DNA of 64,000 nt from Cellvibrio zantedeschiae (GTDB taxonomy: Bacteria > Pseudomonadota > Gammaproteobacteria > Pseudomonadales > Cellvibrionaceae): positions 310,001 through 374,000 of the forward strand of contig NZ_BMYZ01000001.1 of NCBI RefSeq assembly GCF_014652535.1. The letters are read 5' to 3'. A model generated the notes under the pieces. It saw only the letters and a program-made list of their open reading frames with translations, ran no database searches and was not told where the DNA came from. The position numbers and the translations under genes were made by a program. This document shows positions 1-64,000 of the stretch, piece after piece; position 1 is the stretch's first letter; the number at the start of each line of letters is the position of its first letter.

Positions 1-35
1 GCGCGATCATGAGAGTCGCGGAGAAAATTTCTTAA
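1..35 (+). CDS. rsmH: RsmH (MraW) 16S rRNA methyltransferase, C-terminal end only
   Basis: Reading from base 3, the window opens with the residues AIMRVAEKIS followed by a TAA stop at 33-35. RsmH proteins commonly end in a similar ARSAxxRVAEK stretch, and rsmH lies directly upstream of ftsL in gammaproteobacterial dcw clusters. RsmH methylates 16S rRNA C1402. Only ten codons are visible, so the call rests on the short tail plus position. Confidence 0.75.
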   Translation, partial: AIMRVAEKIS

Positions 36-75
36 TAATTAATTAAAAACGATCACACAAATTAATAGGAACATC

Positions 76-387
76 ATGAGTCAATACCAATCAAGAACAC
101 CAAAACGCATAGCGCCTTGGGCGTTATTGTTGGTGGCTTGTCTCTGGATTTCGGTGATTGTTTCTGCGCTTGCAGTTGTGTCATCTACACAGCAAGTTCG
201 TCGTGACGTAAATCAATTGGAAACCCTGCGCCGTGAAGCCTCTCATTTGCAGGTTGAGTGGGGGCAATATTTACTCGAAGAAAGTACTTGGGCTGCGTAC
301 AGTCGAATCGAAGGCATAGCAAATAAAGAATTAAACATGATTGCACCAACAACTGAGCATGTGGTGATGGTGCCTGCTGATGATTAG
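76..387 (+). CDS. ftsL: Cell division protein FtsL
   Basis: This small bitopic inner-membrane protein of 103 residues belongs to the FtsQ-FtsL-FtsB subcomplex that activates septal wall synthesis by FtsW-FtsI. One transmembrane segment (about residues 14-36) is followed by a heptad-like periplasmic stretch (about 38-75) suited to a coiled coil with FtsB. AGGA precedes the ATG at normal spacing. Its 3' end overlaps ftsI by 8 bases, indicating coupled translation. Sequence conservation in FtsL is low; the assignment relies on size, topology and position. Confidence 0.93.
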   Translation: MSQYQSRTPKRIAPWALLLVACLWISVIVSALAVVSSTQQVRRDVNQLETLRREASHLQVEWGQYLLEESTWAAYSRIEGIANKELNMIAPTTEHVVMVPADD

Positions 388-2257
388 AACCTCCTATGCC
401 AAAACTCTTGAGAGTAATCCGCAAATACCAAAACCGCGCAGCCCATTAAAGGTTGCGCGTTGGCGTTTTTATTGTGTCGTAGGTGTGATGGGCGTTTTAG
501 TATTTGTGCTAATTGGGCACGTCGCCAGTTTGCAGGTTTTACCAAACGCCGATAAGGGTTTTGAATTTTTACAGGTGCAAGGCGAAGCGCGCACTTTACG
601 GAATGAATTAATCCCGGCTTATCGCGGTGTAATTACTGATCGCAATGGTGCTCCGCTCGCGGTGAGCACGCCGGTTGCAACTCTTTGGGCGAATCCAAAA
701 GTGTTGCTGCAATCGCCACAACGTTTTGCAGAATTGGCAAAAGCTCTAGGTATCAATAAAGCGGATATGGAATCTCGCCTAACACGTTATGCCAGTAAAG
801 AGTTTATGTATTTGCAGCGCCAAATGGCCCCTGATGCCGCACAAAAAATTATGGATTTGGATATTCCAGGCGTAAACGTACAAACGGAATACCATCGTTA
901 TTATCCTGCGGGTGAAGTGGTTTCGCATTTGGTTGGTATGACAGATGTTGATGATCGCGGTCAAGAAGGCATGGAAATGGCTTATGACGTTTGGCTGAGC
1001 GGTGAAAATGGTTCCAAGCAAGTCCTTAAGGATTTAAAAGGCCGTACCGTTAAAGAGTTGCAATTAATTAAAGCGGCGCGTGCCGGACAAAATCTCACCT
1101 TGAGCATCGATTTACGTTTGCAATATCTCGCTTATCGCGAATTAAAAAAAGCGGTGGAAGATAGCAGTGGAATTGCGGGTTCACTGGTGATTTTAGATGT
1201 AGAAAGTGGTGAGGTTTTGGCGATCACTAACTATCCATCATACAACCCAAATGATCGTGGTCAGGCAAAAGGCCAAGCTTTACGCAATCGCGCAATCACC
1301 GATATTTATGAGCCGGGTTCAACCATGAAACCGCTGGCAATTTTGGCCGCATTGGAATCCGGAAAATTTAAATCTACTGATGTTATTGATACAAATCCAG
1401 GTCGGTTTTTAGTAGGCACAAAAACAATTACCGATGACGGTTTTAACTATGGTGTGCTGGATTTGCCCATGGCAATTGCAAAATCCAGCAACATCGCCAT
1501 GTCAAAAATTGCATTGCAGTTAGATGCAAATGCTTTAACAAATATGTATAGCCGTTTGGGGATTGGTCACCCAACAGGAACTTATTTTCCTGGCGAATCA
1601 TCTGGTCGTGTTCCAGCACTTAAAGTTGGTCAGCTTATTGAGCGTTGCAACGTAGCTTTCGGATATGCAATGAATTTGACTGTGCTGCAAGTAGTGCAAG
1701 CTTATTCGGTGATTGCTAACGGAGGAGTGAAGCGCCCCATCTCTTTAACAAAAATAGACGTAGCTCCCAAAGGCGAAGTCGTTGTCGATAAAAAATATAC
1801 CGATGAAGTAAAAAATATGTTGTTACGTGTTGTGGGTACTGAGGGTACCGGTAAACGCGCGCGTACAATTTCATACACAGTTGCTGGAAAAACAGGAACT
1901 GCTTTCAAGTCTATTGCCGGTCATTACACACACAAGCAAATTTCTTCATTCGTAGGTATGGCACCTGTAGAAAATCCGCGCATTGTTGCCATGGTTGTTA
2001 TTGATGAGCCACAAGGTGCGGGTACAACGGCAAATGGCGGCATGGTTGCGGCGCCCGCATTTTCTAAAGTGGCTGAAGATGCATTACGTATGTTGCAAGT
2101 TCCACCGGATGCAACCATTGAGCAGGTTGAGGAAGTAAAAGCATTTGCCGCTCGAACAGCTAAGCAAGCTGCGGACAAAGCAGCGAAATTAAAAGCCCAG
2201 CAAGAAGCAGAGCAGTTGCCCGTGGTTCAATCACAGGAGGCGCTGCCAATTCAATGA
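380..2257 (+). CDS. ftsI: Peptidoglycan transpeptidase FtsI (PBP3)
   Basis: Class B penicillin-binding protein of 625 residues that crosslinks peptidoglycan at the division septum as partner of FtsW. A transmembrane anchor lies at about residues 28-50, then the PBP dimerisation domain, then the transpeptidase domain. All three catalytic motifs are present: STMK with nucleophile Ser314, SSN at 369-371 and KTGT at 504-507. The C-terminus carries an Ala/Lys/Gln-rich tail of about 40 residues beyond the catalytic domain. It overlaps ftsL by 8 bases and murE by 4. Confidence 0.97.
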   Translation: MIRTSYAKTLESNPQIPKPRSPLKVARWRFYCVVGVMGVLVFVLIGHVASLQVLPNADKGFEFLQVQGEARTLRNELIPAYRGVITDRNGAPLAVSTPVATLWANPKVLLQSPQRFAELAKALGINKADMESRLTRYASKEFMYLQRQMAPDAAQKIMDLDIPGVNVQTEYHRYYPAGEVVSHLVGMTDVDDRGQEGMEMAYDVWLSGENGSKQVLKDLKGRTVKELQLIKAARAGQNLTLSIDLRLQYLAYRELKKAVEDSSGIAGSLVILDVESGEVLAITNYPSYNPNDRGQAKGQALRNRAITDIYEPGSTMKPLAILAALESGKFKSTDVIDTNPGRFLVGTKTITDDGFNYGVLDLPMAIAKSSNIAMSKIALQLDANALTNMYSRLGIGHPTGTYFPGESSGRVPALKVGQLIERCNVAFGYAMNLTVLQVVQAYSVIANGGVKRPISLTKIDVAPKGEVVVDKKYTDEVKNMLLRVVGTEGTGKRARTISYTVAGKTGTAFKSIAGHYTHKQISSFVGMAPVENPRIVAMVVIDEPQGAGTTANGGMVAAPAFSKVAEDALRMLQVPPDATIEQVEEVKAFAARTAKQAADKAAKLKAQQEAEQLPVVQSQEALPIQ

Positions 2258-3849
2258 TGCCGCTCTCACAAAGAATCACCTTACAGAATTTATTGCCCGG
2301 CATAAATTTGGGTAGCGCAGCACCAATAAATATTAGCGGTGTGAAATTAGATTCACGTGCAATTGAGCCTGGCGACGTTTTTATTGCGTTAGTTGGTGCA
2401 AAAATTGATGGGCGTCAATTTATTGCTAAAGCAATTGAACAAGGCGCTGTGGGAATTTTGGTTGAAGCTGATAAGCAATGGCAGGGCACCAATTGGATTG
2501 GCAAAGTACCGGTTATTGCAATTGATGGTTTGGCAAATCAGGTAAGCCAAATTGCCGGAAATTTCTATGCGCATCCAAGTCTGCGTTGTCGTTTGATTGG
2601 TGTGACCGGCACCAATGGAAAAACAACGTGCGCACTCCTGATTGCGCAGCTCGCGGCTTTACTCGCCACACATAAAGCGGAGACTGCGGGAGTCGTGGGG
2701 ACTTTGGGTTTTGGTGTCCTGGATGCTAATTCCCTGGCACCTCTGGACCAACAAATTAGTGCAATACAGTCAACGGGTTTAACGACCCCTGACCCGGTCA
2801 CACTTCAAAAAATTCTAGCCGACTTAGTCGAACAAAAAGCAAAGACTATCGCAATAGAGGTTTCATCGCACAGTTTGGTTTTAGGTCGAGTTGCTGCGTT
2901 GCAATTTGATACGGCTATTTTTACCAACCTCACCCAGGATCATCTGGATTTTCATGGTGACTTAGCAAGCTATGGCAAAGCCAAAGCGCAATTATTAAAG
3001 CACGCCAATTTGAAATACGCGATTGTAAATGCGGATGATGCATGGGCAAAAAATCTGCTAGAGCAAATGCCAGAAAATGTATCAGCCGTTAGTTTTTCTA
3101 TAAACAATAATGATGCAGATGTGTATTTATCAAATCTTACATTAACTGCAAGCGGAGCTAGTGCCCAGCTTCACTCTCCTTGGGGCGTAGCAGAACTAAT
3201 CGCACCTTTTATCGGCAAATTTAATTTGAGTAATTTGTTGGCGGTTATTGCTGCTATGTGTGTAGGTGATGCAGATCTTAAATCGGTAATGAATTTAATT
3301 CCTCAGTTGCAAGCTGCTCCTGGTCGCATGCAATCGGTTGTTTTGGATGATAGCCAACAAGACATCCAAGTGATTGTTGATTATGCACATACACCGGATG
3401 CACTTGAAAATACACTTCAGGCGATTCGTGAGCATACACAATCAAGAGTTTGGTCAGTATTTGGATGTGGTGGTGATCGCGATAAAACCAAGCGCCCTTT
3501 AATGGGCCGAGTTGCTGAAATGCACAGCGATTACGTCATCATCACTAATGATAATCCCCGCAACGAAGAACCCTCTGCTATAGCAGCAGACATTATCCGC
3601 GGGTTACATAATCCGAATGGTTGTTTAGTTATTGCAGATCGTGCTCAGGCAATCGACTTTGCGATTCAACAAGCAAAGTCAGGTGATTTAATTTTAATTG
3701 CAGGTAAAGGTCATGAGGATTATCAGATTTTTGCCGAACAAACGATTGCGTTTAGTGACACCAAGCAAGCGCGTTTGGCGTTGCAGCGTCGTATTGCAAA
3801 ACGTGATTTAGAAAATTTCAATGAACAAGATCAACAGGGGAGCTTGTGA
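2254..3849 (+). CDS. murE: MurE, UDP-MurNAc-tripeptide synthetase (meso-DAP adding)
   Basis: Cytoplasmic Mur ligase of 531 residues that adds the third stem-peptide residue to UDP-MurNAc-L-Ala-D-Glu with ATP. The P-loop GTNGKT is at residues 119-124. The DNPR motif at 433-436 is the known signature of enzymes choosing meso-diaminopimelate over lysine. Two ATG codons one codon apart (2254 and 2257) overlap the ftsI stop; either could be used. The 3' end overlaps murF by 4 bases. Confidence 0.97.
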   Translation: MMPLSQRITLQNLLPGINLGSAAPINISGVKLDSRAIEPGDVFIALVGAKIDGRQFIAKAIEQGAVGILVEADKQWQGTNWIGKVPVIAIDGLANQVSQIAGNFYAHPSLRCRLIGVTGTNGKTTCALLIAQLAALLATHKAETAGVVGTLGFGVLDANSLAPLDQQISAIQSTGLTTPDPVTLQKILADLVEQKAKTIAIEVSSHSLVLGRVAALQFDTAIFTNLTQDHLDFHGDLASYGKAKAQLLKHANLKYAIVNADDAWAKNLLEQMPENVSAVSFSINNNDADVYLSNLTLTASGASAQLHSPWGVAELIAPFIGKFNLSNLLAVIAAMCVGDADLKSVMNLIPQLQAAPGRMQSVVLDDSQQDIQVIVDYAHTPDALENTLQAIREHTQSRVWSVFGCGGDRDKTKRPLMGRVAEMHSDYVIITNDNPRNEEPSAIAADIIRGLHNPNGCLVIADRAQAIDFAIQQAKSGDLILIAGKGHEDYQIFAEQTIAFSDTKQARLALQRRIAKRDLENFNEQDQQGSL

Positions 3850-5228
3850 TGATTGCGCCTCTGACATTAACTCAGGTTGCAGAATACTGCCGAAACTCGC
3901 TCAACGCTGAAGTGCATAATGGTGATGTGGCATTTACGAATGTTAATACCGATACCCGTACATTAGTGGCAGGTGATTTGTTTGTAGCTTTACGTGGTGA
4001 AAATTTTGATGCGCATAATTTTTTGCAGCAAGCTGCTGCAAAAAATGTCTGTGGATTAGTTGTTGAAAAATTTGATCCGAGTGTCAATTTGCCGCAATTG
4101 ATTGTAAAAGATACCTTGTTGGCATTGGGTCAAATTGCGGCTATGAACCGTAATGCATTTAATAAGCCGGTGTTAGCTATTACTGGCAGCAGCGGAAAAA
4201 CCACTGTCAAAACCATGCTTGCAGATATTTTGCGTGAGTGTGGAGATGTTCATGCCACTAAAGGTAATCTCAATAATCATATTGGCGTACCGCTTACGTT
4301 ATTACAGTTAAATGCAAATCATGATTTTGCTGTAATAGAAATGGGTGCAAGTGCGATTGGTGAAATAGAATATTTGTGCTCCCTTGCACGTCCACAAGTC
4401 ACCATGATTAACAATGTCATGCCTGCACATATCGCAGGTTTTGGTTCTATCGAGGGCGTTGCTAAAGCGAAGGGTGAAATTTACCAAGGCTTAACGTCTG
4501 CTGATATTGCTGTTGTTAATATAGATGACAAATTTTCCGCACAATGGCTGGTAAATCTTAATGCTCCAGCTACTCGAGTATCGCTTCACAACACTCAAGC
4601 CGATTGCTATTCAGAAAAAATTACTTTCTCTGCAGATTCGGTTGCATTCGATTTAGTAATTCACGATAAAAAAATTCCAGTCTCTATAAATGCTTTAGGT
4701 GAGCACAGTGTGCGCAACGCGTTAATGGCTGCTGCTATGGCTCATGCGGTTGGCGCGAGCTTGGAGAGTATCAAGCAAGGCTTGGGTAATTTTTCTGCCG
4801 TTGGTGGTCGTATGAGTCGACACATTGGCACCAATCAATCGTTAATTATTGATGATAGCTATAACGCTAACCCTGGTTCGGTACGCGTTGCAATTGATGT
4901 GTTGGCTGCGCGCAATGGAAAGCGAATTTTAGTTTTGGGTGATTTGGCAGAGCTCGGCGCAAACGCCGAAAGTCTTCATGCCCAATTGGGCGCTTATGCC
5001 AAGCAACAAAACATTGATCATTTTTATACCTTGGGTGTGTTAACAAAACATGCTAGCGAAAGCTTTGGTTCACAAGTTGACCAGCATCATTTTGTCGAGC
5101 GCGACTTATTGATCGCAGCGTTAAAAAAACAAGCAACACCTGACACAACAATTTTAATCAAAGGTTCTCGCAGCGCCAAAATGGATTTGGTGGTGAGTGC
5201 ACTTTGCTCCAGCGGAGAAAACCACTAA
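3846..5228 (+). CDS. murF: MurF, UDP-MurNAc-pentapeptide synthetase
   Basis: Mur ligase of 460 residues that adds D-Ala-D-Ala to the UDP-MurNAc-tripeptide, the last cytoplasmic step in making the pentapeptide precursor. The ATP-binding GSSGKTT is at residues 114-120. The central domain has the [14 protein letters not shown] segment typical of MurF, and DDSYNANP is present in the C-terminal third. The start overlaps the murE stop, and the stop shares one base with the mraY start (TAATG). Confidence 0.97.
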
Positions 5229-6310
5229 TGCTATTTTGGCTTGCAGAACAATTAAAAGAACACGTTCATGGGTTTGCTGTATTTCAGTACCTGACCTTGC
5301 GTGCCATCCTTGGTGTGCTTACGGCTTTGGGAATTTCCTTGCTGCTAGGTCCCTGGTTTATTCGCCGCTTGAGTGAATTAAAAATTGGTCAATCAGTTCG
5401 CAATGATGGTCCGCAAACACATTTGTCCAAATCGGGTACGCCAACTATGGGTGGCGCACTCATTTTGGTTGCAATATTTGCGAGTACATTACTGTGGTCT
5501 GATTTAAGTAATCGTTATGTTTGGGTGGTTATGATTGTCACCGCAATCTTTGGTGCAGTAGGTTGGGTGGATGACTATCGTAAAGTTGCGAAAAAAGATT
5601 CACGCGGCTTGCCTGCACGCTGGAAATATTTTTGGCAATCCATTGCAGGTTTTGGTGCAGCAATATTTTTGTATTACGCAGCAGCTACTCCTGCGGAGAC
5701 ACAACTCTTTATTCCCTTCTTTAAAAATGTTGCGCTTGATTTAGGTCTTTTTTATATCGTTTTTTCTTATTTCGTCATTGTCGGAACAAGTAATGCGGTA
5801 AATCTAACGGACGGCTTGGATGGCTTGGCAATTATGCCGTGTGTAATGGTTGCGGGTGCTTTGGCGTTAATTGCGTATTTGGCCGGTAACTTAAAGTTTT
5901 CTGATTATCTTCATATTGCATACATTCCTGGCGCTGGCGAATTGGTTGTTTTTTGCTGCGCAATGGTAGGTGCTGGTTTGGGCTTTTTATGGTTCAACAC
6001 CTATCCGGCAACGGTATTTATGGGCGACGTAGGTGCGCTTGCATTAGGCGCGGCGCTGGGTGTAATCGCCGTTATTGTCCGTCACGAAATTGTACTGTTC
6101 ATTATGGGCGGCATTTTCGTACTGGAAACCGTTTCCGTAATTTTGCAGGTTGCCTCATTTAAATTAACTGGAAAACGCATTTTCCGTATGGCGCCTATAC
6201 ATCACCATTTTGAATTAAAAGGTTGGCCGGAGCCGCGCGTGATTGTGCGTTTCTGGATTATTACCTTGATGTTGGTATTAATCGGTTTAGCAACACTGAA
6301 GATTCGTTAA
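5228..6310 (+). CDS. mraY: MraY, phospho-MurNAc-pentapeptide translocase
   Basis: Polytopic inner-membrane enzyme that transfers phospho-MurNAc-pentapeptide to undecaprenyl phosphate to make lipid I. I chose the ATG at 5228, overlapping the murF stop by one base. It gives MLFWLAEQL and exactly 360 residues, the usual length, whereas an upstream in-frame start would read back into murF. Family motifs seen include GTPTMGG, the [11 protein letters not shown] segment with its acidic residues, and MAPIHHHFE near the C-terminus. Confidence 0.97.
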
Positions 6311-6357
6311 TCCATTCTCGCGTAGCGAGATGCCTTTAAAAAGGTTGAGAAAAAGCT

Positions 6358-7722
6358 GTGACACAAATGATCGCCACAAATCGCATTAAAGCTGTTATCG
6401 GTACCGGGATTACTGGTTTATCGGTAGCGCGTTTTCTTGCGCAACAACAAAAGGCATTTGTGTTGCTGGATACTCGTACTTGTCCACCCAATATCGAAAA
6501 AATTAAAGCTGAGTTTCCTGAAATACAGTTAGAGCTTGGTGAATTAAATGTAGATACTTTGCTCAGCTGCGAAGAAATTATTGTTAGCCCGGGTATATCA
6601 GTCGAAACACCTGCTATAGCTGCGGCTAAGGCTGCGAACATTCCTGTGGTTGGCGATATTGAATTATTTGTGCGTTATGCGAAAGCACCAATTGTTGCTA
6701 TCACCGGCTCCAATGCGAAAAGTACGGTGACAACTTTAGTCGGCGAGATGGCAAGCAAAGCGGGAATTAAAGTTGCTGTCGGTGGAAATTTGGGAACCCC
6801 CGCGCTGGAGCTTCTGGCGGATGATATTGAGCTGTATGTGATGGAACTGTCCAGCTTTCAGCTAGAAACGGTGACCAAACTCAATGCCAAAGTTGCGACT
6901 ATTTTAAATATCAGTGCTGACCATCTCGATCGTTACCCTGATATGCGCGCTTATATTCTCGCCAAATTACGTGTTTATTTTGGTGCGGAAAATATTGTTG
7001 TTAACCGTAATGATGTGCTTACGCACCCGCCGTTAGCGGCGAATGTTAAACCTATCTATTTTGGTGGTAAGGCAGATTTTGGTAGCTTTGGTCTTATTGA
7101 AGAAGATGGTGAAACTTTTCTGGCAAAAAATTTAAAGCCATTGCTGTCTTCGCGAGAATTAAAAATTAGCGGTAAACATAACCTTGATAACGCCTTGGCT
7201 GCTTTAGCTTTGGGTGATGCGGCGGGTATTCCAATAACGGCGATGGTTGAAACGCTTAAAGAGTTTCGCGGCTTACATCATCGCTGCGAATACGTGGCTA
7301 CCAAAAATGGTGTAGATTTTTATAACGATTCCAAGGGCACGAATATTGGTGCAACAGTTGCGGCGATTAATGGATTAGCTCGTTCACCGGCGCAATTAAT
7401 TGTTATTGCCGGTGGTGAAGGCAAGGGGCAAGACTTTTCTGAATTAAAACCTGCGCTGGCCAAAAATACCTGTCGTTTGGTTTTAATTGGTCGTGACGCG
7501 CCAGTCATTGCTGATGCTATAAAAGATGTTGCTCAATATGAATTCGCTGATTCTATGCAGGATGCCATTCATAAATCATTTGCGCGCGCTAATTCGGGTG
7601 ATGCGGTGTTGTTATCACCCGCATGTGCAAGCTTCGATATGTTCAAAAACTATGAAGATCGTGGCGAACAATTTTGTGTCGGCGTATTGGCCCTTCAGGA
7701 AAAGGAGCCAGTTAAGTCATGA
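6358..7722 (+). CDS. murD: MurD, UDP-MurNAc-L-alanine:D-glutamate ligase
   Basis: Cytoplasmic Mur ligase of 454 residues that adds D-glutamate to UDP-MurNAc-L-alanine. The N-terminal [13 protein letters not shown] stretch is the UDP-substrate Rossmann region. The ATP loop reads GSNAKST at residues 117-123, with Ala where many MurD have Gly, as I recall also for pseudomonads. The start is GTG at 6358; an ATG three codons later (6367) is an alternative. It overlaps ftsW by 4 bases (ATGA). The 47-base gap after mraY is one of the few real gaps in the mur block. Confidence 0.95.
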
Positions 7723-8942
7723 CATCAGCCAATGCCATGTCATCTTACCAAGGTTCGAGTTTAACCTTGGGGCAGCGCGTAGATTGGCCGCTACTGTGTT
7801 TGTGGTTTGTGTTGCTATCCGTAGGATTAGTAATGGTGTCATCCGCATCCATTTCTTTTTCGGGAGCCTCGAAGTTCACGCATTACGACGCTTGGTATTT
7901 TGCGAAACGCCACTCGATATATTTGGTGATGGGTTTAATGTTGGCGATCTTCGTTGTCGCTATCCCAATTAGCATATGGGAAAAATACGCCGCACATTTT
8001 TTAATTTTTACCTTATTCCTTCTGCTCATTGTATTAATTCCTGGAATAGGCCATCGCGTTAATGGCAGCCGGCGCTGGTTGAATCTCGGCTTCATCATGG
8101 TTCAGGCTTCCGAGATTGCAAAAGTTTGCGCGATTATATTTTTTGCCAGTTTTTTCTCGCGTCGCTATCACGAGTTACATTTTGGTTGGCAGGGGTTTTT
8201 AAAGCCGTTGCTGTTGTTGGGCGTGTTTGTATTTCTGCTTTTGCTTGAGCCGGATTTTGGTAGCTCGGTGGTATTAACGGTGACAGTTATATCCATGATG
8301 TTCATCGCCGGCGTTCGTATTTGGCACTTCATGTTGCTCATTATTATTGCCGTAACCGGCATGGCATCCGTAGCTATCTTCTCACCCTACCGTATGCAAC
8401 GTTTGGTTACTTATTTGGATCCTTGGGCCGATCCTTTAAATGGCGGCTATCAATTAACCCAGTCACTAATTGGTTTTGGTCGCGGTGAGTGGACTGGTTT
8501 AGGTTTAGGAAACAGTTTGCAAAAATTATTCTTTTTGCCGGAAGCACACACGGATTTTATTTTCGCGATTATCGCTGAGGAGTTCGGATTACTGGGCGCT
8601 GTTGTGATGGTGGGTTTATTCGCTGCCTTGGTAGTTCGCATTATTATGGTTGCCAAAAATAATTTGGCGCGCGGAAAAGTCTTTGCTGCGTTGGCTACCT
8701 TTGGTGTGGCGATCCTATTTAGCTTTCAGGTATTTGTAAATATTGGCGTGTCTTCCGGTTTGCTACCTACAAAAGGGCTGACTTTACCATTCATAAGTTA
8801 CGGTGGAAGTAGCCTATTAATATGCTGCGCATTAATGGCATTTGTTTTGCGGGCACAGTGGGAAGTTGCTGGGTTAAATGGTGCAGAAGCTGTTGCATCA
8901 CCTAAAGCTGAAAGCTCAAAACGTAAGGCTGTGATGTTATGA
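7719..8942 (+). CDS. ftsW: FtsW, septal peptidoglycan glycosyltransferase
   Basis: SEDS-family polytopic membrane protein of 407 residues that polymerises lipid II at the septum with FtsI. About ten hydrophobic segments are visible. Family hallmarks include the RWLNLG segment after the fourth helix, the [15 protein letters not shown] stretch in the large periplasmic loop, and the C-terminal [22 protein letters not shown] overlaps link it to murD upstream and murG downstream. Confidence 0.96.
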
Positions 8943-10060
8943 CGTCAAACCTGTTTCAGCTAAACGCTAAGAATTTAACTGTCATGATCATGGCAGGCGG
9001 CACTGGTGGGCATGTGTTTCCTGCATTAGCCGTTGCCGATGTGCTTCGCAAAAGTGGCGCTCATGTGGAATGGTTAGGCACGCCTCGTGGAATTGAAAAC
9101 TCTCTCATACCCGCTGCAAATATTGAGTTGCATCATATTCGCGTGGAAGGGGTGAGAGGACGTGGTTTTATCGGTCTGGTTAAAGCACCTTTCTTAATTG
9201 CGATGGCAATTTTGCAAGCTGTGTCGGTATTTAGAAAAGTAAAACCCAATGTAGTTATCGGCTTTGGCGGGTTTGCTTCTGGGCCTGGTGGAGTTGCAGC
9301 AAAAATGTTGGGTATACCATTAATTATTCATGAGCAAAATGCTGTAGCCGGAACAACAAATCGATTGTTATCAAAAATAGCAACACGAGTGCTAGCAGCT
9401 TTTTCAGGTGCGTTTTCTTCCGAAAAAATTGAATCGCAAATTGTTGGCAACCCTGTACGTGAAGATATTGCGAATTTGCCCGCTCCAACTAATCGTTACG
9501 ATGAGCGTGCAATAAAAGAAGAGACGCTTCATTTATTAGTTTTGGGCGGTAGCTTGGGTGCAAAGGCCATTAACGAACTTGTGCCTCAATCTTTGGGAAA
9601 AATATTGCCACAGGAAAGACCGTTTGTGCGTCATCAATCAGGAAAGAATCATCTTGAATCGACTATTGCAAGCTATATGCAATATCAAGTTAATGCAAAA
9701 GTAGATGCATTTGTTGATGACATGGCAGCCGCATATGCATGGGCCGATATTGTTATTTGCAGAGCTGGAGCTTTAACCGTAAGTGAATTAGCAGCTGCTG
9801 GTGTTGCGTCAGTATTGATTCCGCTCCCAACAGCAATTGACGATCACCAAACACGTAATGCCGATATTTTGGTAAAGGCGGACGCAGGTATTGTGCTTGC
9901 ACAAAAAGAATTAACAGCTGAAAAACTAACCGCTTTATTGACTGATCAATTGCATGAACGCGCCAATTTAAAACGCATGGCAACTAATGCGCGTTCGCTT
10001 GCGCTACCGCAAGCAGCAGAAACCGTTGCTACTATTTGTGTGGAGGTGGCCCGTGGATAA
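8939..10060 (+). CDS. murG: MurG, lipid II synthase (GlcNAc transferase)
   Basis: GT28 glycosyltransferase of 373 residues that transfers GlcNAc from UDP-GlcNAc to lipid I on the cytoplasmic membrane face. The N-terminal [14 protein letters not shown] is the first glycine-rich loop; [10 protein letters not shown] and the HEQNAVAG segment follow. The C-terminal UDP-GlcNAc site includes [15 protein letters not shown] and [15 protein letters not shown]. The start overlaps ftsW by 4 bases; the murC start lies inside its last codons. Confidence 0.97.
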
Positions 10061-11489
10061 GGCCGCAAAAAATATTAAAGATTATTACGAAGTTCCTGAA
10101 ATGCGCCGCATTCGTCGCATTCATTTTATTGGTATTGGCGGCGCAGGCATGAGCGGCATCGCAGAAGTATTGTTGAATCAAGGCTATGAAATATCTGGTT
10201 CGGATATTAAAGCATCAAGCGTTACTGAGTCGTTGGTTAAAAAAGGTGCCACTGTATTTGTTGGGCATGCATCTGAAAATGTTGTGGGTGCTGATGTAGT
10301 CGTAAATTCCAGTGCTGTGAATAATACAAATCCGGAAATTATTCACGCACGTAAACTGCGTATTCCTATTGTTCGCCGTGCAGAAATGCTGGGTGAGCTT
10401 ATGCGCTATCGCCATGGCATTGCAGTTGCCGGAACCCATGGTAAAACAACTACCACCAGTTTACTGGCATCAATCCTGGCAGCTGCGAAACAAGATCCCA
10501 CTTTTATTATTGGTGGTTTGGTTAATAGCACCGGAACCAATGCGCAATTAGGTGCAAGTCGCTATTTGGTTGCAGAAGCCGATGAAAGCGATGCATCTTT
10601 CTTACATCTTCAACCCATGGTTGCAATCGTAACCAATATAGATGCTGACCATATGGAGACTTATGGCGGCGATTTTTCAAAACTGAAAAAAACCTTTATC
10701 GATTTTTTACACAATTTACCTTTTTATGGTTTAGCTGTTTTGTGTGGTGAAGATCCTGTTGTACGCGACATTATTCCTGAAGTTGCCCGGCCAATTTTGA
10801 CTTATGGATTTAGCGAGAAATGTGATTTTCACGCAATCAATATCAAGCAATCAAAAATGCAATCTGAATTCGATGTGGTCCGCCCGGGTCATGATAAGCC
10901 TTTGCATATTCTGTTAAATGCGGTGGGTATTCATAACGTACTGAACGCTACAGCTGTTATTGCCGTTGCAACAGATGAAGGCATAAGTGACGAAGCCATT
11001 CAGCAGGGATTGGCAAACTTCCAGGGTGTTGGTCGCCGTTTTCAAGTTTACGGAAATTTTCCTATCGGTAGCGGTGAAGCAATGCTGGTCGACGATTACG
11101 GTCATCATCCTCGCGAAGTTGCCGCCGTCATCAAAGCGGTGCGTGATGGTTGGCCTGAACGACGTTTAGTTATGGTTTACCAGCCTCATCGCTACACTCG
11201 TACTCGCGATTTATACGAAGATTTTGTCGAAGTTTTATCTACAGTCGATTCATTAATCATGCTTGAAGTTTATAGCGCAGGCGAAGATGCCATTCCAGGA
11301 GCGGACAGTCGCCACTTGTGCCGAAGCATTCGTGCACGCGGCGTTATCGAACCCATTTTTGTAGAAACGGTAGATGGTGTTCCAGACATTATTAAAGATT
11401 TGGTTCGCGCAGGTGACATTGTGATCACTCAAGGTGCGGGCAATGTGGGTGTGTTATCGCCCGAATTGGCAAAACGAAATTTGCAGTGA
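10053..11489 (+). CDS. murC: MurC, UDP-MurNAc:L-alanine ligase
   Basis: Cytoplasmic Mur ligase that adds L-alanine to UDP-MurNAc, the first step of stem-peptide synthesis. I chose GTG at 10053 because GGAGG at 10042-10046 lies six bases upstream; it overlaps murG by 8 bases and gives 478 residues. ATG at 10101 is a weaker alternative, and a start further upstream would lie deep in murG. The N-terminus has [16 protein letters not shown] and the ATP loop GTHGKTT is at residues 127-133. EADESDASF and the C-terminal [11 protein letters not shown] segment also fit the family. Confidence 0.95.
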
Positions 11490-11502
11490 GGTTTTGACGT
11501 AA

Positions 11503-12441
11503 ATGCAACCAGTAAAATTACCAATAAGCGATGAATTTAAAAAGCAACTTGGCCGTGTCGGTGTTTTGCTGGGCGGAACTTCATCGGAACGAGAAATTTC
11601 TTTGCAAAGCGGAGCAGCCGTTGTTGCTGCTCTCGCTGAAGCGGGCATTGAACATGTGGCTATTGATGTGGGTGATAACGCGATTGCTGATATTCAAGCT
11701 GCAAATATTGATCGTGCTTTTTTAGCTTTACATGGCGCCGGCGGTGAGGATGGTCGCATTCAGGCCGTATTAGAGTATTTAAAAATTCCATTTACGGGTA
11801 GTGGCGTACAGTCTTCGGCCCTGGCAATGGATAAATTGCGCACCAAACAATTATGGCGTGGTGTGAACTTATCGACTCCAGAATTTGCGGTGTTAACGGC
11901 AAATAGTGATTGGGCAAAAATACTTGCAGATTTAGGTGAGGCAATGGTTAAGCCCGCCCACGAAGGTTCGAGCATCGGCATGGATCGAGTAAAAACTGCG
12001 CAAGAGTTAGCCGAAGCTTTTGCGAACGCTGCAAAATATGATGGCAGCGTAATTGCGGAGCGTTTAATTGTCGGTAGCGAATTTACGGTGGCAATACTTG
12101 ATGGTGAAGCTTTACCGCCAATCAAATTAGAAACTGATCATACGTTTTACGATTTCAACGCAAAATATATTGCCAACGATACTCGTTATATTTGTCCGTG
12201 CGGTCTAAGCCCGGAAAAAGAAGCTGAATTAAAAACGCTCGCGTTGGCTGCTTTTGACGCTGTAGGTTGTCAAGGATGGGGGCGTGTAGATGTGATGGCA
12301 GACAAATCGTTGAACTTTTATTTATTGGAAGTTAACACCGCGCCTGGAATGACAAGTCACAGCTTGGTTCCTATGGCTGCCAAAGTTCGCGGTTTGAGTT
12401 TCAGTGAATTGGTGTTAACTATTTTGCGTTGCAGTTTGTGA
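11503..12441 (+). CDS. ddlB: D-alanine--D-alanine ligase
   Basis: ATP-grasp enzyme of 312 residues that makes the D-Ala-D-Ala dipeptide used by MurF. The N-terminal GVLLGGTSSEREISLQSG, the KPAHEGSSIGM substrate loop and LLEVNTAPGMTSHSL metal-site segment match the family in order and spacing. Length is typical. It lies between murC and ftsQ as in enterobacterial and pseudomonad clusters, with short gaps on both sides. Confidence 0.96.
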   Translation: MQPVKLPISDEFKKQLGRVGVLLGGTSSEREISLQSGAAVVAALAEAGIEHVAIDVGDNAIADIQAANIDRAFLALHGAGGEDGRIQAVLEYLKIPFTGSGVQSSALAMDKLRTKQLWRGVNLSTPEFAVLTANSDWAKILADLGEAMVKPAHEGSSIGMDRVKTAQELAEAFANAAKYDGSVIAERLIVGSEFTVAILDGEALPPIKLETDHTFYDFNAKYIANDTRYICPCGLSPEKEAELKTLALAAFDAVGCQGWGRVDVMADKSLNFYLLEVNTAPGMTSHSLVPMAAKVRGLSFSELVLTILRCSL

Positions 12442-12460
12442 AGGTTGTGAACAGTCACGC

Positions 12461-13633
12461 ATGAAAAACAAGCCACCACAAACGGATCGCCCGATAGTTT
12501 CTGACAGATTAGTCGGTGCTAATCGTCTATTTGAGCGAGATGTGCTTTTGCAGGAGAGTCCGCGTCGTGAGTCTCGCGCTAAAGCATCAATTATTGGCGA
12601 TAAAAAGCTAACTGCTCGCGATGCTGTATCCACAAAAAAAATGGATAGCAAATCGGAAGCACCAAAGCAAAGTCGTCTTTTGGGGCGAGGGGCAACACCA
12701 AAAGAGAAAGCGGCACCGCTGGAGCGTAGCCGTGTAGTGTTTGATGATCCGATTATGGCGCGCAGTGAAACAAATCTGCGTCGAGAAAAAGGTTATAGCA
12801 AAGTTTCGCCCCAAGGCGGTAAAACTGCGTCTCCCTCGTCTGCGAAAATGACGGCGGTCGAGGAGGTCCGGGCGAAAGTATCGCGCAAAATTATTTATCG
12901 CGGTCTGGGCTTGGGGTTGTTGTTAACAACATTTGCAGGATTAGCTTATTTTGTTGCAGATCCTTTGGCGCATTTATTGGATCGACCGCTAAAAAGTGTT
13001 GCAGTGGAGGGGCAGTTTCAGTATTTGCCAAAAGATCGCGCGATGGAACTGATAGAAAAGGAAATCGACGGCGATTTCTTGCAATTAAATCTGGCCCGTT
13101 TAAAAAGTGAACTTCAAGAAGACCCGTGGGTCGACCATGTTTATCTGAGTCGTCGTTGGCCAGATACTTTGGTGGTGAAAATTGCGGAGCAAACTCCGAT
13201 TGCGCGTTGGGACGCAAATGGTTTCTTAAATCAGCGCGGTGAAATCATTCGTGTTAAAGAAACCGACAAGCTTTCTGGCTTGCCTTGGTTGCAAGGAAAT
13301 GAAATTAATGCGCGTGAAATTATGCAGCAATATCAGGATTTATCGACGCTGTTGCGCTCGCGCGGACTCGAAATTGTGGCGTTAAAGTGCGATAACAAAA
13401 AATCTTGGCGATTAACGCTAAAAAATGAGAAAGAAATTGCGATTGGACGTGAAGAAGTGATGGAAAAATTGCGTAGATTTGTTACTGTATACGATAAATT
13501 TTTAAGCAGTGTTTGGAGTGATGTTAAAGCGATTGATGTAAGGTATTCCAACGGTGTTTCGGTGCAATGGATTCCAGATTCCGAGACAGCAAAAAAGTAC
13601 CTTAAAGCTGAAATCACCGCATCACAAAAGTAA
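12461..13633 (+). CDS. ftsQ: Cell division protein FtsQ with long N-terminal extension
   Basis: Bitopic divisome protein that recruits FtsL and FtsB. A single transmembrane helix starts near residue 148 (GLGLGLLLTTFAGLAYFV), followed by the POTRA-like domain (PLKSVAVEGQF onward) and the beta domain with DPWVDHVYLSRRWPDTL. The reading gives 390 residues; E. coli FtsQ has 276, so about 110 extra basic, Ser/Arg/Lys-rich residues precede the helix. An in-frame ATG at 12848 would give a conventional 261-residue protein but lacks a visible ribosome-binding site. The start is therefore uncertain; the function is not. Confidence 0.92.
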   Translation: MKNKPPQTDRPIVSDRLVGANRLFERDVLLQESPRRESRAKASIIGDKKLTARDAVSTKKMDSKSEAPKQSRLLGRGATPKEKAAPLERSRVVFDDPIMARSETNLRREKGYSKVSPQGGKTASPSSAKMTAVEEVRAKVSRKIIYRGLGLGLLLTTFAGLAYFVADPLAHLLDRPLKSVAVEGQFQYLPKDRAMELIEKEIDGDFLQLNLARLKSELQEDPWVDHVYLSRRWPDTLVVKIAEQTPIARWDANGFLNQRGEIIRVKETDKLSGLPWLQGNEINAREIMQQYQDLSTLLRSRGLEIVALKCDNKKSWRLTLKNEKEIAIGREEVMEKLRRFVTVYDKFLSSVWSDVKAIDVRYSNGVSVQWIPDSETAKKYLKAEITASQK

Positions 13634-13708
13634 TTGAGTTAAACGACTGCAGTATAAAAATAATTAGCGATCTTCCCTAATGAAGATCGGACGAATGAGG
13701 TTCACCTG

Positions 13709-14950
13709 ATGGCAAGTGTTAGTGACAACAAAATGATCGTAGGCCTGGATATTGGAACATCCAAGGTCGTCGCCATCGTTGGTGCTATTACTCCAGAAGG
13801 CATTCTTGAAATTGCAGGTATTGGTTCCCACCGTTCAACCGGTTTGAAAAAAGGTGTTGTAGTTAATATCGAGTCTACTGTGTTATCGATTCAACGCGCG
13901 ATTGAAGAAGCTGAGCTGATGGCGGGTTGCCAAATTCATTCAGTGTATGCCGGGATTGCCGGTAGCCATATTCGCAGTTTGAATTCACACGGTATTGTTG
14001 CGATTCGTGATCGCGAGGTTTTCCCACAGGATTTGGAGCGCGTAATTGATGCCGCCCAAGCTGTAGCAATTCCAGCAGACCAAAAAATACTCCATATTTT
14101 GCCGCAAGAATTTTTAATTGATGACCAGGATGGCGTGAAAGAACCCCTGGGTATGTCCGGTGTGCGCTTGGAAGCCAAAGTTCATTTAGTAACTTGTGCA
14201 GTAAATGCCGCACAAAACATCGAAAAATGTATCCGTCGCTGTGGTTTGGAAGTTGAAGACATTATTTTGGAGCAATTGGCTTCCAGCTATGCAGTTCTAA
14301 CAGACGATGAAAAAGAGTTAGGTGTTTGTGTTGTTGATATTGGGGGCGGTACCACTGACATCGCAATTTTTAAAGATGGAGCGATTCGCCACACTGGTGT
14401 TATCCCGATTGCGGGTGATCAAGTGACTAACGATATCGCCATGGCTTTACGTACTCCAACCCCCAATGCGGAAGATATAAAAATTAAATATGCCTGTGCG
14501 CTGGCTAAATTAACCAGCCCGGATGAAACCATCAAAGTGCCAAGTGTTGGTGATCGCCAACCGCGTGATTTATCTCGTCAGGCATTGGCCGAAGTTGTTG
14601 AACCACGTTATGACGAGCTATTTACTCTGGTGCAATCCGAGTTACGTCGCAGTGGTTACGAGGATTTAATTGCTGCCGGTATTGTTTTGACGGGTGGCAC
14701 TTCAAAGATGGAAGGTGTTGTGGAGTTGGCTGAGGAAATTTTCCATATGCCTGTGCGTTTAGGTGCTCCACAAAATGTTCGTGGCTTGTCGGATATTGTG
14801 AATAATCCAATTTATTCGACAGCGGTTGGTTTGTTGATTTACGCAATGAAGCAGCAACATCAAGATAGTGGGCGCTCGGCGCATCACACAAAAGATGTAC
14901 AAGGTTCAATTTTCGGAAAGTTGAAAAGACTCTTTCAAAGTAATTTTTAA
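13709..14950 (+). CDS. ftsA: Cell division protein FtsA
   Basis: Actin-like ATPase of 413 residues that tethers FtsZ to the membrane and signals to the divisome. VGLDIGTSKVVAIVG is phosphate-1, VVDIGGGTTDIAIF phosphate-2 and GIVLTGGTSKMEGV the adenosine motif. The C-terminal amphipathic end (SIFGKLKRLFQSNF) matches the membrane-targeting sequence. GAGG precedes the ATG. It sits 75 bases after ftsQ. Confidence 0.97.
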   Translation: MASVSDNKMIVGLDIGTSKVVAIVGAITPEGILEIAGIGSHRSTGLKKGVVVNIESTVLSIQRAIEEAELMAGCQIHSVYAGIAGSHIRSLNSHGIVAIRDREVFPQDLERVIDAAQAVAIPADQKILHILPQEFLIDDQDGVKEPLGMSGVRLEAKVHLVTCAVNAAQNIEKCIRRCGLEVEDIILEQLASSYAVLTDDEKELGVCVVDIGGGTTDIAIFKDGAIRHTGVIPIAGDQVTNDIAMALRTPTPNAEDIKIKYACALAKLTSPDETIKVPSVGDRQPRDLSRQALAEVVEPRYDELFTLVQSELRRSGYEDLIAAGIVLTGGTSKMEGVVELAEEIFHMPVRLGAPQNVRGLSDIVNNPIYSTAVGLLIYAMKQQHQDSGRSAHHTKDVQGSIFGKLKRLFQSNF

Positions 14951-15016
14951 CTTTTTATTTAAATTTCGTTTTAAATTTTCAATTTTGCAGACTTGTTAAG
15001 GGAAAGGGGAGTGGCC

Positions 15017-16201
15017 ATGTTTGAATTAGTAGATAGCATTCATCAAAGCGCTGTAATCAAAGTTATCGGTGTGGGCGGTGGCGGCGGCAACGCAGTCAAG
15101 CACATGATTGCGAATAAAGTGGAGGGCGTAGAATTTATTTGCGCTAACACTGACGCGCAAGCACTCAAAGACATTGATGCGCGCACTGTTTTACAACTCG
15201 GTAATACCATGACCAAAGGTCTTGGTGCCGGCGCGAATCCAGAGGTTGGCCGTCAGGCCGCAATGGAAGATCGCGAACGCATTGCTGAAGTTTTACGCGG
15301 TGCCGATATGGTATTCATCGCTGCTGGTATGGGCGGTGGTACTGGTACTGGTGGTGCGCCAGTTGTTGCAGAAGTTGCACGCGAGTTGGGAATTTTAACG
15401 GTTGCTGTGGTAACCAAGCCTTTCCCATTCGAAGGTCGCAAGCGTATGGCAATTGCTGATGCAGGTATTAAAGAATTGGGCGAGCGCGTTGATTCATTGA
15501 TCACCATTCCAAATGAAAAATTGTTGTCTGTATTGGGCAAACAAACTTCTTTGCTGGATGCATTCAAAGCGGCAAACAATGTATTGCTCGGTGCAGTTCA
15601 AGGTATCGCTGACTTGATCATTCGCCCAGGTATGGTGAACGTAGACTTCGCAGACGTTCGTACTGTTATGTCTGAAATGGGCTTGGCAATGATGGGTACT
15701 GGTCGTGCAAGCGGTGAAAACCGTGCGCGCGAAGCGGCTGAAGCTGCTATTCGCAGCCCATTGTTGGAAGACGTAAATCTTCAAGGTGCTCGCGGTATTC
15801 TGGTGAACATCACTGCCGGTATCGATTTGTCTTTGGGTGAATACTCAGAAGTGGGTAGTATCATCGAAGAGTTCGCATCAGGTGATGCGACTGTTGTGGT
15901 GGGTACTGTAATTGATCCGGAAATGACTAACGAGTTGCGTGTAACTGTAGTTGCAACCGGTTTGGGCGTAGTTGGTCATGTTGCGGCACCAGCACCGAAA
16001 GAAGTGGTTAAGCCTGCGCCGACCAAAGTTGTTATCGACAATACTCGTCGCAGCTCTGGCCAAATTGATTACAGTGCGTTGGATCGCCCAGCACATTTGC
16101 GCGCGAATGCTTCTTCGCACGCAGTTGCTGCTGCGCCTTTGGCTGACAAAGATCTGGAATATCTGGATATTCCAGCGTTTTTGCGCCGCCAAGCTGACTA
16201 A
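15017..16201 (+). CDS. ftsZ: Cell division protein FtsZ
   Basis: Tubulin-like GTPase of 394 residues that forms the Z ring. I chose ATG at 15017 because GGAAAGGGGA precedes it and the protein then begins MFELVDS, as in pseudomonad FtsZ; an upstream in-frame start adds eight unlikely residues. The tubulin signature GGGTGTG is at residues 106-112. A variable linker rich in Ala, Pro and Lys follows the core, and the C-terminal peptide [10 protein letters not shown] is the docking site for FtsA and ZipA. The 66-base AT-rich gap after ftsA may hold its own promoter. Confidence 0.98.
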
Positions 16202-16317
16202 TTAAGTCTTGGCTATAAGGGCAATTGGCGTACCTAATTGGTCTCTTGCCCTTGATATTGATAGTATGGCCCCATTAAAGATATAGACGGTCAGGCTAGA
16301 TTGTCTCTATCTGTTCA

Positions 16318-16365
16318 AAATACTCAACAGCATCCCTAACAAGTCGCTCCCGCTGTTGAGTATTT
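16318..16365. repeat. 13-bp perfect inverted repeat between ftsZ and lpxC
   Basis: AAATACTCAACAG at 16318-16330 is matched exactly by its reverse complement at 16353-16365, with a 22-base loop. No T-run follows, so it is not a typical intrinsic terminator. It ends 30 bases before the lpxC start and could be an operator or an mRNA hairpin in the lpxC leader. The function is unknown. Confidence 0.6.
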
Positions 16366-16395
16366 GGACCTTCTCAATGATTAAGGGCTGCTTTC

Positions 16396-17307
16396 ATGAT
16401 TAAACAAAGAACACTCAAAAATGCCATTCGTGCAACGGGTGTTGGTCTGCATACTGGCCAGAAAATTTATTTAACCCTTCTTCCTGGTGAGATCGATTCG
16501 GGGATTATTTTTCGCCGCGTTGACCTCAACCCCCCGGTTGAAATTAAAGCTACCGCTCACAATGTTGGCGAGACTACTTTATCTACCTGTTTGATCAGTG
16601 GTGACGTGCGGGTATCTACCGTTGAGCATATTTTGTCCGCTATGGCAGGGTTGGGTATCGATAACGCGGTTGTTGAGCTGGATGCGCCCGAAGTACCTAT
16701 TATGGACGGTAGCGCCGGACCATTTATCTTCTTGCTTCAATCGGCCGGTGTACAAGAGCAGGATGCACCCAAAAAATTTGTGCGTGTTTTGAAAGAAGTT
16801 ACCCTTAAAGATGGCGATAAGGTCGCCACTTTCCTGCCATTTGATGGTTTCAAGGTCAATTTTTCGATCGCTTTTGATCTTCCTGTGTTCCAAGGGCGCA
16901 ATCTTGAGACTACCGTAGATTTCTCCAGTAAATCATTCGTGCAGGAAATCAGCCGTGCCCGTACCTTCGGTTTTATGCACGAAATTGAATACTTGCGCTC
17001 CAAAGGCTTGGCTCAGGGCGGCAGCATGGATAACGCCATCGTTGTCGATGAGTACCGCATCCTTAACGAAGATGGTTTGCGTTACGAAGATGAGTTTGTG
17101 AAGCATAAAGTGCTTGATGCCATAGGTGATTTGTACCTTTTAGGTAACAGTTTGCTGTGCGAGTACCGCGCCCATAAATCAGGCCACTCGTTGAACAACA
17201 GAGCTTTACGTCTGTTGATGGAACAAAAGGACGCATGGGAATACGTGACGTTTGAGGATGAGCAGAGCGCGCCGATTACCTTCTCCAGAGCTGCGTCAGC
17301 GGCTTAA
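16396..17307 (+). CDS. lpxC: LpxC, UDP-3-O-acyl-GlcNAc deacetylase
   Basis: Zinc deacetylase of 303 residues catalysing the committed step of lipid A synthesis in the cytoplasm. The metal ligands His78 (TVEHILS), His237 and Asp241 (HKVLDAIGD) are present at almost the E. coli numbering (79, 238, 242). A histidine in KSGHSLNN fits the general acid. The protein starts [18 protein letters not shown], as usual. An intrinsic terminator follows immediately, closing the dcw cluster. Confidence 0.98.
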
Positions 17308-17313
17308 ACCTGT

Positions 17314-17354
17314 AAATTGAGTTGTTCTACATGTGAAAGACAACTCAATTTTTG
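17314..17354 (+). terminator. Intrinsic terminator after lpxC
   Basis: A 12-bp perfect stem, AAATTGAGTTGT (17314-17325) with ACAACTCAATTT (17340-17351), has a 14-base loop and ends in a short T-run. It lies 6 bases after the lpxC stop. Between 17355 and 17579 I see no gene, only the leader of the next one. Confidence 0.8.
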
Positions 17355-17579
17355 TTGGAAATTCCAGCCTCACTGTGAGATATTTCGCCCCCCGCAGCCA
17401 ATAATTAGTTCGCAGGCTGCAAATTGCTAACCTTGAAAAACGTAACAGCAAATATAACTAGCTGATTTTTAAGGACAATTTAATTTCGCTTCCCTTGGTT
17501 TTTTAACCTTAATGCGAGCAAGCGAGTTTAATGTTGATGGCAAAAATACAGAGTCTCAGTCTCTAAGAATTTACGCTTA

Positions 17580-18509
17580 ATGAAAATTATTATCGTCAAC
17601 TCAGATCACGGACAAACCCGTAGTTTGACCCTTGGAGGTTGGACCCGTGCGTTTTTGTCTGTTTGTCTGTTGGGTATTCCGACGGTAATAGGTGCTTGGG
17701 GATACAGTTGGCTCGTTAACTTCGACAAAAAAGACGCGTTTAATGCCGAAGCACCTGGTTGGGGTTTAAGCCTTAGCGAGCAAAAAGAAAAACTTGAAAA
17801 ATCCCGTAAACAAAGTGAAGGGCAGGTGGCAGCCCTAACAGCCAAAGTCGCTGAGCTGCAGGCTCGTTTGGTTCGTTTGGATGCTGTGGGTGAGCGACTG
17901 ACTAAGGTCGCCAAGCTTGATAAAGGCGAATTCGATTTTCGCCAGTTGCCGGGTGTTGGCGGGCCTCTAAATAATGAGATAAGAGCTAATCCTTCACCAA
18001 CCGATTTCCTTCTCACGATGGATCAGCTTACGCAGCATGTTCAAAATCGTGAGCAGCAATTTAAAGCACTAGATTCTATTCTTATTTCCCGCAGTTTTGA
18101 CATGGAATCGCTATTCGACCGCTTGCCGGTAGAGAATGGCTACATGTCATCCACTTTCGGGTACCGCACAGATCCTTTTAACGGCAAACAGGAATTCCAT
18201 TCAGGTATAGATTTTACTGCTCCCACGGGCACCGCAGTTACAGCGGTAGCGCCCGGTGTTGTTACCTCATCAATGCTCACAAGCGATTACGGAAACTTGC
18301 TTGAGATTAATCACGGTGGCAGTTTTGAAACGCGCTATGCACACAACAAAATCAATTTGGTAAAAGCGGGCGATGTAGTTAAAAAAGGCCAAGTCATCGC
18401 ACTCGTTGGTTCAACAGGCCGCTCTACCGCTCCTCATGTTCACTTTGAAGTTTATAAAAATGGTCGCGTGGTAGATCCCGCAACCTATCTTCATACTGCA
18501 AGTCGTTAA
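17580..18509 (+). CDS. M23-family peptidoglycan endopeptidase, membrane anchored
   Basis: Protein of 309 residues with one N-terminal transmembrane segment (about 23-45), a coiled-coil region (about 65-105) and a C-terminal LytM/M23 domain. Zinc and catalytic motifs are intact: HSGIDF, a histidine in RYAHN, and HVHFEV. Intact motifs suggest an active DD-endopeptidase rather than a degenerate activator such as EnvC, although the coiled coil resembles regulators of that type. An M23 gene stands directly before secA in Pseudomonas as well. Substrate and partner are unknown. Confidence 0.88.
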
Positions 18510-18543
18510 TTCTTTTCTCTTCGGCTAAGGCCGCTTCGTTTTC

Positions 18544-18573
18544 AATCTGGTATGCATCAGCAAATACCAGATT
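18544..18573 (+). terminator. Possible terminator or leader hairpin before secA
   Basis: AATCTGGTAT at 18544-18553 pairs perfectly with ATACCAGATT at 18564-18573 around a 10-base loop, followed by a T-rich but interrupted stretch. It may end the M23 transcript or fold in the secA leader. The stem is AT-rich and the T-run imperfect, so this is tentative. Confidence 0.4.
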
Positions 18574-18607
18574 TATCCTTTTCGTTTTGTTATTGATGGT
18601 AAAAGAA

Positions 18608-21355
18608 ATGTTAAACAAGTTGTTGAAATCTATATTCGGTTCAAAAAATGATCGCGAACTCAAGCGCATGGGCAAAAATGTTGTTCGCATCAACGCCTTG
18701 GAACCGGCAATGCAGGCGCTTACCGATGAGCAATTAAAAGCCAAGACCCAGGAATTTCGTGACCGTTTCCAAAAAGGCGAAACTCTCGACGATTTGTTAC
18801 CAGAAGCATTTGCGGTTGTGCGCGAGGCGAGCCGCCGCGTTATGAACATGCGTCACTTCGATGTGCAATTAATTGGCGGTATGACCTTGCATGAAGGCCG
18901 TATTGCAGAGATGCGTACAGGTGAAGGTAAAACCTTGGTTTCAACTTTACCAAGTTATTTACATGCGCTCGCGGGTAAAGGCGTGCATGTTGTTACGGTG
19001 AATGATTACCTTGCCAATCGTGATGCTAATTGGATGCGTCCTGTGTATGAATTTTTAGGGATGAGTGTGGGTGTAATCTTGTCGATGCAACCATCCGAAG
19101 TTAAACGCGAAGCTTACGGCGCGGACATTACTTACGGTACTAACAACGAATATGGTTTTGATTATCTGCGCGATAACATGGCGTTAAACAAAGCCGATAA
19201 AGTTCAGCGTCCATTGAATTTCGCTGTAGTAGATGAAGTTGACTCCATCCTTATTGATGAGGCACGTACGCCTTTAATTATTTCAGGCCATGCTGAAAAT
19301 AGCTCTGAAATGTACAAGCGCATGCATGTTTTAGTTAGCAAATTAAAACAGCAAATCGATAATGGTGAAGATGGTGATCGTAAAGTCATTACCGAGCCGG
19401 GCGATTTTTCTGTCGATGAAAAAAGCCGTCAGGTTGAATTAACCGAGCAAGGTCATCAGCACGTTGAAGATTTGTTAGTTAAAGCCGGTTTATTAAAAGA
19501 AGATGAAAACCTGTACGCCGCAAATAATTTAACTTTGCTACATCACGTAGGTTCTGCGTTAAAAGCACGTGCACTTTTCCATCGCGACGTTGAATACATC
19601 GTGCAAGAAAATCAGGTTGTCCTTATCGACGAACATACTGGCCGCACTATGCAAGGTCGTCGTTTGAGTGAAGGCCTTCACCAGGCAATCGAAGCGAAAG
19701 AAGGCGTTGCAATTCAAAGCGAGAGCCAAACACTGGCGTCTACTACCTTCCAAAATTATTTCCGTTTATATCCGGTGCTCTCTGGGATGACCGGTACGGC
19801 AGATACGGAAGCTTATGAATTTCGGGAAATTTACGGTTTGGATGTGGTTGTTATTCCAACCAACAAACCTAAACAACGTATCGATTTAAACGATTTGGTG
19901 TTTTTAACCGTTGAGGAAAAATATCAATCTATTGTTAAAGATATTAAAGCTTACCAGGAAAAAAATGCGCCGATTTTAGTCGGTACCGCCTCCATTGAAA
20001 CATCTGAAGAAATGTCGCGTCGGTTAAATGCTGCAGGCATTACGCATCGCGTACTCAACGCAAAATTCCACGCGCAGGAAGCTGAAATTATTGCGCAAGC
20101 GGGCCGCCCGGCAACTGTAACTATCGCTACCAATATGGCTGGTCGTGGTACTGATATTGTGTTGGGTGGTCGTTGGGAATCTGAAGTTGATGCGCTCGCC
20201 TCTTCAAATAATGGACAAGGGCCTTCCCCCGAACAAATTGAAGCGATTAAAGCCGAGTGGAAAAAGCGTCATGAAATTGTGATCAACGCGGGCGGTTTGC
20301 ACATTATTGGTACTGAGCGCCATGAATCGCGCCGTATTGATAACCAATTGCGCGGTCGTGCCGGTCGTCAGGGTGACCCGGGTTTAACGCGTTTTTATTT
20401 ATCACTTGAAGATAACCTGATGCGTATTTTCGCATCGGAGCGTGTGCGTGGTTTCATGCAAGCCTTAGGTATGGAGAAAGGCGAAGCTATTGAACATCGC
20501 ATGGTTAACAATGCCATTGAAAAAGCCCAGCGTAAAGTTGAAGGCCGCAACTTTGATATTCGTAAGCAGCTGCTTGAGTTCGATGATGTTGCTAACGATC
20601 AACGTCAAATTATTTATCAGCAACGTAATGAGTTATTAGAGGCTGATAACATTCGCGACACTATCACTGCGATTCGTGCAGATGTAGTAAATGAATTGTT
20701 GCTCAATCATATCCCACCGCAATCTATCGAAGACCAATGGGATATTCCCGGTCTGGAAAAGCAAATCGAAATGGATTTTGGTTTGCAGCTTCCTATTGCG
20801 AAATGGTTGGAAGAAGATACTCATTTGCACGAAGAGAGTTTGCGTCAAAAAATTATTGATGAAATCCAAGCTGCTTATGATGCGAAATGTGAGCGTGTTG
20901 GTGACATTCTGTTGGAAATTGAAAAGCAAGTAATGCTTCAGGTTCTGGATAACTGCTGGAAAGAGCAATTGGCAAGTATGGATCATTTACGCCAAGGCAT
21001 TAATTTACGTTCATATGCGCAGCGTAATCCAAAGCAGGAATACAAGCGCGAATCATTTGAATTGTTCCAAAGCATGCTGAATAACGTGAAACGCGAAACT
21101 GTACATTTGATGGCGCGTGTTGAACCCATCACACGTGAGCAAATGGAGGCTATGGAACAGCAGCGTCGCGAAGAATTGGCGCGTCAAAAAATGCAGTTGC
21201 AACATGAGCAAGCTGCATCCTTGACAGAAGCCATGCCGCAGCCAAAGTTAACTCAGGCTCCAATAATTCGCGAGGGCCGAAAAGTTGGCCGTAACGATCC
21301 CTGCCCATGCGGCTCGGGTAAGAAATTTAAAAGTTGTCACGGTGCTTTAGAATAA
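18608..21355 (+). CDS. secA: SecA, preprotein translocase ATPase
   Basis: Motor ATPase of 915 residues that drives proteins through SecYEG. ATG at 18608 gives [18 protein letters not shown], close to the known SecA N-terminus; an in-frame start seven codons earlier is less likely. Walker A MRTGEGKT ends at residue 109, [18 protein letters not shown] is the DEAD-box region, and NMAGRGTDI and [11 protein letters not shown] are helicase motifs. The C-terminal zinc-binding tail [16 protein letters not shown] (SecB contact) is intact. No secM-like leader peptide is evident upstream. An intrinsic terminator follows. Confidence 0.98.
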
Positions 21356-21381
21356 TTTTCAAAGCATTACTGAAGAAATTG

Positions 21382-21410
21382 AAAAAGAGATGTTTGGCAT
21401 CTCTTTTTTA
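21382..21410 (+). terminator. Intrinsic terminator after secA
   Basis: AAAAAGAGATG (21382-21392) pairs perfectly with CATCTCTTTTT (21398-21408) around a 5-base loop and runs into a T-tract. It lies 26 bases past the secA stop. Confidence 0.88.
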
Positions 21411-21459
21411 TGAGAGTTGGTTTTGAATACTCTTAATCATTTAACTTGTGAGAAAAATT

Positions 21460-22680
21460 ATGGCCGTAGGTGAATACCCATTTCCCGTTATGCATCCTGT
21501 CAAAGGTGTAAAGTTAACTGCTGTTTGTGCTGGAATTAAAAAAGTTAATCGCCGTGACGTGGTTTTGTTCGAGTTAGCGGAAGGCAGCAACGTAGCCGGT
21601 GTATTTACAAAAAATGCATTTTGTGCGGCACCAGTTACGGTTTGTCGTGAGCATTTAAGTAAAGCACCTATTCGCTTTTTAGTTATAAATTCGGGTAATG
21701 CTAATGCTTGTACCGGCGAGCAAGGGTTACTTGATGCAAAAGCAACTTGCGCTGTTATTGCACAAGCAAAAGGTGTAAAAACAGAGCAGGTTTTACCTTT
21801 CTCGACGGGAGTAATTGGCGAACCTTTACCTGTGGCGAAAATAATTGCAGCAGTTCCAGAAGCTTTGGCTAAAGCTAATGAAAATGGATGGGATGACGCT
21901 GGCGCAGGTATTATGACAACCGACACGCGACCAAAAGGTTTTAGTGAACAGTTTGAATTTGAAGGCAAAACCATTACGGTGAATGGTATTGCAAAAGGCG
22001 CAGGTATGATTAAGCCTAACATGGCAACTATGTTAGGTTACATCGCAACCGATGCAAAAATTTCCCAAGTGTTATTGCAACAACTCGCGCGTGAAGCTGC
22101 GGATAAATCTTTCAACCGCATTACGATTGATGGCGATACCTCTACTAATGATTCGTGTATTTTAATCGCCTCAGGACAAGTAGATTTGCCAGAAATTACT
22201 GAAGCTAGTGGTGCACTTTACGAAAAACTCCGCGCTACTATTTTGGCCGCGCACGTTCATCTTGCAAAAAGTATTGTGAGCGACGGCGAAGGTGCGACTA
22301 AATTTGTGACAGTCGCGGTAAGTGGAGGAGCCACTCGCGATGAGTGTTTGGATGTGGGTTATGCAGTTGCACATTCACCGTTAATTAAAACGGCACTTTT
22401 TGCATCAGATCCAAACTGGGGGCGTATTGTTGCTGCAATTGGATATGCAGGTTTGAATAACCTTGACGCTACCAAAGTTGTTGTACATTTGAATGATGTG
22501 CTTATTGTTCAGAATGGCGGTCGTGCAGCTAGCTACACCGAAGAGCAAGGCCAAAAGGTCATGAGCGGTTCGGATATTTCAATCAATATTAATTTGAACC
22601 GAGGAAGCTTTGCAGAAACTATCTGGACAACAGATCTTTCGTATGAATATGTTCGCATCAATGCAGACTACAGGTCATAG
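21460..22680 (+). CDS. argJ: ArgJ, bifunctional ornithine acetyltransferase / N-acetylglutamate synthase
   Basis: Ntn-type enzyme of 406 residues that recycles the acetyl group in arginine biosynthesis. It self-cleaves at the conserved threonine in the KPNMATML motif, giving alpha and beta chains. I chose ATG at 21460 (MAVGEYPFP), matching pseudomonad ArgJ; a GTG four codons upstream is possible. INSGNANACTG, TDAKIS and TNDSCILIASG are further family motifs. It lies between secA and the Nudix/TenI gene, as in Pseudomonas. Confidence 0.96.
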   Translation: MAVGEYPFPVMHPVKGVKLTAVCAGIKKVNRRDVVLFELAEGSNVAGVFTKNAFCAAPVTVCREHLSKAPIRFLVINSGNANACTGEQGLLDAKATCAVIAQAKGVKTEQVLPFSTGVIGEPLPVAKIIAAVPEALAKANENGWDDAGAGIMTTDTRPKGFSEQFEFEGKTITVNGIAKGAGMIKPNMATMLGYIATDAKISQVLLQQLAREAADKSFNRITIDGDTSTNDSCILIASGQVDLPEITEASGALYEKLRATILAAHVHLAKSIVSDGEGATKFVTVAVSGGATRDECLDVGYAVAHSPLIKTALFASDPNWGRIVAAIGYAGLNNLDATKVVVHLNDVLIVQNGGRAASYTEEQGQKVMSGSDISININLNRGSFAETIWTTDLSYEYVRINADYRS

Positions 22681-22688
22681 GTTTTAAT

Positions 22689-23630
22689 TTGTCTCGCATA
22701 GTTCATGTTGCTGTTGGTGTGATTGTTGGAGCAGACGGCACAATTCTTATCGCCAAGCGCCCTGATAAAGTTCATCAGGGCGGCTTGTGGGAGTTTCCCG
22801 GTGGAAAAGTAGAGCAGGGTGAAACCTTGTTTGATGCTTTAAAGCGAGAGCTATATGAAGAGCTTGCGATTGAAATATTATCTACTGAACCTTTGATAAA
22901 AATTCACCACGATTATGGCGATAAAGTTGTTTTGTTAGATGTTCATAAGATCACCGCGTTTACCGGCGAAGCCAAAGGCAACGAGGGGCAACCTATAGCT
23001 TGGGTTGCACCTCAGAGCTTATATCAATATGAATTTCCCGCTGCTAATCGACCTATCGTCAACGCAATTAATTTACCTACTCGATTGCTGATTACGGGTG
23101 AATTCGAAGGTTTGGATGATTTTTCTGTACGTATTGAAGGTGCACTTCAGCGCGGCATAAATTTAATTCAATTGAGAGTTAAAGAATCTGAATTGAGTTC
23201 TTCTTTAATTAATTGTGCATTTGAGCTTTGTGAGCGCTATTCTGCGACTTTATTAATTAATACTAATCCCGCTGAATATAAAAATATCGCATCGGCAAAA
23301 AACAAGTTGGGGTTGCATTTGAATTCAGAAAATCTTTTGAGTTGCAGCAGTCGCCCTGTTGCTGAGCATATTTGGTTAAGCGCTTCTTGCCACAATCAAA
23401 CGGAAATTGATCATGCGCAAAAAATTGGCGTGGACTTTATTTGTTTATCACCTGTGTTAGCGACTCAATCGCATCCTGAAAAATCGGGGGTGGGATGGTT
23501 AAAGTTTGAAGCGCTCGCGGAAGGGGCAGCCGTTCCCATATTCGCACTAGGTGGGATGAAAGAATCGGACTTAGCAATTGCTCTTCAAAAAGGTGCTCAA
23601 GGAATAGCTGCAATTACTGAATGGTGGTAG
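22689..23630 (+). CDS. Nudix (MutT-like) hydrolase fused to a TenI/ThiE-like domain
   Basis: Protein of 313 residues. Residues 1-130 form a MutT-type Nudix domain, with box GGKVEQGE followed by RELYEEL (Ala in place of the usual Gly after EE-x). Residues 140-313 form a TIM-barrel domain of the thiamine phosphate synthase/TenI superfamily, with LGLHLNSENL and FALGGMKESD. The same fusion occurs in Pseudomonas next to argJ. The Nudix half probably sanitises oxidised dGTP; the partner domain lacks the clearest ThiE phosphate-site motifs, so thiamine synthesis is doubtful. The start is TTG at 22689 with AGG upstream. Confidence 0.9.
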   Translation: MSRIVHVAVGVIVGADGTILIAKRPDKVHQGGLWEFPGGKVEQGETLFDALKRELYEELAIEILSTEPLIKIHHDYGDKVVLLDVHKITAFTGEAKGNEGQPIAWVAPQSLYQYEFPAANRPIVNAINLPTRLLITGEFEGLDDFSVRIEGALQRGINLIQLRVKESELSSSLINCAFELCERYSATLLINTNPAEYKNIASAKNKLGLHLNSENLLSCSSRPVAEHIWLSASCHNQTEIDHAQKIGVDFICLSPVLATQSHPEKSGVGWLKFEALAEGAAVPIFALGGMKESDLAIALQKGAQGIAAITEWW

Positions 23631-23643
23631 TTCAGTTGTAAAT

Positions 23644-23850
23644 TTAATAGTCGTCGTTTTTTTCTTCAGAATTTATATCCAAAGAATCTCCCGCAATTTT
23701 ATGATTTTCACTTGCCCATTCGCCAAGATCAATTAAGCGGCAACGGTCGCAGCAGAATGGCCTGTAGGGAAAATCGTCATTCCATAACACAAGTTTCTTG
23801 CACGTAGGGCAATTAAGTTTAATTGGCTCGGAATCAGAAATTGTATGCAT
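23644..23850 (-). CDS. yacG: YacG, zinc-binding DNA gyrase inhibitor
   Basis: Protein of 68 residues with a four-cysteine zinc site, CPTC near the N-terminus and [14 protein letters not shown] in the middle. E. coli YacG binds GyrB and inhibits gyrase. The C-terminal tail is acidic and probably disordered. It ends 13 bases from the converging Nudix/TenI gene and starts next to the coaE stop; coaE-yacG linkage is common. Confidence 0.93.
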
Positions 23851-23851
23851 C

Positions 23852-24454
23852 TTAGTTTTTCATGTGTTGCGCTAATTCAAGGTAGCGAGCGTGCAGTAGT
23901 TGCACTTGCTGTTCCAGTTCTTCCAGGTCGCCATGGTTATGAATAATGTCATCTGCTTTGGCTATGCGAGTTGAACGATTCATTTGGGTACCCATAATTT
24001 TCTTTATTTGTTCGGTGTTGCTTTCGTCACGCAAGGTTGCACGGGCGAGTTGTAAGTTTTCCTCTGCATCAACCACCAAAACTCGATCAACTAGTTCATG
24101 CTGAGTAGTTTCGAGCAACAGTGGAGAGGAAAGGATTGTGTAGGGGCTTTCGCTGTGAGTCAGTTGTGCAATAATCTCTTTGCGAATGATGGGGTGAAGT
24201 AAGTTTTCCAACCAGGCTTTTTCAGAAGGATTTTCAAAAATTAATGAACGAAGCTTTTTTCGATCCAAGCTTCCATCTTGCGAGAGAATATCTAACCCAA
24301 AACGTTCAGCTATTGCTTGAAGTGAAAAACTGCCCGGCATGACTACTTCCCGCGCAACAATATCAGCATCAACAACCCTAATCCCCAATCTCTCAAATCG
24401 TGAAGATACTTCGGATTTGCCGCTACCTATGCCTCCGGTTAGTCCAACAATCAT
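23852..24454 (-). CDS. coaE: CoaE, dephospho-CoA kinase
   Basis: Cytoplasmic P-loop kinase of 200 residues that phosphorylates dephospho-CoA in the final step of CoA synthesis. [11 protein letters not shown] lies at the N-terminus, [12 protein letters not shown] is the substrate-binding acidic motif, and [19 protein letters not shown] is typical. ATG at 24454 is preferred; an upstream TTG at 24484 would add ten residues overlapping pilD. It follows pilD by 16 bases, the order seen in Pseudomonas. Confidence 0.95.
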
Positions 24455-24470
24455 TTTTCTGGATTCACAC

Positions 24471-25370
24471 TTATCGATGGCCAAAGGCGTAGCTCAAATA
24501 GAGCTGATTAATATCTTGTCCCCACATAAGCGCAATCCAACCAGCAATGGCCAAATAGGGTCCGAAAGGAATAGGAATATTTTTATCTCGCCCGCGGATA
24601 ATAATCATACTAACGCCAATGACTGCGCCGGCCAAAGCGCTCAACATAATAATTTGCAATAGCATTTGCCAACCGAGCCAAGCACCTAACGCGCCAAGTA
24701 ATTTGAAGTCGCCAAAACCCATGCCCTCTTTACCCGTTAATAATTTAAATAACCAGTAAACAGAAAACAACGAGAGATAACCGCCAATTGCGCCCCATAG
24801 AGCGCTATCGAGCGAGGTAAATAAACCAAAATAGTTTGCAATCAAGCCCAACCACAAAAGAGGTAAGGTGATACTGTCGGGCAAGAGCTGCGTATCAAAA
24901 TCGATCATGGTAAGTGCGATAAGGCACCAGGTAAAAAAGAGGCAAGCTAATCCCGCCCAAGTTGGGCCGAAAGTGTATATAGCTACTGCAGAAAAAATTC
25001 CGGTAACAGATTCTATGATGGGATATCGTGAAGAAATAGATGTTTTACAGGCTGAACATTTGCCGCGCAAAAATAAATAACTGATAACAGGAATATTTTC
25101 CCACGGTTTAATTCGGTGTCCGCATGATGGGCAAGTAGAACTGGGCGTTATTAAATTAAATTTTTCAGGTGTACTTTCTTTTTTTGCATCCTCTTTAATG
25201 TTTTCGGCACCTAAAAATTCAATACATTGCGCACGCCACTCTCGTTCCATCATTTTTGGTACACGGTATATCACGACGTTTAAAAAACTACCTACTAATA
25301 GACCTAAAATGCCTGCGCTGATTATGCCTAGTAGTGGATATAACTCTAAAGCTTTTACAATATCCGACAC
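24471..25370 (-). CDS. pilD: PilD, type IV prepilin peptidase / N-methyltransferase
   Basis: Polytopic inner-membrane aspartic protease of 299 residues that cleaves prepilin leaders and methylates the new N-terminus; it also serves type II secretion pseudopilins. The N-terminal cytoplasmic domain carries the CPSC and CSAC zinc tetrad of the bifunctional type. Catalytic aspartates are Asp157 (MIDFDTQLLPD) and Asp221 (GFGDFK). About seven further hydrophobic segments follow. It begins 2 bases after the pilC stop. Confidence 0.96.
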   Translation of the reverse strand: MSDIVKALELYPLLGIISAGILGLLVGSFLNVVIYRVPKMMEREWRAQCIEFLGAENIKEDAKKESTPEKFNLITPSSTCPSCGHRIKPWENIPVISYLFLRGKCSACKTSISSRYPIIESVTGIFSAVAIYTFGPTWAGLACLFFTWCLIALTMIDFDTQLLPDSITLPLLWLGLIANYFGLFTSLDSALWGAIGGYLSLFSVYWLFKLLTGKEGMGFGDFKLLGALGAWLGWQMLLQIIMLSALAGAVIGVSMIIIRGRDKNIPIPFGPYLAIAGWIALMWGQDINQLYLSYAFGHR

Positions 25371-25372
25371 TT

Positions 25373-26632
25373 TTATACCACTTGGCCGAGTTGGAAAATT
25401 GGTAGATACATAGCGATCATCAAACCGCCTACAAGAACCCCGAGAACAGACATAATCAGCGGCTCTAACAGCGACGTTAGGCTATCAACCGTATTATCGA
25501 CGGCTTCTTCGTAATAGGTGGCAACCTTATCTAGCATTGCGTCCAAAGCACCGGACTCTTCGCCGATCGAGGCCATCTGGATTAAAAGGGTAGGAAAAAT
25601 ACCACGGCTCTTGATTGCCACATTTAATTGAATACCGGTAGAAACATCTTCACGAATTTTTATAATGGCATCTGCGTAAATCTTATTGCCAGCTGCGCCA
25701 GCAACAGATGTGAGTGCTTCAATTAGGGGAACACCTGCTGCGAAAGTGGTAGATAGTGTTCTCGCAAAACGGGCCATTACAGAAAGGTAAATAATTTGGC
25801 CAATAACAGGTATCTTTAAAATATAACGATCCACGGCATAAGCAAAAGCTTTGGAGCGACGTACGGCTTGTTTGAGCGCAATTAGGCCAGCAATAATGCT
25901 GAACAATATTATCAACCAATAGGCTTGCACAGTTTCTGATAAACCAAGAACAAATAAGGTAAATGCAGGTAGCTTGGCACCGAAGCTGCTGAATGTTTCT
26001 GCGAATTGAGGCACTACTTTTATTAATAAGATGGCTGTTACGATTAAAGCTACAACCACAACCGCTATAGGGTAACTGAGTGCCTTTTTAATTTTTGATT
26101 TTAATTTTTCAGTCTTTTCTTTGTAGGTTGCAATTCTGTCTAACATGGTTTCCAATGCACCGGCCTGTTCACCAGCATCTACCAGATTACAAAAAAGCTC
26201 ATCAAAATATTTGGGATGCTCGCGCAATGATGCAGCGAAGCCACCACCTGCGGCCACGCTGTCACGAATTGTTAATACTAATTTTTTAAGGCCGGCTTTC
26301 TCTAATCCATCTGCAACAATATCGAAAGCTTGTACTAATGGGACACCAGCCTTCATCATAGTTGCCATTTGGCGAGCAAAAACAGCTATGTCCATTGGTG
26401 AAATGGAGCCGCCGCCTTCACCAAATAAAGGTTTAGATTTTCGAGAGACGGATTTAGCAGAAATTCCTTGCTTCAATAGCTGGGCTTTAGCGAGAGCAGG
26501 GCTTGTGCTATTAATTTCCCCTTGTACTTGGGTTCCCTTTTTATCTACACCTTTATATACATAAGTGCTAGATACTGTTGCTGCCGATTTGACAGGTGCC
26601 TTTGTTTTTTGGGTGGTTGCACTGGTAGCCAT
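25373..26632 (-). CDS. pilC: PilC, type IV pilus inner-membrane platform protein
   Basis: GspF/PilC family protein of 419 residues that couples PilB and PilT motors to pilin assembly. Two GspF domains are visible, the first with MDIAVFARQMATMMKAGVPL and CNLVDAGEQAGALE, the second with SVMARFARTLSTTFAAGVPL and IGEESGALD. Three main hydrophobic helices lie in the usual places. The first 25 residues are low-complexity Ala/Thr/Lys. It lies 3 bases after pilB. Confidence 0.95.
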   Translation of the reverse strand: MATSATTQKTKAPVKSAATVSSTYVYKGVDKKGTQVQGEINSTSPALAKAQLLKQGISAKSVSRKSKPLFGEGGGSISPMDIAVFARQMATMMKAGVPLVQAFDIVADGLEKAGLKKLVLTIRDSVAAGGGFAASLREHPKYFDELFCNLVDAGEQAGALETMLDRIATYKEKTEKLKSKIKKALSYPIAVVVVALIVTAILLIKVVPQFAETFSSFGAKLPAFTLFVLGLSETVQAYWLIILFSIIAGLIALKQAVRRSKAFAYAVDRYILKIPVIGQIIYLSVMARFARTLSTTFAAGVPLIEALTSVAGAAGNKIYADAIIKIREDVSTGIQLNVAIKSRGIFPTLLIQMASIGEESGALDAMLDKVATYYEEAVDNTVDSLTSLLEPLIMSVLGVLVGGLMIAMYLPIFQLGQVV

Positions 26633-26635
26633 AGG

Positions 26636-28357
26636 TTAATCCTTGGTGACTCGGTTAGCCTCTTCAAGGCTGGTTAACCCCATTGCTACTTTGCGCAATG
26701 CGGATACACGTAGATTATTAAAGCCTGCTTCTTTAGCAACTCTTGCAATTTGCAATGAGTTACCCCCCTCCATTATAAGGTTGGCTATTGCGGGGGTGAT
26801 GCGAACTACTTCATAAACACCTAGCCGCCCCTTGTATCCGCCGTTGCAGTTTTGACAACCTACGGGATGGAATAACTGGAACTCAGCTCGGGGAATTCCT
26901 ATATCGTCGAAACCCTCTTCAGTAAGGATTGCAGGAGGAATATCTGTGGCTGGCTTTTTACAGACGGTACATAAACGACGTGCAAGGCGCTGAGCAATAA
27001 TCAAGCTAACACTGGTTGCAATATTAAAGGCTGGAACCCCCATGTTCATTAAGCGGGTTAAGGTTTCAGGGGCGCTATTGGTATGGAGTGTTGATAAGAC
27101 TAAGTGACCTGTTTGGGCTGCTTTAATTGCGATTTCTGCTGTTTCAAGGTCACGAATCTCACCCACCATTACAATATCCGGATCTTGGCGGAGGAAAGAG
27201 CGCAGGGCTTCTGCAAATGTAAGACCTACTTTCTGGTTCATCTGAACCTGGTTGATACCCTCGAGGTTAATTTCAACTGGATCTTCTGCTGTCGAAATAT
27301 TCAATTCGGGGGTATTGAGGATATTGAGGCCTGTATATAGGGATACTGTCTTACCGCTACCTGTTGGTCCGGTTACCAGAATCATGCCTTGTGATTGAGC
27401 CAATGCATCCAGGTACAATTTCTTTTGGAAGTCTTCGTAACCCAATGCATCAATACCTAGCTTGGCTGAACTAGGATCGAGAATACGCAATACAATTTTT
27501 TCGCCAAAAAGAGTGGGTAGGGTGTTTACACGGAAATCGATAGCACGCGTTTTAGATACTTTTAATTTGATACGCCCGTCTTGCGGTATGCGGCGCTCTG
27601 AGATGTCCATTTGCGACATGACTTTTAAACGAGCCGCCATTCTTCCGGCTAGGTTCACAGGAGGCTTTGTCACCTCATGCAGAACACCATCGGTTCGAAA
27701 ACGGACACGGTAAGATTTTTCGTAGGGCTCAAAATGTATATCCGAAGCGCCGCCTTTAATGGCATCTAATAATACCTTGTTAATATATTTTACAATGGGA
27801 GCTTCATCGGCGTCCGAGTTCCCATCGTCCTTATCTGTATTTGTATCAGTGGTTTGTATATCGAGATTATCTAGGTCGGCATCATCCAATCCGCCTAGGG
27901 CATCATTAAGGTTTTCTTGAGCTGTAAGAAATTTCTCAATAGTAGCCGCTAGCTTATCTGCTTCTACTAAAACCGCATCTGTATTTAGGCCTGTATTGAA
28001 CTTGATTTCATCAAGGGCGTGTAAGTCTGTGGGATCAGCTACAGCTAAAAATAATCGTGTGCCCCGTTTAATAATGGGAAGTGCGTGATGCTTACGAATA
28101 AGTTTTTCATCTACCAGCTTTTCAGGAATCGCATCCCTACTAAGTGCATCTAAATCAAATAATGGAGCGCCGAACTCTTCTGATGCCGCTCTGGCAATGG
28201 TACGGGCGTCCAATAGGCCATTAACTACAAGATGCTGTACAAAAGGTGTCTTTTCTTTGGCAGATTGAGCCAAGGCTTTTCGGGCTACTTCCGAGTCAAG
28301 CAAATTATCCGCAACCAAACGACGCGCAAGGCCATTTAAATGGGTGGGGGTATTCAT
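26636..28357 (-). CDS. pilB: PilB, type IV pilus extension ATPase
   Basis: Hexameric secretion ATPase of 573 residues that powers pilus extension. An N-terminal MshEN/GspE-N domain (about 1-150) precedes the motor. Walker A GPTGSGKT is at residues 330-337; Asp-box, Walker B ([17 protein letters not shown]) and His-box (LVLSTLHTN) follow. A CxxC pair set (CTVC and CQNC) forms the zinc site. I chose ATG at 28357 ([14 protein letters not shown]) with GGAG upstream; a TTG at 28393 would add 12 residues. It diverges from pilA. Confidence 0.95.
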
Positions 28358-28836
28358 GCGTGGCCGCTCCTGCCGATCATTCGGCGTTATCAATTTTTAG
28401 ATTTATAGAGAGTGCAACTTAATTAAGCAATAAACTTAACTGTAAACGATAACTCACTGTAATTTCTACAATTCTGACCAAAAATGTAGTATAGGCCAGA
28501 TTTGTCGGCTGCTGATTAAAAGTTAAATTTAAATGTTGTGTTGATATGCTTATGACAAAAAATGTCACTTTGTTCGGTTGGTTGTCAGTTGCTTATCTTG
28601 TTGAGTGATTATCAAGAGCCAATTTTCATCTCATGGTTGAGATATACGTTGCGTCTATTCCATAGGTGTTACCGTTGGCAACCTATCCCAGGTGTTAAAG
28701 TGTGATCTGGCGCGCCATTTCGGTTTGTTGTGTGTGTGGCGCACAAATTGGATAATAGCTGGTACGTCAATTGCTTTAGACTAATAGAGTTGAGAGTTTG
28801 GCAACCTAACATAACTTAAATCCTTGGAGATTCATT
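28358..28836. promoter_or_regulatory. Divergent pilB-pilA regulatory region
   Basis: This 479-base gap holds no gene that I can support. At 28737-28752, TGGCGC and TTGGA give a GG-N10-GG arrangement close to the sigma-54 consensus GG-N10-GC; Pseudomonas pilA uses sigma-54 with PilR. TGTC motifs cluster upstream, including TGACA-N5-TGTCA at 28553-28567. TTGGCAACCTA occurs twice (28675-28685 and 28798-28808), and AGGTGTTA twice (28664-28671 and 28690-28697). The promoter assignment is tentative. Confidence 0.45.
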
Positions 28837-29283
28837 ATGAAAGCAATGCAAAAAGGTTTTACCCTTATTGAATTGATGATCGTGGTAGCGATCGTTGGTA
28901 TTTTGGCTGCAGTAGCATTACCTGCTTACCAAGATTATATTTCTCGTTCGAAAATCACCGAGCCAGTGAGCCTGCTTGATGGCCTTAGAACAGATATTAA
29001 TGGTTTCTATACCGATAAAAATAGACTCCCCACTTTGGCCGAGCTGACTAACTATGCCGGCGCCAAGGCTATTGATGGCAAATTTACCTCTACAATTGCG
29101 GGTTCTACTGGGGGTATTTTCATTGCAACGGTTAAAAACTCTGCTGGTTCTAATATTGGAAGCAAAACAATTAAAATGAGCTTTTTCACCGTTGGTGGTG
29201 TGATTAAGCACACATGTGGTAAAAATGCCACTGACCCAGTTCCTCAGAAGTATATGCCATCAGAATGTCGCGATGGGTACTAA
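28837..29283 (+). CDS. pilA: PilA, type IV major pilin
   Basis: Type IVa pilin of 148 residues. The short leader MKAMQKG is cut before Phe in [23 protein letters not shown], giving an N-methyl-Phe mature protein with Glu5 retained. The N-terminal hydrophobic helix is canonical. The C-terminal globular domain ends with a Cys pair (HTCGK and PSEC) that would close the D-region disulfide loop. It ends in Tyr, not the terminal Ser glycosylated by TfpO in Pseudomonas group I pilins. GGAGA precedes the ATG, and a strong terminator follows. Confidence 0.95.
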
Positions 29284-29311
29284 TAGTACATCTAGCGCAT
29301 GATTCTGTGAG

Positions 29312-29342
29312 GCCCAGCAAGCTATTTGCTGGGCTTTTTTTT
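29312..29342 (+). terminator. Intrinsic terminator after pilA
   Basis: GCCCAGCAA (29312-29320) pairs perfectly with TTGCTGGGC (29326-29334) around a 5-base loop, followed by eight T. It should separate pilA transcription from the downstream glycan genes, apart from readthrough. Confidence 0.92.
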
Positions 29343-29364
29343 GTTTGTTATAAAGGTGGGGCAG

Positions 29365-31275
29365 TTGCAAAATATCAATATATCCACAAGGTTGATGTTG
29401 TTCATATGTATTTTGTTGTTAAGTCTGGGTGCAATTTTTTCTCTTTATGCTCCTGGGCTAACAGGTAAATTTGTATTAGATGATTACGGCAACTTACCCC
29501 CGCTTTTTGACTCCCTGAAATCGAGTGGCTTTTGGTACGGTGTTGTCGGTGGCAACTCTGGACCATTGGGTAGGCCTCTCTCGCTTCTAACCTTCGCTTT
29601 GCAGGTTGATTCTTGGCCTAATCCTTATTACTTCAAGCTTGCCAATATTGCTATTCACCTCGCTAATTTTATTCTTATCTTTTTTTTAATCCGCTTGCTG
29701 GCTCCTTATTTTTCAACGAGGTTGAAATCGAATAGTTACAACCTATTTGCTATTGCTATTGCCTTAGTTTGGGCGATTTTACCCATACATGTTTCTACAG
29801 TTTTATACGTCGTTCAGAGGATGGTTCTGCTCAGCACATTTTTTATGCTGTTAGGACTTGTTGTATATGTTATTGCAAGAGATTGTTGGATCCACGGGCA
29901 ATATGGGCGAGCGCTACTTGGGTTCTGTTTTACGCTGCTAATGGCGGCCTTAGCTATTCTTAGTAAGGAGAGTGGCTTGTTGATTTTTGCCTTCTTGATA
30001 TGCATTGAACAATTGTTAAGCTCAAAAAAGCCAATTTCGAATCCTTACCTGAAGAGAGGCATTTACATTATCCTCTGTGTTCCCTTGGTGCTTTTCTGTT
30101 TTTATTTGATTCATATTAAATTCGTCGAAGGTTACAACGTCCGGCCATTCACGTTAAGTGAACGCGTGTTGACGGAAGCAAGGGTTCTTTGGATATATAT
30201 TCAGCAAATTATGCTCCCCAAACCCGCTGATCTTGGTCTCTACCATGATGCATTTGAAGTTTCACGTAGTCTATTAGAGCCTTTAAGCACACTATTTTCA
30301 TGTTTGGCTTGGCTAATTGTCTTCGTTACTTTGGTGTGGGCTGCGGTGAAAAAAAAGGTGCAAATATTCTTCCCGATGCTGTGGTTTTTTTCGGGGCACC
30401 TAATGGAGAGTACCGTAATAGCCCTGGAGATATATTTTGAGCATCGTAACTATTTGGCTTCGCTCGGCATTGTTCTGCTGATTTGCTTTATTGTTTTTAA
30501 TCTGTTTGAAAAGGTGCACAGCGCAGTTTTAAAATATATATTTGTTGGCGTAATGTTGATATATGTTGGAATTATTACGATTGTTTTGCAAATGCAAACA
30601 AGGCTATGGGGCAACCCAGCGTTATTTAATTATGTGCATGCCACGGAGAGGCCAAGCTCTATAAGAGCCAGGGCATTACTTGTTGATTTTTACCAAGAGC
30701 AAGGAAAACCTAAAGAGGCCTACAAAGCGCTTGAGGATATTGAACGGGATTTTCCTGATGAGCCAGCGTTGTACTTTTTAAAATTGCAGTTTCTTTGTGT
30801 ATACCCCAGCTGGGTTAAAAGCCCAAGTGTAGATAGTTATGCAACTTTATTGCAGTATGGAGCTTTCTCGAATGGAGCATTTAAATCTATAGAGGATTTG
30901 GTGGACTTCAAAAGCAATAAACAGTGTGAGTCAGTAAGTTACGAACTCTTGTTGAAATCCGTAAGAATTTTAAAACTAAATAAACAGTATGCACATAAAT
31001 ACTATTTCTTAGCGCGATTTGAATCCTTATTATATCTACAGATGAGGGATTTGAATGGCGCTATTCGCGCATTAGAATCAATTCCCAACCGGGGATATGA
31101 TGACGCTGCTAGTTATGCTCGTTTGCTGGCTTCTGCGGGAAGCTTTGATGCAGCTCTGAGAGCAGTTGATGCTGCGCGCAAGGTAATAGGTAATGGAATT
31201 GCTATGCAGAAGCGCAGAGATGAGCTTAATGAACTTGAATCGGTTATTCAAGATGACATAAAGGCGTCTAAATAA
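29365..31275 (+). CDS. Polytopic GT-C/TMTC-like glycosyltransferase with TPR-like C-terminus
   Basis: Membrane protein of about 636 residues with at least ten hydrophobic segments, then a soluble C-terminal part (last ~200 residues) that looks like TPR helices. LDDY in the first periplasmic loop fits the acidic motif of GT-C enzymes that use polyprenyl-phosphate sugars; GRPLSLLTF, KESGL and EHRNYLAS recall TMTC/PMT-like proteins. Being next to pilA, like tfpO and tfpW in Pseudomonas, it may glycosylate pilin; this is inference. The start is uncertain: TTG 29365 has AAAGG upstream, GTG 29356 and ATG 29395 are options, and TTG 29326 lies inside the terminator. Confidence 0.7.
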   Translation: MQNINISTRLMLFICILLLSLGAIFSLYAPGLTGKFVLDDYGNLPPLFDSLKSSGFWYGVVGGNSGPLGRPLSLLTFALQVDSWPNPYYFKLANIAIHLANFILIFFLIRLLAPYFSTRLKSNSYNLFAIAIALVWAILPIHVSTVLYVVQRMVLLSTFFMLLGLVVYVIARDCWIHGQYGRALLGFCFTLLMAALAILSKESGLLIFAFLICIEQLLSSKKPISNPYLKRGIYIILCVPLVLFCFYLIHIKFVEGYNVRPFTLSERVLTEARVLWIYIQQIMLPKPADLGLYHDAFEVSRSLLEPLSTLFSCLAWLIVFVTLVWAAVKKKVQIFFPMLWFFSGHLMESTVIALEIYFEHRNYLASLGIVLLICFIVFNLFEKVHSAVLKYIFVGVMLIYVGIITIVLQMQTRLWGNPALFNYVHATERPSSIRARALLVDFYQEQGKPKEAYKALEDIERDFPDEPALYFLKLQFLCVYPSWVKSPSVDSYATLLQYGAFSNGAFKSIEDLVDFKSNKQCESVSYELLLKSVRILKLNKQYAHKYYFLARFESLLYLQMRDLNGAIRALESIPNRGYDDAASYARLLASAGSFDAALRAVDAARKVIGNGIAMQKRRDELNELESVIQDDIKASK

Positions 31276-31312
31276 ATCCACGTACTTACAATAAATGTGT
31301 AGGCCATCACAT

Positions 31313-32191
31313 ATGCAGCTCCTTAGTATTGTTATACCAACCAAAAATGAAGCTAAAGGATTAAAAATAATTTTACCTGAACTAAGAGGTTTATATCCTT
31401 CCTCTGAAATAATAGTGGTTAATGATGGATCTACTGATGAAACTAATAAGGTTGCAGAGCTATTTGACGTGAATATTATTAATCATCCATACAGCAAAGG
31501 TAATGGTGCAGCAATAAAAAGTGGGTTGAGGGTTGCAAAGGGCGATGTTATTGTCTGCATGGATGCAGATGGACAACATTTGCCACGAGACATAGAAAAA
31601 TTACTTAAAAAAATCGATCAAGGTTTTGATATGGTAGTGGGCGCCCGAAATAAAAAAGGACAAGCAAATATTGGGCGAGGGTTTGCTAATAAACTTTATA
31701 ATTATTTTGCAAGTTGGATGGTGGGGCATAAGGTTGAAGATTTGACATCTGGCTTCCGTGCAGTTAAATCTAATAAATTTCGCGAGTTTTTAACTCTATT
31801 ACCCAATAAATTTTCATACCCAACAACTATAACGATGAGTTTTTTTCGTGCAGGTTATTCAGTTGGTTATGTCTCCGTCGATGTTCAGTCTCGGTTGGCT
31901 GGAACACAAAGCCATATTCGTTTGTGGCAGGACGGTATAAGGTTTTTGCTCATTATATTTAAGATAGGTACTCTTTTCTCTCCCCTTAAACTCTTTTTTC
32001 CCATTAGCTTAAGCTTTTTTATAACGGCAGTTTTTTATTATGCGTACACCTTTATAGAAACTGGCCGCTTTACAAATATGTCTGCACTTCTATTTACAAC
32101 ATCGGTAATTGTGTTTTTGATGGGACTTATTTCCGAACAGATAACATCGCTTATCTATAAGGAAACGAATAGTTCCAGCGATAAGCGCTAA
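31313..32191 (+). CDS. DPM1-like family 2 glycosyltransferase
   Basis: Protein of 292 residues with an N-terminal GT2 domain (SIVIPTKNEA, VVNDGSTDET, CMDADGQHLP) of the dolichol-phosphate-mannose synthase type and two C-terminal hydrophobic segments. Such enzymes load a sugar onto a polyprenyl phosphate. That product is the donor used by GT-C enzymes, so it pairs logically with the gene upstream. ATG at 31313 fits the usual N-terminus (MQLLSIVIP); ATG at 31295 is an alternative. The sugar is unknown. Confidence 0.85.
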   Translation: MQLLSIVIPTKNEAKGLKIILPELRGLYPSSEIIVVNDGSTDETNKVAELFDVNIINHPYSKGNGAAIKSGLRVAKGDVIVCMDADGQHLPRDIEKLLKKIDQGFDMVVGARNKKGQANIGRGFANKLYNYFASWMVGHKVEDLTSGFRAVKSNKFREFLTLLPNKFSYPTTITMSFFRAGYSVGYVSVDVQSRLAGTQSHIRLWQDGIRFLLIIFKIGTLFSPLKLFFPISLSFFITAVFYYAYTFIETGRFTNMSALLFTTSVIVFLMGLISEQITSLIYKETNSSSDKR

Positions 32192-32199
32192 CCTTCCAA

Positions 32200-33348
32200 A
32201 TGAAACCCAAAAAAATACTGCATGTAACTAGAAACTTTCCACCCTTGATTGGCGGTATGGAAAAGCTAAACTTTAATATATTTCATGCATTAAATTCACA
32301 TTTCGAAGTTTCCGTCTCTGGTCCTACGGGAAGCTCCAGCTTTCATAAAGTATCAAGCTTTGTTGAGTTTCCTTCTGCACCTTTATGGTTTTATTTAATT
32401 TCAAGCTTGCTTAAAACATTACGGTTAGCTAGAAGTGAGCGCCCTAATATTGTTTTCTGTGGTAGTGGCGCAGCTATATTGGCGGGATATTTTTCTGCCA
32501 AACTTACAGGTGCGAAATTAGTTTGCTATCTACATGGGCTTGATATAGTTGCTAAAAGTATTGTTTATCAATTGATTTTTATACCGCTTATAAAAAAATC
32601 CGATTTACTACTTGTGAATAGTCGACACACATGTAATTTAGCTTTGAGGGCAGGTTTTGATTCTGGGAGAATAAAAATCCTTTCTCCTGGAACATTTATA
32701 CCTGAACATACGGATAGTCTTCATTTAAAGCGAAGCTTTTGTAAGAAATATAAACTTCAGGATGTTCCATTTTTATTAATTGCGGGAAGAATAACAAAAC
32801 GTAAAGGTATTGAAGAGTTTATTGTTCATGTAATGCAAAAATTGGTATCACAACATCCAGAATTAACGTTAGTCGTTATTGGTGATGAAGCATTACAGGC
32901 AATAAAACAGCACGATGGAGTAAAAGAAAAAATCGTCCAGCGAGTCTATGCGTTGGGGCTGCAGGATAATGTCAGGTTTCTAGGTGGTGTTGATGATCAA
33001 ACATTATCAGCAGCATTTTTTAGTGCAAAAATGTTAGTTTTTCCTGTGCTTGATTTAGCTAATGATGTTGAGGGGTTTGGTATGGTAGCGATAGAAGCAG
33101 CTGCCCATGGCCTATGCTCTGTAGGCTTTAGTGTTGGTGGCGTGCCTGACGCTATATCAACCGAGAAATCTGGCTGGCTAGTGGAGCCGGGACATTATGA
33201 TGAAATGAGGGACGTTATTTTAGATAAGCTTAAAGTAAATTCATTAGATAAAATAACCAGTGAAACATGCATAGATTTTGCTCGTGAATTTGAGTGGAAG
33301 AAATTTAACGAGAAATTGTATGCTGTTTTAAACGAGGAGACTGTATGA
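32200..33348 (+). CDS. Family 4 glycosyltransferase
   Basis: GT-B fold enzyme of 382 residues. The N-terminal half has the FPPLIGGMEK acceptor-side glycine loop. The C-terminal half has LLIAGRITKRKGIEEFI and the nucleotide-sugar motif EGFGMVAIEAAAHG with its Glu pair. Probably a cytoplasmic retaining transferase building a lipid-linked glycan. Donor and acceptor cannot be told from sequence. It begins 8 bases after the GT2 gene and overlaps the methyltransferase by 4 bases. Confidence 0.85.
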   Translation: MKPKKILHVTRNFPPLIGGMEKLNFNIFHALNSHFEVSVSGPTGSSSFHKVSSFVEFPSAPLWFYLISSLLKTLRLARSERPNIVFCGSGAAILAGYFSAKLTGAKLVCYLHGLDIVAKSIVYQLIFIPLIKKSDLLLVNSRHTCNLALRAGFDSGRIKILSPGTFIPEHTDSLHLKRSFCKKYKLQDVPFLLIAGRITKRKGIEEFIVHVMQKLVSQHPELTLVVIGDEALQAIKQHDGVKEKIVQRVYALGLQDNVRFLGGVDDQTLSAAFFSAKMLVFPVLDLANDVEGFGMVAIEAAAHGLCSVGFSVGGVPDAISTEKSGWLVEPGHYDEMRDVILDKLKVNSLDKITSETCIDFAREFEWKKFNEKLYAVLNEETV

Positions 33349-34100
33349 CTCTAGAGATGAAAGAGCGACGCCCTCATGCGGTATTAAATCTTGAGACGCG
33401 TTATTTAAAAGCAAAAAAGATAGAGTTGTTGATATCGTCTAATAGATTGAAAGAGCCTATAAGACTGTTGGAAGTTGGAACCGGATCAGGAGGCATAGCT
33501 TATTATTTTTCCAGCTTGTCAGATATAGAATATGAAGTAACAGCTGTAGATGTCAAAGACAATCGTTTAACGGAAGAGGGATTTGAATTTCAATTGGTTG
33601 AAGGAGTTGAGCTTCCTTATGATAATGAGTCATTTGATGTTGTAATATCTAATCACGTTATTGAACACGTTGGCGATTTAACCTCTCAGCTTGAACATTT
33701 GAGTGAGTTGAATCGAGTCCTCACAAAAAGCGGCATTGGTTATTTGGCTGTACCTAATCGATGGATGTTGGTTGAGCCGCACTATAAATTAATTTTCCTA
33801 AGCTGGTTGCCAAAATTTTTGAGATCGCCTTACCTAAGGCTTTTTGGAAAAGGCCATTATTACGATTGCGAACCGCTTCAAAAACATGAAATTGAATCTA
33901 TGTTTAAGAAAACAAATTTTGAGTTTAAAAATGTATGTGTGAGGGCTTTGAAATTAACTTTTGATATTGAAATGCCTAATTCATTACCTGCTCGGGTTAT
34001 AAAATATATACCGACTTTTATGATCGAGCTATTTACCCCTCTTATTCCTACTCTTATTTACACGATTCGAAAATCAGAAGAAAAAAAAAGGCTTAATTAG
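33345..34100 (+). CDS. SAM-dependent methyltransferase (class I, type 11)
   Basis: Protein of 251 residues with SAM motif I LLEVGTGSGG near residue 40 and LPYDNESFDVVISNHVIEH as motifs II-III. The setting suggests methylation of a sugar or lipid-linked intermediate, but the substrate is unknown. A run of nine A lies just before the stop, so slippage there would alter only the tail. Its last 8 bases overlap the 3' end of the gene on the other strand, marking the junction of two oppositely oriented groups. Confidence 0.8.
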   Translation: MTLEMKERRPHAVLNLETRYLKAKKIELLISSNRLKEPIRLLEVGTGSGGIAYYFSSLSDIEYEVTAVDVKDNRLTEEGFEFQLVEGVELPYDNESFDVVISNHVIEHVGDLTSQLEHLSELNRVLTKSGIGYLAVPNRWMLVEPHYKLIFLSWLPKFLRSPYLRLFGKGHYYDCEPLQKHEIESMFKKTNFEFKNVCVRALKLTFDIEMPNSLPARVIKYIPTFMIELFTPLIPTLIYTIRKSEEKKRLN

Positions 34101-35208
34101 CTTGCTGGATTACGATTCTATAAGTTGTTTCTAATTTTTTGCTCTGAGTCGCCCAATCTTCTATCAATAAATCTGGGTAAGAAGGTGTTTCAAGTTGTTT
34201 CGTGACAGCTGATACTAAGCTGTTGCAATCATCCGGCATGTAGCATTCATTTCTCGTACTTGAAAACAATTCTTGCATGTCACCGATACTTGCAACAACC
34301 ATAGGTATTTTGCAGGCTGCCATCTCATAAGCTTTTTGCGGAAAACTCAGCTGCCCATATTTCGTGTCTCTCAAGTAAACAATTCCTACATCTAATGAGC
34401 AGAATAATTCAGCTACTTTTTCGTGCGTCAGTTTTCCCAAGTAAAGTATTCTATCGTGAATTGGAACAGGGCATGTTGAATCAAGACTCCCTGCTACTAC
34501 GCATATTAGATTAGGATTTGTCTCCACTAGAATATTGAACGCGTTATAAACCGTCTCAATGCCTTTTTCTTTACTTAAACCGCCGGCGGTACCAACAATC
34601 AATGCGTCCAGAGGAAGGTTTAATAACTTTCGATTTTCGATTTTATTGCGAGGATAAAAAATAGATTGATTGATAGTGCTTGGTAAAGAAATTACTTCAG
34701 TATCTAAGGGTGTAATAGTTTTAATGTGGCTGCTCAATGATTTGGATACACAACTAATTGCTGCAGACTTTCTTAGTGCTTTCTTATAAAGCATTTTTAC
34801 AAAAGGGATTTTGGCCAAACCAAAAGTTTCAAAATCATCGTATAGATCAGCCGCATAAGTACATCCCATTTTTTTTGCGACCCATTGACCCAGGATAACG
34901 TGTAAGCAATCCGATGCTCCTACAATAATATCGGGCTTAAATTGATAGGCAATTTTTAAAAGATCAAAAGGAAAGAGGAATAATGATTGCCGATATTTTC
35001 CCGCTGAAATACCTATCCAACGAAGGCTACCTGAATCCGTATGGTGAAATTCATCTTTAGATGTGCATTCGCGATAGCTTAAACATACACCTAAAACATG
35101 GTTGCCTAATTTTGCAAGTTGAAATGGTTGTTCATAAAGACGTGCGTAGCGATCTTCAATAACATCATGTCCCATGTATTGCCGTTTGCATAAATAAAGA
35201 ATGCGCAT
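34093..35208 (-). CDS. Family 4 glycosyltransferase
   Basis: GT-B glycosyltransferase of 371 residues. GTAGGLSKEKGIETVYNAF and the late YEMAACKIPMVVASIGDMQELF are the donor-site motifs. ATG at 35208 (MRILYLCKRQYMGHD) is preferred over an upstream start that would run into glf. It follows glf by one base, so it may use the sugar made by Glf, but galactofuranosyl activity is only a guess from position. Confidence 0.82.
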   Translation of the reverse strand: MRILYLCKRQYMGHDVIEDRYARLYEQPFQLAKLGNHVLGVCLSYRECTSKDEFHHTDSGSLRWIGISAGKYRQSLFLFPFDLLKIAYQFKPDIIVGASDCLHVILGQWVAKKMGCTYAADLYDDFETFGLAKIPFVKMLYKKALRKSAAISCVSKSLSSHIKTITPLDTEVISLPSTINQSIFYPRNKIENRKLLNLPLDALIVGTAGGLSKEKGIETVYNAFNILVETNPNLICVVAGSLDSTCPVPIHDRILYLGKLTHEKVAELFCSLDVGIVYLRDTKYGQLSFPQKAYEMAACKIPMVVASIGDMQELFSSTRNECYMPDDCNSLVSAVTKQLETPSYPDLLIEDWATQSKKLETTYRIVIQQAN

Positions 35209-35209
35209 A

Positions 35210-36328
35210 TTAATTTTTAAACCGATCAATTAGTTTTTCAGAGGCTGATAATGCAGCTCCTACAACTTGATCCATGTTGTAATAACGATACTGGGCTAAT
35301 CGGCCAACAAACGTTACATTATTTTCATTTTTTGCAAGAGTCTCGTATCGTTTAAAAATCGCCTCATTTGCATCATTAGGAATTGGGTAATAAGGATCGC
35401 CATCTGATTGCGGGTATTCTTTGACTGTGGATGAGCCCGAGTGTTGTTGCCCTGTTAAATGTTTAAATTCAGTAATGCGAGTATATTCATAATCATTAGG
35501 ATAATTTATTGTGCCGACAGATTGTAATTTGTCTGTATTAGTAAAGTGCTCATGTTCAAATCGCAAGGATCTATAAGGAAGCTTCCCAAAGCAATAATTA
35601 AAGTATTCATCGATTGGGCCAGTGTAAACAACGTGATGATCTGAATACGTAGATTTTACATCACTAAAACTTACACCTATTTTCAATTCAATGTTTGGAT
35701 GGCTTAACATAGATTCGAACATTTTCGAGTAGCCTCTCAAGGGCATTGCTTGATATTCGTCAGTAAAATAACGATCATCTGTATTAGTCCGTACGGGAAT
35801 GCGAGCAGCAACACCCGCTTTTAATTGTGAGGGATCCACTCCCCATTGCTTTTTTGTGTAATTTAGAAAAAATTTTTCATACAAGTCTATACCCACGCTG
35901 TTTAGGACAACATCTTCGCTGGTTCGTATTTTTTCGCGTGGTTCTCGCACTCTTTCAAGGTATTTAGCTGCTTCAATTTCGTTTAAATTCAAGTTATATA
36001 ATTGATTTAGAGTATCTCGATTGATAGGGAAGGGATACTGCTCTCCGTTTACAACACTAAGAACACGGTGTTCATATGGGCGCCATTCGGTAAAGTTCGA
36101 CAGATATTTAAATATACGCTCGCTATTGGTGTGAAAAATATGTGGGCCATAGTTATGAATTAATAAACCATTTTGGTCATAAGAATCATATGCATTGCCG
36201 CCTATATGATTGCGTTTGTCGATAATAATAACATTATGACCAGACGCCGCTAATTCGCGAGCAATAACACAGCCCGAAAAGCCTGAGCCAACAATGAGAA
36301 TATCTGTTGTTTTAATCTGGATGCTCAT
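35210..36328 (-). CDS. glf: UDP-galactopyranose mutase
   Basis: FAD enzyme of 372 residues that converts UDP-galactopyranose to UDP-galactofuranose in the cytoplasm. The N-terminal dinucleotide loop is ILIVGSGFSGCVIA; IGGNAYD, NYGPHIFHT and the YTKKQWG motif are characteristic. PLRGYSKMFESML and the late GRLAQYRYYNMDQVVGAAL complete the FAD site. Its presence predicts galactofuranose in the glycan made here. The start shares one base with the stop of the upstream GT2. Confidence 0.96.
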   Translation of the reverse strand: MSIQIKTTDILIVGSGFSGCVIARELAASGHNVIIIDKRNHIGGNAYDSYDQNGLLIHNYGPHIFHTNSERIFKYLSNFTEWRPYEHRVLSVVNGEQYPFPINRDTLNQLYNLNLNEIEAAKYLERVREPREKIRTSEDVVLNSVGIDLYEKFFLNYTKKQWGVDPSQLKAGVAARIPVRTNTDDRYFTDEYQAMPLRGYSKMFESMLSHPNIELKIGVSFSDVKSTYSDHHVVYTGPIDEYFNYCFGKLPYRSLRFEHEHFTNTDKLQSVGTINYPNDYEYTRITEFKHLTGQQHSGSSTVKEYPQSDGDPYYPIPNDANEAIFKRYETLAKNENNVTFVGRLAQYRYYNMDQVVGAALSASEKLIDRFKN

Positions 36329-37371
36329 TAGGCACTTAGCCCCATACGTCGTAATATTTTGAATGCTTCCGAATTATAGTTCAGCTTAAGGACTGAGAGC
36401 GCAAATACATCAAAATTCATCAAGCTACTCGGTTTTATCCACGTTAGTAGATGGGAGGAAAAATATTTTTTTCTCATCTCTCCTCCCAAAGGGGCTGCGC
36501 GAATGCATGCACGAATCCATTGGCTGGCGACAATCGAATTAAATTCTGATGATTTTTTTTCACACAATAAAAAAGTAAGCCACTCTTCAATTAGCTCTAA
36601 TTCTCTAAGAGTGCAAATGGACTGAGGTGCCCTAATTGTATTATGAACTAAAGCTTGCTGTTCAGTAGGAAAAACCCCAATACTTTGTAAAGCGTTCACT
36701 CGAATCTGTCTTGTGATTAATTCCATTCTTTCTTTTTTTGCTTGAGTTGCTTGGGATGAATGTCTTCGATAATTTAACAGGGGCTCCGGTATGTTGTTGA
36801 ATTTATATTTTTTAATTGCTCTAGAGAAAAAGTCATAATCTTCTGCTAAGTTGAACTCTTCTCTATAAGGAAAATCGTCAAACACCTCTCTTCTCGCCAT
36901 GATAGTTGGATGACAAATAGTGTTTTGAAAAAGAAGCGATGCTTCGAGTGCTTGGTGAGACGTTGGCCATCGGGTTATTCGAGGCGCTCCTTGGCCAAAC
37001 TCTTTAAACCAAGTCCCGCATAAGTCAACGTTATTTTCTGATAGAAATTTGACTTGCCTTTCCAGCCTTTGAGGGTGCGCTACGTCGTCTGCATCCATCC
37101 TTGCGATAAATTTTCCTTGAGCTTCAGCTATTGAACGATTCAATGAATAAACAATTCCGTTATTACACGGTTCGTTTATTATTTTGATGCTGGCGCTTTT
37201 CAGTGTGATGGTTTTTATTATTTTGAGGCTGTCGTCTTGTGATCCGTCGTTGAACACGAGTATTTCAAAATTATTGTAAGTTTGTTCAAGTATGCTATTA
37301 ATGGATTTAGCAATCCATTTTTCGGCATTGAAACAAGGGATAATCACTGAAATTAGGGGGGGGGTACGCAT
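36328..37371 (-). CDS. Family 2 glycosyltransferase with poly-C tract at its start
   Basis: Protein of 347 residues with an inverting GT-A domain at the N-terminus: ISVIIPCFNAEKWI, VFNDGSQDDS and the metal-binding ARMDADD, then LAEDYDFFSRA. The C-terminal ~120 residues are not assigned. Codons 3-6 lie in nine consecutive C (plus-strand G run 37356-37364). Gain or loss of one base would put nearly the whole protein out of frame, so expression may switch on and off. The printed sequence is in the on frame. Acceptor and donor are unknown. Confidence 0.88.
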   Translation of the reverse strand: MRTPPLISVIIPCFNAEKWIAKSINSILEQTYNNFEILVFNDGSQDDSLKIIKTITLKSASIKIINEPCNNGIVYSLNRSIAEAQGKFIARMDADDVAHPQRLERQVKFLSENNVDLCGTWFKEFGQGAPRITRWPTSHQALEASLLFQNTICHPTIMARREVFDDFPYREEFNLAEDYDFFSRAIKKYKFNNIPEPLLNYRRHSSQATQAKKERMELITRQIRVNALQSIGVFPTEQQALVHNTIRAPQSICTLRELELIEEWLTFLLCEKKSSEFNSIVASQWIRACIRAAPLGGEMRKKYFSSHLLTWIKPSSLMNFDVFALSVLKLNYNSEAFKILRRMGLSA

Positions 37372-37378
37372 TTTCGAG

Positions 37379-38338
37379 TTATTCGCTTAAGAGTTTTTTG
37401 AGATTTCGATCTATTTCATCCATTACTTGTTGATCTAGGGTTTGGTCAAACTTTCTGGCAAATAATTTTTCTGTTGATGCGCTGCTTATTTCAGCTATAT
37501 CTTTTATCAAGAACGTTTTCGGTGATAAATCATTAGCTTTGTCCCAGCTTAGATAAACTATTTTGGGCTTTATAGCGGTTGTGTTATTTTCACATATGTT
37601 CACTAAGGCTGTTTGAAAAAACAATTCATCAGGAATTAAGGCATCTTTAAAAAAATTGCTGAAATTTGGATTTTTTTCAACAAAAGAAATGATCTTTTTC
37701 AGCGATATAGTGCGTAGTGCCCACCATTGAGAGCCGCCAAAAAAATCAACTTTTTTTAAGAGTTTCTTCTTTATGAAAATCTTTGATAATAATAATAAGT
37801 AAATTATTTTTTTATCTGACAAGGCTTTCCTGACTAATTTTAGCACGTTTTTAAGAATGCCTCTCGGCCTAAATGTAAACAACGTCGGGAGATAAATGAA
37901 GTCATTTCGTAGGCCCGAGAAATTTATTTTATAGGCTTGTATTCTATATATATATTTTTGGGGCCACGCCTCTTTAATTGGCTTGCAGTCTATAAAGTCA
38001 TAATTTTCATTTTTTCGGAAAAAAGTTTTTATTTCGTCATTGTTGCGAATAGGGTAGTCCTGCCCGCTGATTAATATAACATGGCCATGTCTGCTGTGTT
38101 TTATGACTTCTCTTATGCAACTTAATGTAGCTTCTACAATTGAAAAGTCCCCCCAGCAACAGGGGGTTCTATTTTTTACAAAAAAGACCCTTTCACTTTC
38201 CTCCAAAAAATCTGCTATTGCTGAATTCAAATCAACGTGAACATATATGTACACGTCGTCCGAGACCAATTTTCGAATCAGTCTTTTGACTTGATCTGGA
38301 TTTTTATGAGCAAGTATTATGTATATTATTTCATGCAT
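37379..38338 (-). CDS. GT14-like core-2/I-branching type glycosyltransferase
   Basis: Protein of about 319 residues with motifs of the branching beta-1,6-GlcNAc transferase/xylosyltransferase family: YIILAHKNPDQV at the N-terminus, YVHVDLNS, CCWGDFSIVEA, ILISGQDYPIRNNDEI, GSQWWALR and PDELFFQTAL. Bacterial members occur in surface-glycan loci. The start is uncertain; ATG at 38338 fits the domain, while a TTG at 38377 would add 13 basic residues. It lies 7 bases upstream of the GT2 with the poly-C tract. Confidence 0.82.
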   Translation of the reverse strand: MHEIIYIILAHKNPDQVKRLIRKLVSDDVYIYVHVDLNSAIADFLEESERVFFVKNRTPCCWGDFSIVEATLSCIREVIKHSRHGHVILISGQDYPIRNNDEIKTFFRKNENYDFIDCKPIKEAWPQKYIYRIQAYKINFSGLRNDFIYLPTLFTFRPRGILKNVLKLVRKALSDKKIIYLLLLSKIFIKKKLLKKVDFFGGSQWWALRTISLKKIISFVEKNPNFSNFFKDALIPDELFFQTALVNICENNTTAIKPKIVYLSWDKANDLSPKTFLIKDIAEISSASTEKLFARKFDQTLDQQVMDEIDRNLKKLLSE

Positions 38339-38400
38339 ATTTTTCGTTGCAGTACTTTTGGGGCGAAGCTTTTTCAAAAAATTGCTTTCAAAACGAGACC

Positions 38401-39780
38401 TTATGGCCTGAAAAAAATTGTCCTAACGTAGTCCTGATAAGTAAGTGCCAGTTGTTTAGCCGCTTCATAGGGCCATTTCCAATTATTATACAGTAATTGA
38501 ACAATACCTTGAGTGAGAATTAGAAACCCTAAATTTGGGCTGGTTGCTTGCGTGGCTATAAGAATGCTTGCAGCTAATATGGTAGTGCCAGATATTAATG
38601 AGGATGCAAGGAAAGGGGTTGTATTGAGAGTGGTTAGATATGTAGCTGCCAGTGAATGATGTAGCTCCAAAAGCATAATCACCGAAAGCGCAACAAGCCA
38701 ATTTATGGGGATAAGATGCGCGTTGCTTTTGAGCAAACTCAATAGCACATCTCCAAACGCTACTATGCACGTTGCGCCTGCCGCGAATACTGTCAAAGAT
38801 AATATTTGCGATGAGATATAAAGTTCTTTTATATTTTGCTGCCGTCCTTGGGTTTGTAGGCGGTTAATGTGTGGCAATTGTAGTGTAAATATCATGGTTG
38901 TTAGCGCACTTATAAGTCCGAGAACCTGAAGGGTTAAACCATAAGCTGCTGTTATTTGAAGACCCATTGTGGCGCTGACGACAAAAAAATTCCCTCTTAG
39001 TATCAAGTAACTTCCTAGCTGAGCAAATCCTAATTTTTTGGAGGAGTGCCATAAAATCATAGTGTACTCAGGTACTTTAAAGAGATTTCTTTTTGCAGAA
39101 CGAGTGGCGTTATAATTTTTTGAATTAAAAAAGTGCGCGTATAAACACCGTGAAACCAAGCAGGAGAATAAGCTCGCGATTGCTAGCCCGTTTAGCCCTA
39201 GGCCATACTGTAGAAGTGGAATTGCTACAATAATGGAGGTTAATCTGCTTGCAATTATAATTTTATTTGCTTTAGATTGTTCCCCTCTGCCAGTGAGTAA
39301 CCCATTGTAGTAACCAAAGTACAGGTTAATAGAAATGCTTAATGCATATACGCACCATGATTGAAGTGTTTTGAGATCATCAATGCCCGAGTTTGCGTGG
39401 CTTATGAAGACATACCCTACGATCAATAGTATTGCAGAAGCAATTATAGCGATAATCCGATATATATATTTTGATGCTGCTATAAAGTCATGAAGTAGAT
39501 TCACGTCAATTGTTTCAGTGCTTTTTCTGGGGACTCCTTCAATTAATATCTCTTTAGCACCTGCGTAAATATAAGCAGCTTGCCGAGCAATTGTGGGCTG
39601 AAAACCAAATTCGGCTAATTGAGCCAATCCCCCAATAGTTAAAAATATGTACCAAAGGCCAATCTCTCCTTCGCTCATATATTTTAAAACGAAAGGTAAT
39701 AGTATTAGGCTCAAACCAAAGTTGGAGAAGTGCGCCATCCCACCCCAAAAAATCTCTTTTTTTGATATTTTAGCGTTCAT
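38401..39780 (-). CDS. wzx: Wzx-like polysaccharide flippase (MOP superfamily)
   Basis: Protein of 459 residues with about twelve hydrophobic segments and few charges between them, as in O-antigen and capsule flippases. IGLWYIFLTIGGLAQLAEFG at the second and third helices is a common pattern. It would flip an undecaprenyl-linked oligosaccharide to the periplasm. It overlaps the sugar reductase gene upstream by 4 bases. A flippase implies a lipid-linked repeat made by the surrounding transferases. Sequence is too variable to name the substrate. Confidence 0.82.
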   Translation of the reverse strand: MNAKISKKEIFWGGMAHFSNFGLSLILLPFVLKYMSEGEIGLWYIFLTIGGLAQLAEFGFQPTIARQAAYIYAGAKEILIEGVPRKSTETIDVNLLHDFIAASKYIYRIIAIIASAILLIVGYVFISHANSGIDDLKTLQSWCVYALSISINLYFGYYNGLLTGRGEQSKANKIIIASRLTSIIVAIPLLQYGLGLNGLAIASLFSCLVSRCLYAHFFNSKNYNATRSAKRNLFKVPEYTMILWHSSKKLGFAQLGSYLILRGNFFVVSATMGLQITAAYGLTLQVLGLISALTTMIFTLQLPHINRLQTQGRQQNIKELYISSQILSLTVFAAGATCIVAFGDVLLSLLKSNAHLIPINWLVALSVIMLLELHHSLAATYLTTLNTTPFLASSLISGTTILAASILIATQATSPNLGFLILTQGIVQLLYNNWKWPYEAAKQLALTYQDYVRTIFFRP

Positions 39781-40703
39781 TTTGCTGTCGTTGATTTCTC
39801 GATTCGTGCCTCATCGGTACTCGACGTCACCAATTTTCTTAGCCCCTCCTCAATGCTTACTTTGGGCTTCCAGTTCGGAAGTCTAATAAAATCTTTCCAG
39901 GTATACATTACCTCTCGATCCCTGTAATCGCGTGCACCCCATTTAACCTTTAGCTTTTGTGGGGATATTGAATTTAGAATATCAACAAGTTTCTTTAGTG
40001 TTATAGGCTTTTCTGAAGATATTCCATAGGTTAAATGGCTACTGTTTGGCGACTTTAAAATCAATTCGATCGCAACCAGAAAGGCATCTACAACGTCATC
40101 AACGTATACGAGATCAATTTCCTGCTCTCCTGGTGACATTTCAATTTGCAATGATTGCTTTGATGATTCAACTAGCATTGAAACAAGTTTTTTTCTCTTG
40201 TCATATAGGCCATATGTGTCAAAAATTCGCAAAGTGATTACATTGATACTTTGACTTTTAACATAAAACTCCAATAACTTTTCAAAGGCCTCTTTGGTGG
40301 CTGCGTATAAGCAGGTGGGATTGTATTTTTCATTATTAAAATTTTGCCAAGAGGTGCCAGTATTTATTATTTTCTTGCAGCCGCAGCGAACAATGGCATC
40401 GGTTATTATTGTTGGATATGTGATGTTGGAGTATAGCAAGTTTGTAACATCTTCTTTTTTGTGCTGTGTTATGTACAATGAGGCCAAATGTATAAAAATA
40501 TCGGGAACGTTTTTCTTTAGGAACTCATCTAGCGCGTCTTCATTGCCGTCAAAAAAAAATATATTTTCCTTAGAAATCTTTTCTATTTCTTCGTCTAAAC
40601 GAGATGTTCGAGTAATTAAAAATATTTGATTTCCGTTATCCAACAATTTTGCCACGAGGTTTGACCCTATAAACCCTGTTGCTCCAGATATTAGATATCT
40701 CAT
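39777..40703 (-). CDS. NAD(P)-dependent sugar reductase of the RfbJ/AscF kind (extended SDR)
   Basis: Protein of 308 residues. The Rossmann loop is SGATGFIGSNLV and the active-site Tyr-Lys is in CLYAATKEAFEKL. The C-terminal pattern with GARDYRDREVMYTW and NWKPKVSIEEGL resembles CDP-abequose and CDP-paratose synthases as I recall them. Beside ddhABCD and an RmlC-type epimerase, the best fit is the 4-keto reductase that finishes a CDP-3,6-dideoxyhexose. Abequose or paratose synthase are alternatives if the epimerase acts elsewhere. Confidence 0.78.
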   Translation of the reverse strand: MRYLISGATGFIGSNLVAKLLDNGNQIFLITRTSRLDEEIEKISKENIFFFDGNEDALDEFLKKNVPDIFIHLASLYITQHKKEDVTNLLYSNITYPTIITDAIVRCGCKKIINTGTSWQNFNNEKYNPTCLYAATKEAFEKLLEFYVKSQSINVITLRIFDTYGLYDKRKKLVSMLVESSKQSLQIEMSPGEQEIDLVYVDDVVDAFLVAIELILKSPNSSHLTYGISSEKPITLKKLVDILNSISPQKLKVKWGARDYRDREVMYTWKDFIRLPNWKPKVSIEEGLRKLVTSSTDEARIEKSTTAK

Positions 40704-40712
40704 AGGATGACC

Positions 40713-41252
40713 TCAGAAAGGTGAATCAAATTCAGCGAGGGGTGCGAAGGACATATCCCGGTCAGAAACTGTCGGGTTTTCGATTGGCCACTTATATGCT
40801 AGTGATGACCATAATATACCTGTATCCAGTGACGCATTGTGGCTGCTGGTCACACAATAAATTAATGTGGAGTTATCTTCTTGTGATAAGAAGCCATGGG
40901 CCATGCCTCTGGGTATGTAAATAGCTTGAGGGACTTTTTCGGAAAGCTGAAATGCCTGACATTTGCCGTAGCTCTTTGAGCTCTTTCTGAGATCCACAAC
41001 TACGTCAAGGACGTGACCGCTTGCGCAATGGACCAATTTTTCGTGATCCGCCGGTGGCAACTGGAAATGCATGCCTCTAACAACCCCTTTGTTTGATGAG
41101 GTATAGTAAATTTCCTGAAAGTTGGTCGCTAGATTGTGTTTTGCGAAAAAGTTGCTTTCAAAAATTTTTGTAAAGTAACCTCTGTTGTCATTATGCTTGG
41201 TAAAATTAATAATGAGACAGTTTTCTATTTCTGTTTTTATTATTTCAATCAT
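40713..41252 (-). CDS. RmlC-type NDP-sugar epimerase, candidate AscE
   Basis: Cupin protein of 179 residues of the dTDP-4-dehydrorhamnose 3,5-epimerase family: DNRGYFTKIF at the N-terminus, VVRGMHFQLPPADHEKLV with the catalytic His, VVDLRKSSKSYGK, and IPRGMAHGF. No rmlA, rmlB or rmlD accompany it. It sits with a CDP-dideoxyhexose set, so a role as the C-5 epimerase of the ascarylose pathway is the simplest reading. It lies 9 bases before the reductase gene and overlaps the GT2 upstream by 4 bases. Confidence 0.82.
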   Translation of the reverse strand: MIEIIKTEIENCLIINFTKHNDNRGYFTKIFESNFFAKHNLATNFQEIYYTSSNKGVVRGMHFQLPPADHEKLVHCASGHVLDVVVDLRKSSKSYGKCQAFQLSEKVPQAIYIPRGMAHGFLSQEDNSTLIYCVTSSHNASLDTGILWSSLAYKWPIENPTVSDRDMSFAPLAEFDSPF

Positions 41253-42358
41253 GATAGTGATGAGTCCTGATTGGAGATGATATTAATTTTCAAAGCAGGT
41301 TCTATAGGGCGCCAGAGAAGCATCCATAATATCGCAATTATCGGGAATGCGTTATTGTTGAAAAATGGTTTTACAGTTGAAATGTTCAGCGTTGCCAGCG
41401 ATTTTTCTGGGTTGAATTCATGATTAATTTTTGTGTATGCGACGTGTGCGTTAAGTCTTGATTGATATTGGGCTATTTTTTTTAGAATCTCCCGATGAAG
41501 ACCTGATGTGCACAGCTTTTTAATTATGTTCATTTTCATAATGTAATCGTTACGTAGAAAGGCTTCGAGTGTCTCTACTCTCAAGCTTTCGTTTTCTTCT
41601 ATCCGGTACGATGCCAATACTTTATTGAGTCTCTTTACTTTAATTCCTCCAAATATAGCTCTAACGATGAAGTCGTAATCGGCGGTGGGCCATAAGTTTT
41701 CGTTGAACCCACCTAAATTAACAGCAATTTTTTTTGGAATAAATGCGCCCAAGGTCCCTGGGAGCGGATTGCAATACAGTACGCGGCTTTGTCGGATTGT
41801 TACGATAGGGCGTAAGTAGTTCTCGACAGAATAGGGTAGGAGGAATTTTCTAACTGTTCGGATCAGATTTTTATCCGCGCTGGGATTGTATCCCCTGCCA
41901 AATTTTCTCGTTAGACAATATAGAATTGTGTCTTCATTTTTGGATTTCCACATTTCTTGTATAAAATCGGGAGCTAACAAATCATCGTCATTTAAAATTA
42001 CCAGCCAAGGGGAATTGCATAGCATTATGCATCTGTTCCAGTTGCCGAACATTCCAATGTTTTTTTTGTTTCTGTATAGTTTTATTGAGGCCGGCAAAAG
42101 ATCTTTTATCAGAGCCTCTATCTCTTCGTGCACGTCTGTATCCGTGCTGTTGTCAACGACGATAACTTCAATGTTTAAATTTGTTTTTTGATTGAGTGCA
42201 GATGATATCGCTTCTTTAAGTAGTTTCGCTCTATGATAAGTGGGAATCATGATTGAAACATCTGGTGCGGATTCAATTTTGTCACCCAGAATTAATTCTG
42301 CGTCTGCATCCTTATGCAGCAGAAAGTTATTATCTGTGTAGACCGTACTTTCATTCAT
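41249..42358 (-). CDS. Family 2 glycosyltransferase
   Basis: Protein of 369 residues. After about 30 leading residues, the GT-A domain shows VSIMIPTYHRAKLL, VIVVDNSTDTDV, NWNRCIMLCNSPWLVILNDD and a PTADYDFIVRA acidic site. It lies between ddhC and the epimerase, so it is a candidate for transferring the dideoxyhexose made by its neighbours. That is inference from position only. Confidence 0.82.
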   Translation of the reverse strand: MNESTVYTDNNFLLHKDADAELILGDKIESAPDVSIMIPTYHRAKLLKEAISSALNQKTNLNIEVIVVDNSTDTDVHEEIEALIKDLLPASIKLYRNKKNIGMFGNWNRCIMLCNSPWLVILNDDDLLAPDFIQEMWKSKNEDTILYCLTRKFGRGYNPSADKNLIRTVRKFLLPYSVENYLRPIVTIRQSRVLYCNPLPGTLGAFIPKKIAVNLGGFNENLWPTADYDFIVRAIFGGIKVKRLNKVLASYRIEENESLRVETLEAFLRNDYIMKMNIIKKLCTSGLHREILKKIAQYQSRLNAHVAYTKINHEFNPEKSLATLNISTVKPFFNNNAFPIIAILWMLLWRPIEPALKINIISNQDSSLS

Positions 42359-42377
42359 AATTGATCTACACCTTGGC

Positions 42378-43694
42378 TTAAAAATTTAAACCAAAAAATT
42401 CTTCCAGCTTGTTTGCGATAAAATCAAAGTGTTCGAAATTCAGTGCGGGATAAATTCCCAGCCAGAGCGTATTGTTCATTGTCAAATCGGTGTTGGTCAA
42501 ATCACCGACTACCCGATATTCTACCCCTTCAAAATACGGCTGCCTCGTTAAATTTCCAGCAAACAGTAATCGGCTACCTATTTTGTATTGATCTAAAAAT
42601 TTCACAAGATCTACACGACGTGCACCGACGCTTTCCTTAAGCGTAATCGGAAAACCGAACCATGACGGCTCGCTGTCAAGTGTCGGCTGGGCTATATCTA
42701 TGTGGTCAACTAAATTACCCAGTCTCGCTTTCAAAAGCTCGAAGTTACGCTTTCTTGCGTCAATGAGTTCTTGTGCGCGTTCCAGTTGAGCCAAACCACA
42801 AGCAGCTTGCATGTCGGTAATCTTTAGGTTGTAACCAATATGTGCGTACACATATTTATGGTCATATCCTGCGGGCAGCGTGCCAAAGCATTGTTCAAAG
42901 CGCTTGCCACAAGTGTTGTCACAACCTGGTGCGCAGTAACAATCTCTACCCCAATCTCTGAATGACTCGGCAATCATTTTCAGTTGTGAGTTATTAGTGA
43001 ATACCGCCCCACCTTCACCCATAGTGATGTGATGAGCGGGATAAAAGCTTAGCGTAGCTATATCCCCAAAAGTTCCCACCATTTGACCGTTATATTTTGC
43101 TCCTAACGCATCGCAGCAATCTTCGACGAGCCATAAATTATATTTTTCGCAGATTTCCTTGACCTTCTTGATATTAAATGGGTTTCCAAGCGTGTGGGCA
43201 AGCATGATGGCTTTGGTTTTTGCGGTAATAGCATTTTCGATCAAATCGGCATTAATATTGTGCGTCGCTAAATCTATATCCACAAATACAGGCACAGCGC
43301 CAAACTGAACTATTGGGTTTACCGTTGTCGGAAATCCCGCAGCTACTCCAATAACCTCATCACCTTTTTGTATGGCACGGGCTCCAAGCTTGGGCGATGT
43401 GAGGGTGTTAAAGGCAACTAAGTTAGCAGAGGATCCTGAATTTACTGTGATGAGATGTTTTACTCCAATAAACTCAGCCAATTTTTTTTCAAACTCTAGG
43501 TTAAAGCGACCTGTGGTTAACCAGCAATCCAAAGATGCTTCAACCATTAATTCCATTTCGCGCGCACCAACTACTTTACCTGACGGGGGAATTACGGTTT
43601 CACCAGCAATAAAATTGTTTACTGGTGCGGCGGCCGCAAACTTTTTTACAAGTTTAACTATCTCTTGACGTATTTCATTTTGTGTCATGGTCAT
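42378..43694 (-). CDS. ddhC: DdhC/RfbH, CDP-4-keto-6-deoxyglucose 3-dehydrase (E1)
   Basis: PMP-dependent [2Fe-2S] enzyme of 438 residues that removes the C-3 hydroxyl of CDP-4-keto-6-deoxyglucose together with the reductase DdhD. The aspartate aminotransferase fold is present, but the site that normally holds the PLP lysine reads AHHITMGEGG, with His221-His222, the hallmark of this dehydrase. Cysteines for the iron-sulfur cluster lie in EDCCDALG and CYCAPGC. The C-terminus EEFFGLNF is typical. It directly follows ddhB. Confidence 0.96.
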   Translation of the reverse strand: MTMTQNEIRQEIVKLVKKFAAAAPVNNFIAGETVIPPSGKVVGAREMELMVEASLDCWLTTGRFNLEFEKKLAEFIGVKHLITVNSGSSANLVAFNTLTSPKLGARAIQKGDEVIGVAAGFPTTVNPIVQFGAVPVFVDIDLATHNINADLIENAITAKTKAIMLAHTLGNPFNIKKVKEICEKYNLWLVEDCCDALGAKYNGQMVGTFGDIATLSFYPAHHITMGEGGAVFTNNSQLKMIAESFRDWGRDCYCAPGCDNTCGKRFEQCFGTLPAGYDHKYVYAHIGYNLKITDMQAACGLAQLERAQELIDARKRNFELLKARLGNLVDHIDIAQPTLDSEPSWFGFPITLKESVGARRVDLVKFLDQYKIGSRLLFAGNLTRQPYFEGVEYRVVGDLTNTDLTMNNTLWLGIYPALNFEHFDFIANKLEEFFGLNF

Positions 43695-43709
43695 TCCTGT
43701 AGGGCAAGG

Positions 43710-44786
43710 CTAGATTGATTCTGTTGAAGACATAAAGTTTCTGATTTCGACTAAGGAGTAGGTGTCCATAGGCTCATTTGCCAGCCATGCCTGTTGCCAA
43801 TCAATGATTTTTTTCAGAGTCTCTTCGAGGCTCCATATTGGTTGCCAGTTTAGTCTCGCTTTTGCTTTTGATATGTCCAATTTCAACGACTGGGCTTCAT
43901 GTGGCTGAACTCCTGTGTCAAGTTTCCATGAAGCCCCGTCACTCCAGTGTGCAACCATTTTTTCTACAATCCACTCCACAGGCTTTACGTCTTTGTCATC
44001 TGGGCCGAAATTCCATCCTTCTGCAAAGGTAGAGCCGTATTCCGTCAATAGTTGGGCTAAGACTAAATACCCGCTGAGCGGTTCTAGTACATGTTGCCAT
44101 GGTCGTGTAGATTTTGGATTTCGAACTATAACTGGTATCTTCTGCTCGAATGCTCTCAAGATATCCGGAATAAGACGATCAGCAGACCAGTCGCCGCCGC
44201 CAATGACATTTCCCGCGCGAGCAGAGGCTATTGCGGGTCCTTTAGCATCGTTAAAAAATGAACTTCTATAGGCAGAGGTTATTAACTCTGAGCAAGCTTT
44301 GCTATTGCTGTATGGGTCGTGTCCTCCCATAGGTTCGTTTTCACGATAACCCCAAATCCATTCTCTATTCTCATAACACTTGTCTGAGGTTACGTTCACA
44401 ATGGCTTTTAAGTTGGAGCATCGGCGAGCGGCCTCAAAGACATTTAAGGTACCCATAATATTGGTTGAGTAGGTCTCCAATGGGTCCTGATAGGACAACC
44501 TTACGAGTGGTTGTGCAGCTAAGTGAAATATGATGTCCGGATCAAAATCTCTCATGATCTTCTCAAGAGTATTTAAGTCCCGGATGTCACCAAGGTTGGA
44601 GTTGATGTAGTTAGAAACTTTTGCTTCGTTATACATGCATAAGTCTGTGGGAGCTAACGCATAGCCTTTCACCTCAGCCCCTAAAGCATTCAACCAAAGC
44701 GTTAACCAGCTCCCCTTAAAACCTGTATGGCCTGTCAGGAAAACTTTTTTTCCGTTCCAAAACTTAACATTAATTAGGTTTTTCAA
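43710..44786 (-). CDS. ddhB: DdhB/RfbG, CDP-glucose 4,6-dehydratase
   Basis: Extended SDR of 358 residues that converts CDP-glucose to CDP-4-keto-6-deoxyglucose. The NAD loop is FLTGHTGFKGSWL; VNVTSDKCYENREW gives the catalytic Thr-Asp-Lys region, YSNSKACSEL the Tyr-x3-Lys, and RPWQHVLEPLSGY is a sugar-dehydratase motif. The start appears to be TTG at 44786, since no ATG precedes the Rossmann fold in frame; GGAAAT lies upstream. It starts 6 bases after the ddhA stop. Confidence 0.95.
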   Translation of the reverse strand: MKNLINVKFWNGKKVFLTGHTGFKGSWLTLWLNALGAEVKGYALAPTDLCMYNEAKVSNYINSNLGDIRDLNTLEKIMRDFDPDIIFHLAAQPLVRLSYQDPLETYSTNIMGTLNVFEAARRCSNLKAIVNVTSDKCYENREWIWGYRENEPMGGHDPYSNSKACSELITSAYRSSFFNDAKGPAIASARAGNVIGGGDWSADRLIPDILRAFEQKIPVIVRNPKSTRPWQHVLEPLSGYLVLAQLLTEYGSTFAEGWNFGPDDKDVKPVEWIVEKMVAHWSDGASWKLDTGVQPHEAQSLKLDISKAKARLNWQPIWSLEETLKKIIDWQQAWLANEPMDTYSLVEIRNFMSSTESI

Positions 44787-44792
44787 ATTACA

Positions 44793-45566
44793 TTATTTCC
44801 ATTGTTTCCATGGAGCTGAATTGCTACTCCACAGCTCTTCAAGATAAATTTTGTCTCTCAGTGTATCCATAGGTTGCCAGAATCCGTCGTGCTCATAAGC
44901 CATCAGTTCACCACTTTCAGCAAGTTTTATTAGTGGCTGTTGTTCCCAGATAGTCGCATCGTTATCTATTAGATCTAGCACCTTGGGTGATAAAACAAAA
45001 AAGCCTCCATTAATCATTGCCCCATCACCTTTAGGTTTTTCCTTAAAGTTTTGCACTTGTCCGTTTTTTAAATCGAGCGCACCGAATCTTCCTATTGGGT
45101 AGGTGGCGGTGACGGTCGCTAATTTTCCATGAGATTTGTGATATGAAATTGTTTCGCTAATATTAACGTCGCTCACACCGTCACCATACGTCAAGCAAAA
45201 GGCTTCGTCATTTTCAATATAATCCCTTACCCGCTTCAATCGCCCACCTGTCATCGATTGAGCACCGGTGTCTACCAGTGTGACTTTCCACGGCTCGGCG
45301 CGATGATTGTGGATGTGCATTTGATTTGACGACAAATCAAAGGTGATATCTGACATATGTAAGAAATAATTTGCGAAATACTCTTTTATTACGTACCCCT
45401 TGTAGCCGCAACAAATAATAAATTCATTTACTCCGTGAAAAGAGTACATTTTTAATATGTGCCACAAAATTGGCATTCCACCGATTTCTACCATTGGTTT
45501 CGGCCTGACAGATGTTTCTTCGCTAAGTCGAGTACCAAGTCCTCCTGCCAAAATAACCGCTTTCAT
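44793..45566 (-). CDS. ddhA: DdhA/RfbF, glucose-1-phosphate cytidylyltransferase
   Basis: Nucleotidyltransferase of 257 residues that makes CDP-glucose from CTP and glucose 1-phosphate. The N-terminal [15 protein letters not shown] is the nucleotide loop; [10 protein letters not shown] and [11 protein letters not shown] bind sugar phosphate and metal. [19 protein letters not shown] is typical. This is the entry step of the CDP-3,6-dideoxyhexose pathway. It lies 12 bases after ddhD. Confidence 0.96.
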
Positions 45567-45578
45567 ATGTGTATCCTG

Positions 45579-46577
45579 TTATGAGCTGTAAAACGCATCT
45601 GAAAAAAAACAATCTTCCTTTAAACCATTGAGTGTAAGTAGTAATTTAGCGCTATCTACCATTATCGGTGAGCCGCTTGCATATACCACCGCATCCTCTA
45701 AATTTGAATTGATTTGAAGTGCTGCATCTTGAACGTATCCATGCATTCCTTTCCAATCGCTATTTTTTCGGCTTAATATTAGATTGAACGCAATCTCTAT
45801 CTTTCTAAAATTAGGTTCCCAATAAAATTCTTCGGGTGTCCTGTTGCCCCAATATATTTCAATTATTTTATCTTTTACCAGCATTGGATTTTGTTCAAAT
45901 TGCTCAACCATGCTTTTGACCGGAGCGATGCCTGTACCTGTCGCTAGAAAAATGATGCGACGCTCTTTTTTTGAACGAAAAAAAAATGTGCCGTGCGGTC
46001 CATTAAAGCGTAAGAGATCAGAAACTTGTGCTGCATTAAACCAGTACTGGCTCATGATGCCATTCGCGATTTTACGAACTTGTAATTCGATTTTTCCTTC
46101 TGAATTGAAATTATTGGCGATTGAGTAGCTGCGATGAGCTCCTGTGGGGCCGATAATGTTAATATATTGTCCAGCTAGGCAACTGAAGGAATTATTTGGC
46201 GGTAAACGTAAAACTATGCGAGCAATATCTTGAGCCACAAATTCTATCGAATCAATTCGACTTGGCAGGGTTAATATTTGAATTTTGCCTAGATCACCCA
46301 GATCGCTTATATTTAAACTCAAATCACTTTTGGCTGTCCTACAGCATGTTAGTATTATTCCGTTACTTATTTCTTCCTCTGATAAAGACGTTTCTGGCCG
46401 GATTAAGCAGGTGTCGCCATTTATTACTTTGGCTTTGCAAACCCCACACTTTCCTGTACGGCAACTATGCTCCAAAATCAGGCCGGCGGTTTTCGCTGAG
46501 TCTAAAATTGATGCGCCCTCGGTACTTGAAAAACAATTTGAATTGCTTAAAGTTACTTTGGCAACACTAGGTGGCAT
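45579..46577 (-). CDS. ddhD: DdhD/AscD, CDP-6-deoxy-delta-3,4-glucoseen reductase (E3)
   Basis: Flavoprotein of about 332 residues that passes electrons from NADH to DdhC. An N-terminal plant-type [2Fe-2S] ferredoxin domain (CRTGKCGVC plus a later Cys) is followed by an FAD domain (HRSYSIANN) and an NAD domain (FLATGTGIAPVKSM). ATG at 46577 gives the expected length; a TTG at 46655 would add 26 atypical residues and overlap nadC. The order ddhD-ddhA-ddhB-ddhC matches Yersinia O-antigen loci. It is 67 bases downstream of nadC, with no terminator seen between. Confidence 0.94.
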   Translation of the reverse strand: MPPSVAKVTLSNSNCFSSTEGASILDSAKTAGLILEHSCRTGKCGVCKAKVINGDTCLIRPETSLSEEEISNGIILTCCRTAKSDLSLNISDLGDLGKIQILTLPSRIDSIEFVAQDIARIVLRLPPNNSFSCLAGQYINIIGPTGAHRSYSIANNFNSEGKIELQVRKIANGIMSQYWFNAAQVSDLLRFNGPHGTFFFRSKKERRIIFLATGTGIAPVKSMVEQFEQNPMLVKDKIIEIYWGNRTPEEFYWEPNFRKIEIAFNLILSRKNSDWKGMHGYVQDAALQINSNLEDAVVYASGSPIMVDSAKLLLTLNGLKEDCFFSDAFYSS

Positions 46578-46644
46578 ATTGCTCTCAATTATATTGAATG
46601 GAACTTTAGTTTTATGTGAATAATTATTTTGGAAAGAGAAATAA

Positions 46645-47511
<867 letters not shown>

Positions 47512-47674
47512 CTAATCTCAAAGTGATTTAGCAAATATACCTTAATTAACATCTTTTGCGCGCAAATCAGTTTTTCGCAAGAGGTTTGTATGATTTTTTG
47601 ACATGTGAACTACGTTTATTTTTTATAGCACTTGGTTTCACGATTTTATGAAAATCATGTGAAATTATATAAGG

Positions 47675-47724
47675 AAATGCTCAACTTATCGCTATTTGTG
47701 ATATGGCTCTCGCCTTGAGCATTT
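47675..47724. repeat. 10-bp inverted repeat in the nadC-DUF1631 gap
   Basis: AAATGCTCAA at 47675-47684 is matched exactly by TTGAGCATTT at 47715-47724, 30 bases apart, in the 289-base region between divergent nadC and the DUF1631 gene. It could be an operator or a leader hairpin; no T-run follows. The rest of the gap (47503-47674) is AT-rich and I see no gene in it. Confidence 0.45.
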
Positions 47725-47791
47725 GGCGCTAGAGAGCGCACCTTAGTTGGATATACTTAGATAACCAAAGTCTACTTTGATGGTTGGCATC

Positions 47792-50440
47792 ATGTCTGAA
47801 CAAATCCGTCCTGAGCAAAATAATGTAGTGCAACTGAACCCCGAACGTACAACGGGGCAGCCACCGGCAATTATTTTGGCGCGCCTGCCCGCCGCGATGC
47901 ATTCATTGCGTGATAAGGCTCGCCAGCAGCTGCAGGGTTTACTGCGCGACCTGTTTGATAAGGTTGATGATGCGATGTTCGAGTTGGCTGACAAGGCCAA
48001 CAACAACCACGAACAAAATTTGTATTTCGATTCAATGCGCGAAGTTCGTCTTCGTCGCCGTGCCATGGAGACTGCTTTTTTTCGCAGTATCGACATTCGC
48101 TTCGCACAGTTGTTGGATCACAACGCCTACCGTGATGAGCTTCAAGCAGAGGCAAAAGAATTCTCGTTGGATGATCTTTCTCTCGTTAAAAATGACGATC
48201 TTGAAGAGATGGTGGCGATTGAGGGTATGGTCAACAAGGCTAACGAGCAGTTTGCTGAGCCTATCCAGCACTTGACCCTGCGAATTGATCATCTTGTACC
48301 CATCAAGGTTTATCAAAAGAACAACCCTCTCGGTGTAGATGTTATTTGTAACGCCTTTAATGATGCTGCAAAAAGCCTTTCCATTGATGTTAAAGCGAAG
48401 CTCGTACTCTTTAAGCTTTTCGACAATATGGTTATGACCAAGTTGGGTGGCTTGTTCCAATCGCTCAACCAGTTGTTGATTGAAGCTAATATTCTGCCGT
48501 CTTTAAAACAAGCCGTGCGAGCCAAGCGTCCTGGACCATCTACCCAAGAGCACTACGGTTCGGGCTTATCTGCTAGTTTGACTGAGGAAGAAGCCAGCGC
48601 ACCGCAAGTTAATAAGGCTGGTGGCGGAACCGCACAGGTTGGTGGCGGGATTGTTACGTCCTATGACGACCAAACTAATCAAGTTCTGCATAGTTTGCGC
48701 GACCTTTTGGGCTCCCGTGGTGGTGCTCGTGGGGCAGGCGAGCGTATTGCCGGTGGCGAGGTTGTCGCAAGCCAGGATTTGGTGAGGATTCTATCCCTTG
48801 CCCAGCACCAAAATACCTTTACCCAAGCACCCGTAAACGGCGCTGTTACACCCATTAATATTCGCGATTTGCTTCAAAGCTTGTTAATTAATGAACATCA
48901 AAAGCCGCAAGCGATTAATGCTGTTGACGACGATGTTATTAACCTCGTCAGCATGATGTTCGATTTTATCCTGGATGATCGCAACCTCGCGTCCCCCATG
49001 AAGGCTTTGATCGGTCGTTTGCAAATCCCTATGGTTAAGGTTGCGATTGCTGATAAAACCTTTTTCAGCAAAGGCGGTCATCCAGCTCGTCGTCTGTTAA
49101 ACGAAATGGCGATGGCTGCGCTGGGCTGGCAAGAATCCAGCGAAGAGAATCAGCGCAAAGACAGTTTGTTCAATAAAATGGAATCTATTGTGCAAACCAT
49201 TCTGTCGGACTTTGAAACCGACATGGCTATTTTCAATAACTTGTTAACTGATTTCCGCTCTTTCCTTGAGAAGGATAAGCGTCGCGCGCAAATTTTAGAG
49301 CAGCGCACTATTGATGCTGAAGATGGTAAAGCCAAGTCAGAGCGCGCCCGTTTGCAGGTTGATTCCGTATTGAATCGTCTGACATCCGGTCACGATCTAC
49401 CCTTGCCAGCGCAAAAATTATTGCGCGATGCCTGGGGTAATGTGCTGTTTATCATTTCGCTAAAACAGGGTGTAGAAAGCCCCGAATGGCAAGCTGGTAT
49501 TCGTACCGCACAACAGTTGGTGTGGAGTTTGACTGCGCCAATGTCTAAGGAAAACCGCCAGGGTTTGTTGAAGCTGGTTCCGCAATTATTGCAAAAATTG
49601 CGCGTTGGCTTGGAAGATATTTCCTACAGTCCGTTTGAAACTACGCAACTATTTAAGCAATTGGAAACCCTGCATTTGGCGCGTTTGCGCTCCGTACCAA
49701 AAATTGAGGATGCACCAGCTGCGCCACAAATTAAAGTTAAGCTGGCTGATGTTCCGACTCCGGCGGTCGCCGTTACTCGCGTAAAAGTTGCGGAAGTTCC
49801 CGCTCCTGTTACAGCTGCGCCTAAAGCAGAGCTTGCAGAAGTTGTTGCAGATGCTGCGGATGAGATTTCATCGGCCACTAATGTATCTGCCGCAAATGAA
49901 CCTGTGGTTGATAGTGTTGTTGAAGAAATAACTCCAGTGTCGGTTGTTTCGGTTGTGGCAGATGTTGCTGCAGAAAGCACAAATGATGTGATGCAAGCGA
50001 CTCAAGTCGAGGCTGTTGATATTCCAGTGTTGGAAGAAGTCGTAGCGACACCTGCAGTTGAACCTTTGGTTCCCGTGGGCGCGACATTAGAGTCGCTAGA
50101 GACTTTCGTTGTAGTAAACGACGAGCCTCTTTTTGATGTAGGTGCAGATAGTTTGCCCGAGGGCGACCAACATTTATCTTTGGTTGGAAACCTTACCCAA
50201 GGCAGCTGGTTCGAAATGCAAAGCGAAGATGGTCAAAAATTCCGCAGTCGTCTTGCAGCTATTATCCGCGCCACCGGCAAGTATATTTTCGTGAACCGTT
50301 CTGGCGTGAAGGTTGCGGAAGAAACTCGCATGAGTCTTGCGTTGGCGCTTAAATCTGGCCGCTTGCAGGTGCTTGATGACGGTATGTTATTTGACCGCGC
50401 GCTTGAAGCCGTTATTGGTAATCTTCGCAGCAGCCGTTAA
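47792..50440 (+). CDS. DUF1631 family protein
   Basis: Large, mostly helical cytoplasmic protein of about 882 residues, with no signal peptide or membrane helix. The first ~640 residues match DUF1631 as I know it. A low-complexity Val/Ala/Glu-rich linker of about 130 residues follows, then a conserved C-terminal segment (TQGSWFEMQSEDGQKFRSRL to FVNRSGVKVAEET). The function is unknown. A homologue occupies the same place between nadC and ampD in Pseudomonas. ATG at 47792 is chosen; ATG at 47780 is in frame and possible. Confidence 0.85.
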   Translation: MSEQIRPEQNNVVQLNPERTTGQPPAIILARLPAAMHSLRDKARQQLQGLLRDLFDKVDDAMFELADKANNNHEQNLYFDSMREVRLRRRAMETAFFRSIDIRFAQLLDHNAYRDELQAEAKEFSLDDLSLVKNDDLEEMVAIEGMVNKANEQFAEPIQHLTLRIDHLVPIKVYQKNNPLGVDVICNAFNDAAKSLSIDVKAKLVLFKLFDNMVMTKLGGLFQSLNQLLIEANILPSLKQAVRAKRPGPSTQEHYGSGLSASLTEEEASAPQVNKAGGGTAQVGGGIVTSYDDQTNQVLHSLRDLLGSRGGARGAGERIAGGEVVASQDLVRILSLAQHQNTFTQAPVNGAVTPINIRDLLQSLLINEHQKPQAINAVDDDVINLVSMMFDFILDDRNLASPMKALIGRLQIPMVKVAIADKTFFSKGGHPARRLLNEMAMAALGWQESSEENQRKDSLFNKMESIVQTILSDFETDMAIFNNLLTDFRSFLEKDKRRAQILEQRTIDAEDGKAKSERARLQVDSVLNRLTSGHDLPLPAQKLLRDAWGNVLFIISLKQGVESPEWQAGIRTAQQLVWSLTAPMSKENRQGLLKLVPQLLQKLRVGLEDISYSPFETTQLFKQLETLHLARLRSVPKIEDAPAAPQIKVKLADVPTPAVAVTRVKVAEVPAPVTAAPKAELAEVVADAADEISSATNVSAANEPVVDSVVEEITPVSVVSVVADVAAESTNDVMQATQVEAVDIPVLEEVVATPAVEPLVPVGATLESLETFVVVNDEPLFDVGADSLPEGDQHLSLVGNLTQGSWFEMQSEDGQKFRSRLAAIIRATGKYIFVNRSGVKVAEETRMSLALALKSGRLQVLDDGMLFDRALEAVIGNLRSSR

Positions 50441-50543
50441 GTCATGGCTGCATCCTTTGCGGATGCAAACACCTGTTCTTCAGTTTATTATGCCCACTCT
50501 CTTAAATAGTAAGTGGGCAAAATAACCTAAAGGCAGGCGTTTA

Positions 50544-51092
50544 GTGATTTCAAATGATGGCTATTTAGCAGCCGCAACCCAGTGCCCGTCTCCCAATACC
50601 AATCAGCGTCCAGTTGATCACTCTGTCAGTCTTCTGGTTATCCACAATATCAGCTTGCCCCCAGGTCAATTTGGGACAGGTTGCGTCCAATCCTTCTTTA
50701 CTAATCAGTTAGACCCCGCTCAACACCCGTATTTTCAAACTATTGCTGAGCTCAAAGTCTCTGCTCATCTCTTTATTGAACGCGACGGAACTGTTACGCA
50801 ATTTGTTCCTTTCGGTGAGCGAGCCTGGCATGCGGGTGCGTCTTCATTTCACGGTGTTGCAAACTGCAACGATTACAGTATTGGGATTGAGTTGGAAGGT
50901 TGCGACAATATTGCTTACACTGACGCCCAATATGAAGCTCTGGCTGAGGTAAGCCGCGAAATTCTGCGAGCCTATCCCGAAATTACCCTTGAACGTATTG
51001 TTGGCCATAATGATATAGCCCCTGGTCGCAAAACTGATCCGGGCGAGGCTTTTGACTGGCCCCGCTTTCGCGCCAGCTTGAATACTCGCTGA
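50544..51092 (+). CDS. ampD: AmpD, cytosolic anhydro-MurNAc-L-alanine amidase
   Basis: Zinc amidase of 182 residues that cleaves 1,6-anhydro-MurNAc-peptides during wall recycling; loss derepresses AmpC-type beta-lactamase in species that have it. Zinc ligands His34 (VIHNISL), His155 (VGHNDIAPGRKTDPG) and Asp165 are present at nearly the standard numbering. No signal peptide, so it is the cytosolic form. The start is GTG at 50544 with AGG upstream. ampE follows by 30 bases. Confidence 0.96.
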   Translation: MISNDGYLAAATQCPSPNTNQRPVDHSVSLLVIHNISLPPGQFGTGCVQSFFTNQLDPAQHPYFQTIAELKVSAHLFIERDGTVTQFVPFGERAWHAGASSFHGVANCNDYSIGIELEGCDNIAYTDAQYEALAEVSREILRAYPEITLERIVGHNDIAPGRKTDPGEAFDWPRFRASLNTR

Positions 51093-51122
51093 TACAACAG
51101 CGTCTAATAACGAGATACCTTT

Positions 51123-52136
51123 ATGATTTTTTTAAGTCTTATTGCCGTGTTGGGCATTATGTATTGGTCGCCAAATAGCGCGAGCGTTTTGCAGCGCGAC
51201 GGCTGGTTTATTTGGTTGCTCAACCGCGTGCGCGCTTTACCTGCTGCATCTTCATTTCCCTTGTTGCCAATGATCATTGCTTTTGTGCTTCCACTCCTCG
51301 CGGTGATGGTGTGTATCTGGGCCATTGTGCATTTTTTGTCGGCTAACTTTTTATTCTTTTTATATGTTCCCGTGCTTTTGTACAGTTTGGGCCGCGGGGA
51401 TTTTTTAGCGGAATTGAATAATTATATTGAAATTGCCAATCGCGGTGATTCTGTTGCGGCCAGCAAATGGATTGATGATCTTTGTGGCCATGCTGCCAAT
51501 GATATTTCTGCGTCGGCTGTGGGTGATTGGAAAAGCTTGCACGCTCAAGCACTGAAAGTCATCAGCTATCGTGGATTTGAACGTGCGTTCGCAGTGTTAT
51601 TTTGGTTTGTTATTGCGGGGGCTGTTGGCGCGCTCTTGTATCGTTTGAGTGCCATCTATCGCGAACAAACCGTTCCTCACTCAAACGAAGCGGCGTTGGC
51701 AGATAAGTGGCTGTGGTTAATTGAATTCCCCGCTGTACGCTTAATGGGGCTAACCTGGGCGTTCGTCGGTAATTTTGATAGCTGCCCACTGCGCGACAGT
51801 TTGCTGGACGTTGAAAATTCCTCCATGACTATTTTGAATAATAGTTTGCGCGGCGCTCTAGGTGCTCCTACAGATTTATATGTTAAACCTGTTGTGGTAG
51901 TGGATGCGGAAGCGACGCCCGCTGAAGTAGCAGAAGCTGCAGAAGAGCTTGCGGAAGCGGAGCAAGAAGCAGAAGAGAACGCGCAAGAAATCATTGAAGA
52001 TTTGGTGGGGATTACCCTTAGCCCGCAAGCAGAACCTGCTTATTCTTTTGCCTTGGTAAAATCCAGCGTGCCTTTGTATTCGCGTTCACTTTTATTCTGG
52101 GTGGGCGCTATCGCTTTTGCGACTTTGTTTATTTAA
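51123..52136 (+). CDS. ampE: AmpE, inner-membrane protein
   Basis: Polytopic protein of 337 residues of the AmpE/CobD-like family, linked to ampD in many gammaproteobacteria; its biochemical role is unsettled. The N-terminal FLSLIAVLGIMYW, the YSLGRGDF segment, and a late hydrophobic segment are visible. An acidic Ala/Glu-rich stretch of about 35 residues (around 260-295) precedes the last conserved segment; this explains why it is longer than the 284 residues of the E. coli protein. Confidence 0.9.
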   Translation: MIFLSLIAVLGIMYWSPNSASVLQRDGWFIWLLNRVRALPAASSFPLLPMIIAFVLPLLAVMVCIWAIVHFLSANFLFFLYVPVLLYSLGRGDFLAELNNYIEIANRGDSVAASKWIDDLCGHAANDISASAVGDWKSLHAQALKVISYRGFERAFAVLFWFVIAGAVGALLYRLSAIYREQTVPHSNEAALADKWLWLIEFPAVRLMGLTWAFVGNFDSCPLRDSLLDVENSSMTILNNSLRGALGAPTDLYVKPVVVVDAEATPAEVAEAAEELAEAEQEAEENAQEIIEDLVGITLSPQAEPAYSFALVKSSVPLYSRSLLFWVGAIAFATLFI

Positions 52137-52175
52137 GCATTTCTTTAAAATTTTTGTTTGTAGAGGTAACTAACA

Positions 52176-52658
52176 ATGCCATCATTTGATGTGGTTTCAG
52201 AAGTTGACAAACACGCGCTTACTAATGCGGTAGATCAAGCCAGCAAAGTAATAACTAGTCGCTACGACTTCAAAGGTGTAGATGCAAAGTTTGACCGTAA
52301 AGAATACGAAATTACGGTTACGGCTGATACCGAGTATCAGCTTGATGCTATGTTGGATGCATTAAGAACAGCGCTGCCTAAAAATGGTATTGGTGTTTCG
52401 TGTCTTGAGATCAAAAAAATCCAAACTGCTGGCAAACAAGTGAAGAGAGATATCGTTGTTCGTACCGGCGTGGAAACCGAGCTTGCGAAAAAAATCGTTA
52501 AAATGACGAAAGACCAAAAGCTGAAAGTGCAAGCTGCAATTCAAGGCGACCAGGTGAGAATTACCGGCAAAAAGCGCGATGATTTGCAAGAGTGTATTGC
52601 AATGTTGCGCGCGGCAGAGTTTGAAATGCCTTTGCAGTATATTAATTTTAGGGATTAA
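52176..52658 (+). CDS. yajQ: YajQ family nucleotide-binding protein
   Basis: Protein of 160 residues with the usual start MPSFDVVSEVDKHALTNAVDQA and end MPLQYINFRD. Two ferredoxin-like subdomains bind nucleotides; a Xanthomonas homologue has been reported as a cyclic di-GMP effector. The gene is monocistronic here, closed by a bidirectional terminator shared with ampG. Confidence 0.96.
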   Translation: MPSFDVVSEVDKHALTNAVDQASKVITSRYDFKGVDAKFDRKEYEITVTADTEYQLDAMLDALRTALPKNGIGVSCLEIKKIQTAGKQVKRDIVVRTGVETELAKKIVKMTKDQKLKVQAAIQGDQVRITGKKRDDLQECIAMLRAAEFEMPLQYINFRD

Positions 52659-52677
52659 CCCTATTTACCGCATGACG

Positions 52678-52711
52678 AAAAAAGCAGGCGTAGCAATGCG
52701 TCTGCTTTTTT
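52678..52711. terminator. Bidirectional terminator between yajQ and ampG
   Basis: The left arm AAAAAAGCAGGCG (52678-52690) pairs with CGTCTGCTTTTTT (52699-52711) with one G-U wobble and an 8-base loop. A-run and T-run flank it, so it can act on both strands. It overlaps the ampG stop by two bases. Confidence 0.85.
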
Positions 52712-53993
52712 ATTTCGCATCCGTTTTATTCCACAACCACGCCAGCAGCAGCAAGGTCGGTATAACCGAAAGTGTGCTGAATATAAAAAATGTTTGGTAA
52801 TTGGTTGCTTCCACAATATAGCCTGAAACCCCGCCAATAAATTTCCCTGGTAAATTTGCGAGTGACGCGAGCAGCGCATATTGTGTTGCGGTGAAGTTGC
52901 GATCTGTAAGGCTCGACATAAATGCAACCAACACAACGCCAGCGAAACCTTGCGATAAGTTATCGGCACTAATCGTTGCAAAAAATGCCCACTGCTCAGA
53001 GGGGTGAATTGCCATTAATAAATAAGCCAGATTGGAAATTGAAACTGCAATTGCTGCAATCACCAGCATGGGTTTGATATTAAAAGCGGCAACGCAAACA
53101 CCGCCTATAAATGCTCCCGCAATACCAATCCATACACCGTAGAGTTTTGAGATTGTCGCAATGTCGGCTTTGGTAAATCCTGAGTCTAAATAAAATGGCC
53201 CTGCTAGAACACCAATCATTTGGTCTGGTAATTTAAAAAGTCCAACAAAGGCTAGGAGAGCCAACGCGAGTAGAATGCCGTTGCGTGAAAAGAATTCCTG
53301 GAAAGGTTTTATAAACGCATCTTGAATGCGAATTTCGCGCACAGTCACTTTTTCAGGATTGGGTTCTTTCGATAAAAGCACAGCGATAAGCGGCAAAAGA
53401 ATGCAGGCTGCCATTGCCAGATAAGCATTAGTCCAGCCTACAAGTTCTGCTAAATAGAGCGTAACGGCGCCAGATAAAATTAATCCAATCCGGTAACCCA
53501 AAATATAAGTCGCTGCGAGCGCTGCCTGCGATTCGACGGGGGCAATTTCGATTCGGTAAGCATCCATGACTGTGTCTTGTGTTGCGCCTGCAAATGCCGT
53601 TAATCCAGCAAGAATAGTGAAGACAATTAATGACGAGCCCGGTCCTATAACAGCCATGCTTGTTAAAGAAATGATTAACAATATTTGCGACGCAACCAAC
53701 CAACCTTTGCGGCGACCCAAAAAGGGCAGGGGGTAGCGATCAATTAAGGGCGCCCATAAAAATTTAAGCACATAAAAAAAGCTCGCGTAACTGACTAATC
53801 CAATTGCGCTGAGAGCGACGCCGGTATCGCGCAGCCAGGTAGAAAGTGTATAGCCCACTAATAAAAATGGCAGGGCAGAGCCGACACCTAAAAACATCAT
53901 AGTTACTGCTGAGGGGGTGGCAAATGCGCGTTGAATTCCTCGCCAGCCTTTATAATTATTTTTATCATTCGACGTTAAAGTTTCTGTGCTCAT
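52710..53993 (-). CDS. ampG: AmpG-like muropeptide permease (MFS)
   Basis: Major facilitator protein of 427 residues with about twelve hydrophobic segments. FATPSAVTMMFLGVGSALPF at the first helix, FLWAPLIDR and GRRKGW after helix 2, and ATQDTVMDAYRIE in helix 4 to 5 are AmpG signatures. It imports GlcNAc-anhydro-MurNAc-peptides for recycling; AmpD, encoded nearby, acts on the product. It converges on yajQ. Confidence 0.92.
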   Translation of the reverse strand: MSTETLTSNDKNNYKGWRGIQRAFATPSAVTMMFLGVGSALPFLLVGYTLSTWLRDTGVALSAIGLVSYASFFYVLKFLWAPLIDRYPLPFLGRRKGWLVASQILLIISLTSMAVIGPGSSLIVFTILAGLTAFAGATQDTVMDAYRIEIAPVESQAALAATYILGYRIGLILSGAVTLYLAELVGWTNAYLAMAACILLPLIAVLLSKEPNPEKVTVREIRIQDAFIKPFQEFFSRNGILLALALLAFVGLFKLPDQMIGVLAGPFYLDSGFTKADIATISKLYGVWIGIAGAFIGGVCVAAFNIKPMLVIAAIAVSISNLAYLLMAIHPSEQWAFFATISADNLSQGFAGVVLVAFMSSLTDRNFTATQYALLASLANLPGKFIGGVSGYIVEATNYQTFFIFSTLSVIPTLLLLAWLWNKTDAK

Positions 53994-54024
53994 AAGTAGT
54001 GGCTGCGTTTAGTAAAAATAAAAT

Positions 54025-54336
54025 TTAGTAGGCGTAAATTGATAATTTAATTTTACCGTTATTAATTACGACACCTTCTTTTTCAAGGCGTCGTATTTGT
54101 TCGCGGTATGAATCCGAATTTTCAGGTAGCGAAAGTTTTCCTTGTGAATTGATAACTCTGTGCCAAGGCAAGCGCGAACCCGCCGGCAGCCCGCACATCA
54201 ACCGACCCGCTAAACGCGCGCCGTTAGGCATGCCGGCCAGCTTGGCGAGATTACCATAGGTGATAACTTTGCCTTTGGGGACTTGTGCAAGCGCCAGATA
54301 AATGGCTTCTCTACGTTGTTCTTGAGTCTCTAGCAT
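54025..54336 (-). CDS. Alkyltransferase-like protein (ATL, MGMT family)
   Basis: Protein of 103 residues corresponding to the DNA-binding domain of O6-alkylguanine-DNA alkyltransferase. The active-site motif reads PWHRV, with Trp in place of the catalytic Cys of PCHRV, so it cannot dealkylate DNA. Known ATLs bind O6-alkylguanine and direct nucleotide excision repair. ATG at 54336 is preferred to a TTG four codons upstream. Confidence 0.92.
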   Translation of the reverse strand: MLETQEQRREAIYLALAQVPKGKVITYGNLAKLAGMPNGARLAGRLMCGLPAGSRLPWHRVINSQGKLSLPENSDSYREQIRRLEKEGVVINNGKIKLSIYAY

Positions 54337-54431
54337 AGCGTCCGTCAAAGATTGGGTGAATCCGAGGGTGACTAACCATAATTAACACTAATTAATTTGC
54401 CTATTAACAGATCAGGCTTTCTAATTCGATT

Positions 54432-55481
54432 ATGACAGTTACAGTGACGATTTTTCCAGTGAAGCCATTTTTCATTTTTTTGAGTTTAATAATCAGTGTT
54501 AATTTGCAAGCTGGGGTTATTGTTCTCGCCAATGGCGATAGCGTCAGCGGTCAATTGGTACGCTTGGATGGTGAGCAACTCGTATGGAAGACCGCTAATT
54601 TTGGCGAGCAATCCATCAAACGCACCAATATCAAATCCATTACAACCGACCAAAAATTAAAGATCAACGGAAGCACCCAAGCCTGCCGTTTAGTCGCAAT
54701 GGAAAGTGACTATCTCAGTTACACCTGCGGCGATGATGCTCAGATTATCAGGGTACCGTTCTTAACGCTTAAAGTTATACAGCCGTTTGAAGATTACAAA
54801 AAAGATGCGTTAATCCACCACGGTAAAATTAATTTGTGGGGTGCTTATTCGCGTGGTAACGAAGTGCGCGATGAGTGGAATTTGCAGGCGGAGGCTGATT
54901 TAAGGCTTGGTGAATTTCGCCATGTGTTGGGTGGTGAATATGCGCGCTCATCCTGGTTTTATTCGGTACCGCAAACTCGTTGGAATGCACGTTATTCGCT
55001 CGACTGGTTTCTTCAAGAGCGCTGGTTCTGGTACAACAATACGGTAATTGGTGCAGATCCCCGCCGCGGCTTGGATGAATATGTTTTGTTGGGTTCCGGT
55101 GCGGGTTATCAATTTTGGGAAAATAAAAAGACCGCGCTCTCGCTAAAAACTGGCGTAGCATATCTCAATGAAAAATATCTCCCGCCTAATAAAAATACCC
55201 AGGATTTCGTGCACGGCGATGAATTTTATGCAATTCGGCTCGGCATGGATTTTCGTTATACCTTTCCCATGGGCGTCTCGTTTTTTCACAATAATGAATT
55301 GATCCATTCGCTGGAAAATACTGCTGACTGGCGCTTGAAAACCGCCTCGGGGATCAGCTCCATGATTCTCAACAAAGTGTTTGCGGAATTTAAGTTTGAT
55401 TATTTAGTCGACAATGAGCCCCAGCCGGGCCGTGAAGGAGAGGACACTCGTCTTTCGCTCGGTGTCAGTTACAAGTGGTAA
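54432..55481 (+). CDS. DUF481 outer-membrane beta-barrel protein
   Basis: Protein of 349 residues with a signal peptide (about 1-27, FLSLIISVNLQA), an N-terminal globular part (LANGDSVSGQLVRLDGEQLVW, about 30-120) and a DUF481 domain of alternating beta strands. It ends in Trp after an aromatic-rich strand, as expected for a barrel recognised by the BAM complex. Cysteines in CRLVA and YTCGDD may form a disulfide. The substrate or role is unknown. Confidence 0.83.
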   Translation: MTVTVTIFPVKPFFIFLSLIISVNLQAGVIVLANGDSVSGQLVRLDGEQLVWKTANFGEQSIKRTNIKSITTDQKLKINGSTQACRLVAMESDYLSYTCGDDAQIIRVPFLTLKVIQPFEDYKKDALIHHGKINLWGAYSRGNEVRDEWNLQAEADLRLGEFRHVLGGEYARSSWFYSVPQTRWNARYSLDWFLQERWFWYNNTVIGADPRRGLDEYVLLGSGAGYQFWENKKTALSLKTGVAYLNEKYLPPNKNTQDFVHGDEFYAIRLGMDFRYTFPMGVSFFHNNELIHSLENTADWRLKTASGISSMILNKVFAEFKFDYLVDNEPQPGREGEDTRLSLGVSYKW

Positions 55482-55533
55482 GCCTTCCCGCAACAAATGA
55501 TAGAATAGGCGCTTCATTGTTGAGGAAAAAGAT

Positions 55534-56118
55534 ATGCGTTTAGGTTTGTTGTGGTTTTTGGTAGTGCTGTTTGCAGAGATCTGGTCGATTATCAAAATGA
55601 GTGAGCATATCGGCGGCTGGGCAACATTTGTATTGCTTATCGCTGGTTTCTTTTTTGGTCTTCAGCTGATGCGCGCCCAGGGCATCAACGCCATGATTAA
55701 AGCCAATCTAGCCGCGCAAACTGCCAAATCCCCTTTGGGGCCAATTGCCGAAGGTATAGTTAAGGCGTTTGCTGGTGTTCTTCTTATCATCCCCGGTTTT
55801 TTTAGCGATCTTATTGCGATCCTCATTCTGCTGCCTTTTGTACGCAAAGGCTTTGCCCGTTATTTGGCCAAGAAGGGCCAATTCCAGGGCTTTGCTAATG
55901 GAAGTTTTGGGTCGGGTGGCTTTGGAGCTTTTGGCGGATTTGGAAGGCCGAGTGCTAACGATGATTTTGCAGGCGGAAACGTCTATGAGCACGACGGTAG
56001 TGCCAAGGTGAATACAGCCAGCGACCGCACCTTGAAAGATAAGCTAAGTGGCGAAGATGCCATTGAAGGCGAAGTAATAGAGCTGAAAACCGGTAAAAAA
56101 CCTAAAGATCCCACCTAA
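55534..56118 (+). CDS. fxsA: FxsA family membrane protein
   Basis: Protein of 194 residues with four hydrophobic segments and the FxsA pattern (LGLLWFLVVLFAEIWSI, LIIPGFFSDLIAILILLP). E. coli FxsA affects exclusion of phage T7 by F plasmids; the normal role is unclear. The C-terminal tail has a Gly/Phe-rich stretch (GSFGSGGFGAFGGFG) and a charged end. fxsA next to groES-groEL is a recurrent gammaproteobacterial arrangement. Confidence 0.93.
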   Translation: MRLGLLWFLVVLFAEIWSIIKMSEHIGGWATFVLLIAGFFFGLQLMRAQGINAMIKANLAAQTAKSPLGPIAEGIVKAFAGVLLIIPGFFSDLIAILILLPFVRKGFARYLAKKGQFQGFANGSFGSGGFGAFGGFGRPSANDDFAGGNVYEHDGSAKVNTASDRTLKDKLSGEDAIEGEVIELKTGKKPKDPT

Positions 56119-56142
56119 TTGCGGAATTTTTTTGCGTTCGCA

Positions 56143-56170
56143 GTTGAAATCCCTAATCCAAGCCCCATCT
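56143..56170 (+). promoter_or_regulatory. Sigma-32 heat-shock promoter of groES-groEL
   Basis: GTTGAAA at 56143-56149 and CCCCATCT at 56163-56170 are separated by 13 bases. This is one mismatch from the E. coli sigma-32 consensus CTTGAAA-N13/14-CCCCATnT. Transcription would start near 56177, leaving a leader of about 155 bases before groES. Confidence 0.85.
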
Positions 56171-56184
56171 GCTGTTCACCCCAT

Positions 56185-56297
56185 AGCGAGTTGTCGTCTA
56201 ACTCGCTTATCTGGCGGTCTTGAAGTGCTCAAAATCGTCACTTTTTACATTGCTGAGGCTAGCCTCAGGTTACCCAATCGCTGAGGTTGTCCTCGGG
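56185..56297 (+). promoter_or_regulatory. Hairpin-rich 5' leader of groES-groEL
   Basis: Three inverted repeats lie between the predicted start and groES: AGCGAGTT/AACTCGCT (56185-56207, 7-base loop), the perfect palindrome CTGAGGCTAGCCTCAG (56253-56268), and CTGAGG/CCTCGG (56281-56296, 4-base loop, one G-U pair). The last two share the unit GCTGAGG. None matches the CIRCE element. They may be mRNA structures or operators; the function is not known. Confidence 0.55.
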
Positions 56298-56332
56298 TTT
56301 GTTAATAACGCTAGTTTAGGAGACTTGTGTCC

Positions 56333-56623
56333 ATGAAAATTCGTCCGTTACATGATCGTGTTGTGGTTCGCCGCAAAGAAGAAGAAACCAAAACTGCTGG
56401 TGGCATCATCCTTTCAGGTGCAGCTAAAGAAAAGCCAAACCAAGGTGAAGTTCTTGCCGTGGGTAATGGCCGTGTATTGGCTAGCGGTGAATTGCGTCCG
56501 TTGGATGTGAAAGTGGGTGACATTGTTGTATTCGGTAAATACGCCGGCAGCGACACCATTAATATCGATGGCGAAGAATTAGTGATTTTGAACGAAAGCG
56601 ATATCAAAGCTGTTTTGGTGTAA
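56333..56623 (+). CDS. groES: GroES co-chaperonin
   Basis: Heptameric lid of the GroEL chamber, 96 residues. [14 protein letters not shown] starts the protein, the mobile loop holds [16 protein letters not shown], and the end reads [15 protein letters not shown] at 56333 is chosen because AGGAGA ends 9 bases upstream; a GTG at 56327 is too close to it. groEL follows by 93 bases. Confidence 0.98.
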
Positions 56624-56710
56624 ATCAAAAGCGGTTCGATCGCAGTTCAACTCAAATAAAGAATCCCGAAATCTAATGATTTCCTCGTGTTAACGAATTA
56701 TTGAAGGTAG

Positions 56711-58366
<1,656 letters not shown>

Positions 58367-58374
58367 GTCTGCAC

Positions 58375-58403
58375 AAAAAAGGCGCGTTTATCGCGCCTTT
58401 TTT
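58375..58403 (+). terminator. Intrinsic terminator after groEL
   Basis: GGCGCG (58381-58386) pairs with CGCGCC (58392-58397) around TTTAT, extended by six A upstream and six T downstream. It starts 8 bases after the groEL stop. Confidence 0.92.
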
Positions 58404-58544
58404 CTTTTAAACGATAAACATTTTCATCTAGCAAAAAACTATTAAGTAGATAAAAGATTTTGGTTATACGGTTCGCTGAATCTGGCATACAATCCGCAAC
58501 CGCATAGAAAGAAATTTTCCCCACCGTGAATTAGGAGAATCCTC

Positions 58545-59129
58545 ATGGCCTTTGAATTACCAGCATTACCATACGCAAAAGACGCATTAGCTCCACACAT
58601 TTCTGCAGAAACTCTCGATTTTCACCATGGCAAACACCACAAAACTTATGTTGATAAGTTGAACGGTTTAATCCCAGGTACCGAGTTTGAAGGCAAGAGT
58701 TTGGAAGACATTATCAAAACTTCTTCTGGCGGTGTATTTAACAACGCTGCGCAAATTTGGAACCACACTTTCTACTGGCACTGCTTGAGCCCAAATGGCG
58801 GCGGCGCTGCAACTGGTGCAGTTGCTGAAGCTATCAACAAAGCATTCGGTTCTTTCGAGAAATTCAAAGAAGATTTCACCAACTCTTCTATCAACAACTT
58901 CGGTTCTTCATGGACCTGGTTAGTGAAAAAAGCTGATGGTTCTGTTGCGATTGTTAACACCAGCAACGCCGGTACTCCGTTGACCGACGCTTCTGTAACG
59001 CCAATCCTGACTGTGGATTTGTGGGAACACGCTTACTACATCGACTACCGCAACGCGCGCCCAACTTACTTAAATGCTTTCTGGGCATTGGTAAACTGGG
59101 AATTCGTGAACGCCAACTACGCTAAGTAA
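58545..59129 (+). CDS. sodB: Iron superoxide dismutase
   Basis: Enzyme of 194 residues that disproportionates superoxide in the cytoplasm. Metal ligands His27, His74, Asp158 and His162 are all present (DFHHGKHH, WNHTFYW, VDLWEHAYYIDY). The Gln in AAQIWNH and the absence of the MnSOD-type Gly-Gly-His context point to the iron form. GGAGAA precedes the ATG, and a tetraloop terminator follows. Confidence 0.97.
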   Translation: MAFELPALPYAKDALAPHISAETLDFHHGKHHKTYVDKLNGLIPGTEFEGKSLEDIIKTSSGGVFNNAAQIWNHTFYWHCLSPNGGGAATGAVAEAINKAFGSFEKFKEDFTNSSINNFGSSWTWLVKKADGSVAIVNTSNAGTPLTDASVTPILTVDLWEHAYYIDYRNARPTYLNAFWALVNWEFVNANYAK

Positions 59130-59148
59130 TTTGCGATAGTGGGTTGCT

Positions 59149-59173
59149 AAAAACGGGTCTTCGGGCCCGTTTT
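59149..59173 (+). terminator. Intrinsic terminator after sodB
   Basis: The stem AAAAACGGGTC/GGCCCGTTTT closes on a TTCG tetraloop (59160-59163), with one G-U pair, and is followed by a T-rich run. It lies 19 bases past the sodB stop. Confidence 0.88.
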
Positions 59174-59266
59174 GCTTTTACGGCTAATAATCACCCTATG
59201 TTTGTGGTGGTTGCTGCTATAAAATGCGCGTCAGTTTTCATTTATTCTGTTTAGGTAGATTGCATT

Positions 59267-60007
59267 ATGGAACGCAGAGAACCAACCCTTTCCGGTAGCG
59301 CCAATAACTCTAATGGCGGCGATCGCGATGAAGCCCCCATTCGCCGCACTAGTCCTGTTTACGATGAGCCTCGTGCGAGCCGCGCGTCAGGATCTTCATC
59401 CAGTTCACTGCCGGCTATCGCTTTAGCTGTAGGCTTGGTAGGTCTGGCGGCAGCGGCAATTCTCGGTTGGCAGTTATTTGAAACCCAGGCCAAGCTGGTT
59501 AAAGATGCTGCACGTATCGCTCAGCTTGAAAGTCAGTTGGATGTTACCTCAACTAATTCGACGCAATCAGTTGGCGCTTTGCAAATTAATTTGCAAAAAG
59601 TAGACGGCGATGTGAAAAAGCTACAGGAAGTTGTGCGCAAACTAAATGCTGATCACGACGCTAAACTCGCTTCATTGGGCAAATCGCTTGATGGTGCAAA
59701 GGCTGAAATTAACAGCTTGAAAGGTGATGCAAATTCCCTCAAGCAAGATTCTCTTGCGCACAAAGCAACGCTGGATGAAATCGCTCCTCACTTTGACGCT
59801 GTGGAAAAAAATATCGCCGCGCAAAGCAAAAAAATTGCCGATGTGTCTGCCAGCGTAAACGCCATGTTGAATCAAGTTAAGAGCGCAGAAGGTTTGGCGT
59901 CACGCATTACCAAAACCGAAGAAGCGATTGATGCGATTGATGACAACCGACGCACCATCAACCGTGATTTGCTGCAGATTAAGCAACAGCTTGGTATTAA
60001 GAATTAA
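59267..60007 (+). CDS. Membrane-anchored coiled-coil protein, unknown function
   Basis: Protein of 246 residues with no family I can name. A charged, Ser-rich N-terminal region (1-48) is followed by one transmembrane helix (about 49-70, ALAVGLVGLAAAAILGW) and a long heptad-rich region to the C-terminus, best read as a coiled coil. Topology by the positive-inside rule places the N-terminus in the cytoplasm and the coil in the periplasm. It stands alone between sodB and a fumarase gene. Codon use looks ordinary for the core. Confidence 0.8.
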   Translation: MERREPTLSGSANNSNGGDRDEAPIRRTSPVYDEPRASRASGSSSSSLPAIALAVGLVGLAAAAILGWQLFETQAKLVKDAARIAQLESQLDVTSTNSTQSVGALQINLQKVDGDVKKLQEVVRKLNADHDAKLASLGKSLDGAKAEINSLKGDANSLKQDSLAHKATLDEIAPHFDAVEKNIAAQSKKIADVSASVNAMLNQVKSAEGLASRITKTEEAIDAIDDNRRTINRDLLQIKQQLGIKN

Positions 60008-60016
60008 GTTCTAACT

Positions 60017-60070
60017 CCGCTCATCCTGAGCTTGTCGAAAGATATGGTTCGACAGGCTCACCATGAGCGG
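60017..60070. repeat. REP-like interspersed palindrome
   Basis: An imperfect 54-base palindrome begins CCGCTCATCCTGAGCTTG and ends GACAGGCTCACCATGAGCGG. The TGAGCTTGTCGAA core is familiar from repetitive extragenic elements in many proteobacteria. It fills most of the 110-base gap before the fumarase gene. No transposase is nearby, so it would be mobilised in trans if at all. Confidence 0.7.
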
Positions 60071-60117
60071 TACTTCCCTCATGAGCCACACAGTCTCACA
60101 GACTTTAGAGATATCCC

Positions 60118-61638
60118 ATGCCCACCATTATCCGCCAGCAAGACCTGATCGATAGCGTCGCCGACGCGCTACAATTTATCTCCTATTATCACCCCGTAGA
60201 TTTCATCCAGGCAGTGCACCAAGCCTACGAGCGCGAGCAAAATAAGGCAGCGAAAGATGCCATGGCGCAAATCCTGATTAACTCACGCATGTGCGCTATG
60301 GGGCACCGCCCAATTTGTCAGGACACGGGCATTGTTACCGTGTTTGCGACTGTGGGTATGGATGTGCAGTGGGATGCTCAGTTGAGCCTCACCGACATGA
60401 TCAACGAAGGTGTGCGTCGCGCTTACCAAAATCCGGATAACGTACTACGTGCATCTATCCTTGCCGATCCAGATGGTGCGCGCAAAAACACGGGCGACAA
60501 CACGCCTGCGATCATCCACTACAACATAGTTCCAGGTAATACCGTGGACGTTCACGTAGCGGCTAAAGGCGGTGGTTCAGAAGCCAAGACCAAATTTGCG
60601 ATGTTGAATCCATCTGATTCGGTGGTGGATTGGGTGTTGAAAGTGGTTCCAGAAATGGGCGCTGGCTGGTGCCCCCCGGGTATGCTCGGTATCGGCATTG
60701 GCGGCACGGCAGAGAAGGCGATGCAGCTCGCGAAAGAGTCGTTGTTGGAGCCGGTAGATATTCAGGAGCTGCAAGCGCGTGGTGCGAGCAATCGCTCGGA
60801 AGAATTACGCCTTGAGTTGTACGACAAAGTAAACCGCTTGGGTATTGGCGCTCAAGGTCTTGGTGGTCTAACGACTGTGTTGGATGTAAAAGTAAAAGAT
60901 TACCCAACGCACGCCGCCAACAAACCTGTCGCCATTATCCCTAACTGCGCCGCCACGCGCCACGCGCACTTTGTGTTAGATGGTTCCGGCCCAAGTTTCC
61001 AAACTCCACCGTCTTTGGACGATTGGCCAGAAATTACTTGGGAAACCGGCGACGATGTCCGCCGCGTCAATCTCGACACAGTGACTCCGGAAGAAGTACA
61101 AACCTGGAAGACCGGCGAAACCATCCTGCTCAGCGGCAAGATGCTTACCGGCCGTGATGCTGCCCACAAGAAAATGACCGACCTTCTGGCAAAAGGCGAG
61201 CCTTTACCGGTGGATATGAAAGGCCGCTTCATTTATTACGTTGGTCCGGTTGATCCAATTCGCGACGAAGTGGTTGGCCCCGCCGGCCCCACCACCGCAA
61301 CGCGCATGGACAAGTTCACCCGCACTATGCTCGAACAAACTGGTTTGCTTGGCATGATTGGTAAATCTGAGCGCGGTCAAATTGCCATTGAAGCGATTCG
61401 CGATAACAAATCCGTGTACTTGATGGCTGTGGGTGGCGCTGCTTATTTGGTAGCCCAAGCGATTAAATCAGCTAAAGTGTTGGGTTTCCCTGAGTTAGGA
61501 ATGGAGGCTATCTACGAGTTCGACGTGAAAGATATGCCGGTGACCGTAGCGGTAGATTCACGTGGTGAGTCGGTACACATCACCGGTCCTAAAATCTGGA
61601 AAGCCAAAATTGAAGAGCAAACCTTGACGGTGAGTTAA
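60118..61638 (+). CDS. fumA: Class I fumarate hydratase ([4Fe-4S])
   Basis: Oxygen-sensitive TCA-cycle enzyme of 506 residues that interconverts fumarate and malate. The alpha and beta parts are fused, as in E. coli FumA and FumB. Cluster cysteines are in RPICQDTG, GAGWCPPGMLG and PNCAATRH. VGGAAYLVAQAIKSAKVLGF and EAIYEFDVKDMPVTVAVD lie in the beta part. It is monocistronic, with a strong terminator after it. Confidence 0.95.
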   Translation: MPTIIRQQDLIDSVADALQFISYYHPVDFIQAVHQAYEREQNKAAKDAMAQILINSRMCAMGHRPICQDTGIVTVFATVGMDVQWDAQLSLTDMINEGVRRAYQNPDNVLRASILADPDGARKNTGDNTPAIIHYNIVPGNTVDVHVAAKGGGSEAKTKFAMLNPSDSVVDWVLKVVPEMGAGWCPPGMLGIGIGGTAEKAMQLAKESLLEPVDIQELQARGASNRSEELRLELYDKVNRLGIGAQGLGGLTTVLDVKVKDYPTHAANKPVAIIPNCAATRHAHFVLDGSGPSFQTPPSLDDWPEITWETGDDVRRVNLDTVTPEEVQTWKTGETILLSGKMLTGRDAAHKKMTDLLAKGEPLPVDMKGRFIYYVGPVDPIRDEVVGPAGPTTATRMDKFTRTMLEQTGLLGMIGKSERGQIAIEAIRDNKSVYLMAVGGAAYLVAQAIKSAKVLGFPELGMEAIYEFDVKDMPVTVAVDSRGESVHITGPKIWKAKIEEQTLTVS

Positions 61639-61652
61639 TCGCCCTAAAAGCT

Positions 61653-61686
61653 AAAAAAACCGGAGCCTGAAAACTCCGGTTTTTTT
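61653..61686 (+). terminator. Intrinsic terminator after fumarase gene
   Basis: AAAAAAACCGGAG (61653-61665) pairs perfectly with CTCCGGTTTTTTT (61674-61686) around an 8-base loop. It lies 14 bases after the stop. From 61687 to 61869 I see no gene. Confidence 0.93.
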
Positions 61687-61869
61687 ATGGGCCATTTTCA
61701 CGACGCCCGAACAAAAAGAAATTTATGCGCCAAGTTCAATAAGGCTGAGCATTTGCAGCATCTTGCCAATTCCCTGCTAGGCTTTAAATATTCATGAGAA
61801 GTTGCGTCAATAAAGCGGTTATTAAATTCGCTGCGGATGACGATTCCTTTGCATTAGCCGGAACAAGAA

Positions 61870-63030
61870 ATGCAGGTTAAACATATTTTACTTATCAGTG
61901 TTGCGCTCGTAGGCGGTTGGCTTTTGAGTGTTTATCTCTACGCTTGGTTAGGGATTGGCTTTGCCGTTGCCACTATGTTTTATTTTACCCACCTAAAAAC
62001 CAATGAAGTGACTGAAGCTATTCAGCGCAACAAGAACTCCCGTGATCAGCTTGATCAAAACTTTAATACCGCGTTAAAAGAAACCGGTACCCTTATCAAA
62101 GATGCATTGCATGAATCCACCCACAGCATGGATTTATTGTTAGGCATTCAGTCAGATGCAATTAATACCCTGTCTAATGCTTTCAGCGGATTGAGCGAGC
62201 TTTTAAAACAACAGCAAAGTGAAATAAATAATCTATTACTCGATTTTAACGGCGAGCATGATGATAGCGGAAAAAGCTGTGAGCGCATGAATGCGTTTGC
62301 AGCAAACACTTCCAAGACTATGGGCCGCTTTGTCGATACTACAGTTCAGATGAGTTCGGCATCCAATGATCTTGTTGCCAAGGTGAACTACATTGCCAAT
62401 CAAATGCCTGAGGTGTTAAAGGCGTTAAAAGATATTGACCAAATTGCTGCGCAAACAAATTTACTCGCATTAAATGCGGCAATTGAGGCGGCGCGCGCAG
62501 GTGAGAGCGGGCGCGGTTTCGCAGTTGTGGCAGATGAAGTGCGTGCGCTTTCAAATCGTTCGGCAGGTTTCAGCCACGATATCCAATCCCAATTAAACCA
62601 CGTGAATGATGCAATCAGCAGCCTGACTAATGAAGTTAGCCTTGCTGCATCGCAGGATATGTCTTATGTGGTGGGCGCCAAGCGCGACGTTGAAACCGCT
62701 ATTGACGAACTTTTGGAAAAATCAAAAGCCGATAAAATTATTGCAAGTCGCTTAAATAAAATCTCGACTGATCTTGCGCGTGCATTGCACGATGCTATGC
62801 GAGGTTTGCAATTTGAAGATATGACTTCGCAAAATATTCGCCACTCGCGCGCTCGCCTGCAGTCCCTCGAATCGATTGTACAAACATTGCGTGTTGATAC
62901 CAAAAACCTGGCTGTCATCGAAGCGAGCCTTACCGCGGAGCTGGACAGGTTTCGCCATGCCAACGTGGATCAAAAAGATAATCCTGTTTCGGCCTCATCC
63001 ATGCAAAGTGGTGATGTAGAGTTATTTTAA
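61870..63030 (+). CDS. Methyl-accepting-type signalling protein without periplasmic sensor
   Basis: Protein of 386 residues with two adjacent hydrophobic segments (about 5-24 and 26-41), then a helical cytoplasmic part. The conserved hairpin tip of chemoreceptors is at about residues 188-225 ([20 protein letters not shown], then [15 protein letters not shown]). There is no room for a periplasmic ligand domain or a HAMP domain. The C-terminal ~120 residues continue as helices. It heads a close set with two STAS genes and a response regulator, so it probably signals through them, not only through classical CheA/CheW. Confidence 0.87.
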
Positions 63031-63053
63031 ATTGTGTTGCAAAGGAAAATTTT

Positions 63054-63335
63054 ATGTCGAATGTTATCAAGATGCCAAAGCGATTTGACTACAGTGCGAG
63101 TTCTGAATTTAATAATTTACTAGCGGACATGCTTGCCAAACACGGTGAAGGGGCAAAGATATTATTGGATTGCATTAGTATGGATTACATTGATAGTGCT
63201 GGAATTGGTCTTCTGGTAATGGCACATAAAAAAGCCATGTCAAGTCACTCCAGCATTGCTGTTATTAATGTTAAACCCTCTACTAAAGAGATACTGCTGC
63301 TGGCTAACTTACAAAAACTAATCGAAATTAAATAG
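63054..63335 (+). CDS. STAS-domain anti-sigma antagonist-like protein (first)
   Basis: Single STAS domain of 93 residues. The conserved segment LLDCISMDYIDSAGIGLLV holds the Ser that is phosphorylated in SpoIIAA-type antagonists. Such proteins switch partners according to phosphorylation by a kinase and removal of phosphate by a PP2C-type phosphatase. It starts 23 bases after the methyl-accepting-type gene and is followed 8 bases later by a second STAS gene. Confidence 0.88.
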   Translation: MSNVIKMPKRFDYSASSEFNNLLADMLAKHGEGAKILLDCISMDYIDSAGIGLLVMAHKKAMSSHSSIAVINVKPSTKEILLLANLQKLIEIK

Positions 63336-63343
63336 GGGGATGT

Positions 63344-63628
63344 ATGTCTGGTATTGAAATAATTCGTTTGCCCAGCAGGTTTGACTATTCCTTTCATCGC
63401 CAATTCGGTGACTTGTACACGCCATTAATCGAAGGCGGTGAGTGTGACGATATTATCCTGGATTTTAGCCAGGTTGAATATTTGGATTCTTCCGCGCTCG
63501 GTATGATGGTATTGCTGCAAAAAAAATCCTCAGTAAATAATATCAAGGTAAAAATTAAAGGTGCACGAGGCGCTACTGATGAAATTTTAAAAATGGCCAA
63601 CATGCAAAAAATATTTGAGTTCATTTAG
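63344..63628 (+). CDS. STAS-domain anti-sigma antagonist-like protein (second)
   Basis: Single STAS domain of 94 residues, resembling the first one (RLPSRFDYSFHRQF against KMPKRFDYSASSEF) and so perhaps a tandem duplicate that has diverged. The phospho-acceptor region reads VEYLDSSALGMMVLLQ. The response regulator gene follows 8 bases later. Confidence 0.88.
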   Translation: MSGIEIIRLPSRFDYSFHRQFGDLYTPLIEGGECDDIILDFSQVEYLDSSALGMMVLLQKKSSVNNIKVKIKGARGATDEILKMANMQKIFEFI

Positions 63629-63636
63629 TTCCGCAT

Positions 63637-64000
63637 ATGCCACCGATTGTTCAAAAAGCATCTCGCGTTCTTGTTGTTGACGACGATGAGATGCTCAACT
63701 ATTTGTTTTGCAGCTTTTTAAATTCAAAAGGTTTGCAGACAGTAACGGCGCATAGCTTGGGTAGTGCAAAAGTTGTTTTGCAAACAGAAAGTGAAATAGA
63801 TTTAATTCTGCTGGATTACCAATTGGGTGATGGCGTTGGGATGGATTTGTTGATTCCGGAATCCATGGTTGGTTATATGAGCAATCCACCCGTCATCATG
63901 ATCAGCGCCAATGAAGAGCCGCAATTTTTAGAACAATGTTTTTTAGGCGGTGTCGACGACTATATTATCAAACCGGTCAATTTATCCCTGCTGGCTTTAA
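63637..64000 (+). CDS. Response regulator, N-terminal REC domain (cut by window end)
   Basis: Open reading frame from ATG at 63637 to the end of the window, 121 codons seen. RVLVVDDDEMLNYLF holds the acidic pocket, LILLDYQLGDG the phospho-accepting Asp, PVIMISANEEP the conserved Ser and DDYIIKPVNL the Lys. The output domain lies beyond the window. With two STAS proteins beside it, a PP2C/SpoIIE phosphatase output, as in Pseudomonas HsbR, would make sense but cannot be checked here. Confidence 0.87.
   Translation, partial: MPPIVQKASRVLVVDDDEMLNYLFCSFLNSKGLQTVTAHSLGSAKVVLQTESEIDLILLDYQLGDGVGMDLLIPESMVGYMSNPPVIMISANEEPQFLEQCFLGGVDDYIIKPVNLSLLAL

What the first reader, a model, noticed from the sequence alone, without database searches (positions are those of the whole stretch)
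39777..46577. Complete gene set for a CDP-3,6-dideoxyhexose, most likely CDP-L-ascarylose
ddhA, ddhB, ddhC and ddhD are contiguous in the order ddhD-ddhA-ddhB-ddhC known from Yersinia O-antigen loci. Established chemistry takes them to CDP-4-keto-3,6-dideoxyglucose. An RmlC-type epimerase with no rmlA/B/D nearby and an RfbJ-like reductase follow. In the ascarylose pathway those are the steps AscE (C-5 epimerase) and AscF (reductase). Ascarylose is otherwise known mainly from a few Yersinia serotypes and from nematode ascarosides, so a pseudomonad-like bacterium would be a new source.
Basis: partly seen in the sequence, partly recalled or inferred. Interest (0 to 1): 0.72.

Follow-up and report, generated by a model that had tools for sequence, protein, structure and literature searches.

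The report
Likely ascarylose sugar gene cluster
A bacterium from the wider Pseudomonas order carries an intact gene set that most likely makes the rare sugar ascarylose for its cell surface, and relatives of the same set turn up in many other bacteria, so the pathway looks more widespread than its few known sources suggest.

Summary
ddhD-ddhA-ddhB-ddhC, an RmlC-like epimerase (EPI) and an SDR reductase (RED) are intact and operon-like, with a glycosyltransferase between ddhC and EPI. DdhA, B and C pass curated cut-offs.

EPI is not a rhamnose RmlC. The genome has a separate rml set with its own RmlC, and EPI falls outside the RmlC clade at 100/99, with the CDP-sugar epimerase WbcA. Of 11 other genomes found by EPI searches to hold a CDP-type EPI, 10 also hold a 3-dehydrase; the exception is WbcA itself, cited as 3''-specific. 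WbcA has Cys at the catalytic Tyr; window EPI keeps Tyr. Once C3 is deoxygenated, C5 is the centre left to epimerise. RED groups with WbcB, away from the Prt-like reductases, which favours C4 inversion. C5 plus C4 inversion gives CDP-L-ascarylose.

"New source" is overstated: EPI with a 3-dehydrase occurs in 20 other genomes read here, two of them with a ColD-like dehydrase. The cluster sits in a variable pilA-nadC site.

The parts
45579..46577 (-). ddhD (E3-type reductase: 2Fe-2S ferredoxin domain + FAD/NAD domains), ATG start at 46577
   Evidence: Pfam Fer2, FAD_binding_6, NAD_binding_1; C-x4-C-x2-C motif
44793..45566 (-). ddhA, glucose-1-phosphate cytidylyltransferase
   Evidence: TIGR02623 479 bits, cut-off 300; best PDB 1tzf
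43710..44786 (-). ddhB, CDP-glucose 4,6-dehydratase
   Evidence: TIGR02622 495 bits, cut-off 278; best PDB 1rkx, E 1e-154
42378..43694 (-). ddhC, CDP-4-keto-6-deoxyglucose 3-dehydrase (E1), His in place of the PLP Lys, four Fe-S Cys
   Evidence: NF011936 719 bits, cut-off 423; best PDB 3bcx/3bb8; H221, C194, C252, C254, C262 line up with E1 220, 193, 251, 253, 261 by the alignment (E1 roles recalled)
41249..42358 (-). family-2 glycosyltransferase between ddhC and the epimerase
   Evidence: Pfam PF00535
40713..41252 (-). EPI: RmlC-fold epimerase of the CDP-sugar clade, proposed CDP-4-keto-3,6-dideoxyglucose 5-epimerase
   Evidence: PF00908; best PDB 5buv, listed as WbcA in PMC9095892; clade 100/99 apart from RmlC, Tyr132 kept
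39777..40703 (-). RED: SDR 4-ketoreductase of the WbcB set, proposed to reduce C4 with inversion
   Evidence: PF01370; set with WbcB 99/96
38401..39780 (-). wzx-like O-unit flippase
   Evidence: NF041503 422 bits, cut-off 300; no Pfam hit
37379..38377 (-). Branch-family (core-2/I-branching) glycosyltransferase
   Evidence: PF02485
36328..37371 (-). family-2 glycosyltransferase
   Evidence: PF00535
35210..36328 (-). glf, UDP-galactopyranose mutase
   Evidence: TIGR00031 387 bits, cut-off 304
34093..35229 (-). family-4 type glycosyltransferase
   Evidence: PF13692/PF00534

Best explanation
The cluster makes CDP-L-ascarylose (3,6-dideoxy-L-arabino-hexose) and builds it into a surface glycan exported by the adjacent Wzx-type flippase. 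DdhA makes CDP-glucose, and DdhB turns it into CDP-4-keto-6-deoxyglucose. DdhC (PMP and 2Fe-2S) with DdhD removes the C3 hydroxyl. EPI then flips C5 of the 4-ketone, using His62 as base and Tyr132 as acid. RED reduces C4 with inversion. The steps as far as CDP-4-keto-3,6-dideoxyglucose follow from established enzyme families. C5 epimerisation, C4 inversion and export are inferred.
For: ddhA, B and C pass curated cut-offs. DdhC's closest solved relatives are the 3-dehydrases 3bcx/3bb8, E 3e-209. The EPI clade is apart from 17 RmlC-type proteins at 100/99, with Glu47 in 22 of 22 against Gln in 17 of 17, and Tyr/Phe49 in 22 of 22 against Asn in 17 of 17; six further RmlC-type proteins checked afterwards have Gln and Asn, 6 of 6. 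The genome's own RmlC sits in its own rml set. In the order search, 4 of 293 genomes hold EPI at E <= 1e-40 and all 4 are among the 10 of 293 with ddhC over cut-off; leaving the window genome out it is 3 of 3 among 9 of 292. Across the EPI searches, 11 other genomes hold a CDP-type EPI and 10 of them hold a 3-dehydrase. The catalytic Tyr is kept in all those 10; WbcA, the one without a dehydrase, has Cys. RED lies in a 99/96 set with WbcB, across a 100/98 branch from the Prt-like clade. By Fischer projection (recalled), ascarylose is D-gluco with C4 and C5 inverted, and 6-deoxy-D-gulose is D-gluco with C3 and C4 inverted.
Against: AscE and AscF of Y. pseudotuberculosis O5a were not available, so direct homology is untested. 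[quoted passage not shown] EPI has His where most have Tyr at position 138 (7 of 22 do, WbcA among them). EPI-carrying loci use two reductase classes: 5 of the 22 reductases labelled so in the tree lie on the Prt side, and it is not known which class AscF belongs to. The C4 inference rests on WbcB making 6-deoxy-D-gulose, which is recalled. The Tyr/Cys contrast on the side without a dehydrase rests on one enzyme. L127, a divergent EPI with ddhC, has Ser at the Tyr position.
Confidence: 0.7

Rival explanations
1. Two sugars from one cluster: DdhCD plus RED make CDP-abequose, while EPI acts as a C3-epimerase on CDP-4-keto-6-deoxyglucose and RED reduces it to 6-deoxy-D-gulose, as WbcA/WbcB are thought to do (recalled).
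For: EPI and RED are 45% and 40% identical to WbcA and WbcB; WbcA is cited as 3''-specific.
Against: 10 of 11 other genomes found by EPI searches to hold a CDP-type EPI also hold a 3-dehydrase, which a C3-epimerase would not need. WbcA's nearest relative in the set (58% identical, L185) occurs with ddhDABC and has Tyr where WbcA has Cys.
Confidence: 0.13
2. C5 is epimerised but RED keeps the D-gluco configuration at C4, giving CDP-3,6-dideoxy-L-lyxo-hexose, a C4 epimer of ascarylose that I do not recall being described.
For: The reduction face cannot be read from sequence alone; two reductase classes pair with EPI.
Against: Window RED is in the WbcB set, not on the Prt side.
Confidence: 0.12
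3. EPI is a second rhamnose RmlC and the ddh set makes abequose or paratose with RED.
For: RmlC fold family, 148 bits to TIGR01221.
Against: Under the rmlC cut-off, outside the RmlC clade at 100/99, and the genome has its own RmlC in an rml set. In L185 a true RmlC and an EPI sit in the same cluster.
Confidence: 0.03

Closest known systems
CDP-ascarylose (asc) pathway of Yersinia pseudotuberculosis O5a
   Same: Cytidylyltransferase, 4,6-dehydratase, Fe-S/PMP 3-dehydrase and E3 reductase, then an epimerase and a reductase (enzyme list recalled); order ddhDABC then the sugar-specific genes (general pattern in passages of PMC3715488).
   Different: Different host group; a glycosyltransferase stands between ddhC and the epimerase; AscE/AscF identity untested.
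WbcA/WbcB of Yersinia enterocolitica (WbcA = PDB 5buv), read here in L137 (the name WbcB is recalled)
   Same: Same epimerase clade (45% identity) and same reductase set (40%), directly after ddhA-ddhB.
   Different: That cluster shows no ddhC or ddhD in the 19.5 kb read, and its genome has no ddhC over cut-off; WbcA has Cys at the catalytic Tyr position.
RmlC/RmlD of the dTDP-rhamnose pathway
   Same: EPI has the RmlC fold family and its conserved His, Lys and Asp; RED is an SDR.
   Different: Two columns differ (Glu47 and Tyr/Phe49 against Gln and Asn); own rml set present.
ddhDABC + prt/tyv (paratose, tyvelose) and ddhDABC + TPP-enzyme/reductase (yersiniose type) clusters
   Same: Shared ddh front end (the sugar-specific genes named by eye).
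   Different: No Tyv-type epimerase or TPP enzyme seen among the 16 cluster proteins scanned; RED is apart from the Prt-like clade.

Membership tests
CDP-ascarylose pathway | Glucose-1-phosphate cytidylyltransferase and CDP-glucose 4,6-dehydratase | tested here: met
   TIGR02623 and TIGR02622 over cut-off; 1tzf and 1rkx best PDB
CDP-ascarylose pathway | E1 3-dehydrase with His for Lys and a 2Fe-2S cluster, plus E3 reductase | tested here: met
   NF011936 over cut-off, 3bcx/3bb8, His and Cys in place; ddhD domains by Pfam
CDP-ascarylose pathway | 5-epimerase homologous to AscE | not testable with these tools
   No AscE sequence was found: 1 of 25 Yersinia genomes had an EPI match, and that one is WbcA without ddhC
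CDP-ascarylose pathway | Reductase homologous to AscF giving the L-arabino product | tested here: inconclusive
   RED in the WbcB set; AscF sequence not held
CDP-ascarylose pathway | Ascarylose present in the glycan | not testable with these tools
   Needs chemistry
dTDP-rhamnose RmlC | Over the TIGR01221 cut-off and inside the RmlC clade | tested here: not met
   148 against 155.75 bits; outside at 100/99. The TIGR01221 cut-off alone is not decisive: L185's EPI scores 166.8
WbcA/WbcB type | ddhA-ddhB without a 3-dehydrase | tested here: not met
   Intact ddhC and ddhD in the window
WbcA/WbcB type | Same epimerase and reductase clades | tested here: met
Paratose/tyvelose or yersiniose cluster | Prt/Tyv or a TPP enzyme with YerF-like reductase | tested here: not met
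   No TPP enzyme and no second SDR epimerase among the 16 cluster proteins scanned, 15 by Pfam and glf by NCBIfam; RED not in the Prt-like clade nor with the YerF-type rows

The most novel reading that the evidence does not exclude
A CDP-specific epimerase clade (Glu47, Tyr/Phe49, catalytic Tyr kept) marks a CDP-3,6-dideoxy-L-hexose pathway that is spread through Pseudomonadota and Bacteroidota. It comes in at least two chemistries for the deoxygenation (a DdhC-type enzyme, or a ColD-like dehydrase as in L182 and L184) and with two reductase classes, one of which may give the undescribed C4 epimer. In the window organism it has been moved into the pilA-nadC hot spot, so the sugar may decorate type IV pili instead of, or as well as, LPS.
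Probability: 0.3. Interest if true: 0.65.

Novelty: new member of a known kind. Interest (0 to 1): 0.42.

Why it matters
3,6-Dideoxyhexoses are major O-antigen determinants, and in the papers seen here ascarylose is recorded for bacteria only in Y. pseudotuberculosis. A sequence rule that separates CDP-sugar epimerases from rhamnose RmlC matters because name-giving models can confuse them: the EPI of L185 scores over the rmlC cut-off. It also makes testable which residue sets C3 against C5 specificity, a point that the paper seen here says structure cannot predict.

Tried and rejected
Rhamnose RmlC: rejected by clade, residues and the separate rml set. Colitose by a CDP route: rejected on stereochemistry, since C2 would have to be inverted (recalled Fischer projections). 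Yersiniose, paratose and tyvelose: their sugar-specific genes were not seen among the 16 cluster proteins scanned.

I first took the two Yersinia reductases L140/L142 for abequose synthases. I dropped that as a firm claim: a paper passage describes O:2a as abe followed by a degraded tyv, which L186 does not show.

I first counted L183 (G618) as an EPI locus without ddhC. Reading the rest of its contig found ddhA-ddhB-ddhC about 14 kb away.

Rows dropped or not used. The epimerase trees use rows that I chose: L125 (partial) and L131-L133 and L136 (second copies of proteins already in) were left out. L127 was left out of the second epimerase tree as a long branch (it is and in the residue counts). 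The reductase rows were picked by best BLAST hit to window RED over 45 bits and under 420 residues, with three YerF-type rows added; nine of them (own RmlD, the three YerF-type, L047, L056, L071, L103, L125) were left out of the second reductase tree. Six class-search hits that passed E <= 1e-50 at 174-181 bits (L174-L179) are not in the trees. I checked them at the end: all 6 have Gln47 and Asn49, 5 of 6 stand next to an rmlD-like gene, and none has ddhA-C in its 1.5 kb flanks beyond weak hits of 32-34%. Weaker hits outside the E-value limits were not looked at.

DdhD in the relatives: it was not seen in L182 and L184 (ColD-like), but neither was it in L181 or L241 nor convincingly on G618's contig, which have DdhC, so its absence does not by itself mark the ColD form. 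In L241 the C-x-C-x7-C cluster motif is there but the DCCD string is not, so its fourth ligand is unconfirmed.

No structure prediction or fold search was run: the fold is not in doubt and would not tell C3 from C5. The hypergeometric value includes the window genome itself; I use the counts without it. Literature: the AscE/AscF search listed Aeromonas secretion proteins and unrelated ASCE acronyms. No paper on this cluster or on WbcA-like epimerases beside ddhC appeared in the listings. No paper was read whole: passages or the outline only.
Full report
WHAT IS THERE. On the minus strand, in order, lie nadC (46645-47502), ddhD (45579-46577), ddhA, ddhB, ddhC, a family-2 glycosyltransferase, EPI, RED, a Wzx-like flippase, a Branch-family glycosyltransferase, another family-2 glycosyltransferase, glf and a family-4 type glycosyltransferase. 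From ddhD to wzx the gaps between genes run from -4 to 19 bases, so they read as one operon. DdhA, DdhB and DdhC pass their curated NCBIfam cut-offs by wide margins. Their best solved relatives are 1tzf, 1rkx and 3bcx/3bb8; 3bcx and 3bb8 are named as CDP-sugar 3-dehydrases there. DdhC has His at the PLP-lysine place, and Cys194, 252, 254 and 262. Through the alignment these fall on E1 positions 220, 193, 251, 253 and 261, which I recall as the E1 active-site His and cluster ligands. DdhD has the ferredoxin, FAD and NAD domains but no equivalog model names it. This is more than chance; it is a complete and intact front half of the CDP-3,6-dideoxyhexose pathway.

THE EPIMERASE IS NOT THE RHAMNOSE ENZYME. 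The genome (4.27 Mb, 12 contigs) has two PF00908 proteins. The other one scores 237 bits and sits between rmlA-like and rmlD-like genes, with rmlB next, on contig C3 (rmlA and rmlD named by eye). EPI scores under the rmlC equivalog cut-off, and its best solved relative is 5buv, which PMC9095892 lists as WbcA. In a tree of 38 proteins, 21 CDP-type epimerases and 17 RmlC-type proteins, grouped by me beforehand, split at 100/99 (an earlier 30-row tree that includes L127 gave 96/85). Two columns separate the groups completely. Window position 47 is Glu in 22 of 22 CDP-type and Gln in 17 of 17 RmlC-type proteins. Position 49 is Tyr or Phe in 22 of 22 against Asn in 17 of 17. His62, Lys72 and Asp166 are kept in all 39. 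Six more RmlC-type proteins examined afterwards (L174-L179) have Gln and Asn, 6 of 6. One cluster, L185 in G755, holds a true RmlC and an EPI, so they are not interchangeable.

WHY C5. WbcA is listed as a CDP-6-deoxy-D-xylo-4-hexulose epimerase and cited as 3''-specific in PMC9095892 (passages). The L137 protein contains the 5buv segment letter for letter. Its cluster reads ddhA-ddhB-wbcA-wbcB with no ddhC or ddhD in the 19.5 kb read, and its genome, G304, has no ddhC over cut-off. I recall that this O antigen contains 6-deoxy-D-gulose. The window differs by having ddhC and ddhD, which make C3 achiral. To ask whether EPI belongs with deoxygenation, I searched with EPI and not with ddhC. Order: EPI at E <= 1e-40 in 4 of 293 genomes (window genome included), all four among the 10 of 293 with ddhC over cut-off; seven more genomes match at 1e-30 to 6e-33 and are RmlC-type in the tree. 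Yersinia genus: 1 of 25, the WbcA genome. Class: 11 of 369 at E <= 1e-50, of which 5 score 230 bits or more and 6 score 174-181 and are RmlC-type. Enteric family: 1 of 99. Phylum: 4 of 398 at E <= 1e-58, two of them already counted. Without the window that is 11 genomes with a CDP-type EPI. Of these, 8 hold a DdhC with the C-x-C-x7-C motif (G065, G224, G266, G567, G618, G755, G897, G1026), 2 hold a ColD-like dehydrase with His for Lys and without the cluster cysteines (G604, G615), and 1 (WbcA) holds neither. In G618 ddhABC lie about 14 kb from EPI. The group draws overlap, so these are counts, not independent trials. At the acid position (Tyr132 here, Tyr134 in CBU1838) all 10 with a dehydrase have Tyr and WbcA has Cys. 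The contrast is sharpest in the pair WbcA and L185, 58% identical. The 10 epimerases that I found by a ddhC search are biased towards having ddhC and are not counted in this; 9 of them have Tyr and L127 has Ser. A caution: PMC9095892 says that the catalytic residues cannot predict specificity and that 3''-specific enzymes have shown a full set, which for WbcA does not agree with the Cys seen here.

WHY C4 INVERSION. In the reductase tree of 42 rows, window RED is in a 17-row set (99/96): window RED, WbcB, 14 other reductases from loci with an EPI, and L066, which has no EPI in the stretch held. A 17-row Prt-like clade lies across a 100/98 branch: 16 reductases from loci with no EPI in the stretch held, L139 and L141 next to Tyv-like epimerases among them, and the second reductase of L240. 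On that side, too, are five reductases that pair with EPI: L045, L046, L240, L063, L092. So two reductase classes pair with this epimerase. By Fischer projection (recalled), 6-deoxy-D-gulose has C3 and C4 inverted from D-glucose, abequose has C4, and ascarylose has C4 and C5; a WbcB-like reductase acting on the C5-flipped ketone would give ascarylose. Colitose is excluded because C2 would have to change. The reduction face remains the weakest step.

HOW WIDE. Of these 80, 10 have a CDP-type EPI in the stretch held: L057 Pseudomonas marginalis, L063 Pseudomonas sp. 8AS, L080, L082 Duganella sacchari, L085, L092 Flavobacteriales, L101 Bacteroidia, L112 Pseudoduganella violacea, L123 Massilia and the divergent L127 Roseateles. 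Some contigs end early, so this is a lower bound. Together with the 10 genomes above, 20 other genomes hold EPI with a 3-dehydrase; no contig length is shared between the two lists. Many of the other ddhC loci lead to a TPP-enzyme plus reductase (yersiniose type) or to a transketolase-like pair (named by eye). In the passages seen, ascarylose in bacteria is recorded for Y. pseudotuberculosis O5a (PMC8533242; also PMC6436433 and PMC3715488). Genes for 3,6-dideoxyhexoses outside enterics are reported in Piscirickettsia salmonis, whose authors say these sugars were known only from a few enterobacteria (PMC10689435), and in Vibrio anguillarum O1 (PMC10059132). I recall a Vibrio cholerae O3 report of ascarylose that a search did not turn up.

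WHERE IT SITS. To the left, on the plus strand, are pilA (28837-29283), a 649-residue TPR membrane protein and a polyprenyl-phosphate-hexose-synthase-like glycosyltransferase; pilB lies beyond, then pilC and pilD (pilC and pilD named by eye). Ten relatives of the same family were read from nadC towards pilA. pilA-nadC is about 2.6-4 kb in four (G808, G804, G792, G782), about 16 kb in two (G090, G249), and pilA was not found in the stretch read in four (G800, G796, G811, G788). The stretch 29326-46577 is 38.9% G+C against 44.2% and 46.2% on its sides. This fits cargo exchanged at a pilin-linked site. Whether the sugar goes on LPS, on another polysaccharide or on pili is open; no Wzy was identified among the proteins scanned.

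TAXON. L043 (G071, same order as the window) and L103 (Zooshikella harenae) lie on contigs of the same length and have identical reductases, so the window's order includes Zooshikella; I recall this as Pseudomonadales in GTDB.

VERDICT. A real, complete, probably functional cluster for a CDP-3,6-dideoxy-L-hexose, most likely ascarylose. It is a new member of a known kind. The end product rests on inference, and the module is not confined to this organism.

Noticed in passing
window 28837-32191 (+): pilA directly followed by a 649-aa membrane protein with C-terminal TPRs and a DD motif early on (GT-C look, by eye) and a polyprenyl-P-hexose-synthase-like GT. G249 has 26% and 62% identical counterparts in the same place: a likely pilin glycosylation pair.
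   Followed up: partly
window 28393-46645: The pilA-nadC interval varies from 2.6 to about 16 kb in the relatives in which both ends were found (6 of 10 read): a cargo hot spot.
   Followed up: partly
L182 7324-8523, L184 10072-11283: CDP-glucose genes with a ColD-like 3-dehydrase (His for Lys, no Fe-S cysteines) in the place of DdhC, next to EPI and RED.
   Followed up: partly
L045, L046, L240, L063, L092: EPI paired with a second class of reductase on the Prt side; might give the C4 epimer of ascarylose.
   Followed up: partly
L185 (G755 C50 2000-21000): Enteric O-antigen-like cluster with rmlB-D-A-C, ddhDABC, EPI, RED, wzx; gnd-like gene at the end (named by eye). A possible enteric ascarylose cluster.
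   Followed up: partly
L047, L052, L071, L073 and others: Many ddhC loci lead to a transketolase-like gene pair (clusters c3 and c4, named by eye), suggesting a branched-chain sugar made by two-carbon transfer.
   Followed up: no
L241 10519-12159, L181 7466-9118: DdhC open frames of about 550 aa, longer than the usual 437; in L181 the N-terminal extension looks like a separate protein run in frame (by eye).
   Followed up: no
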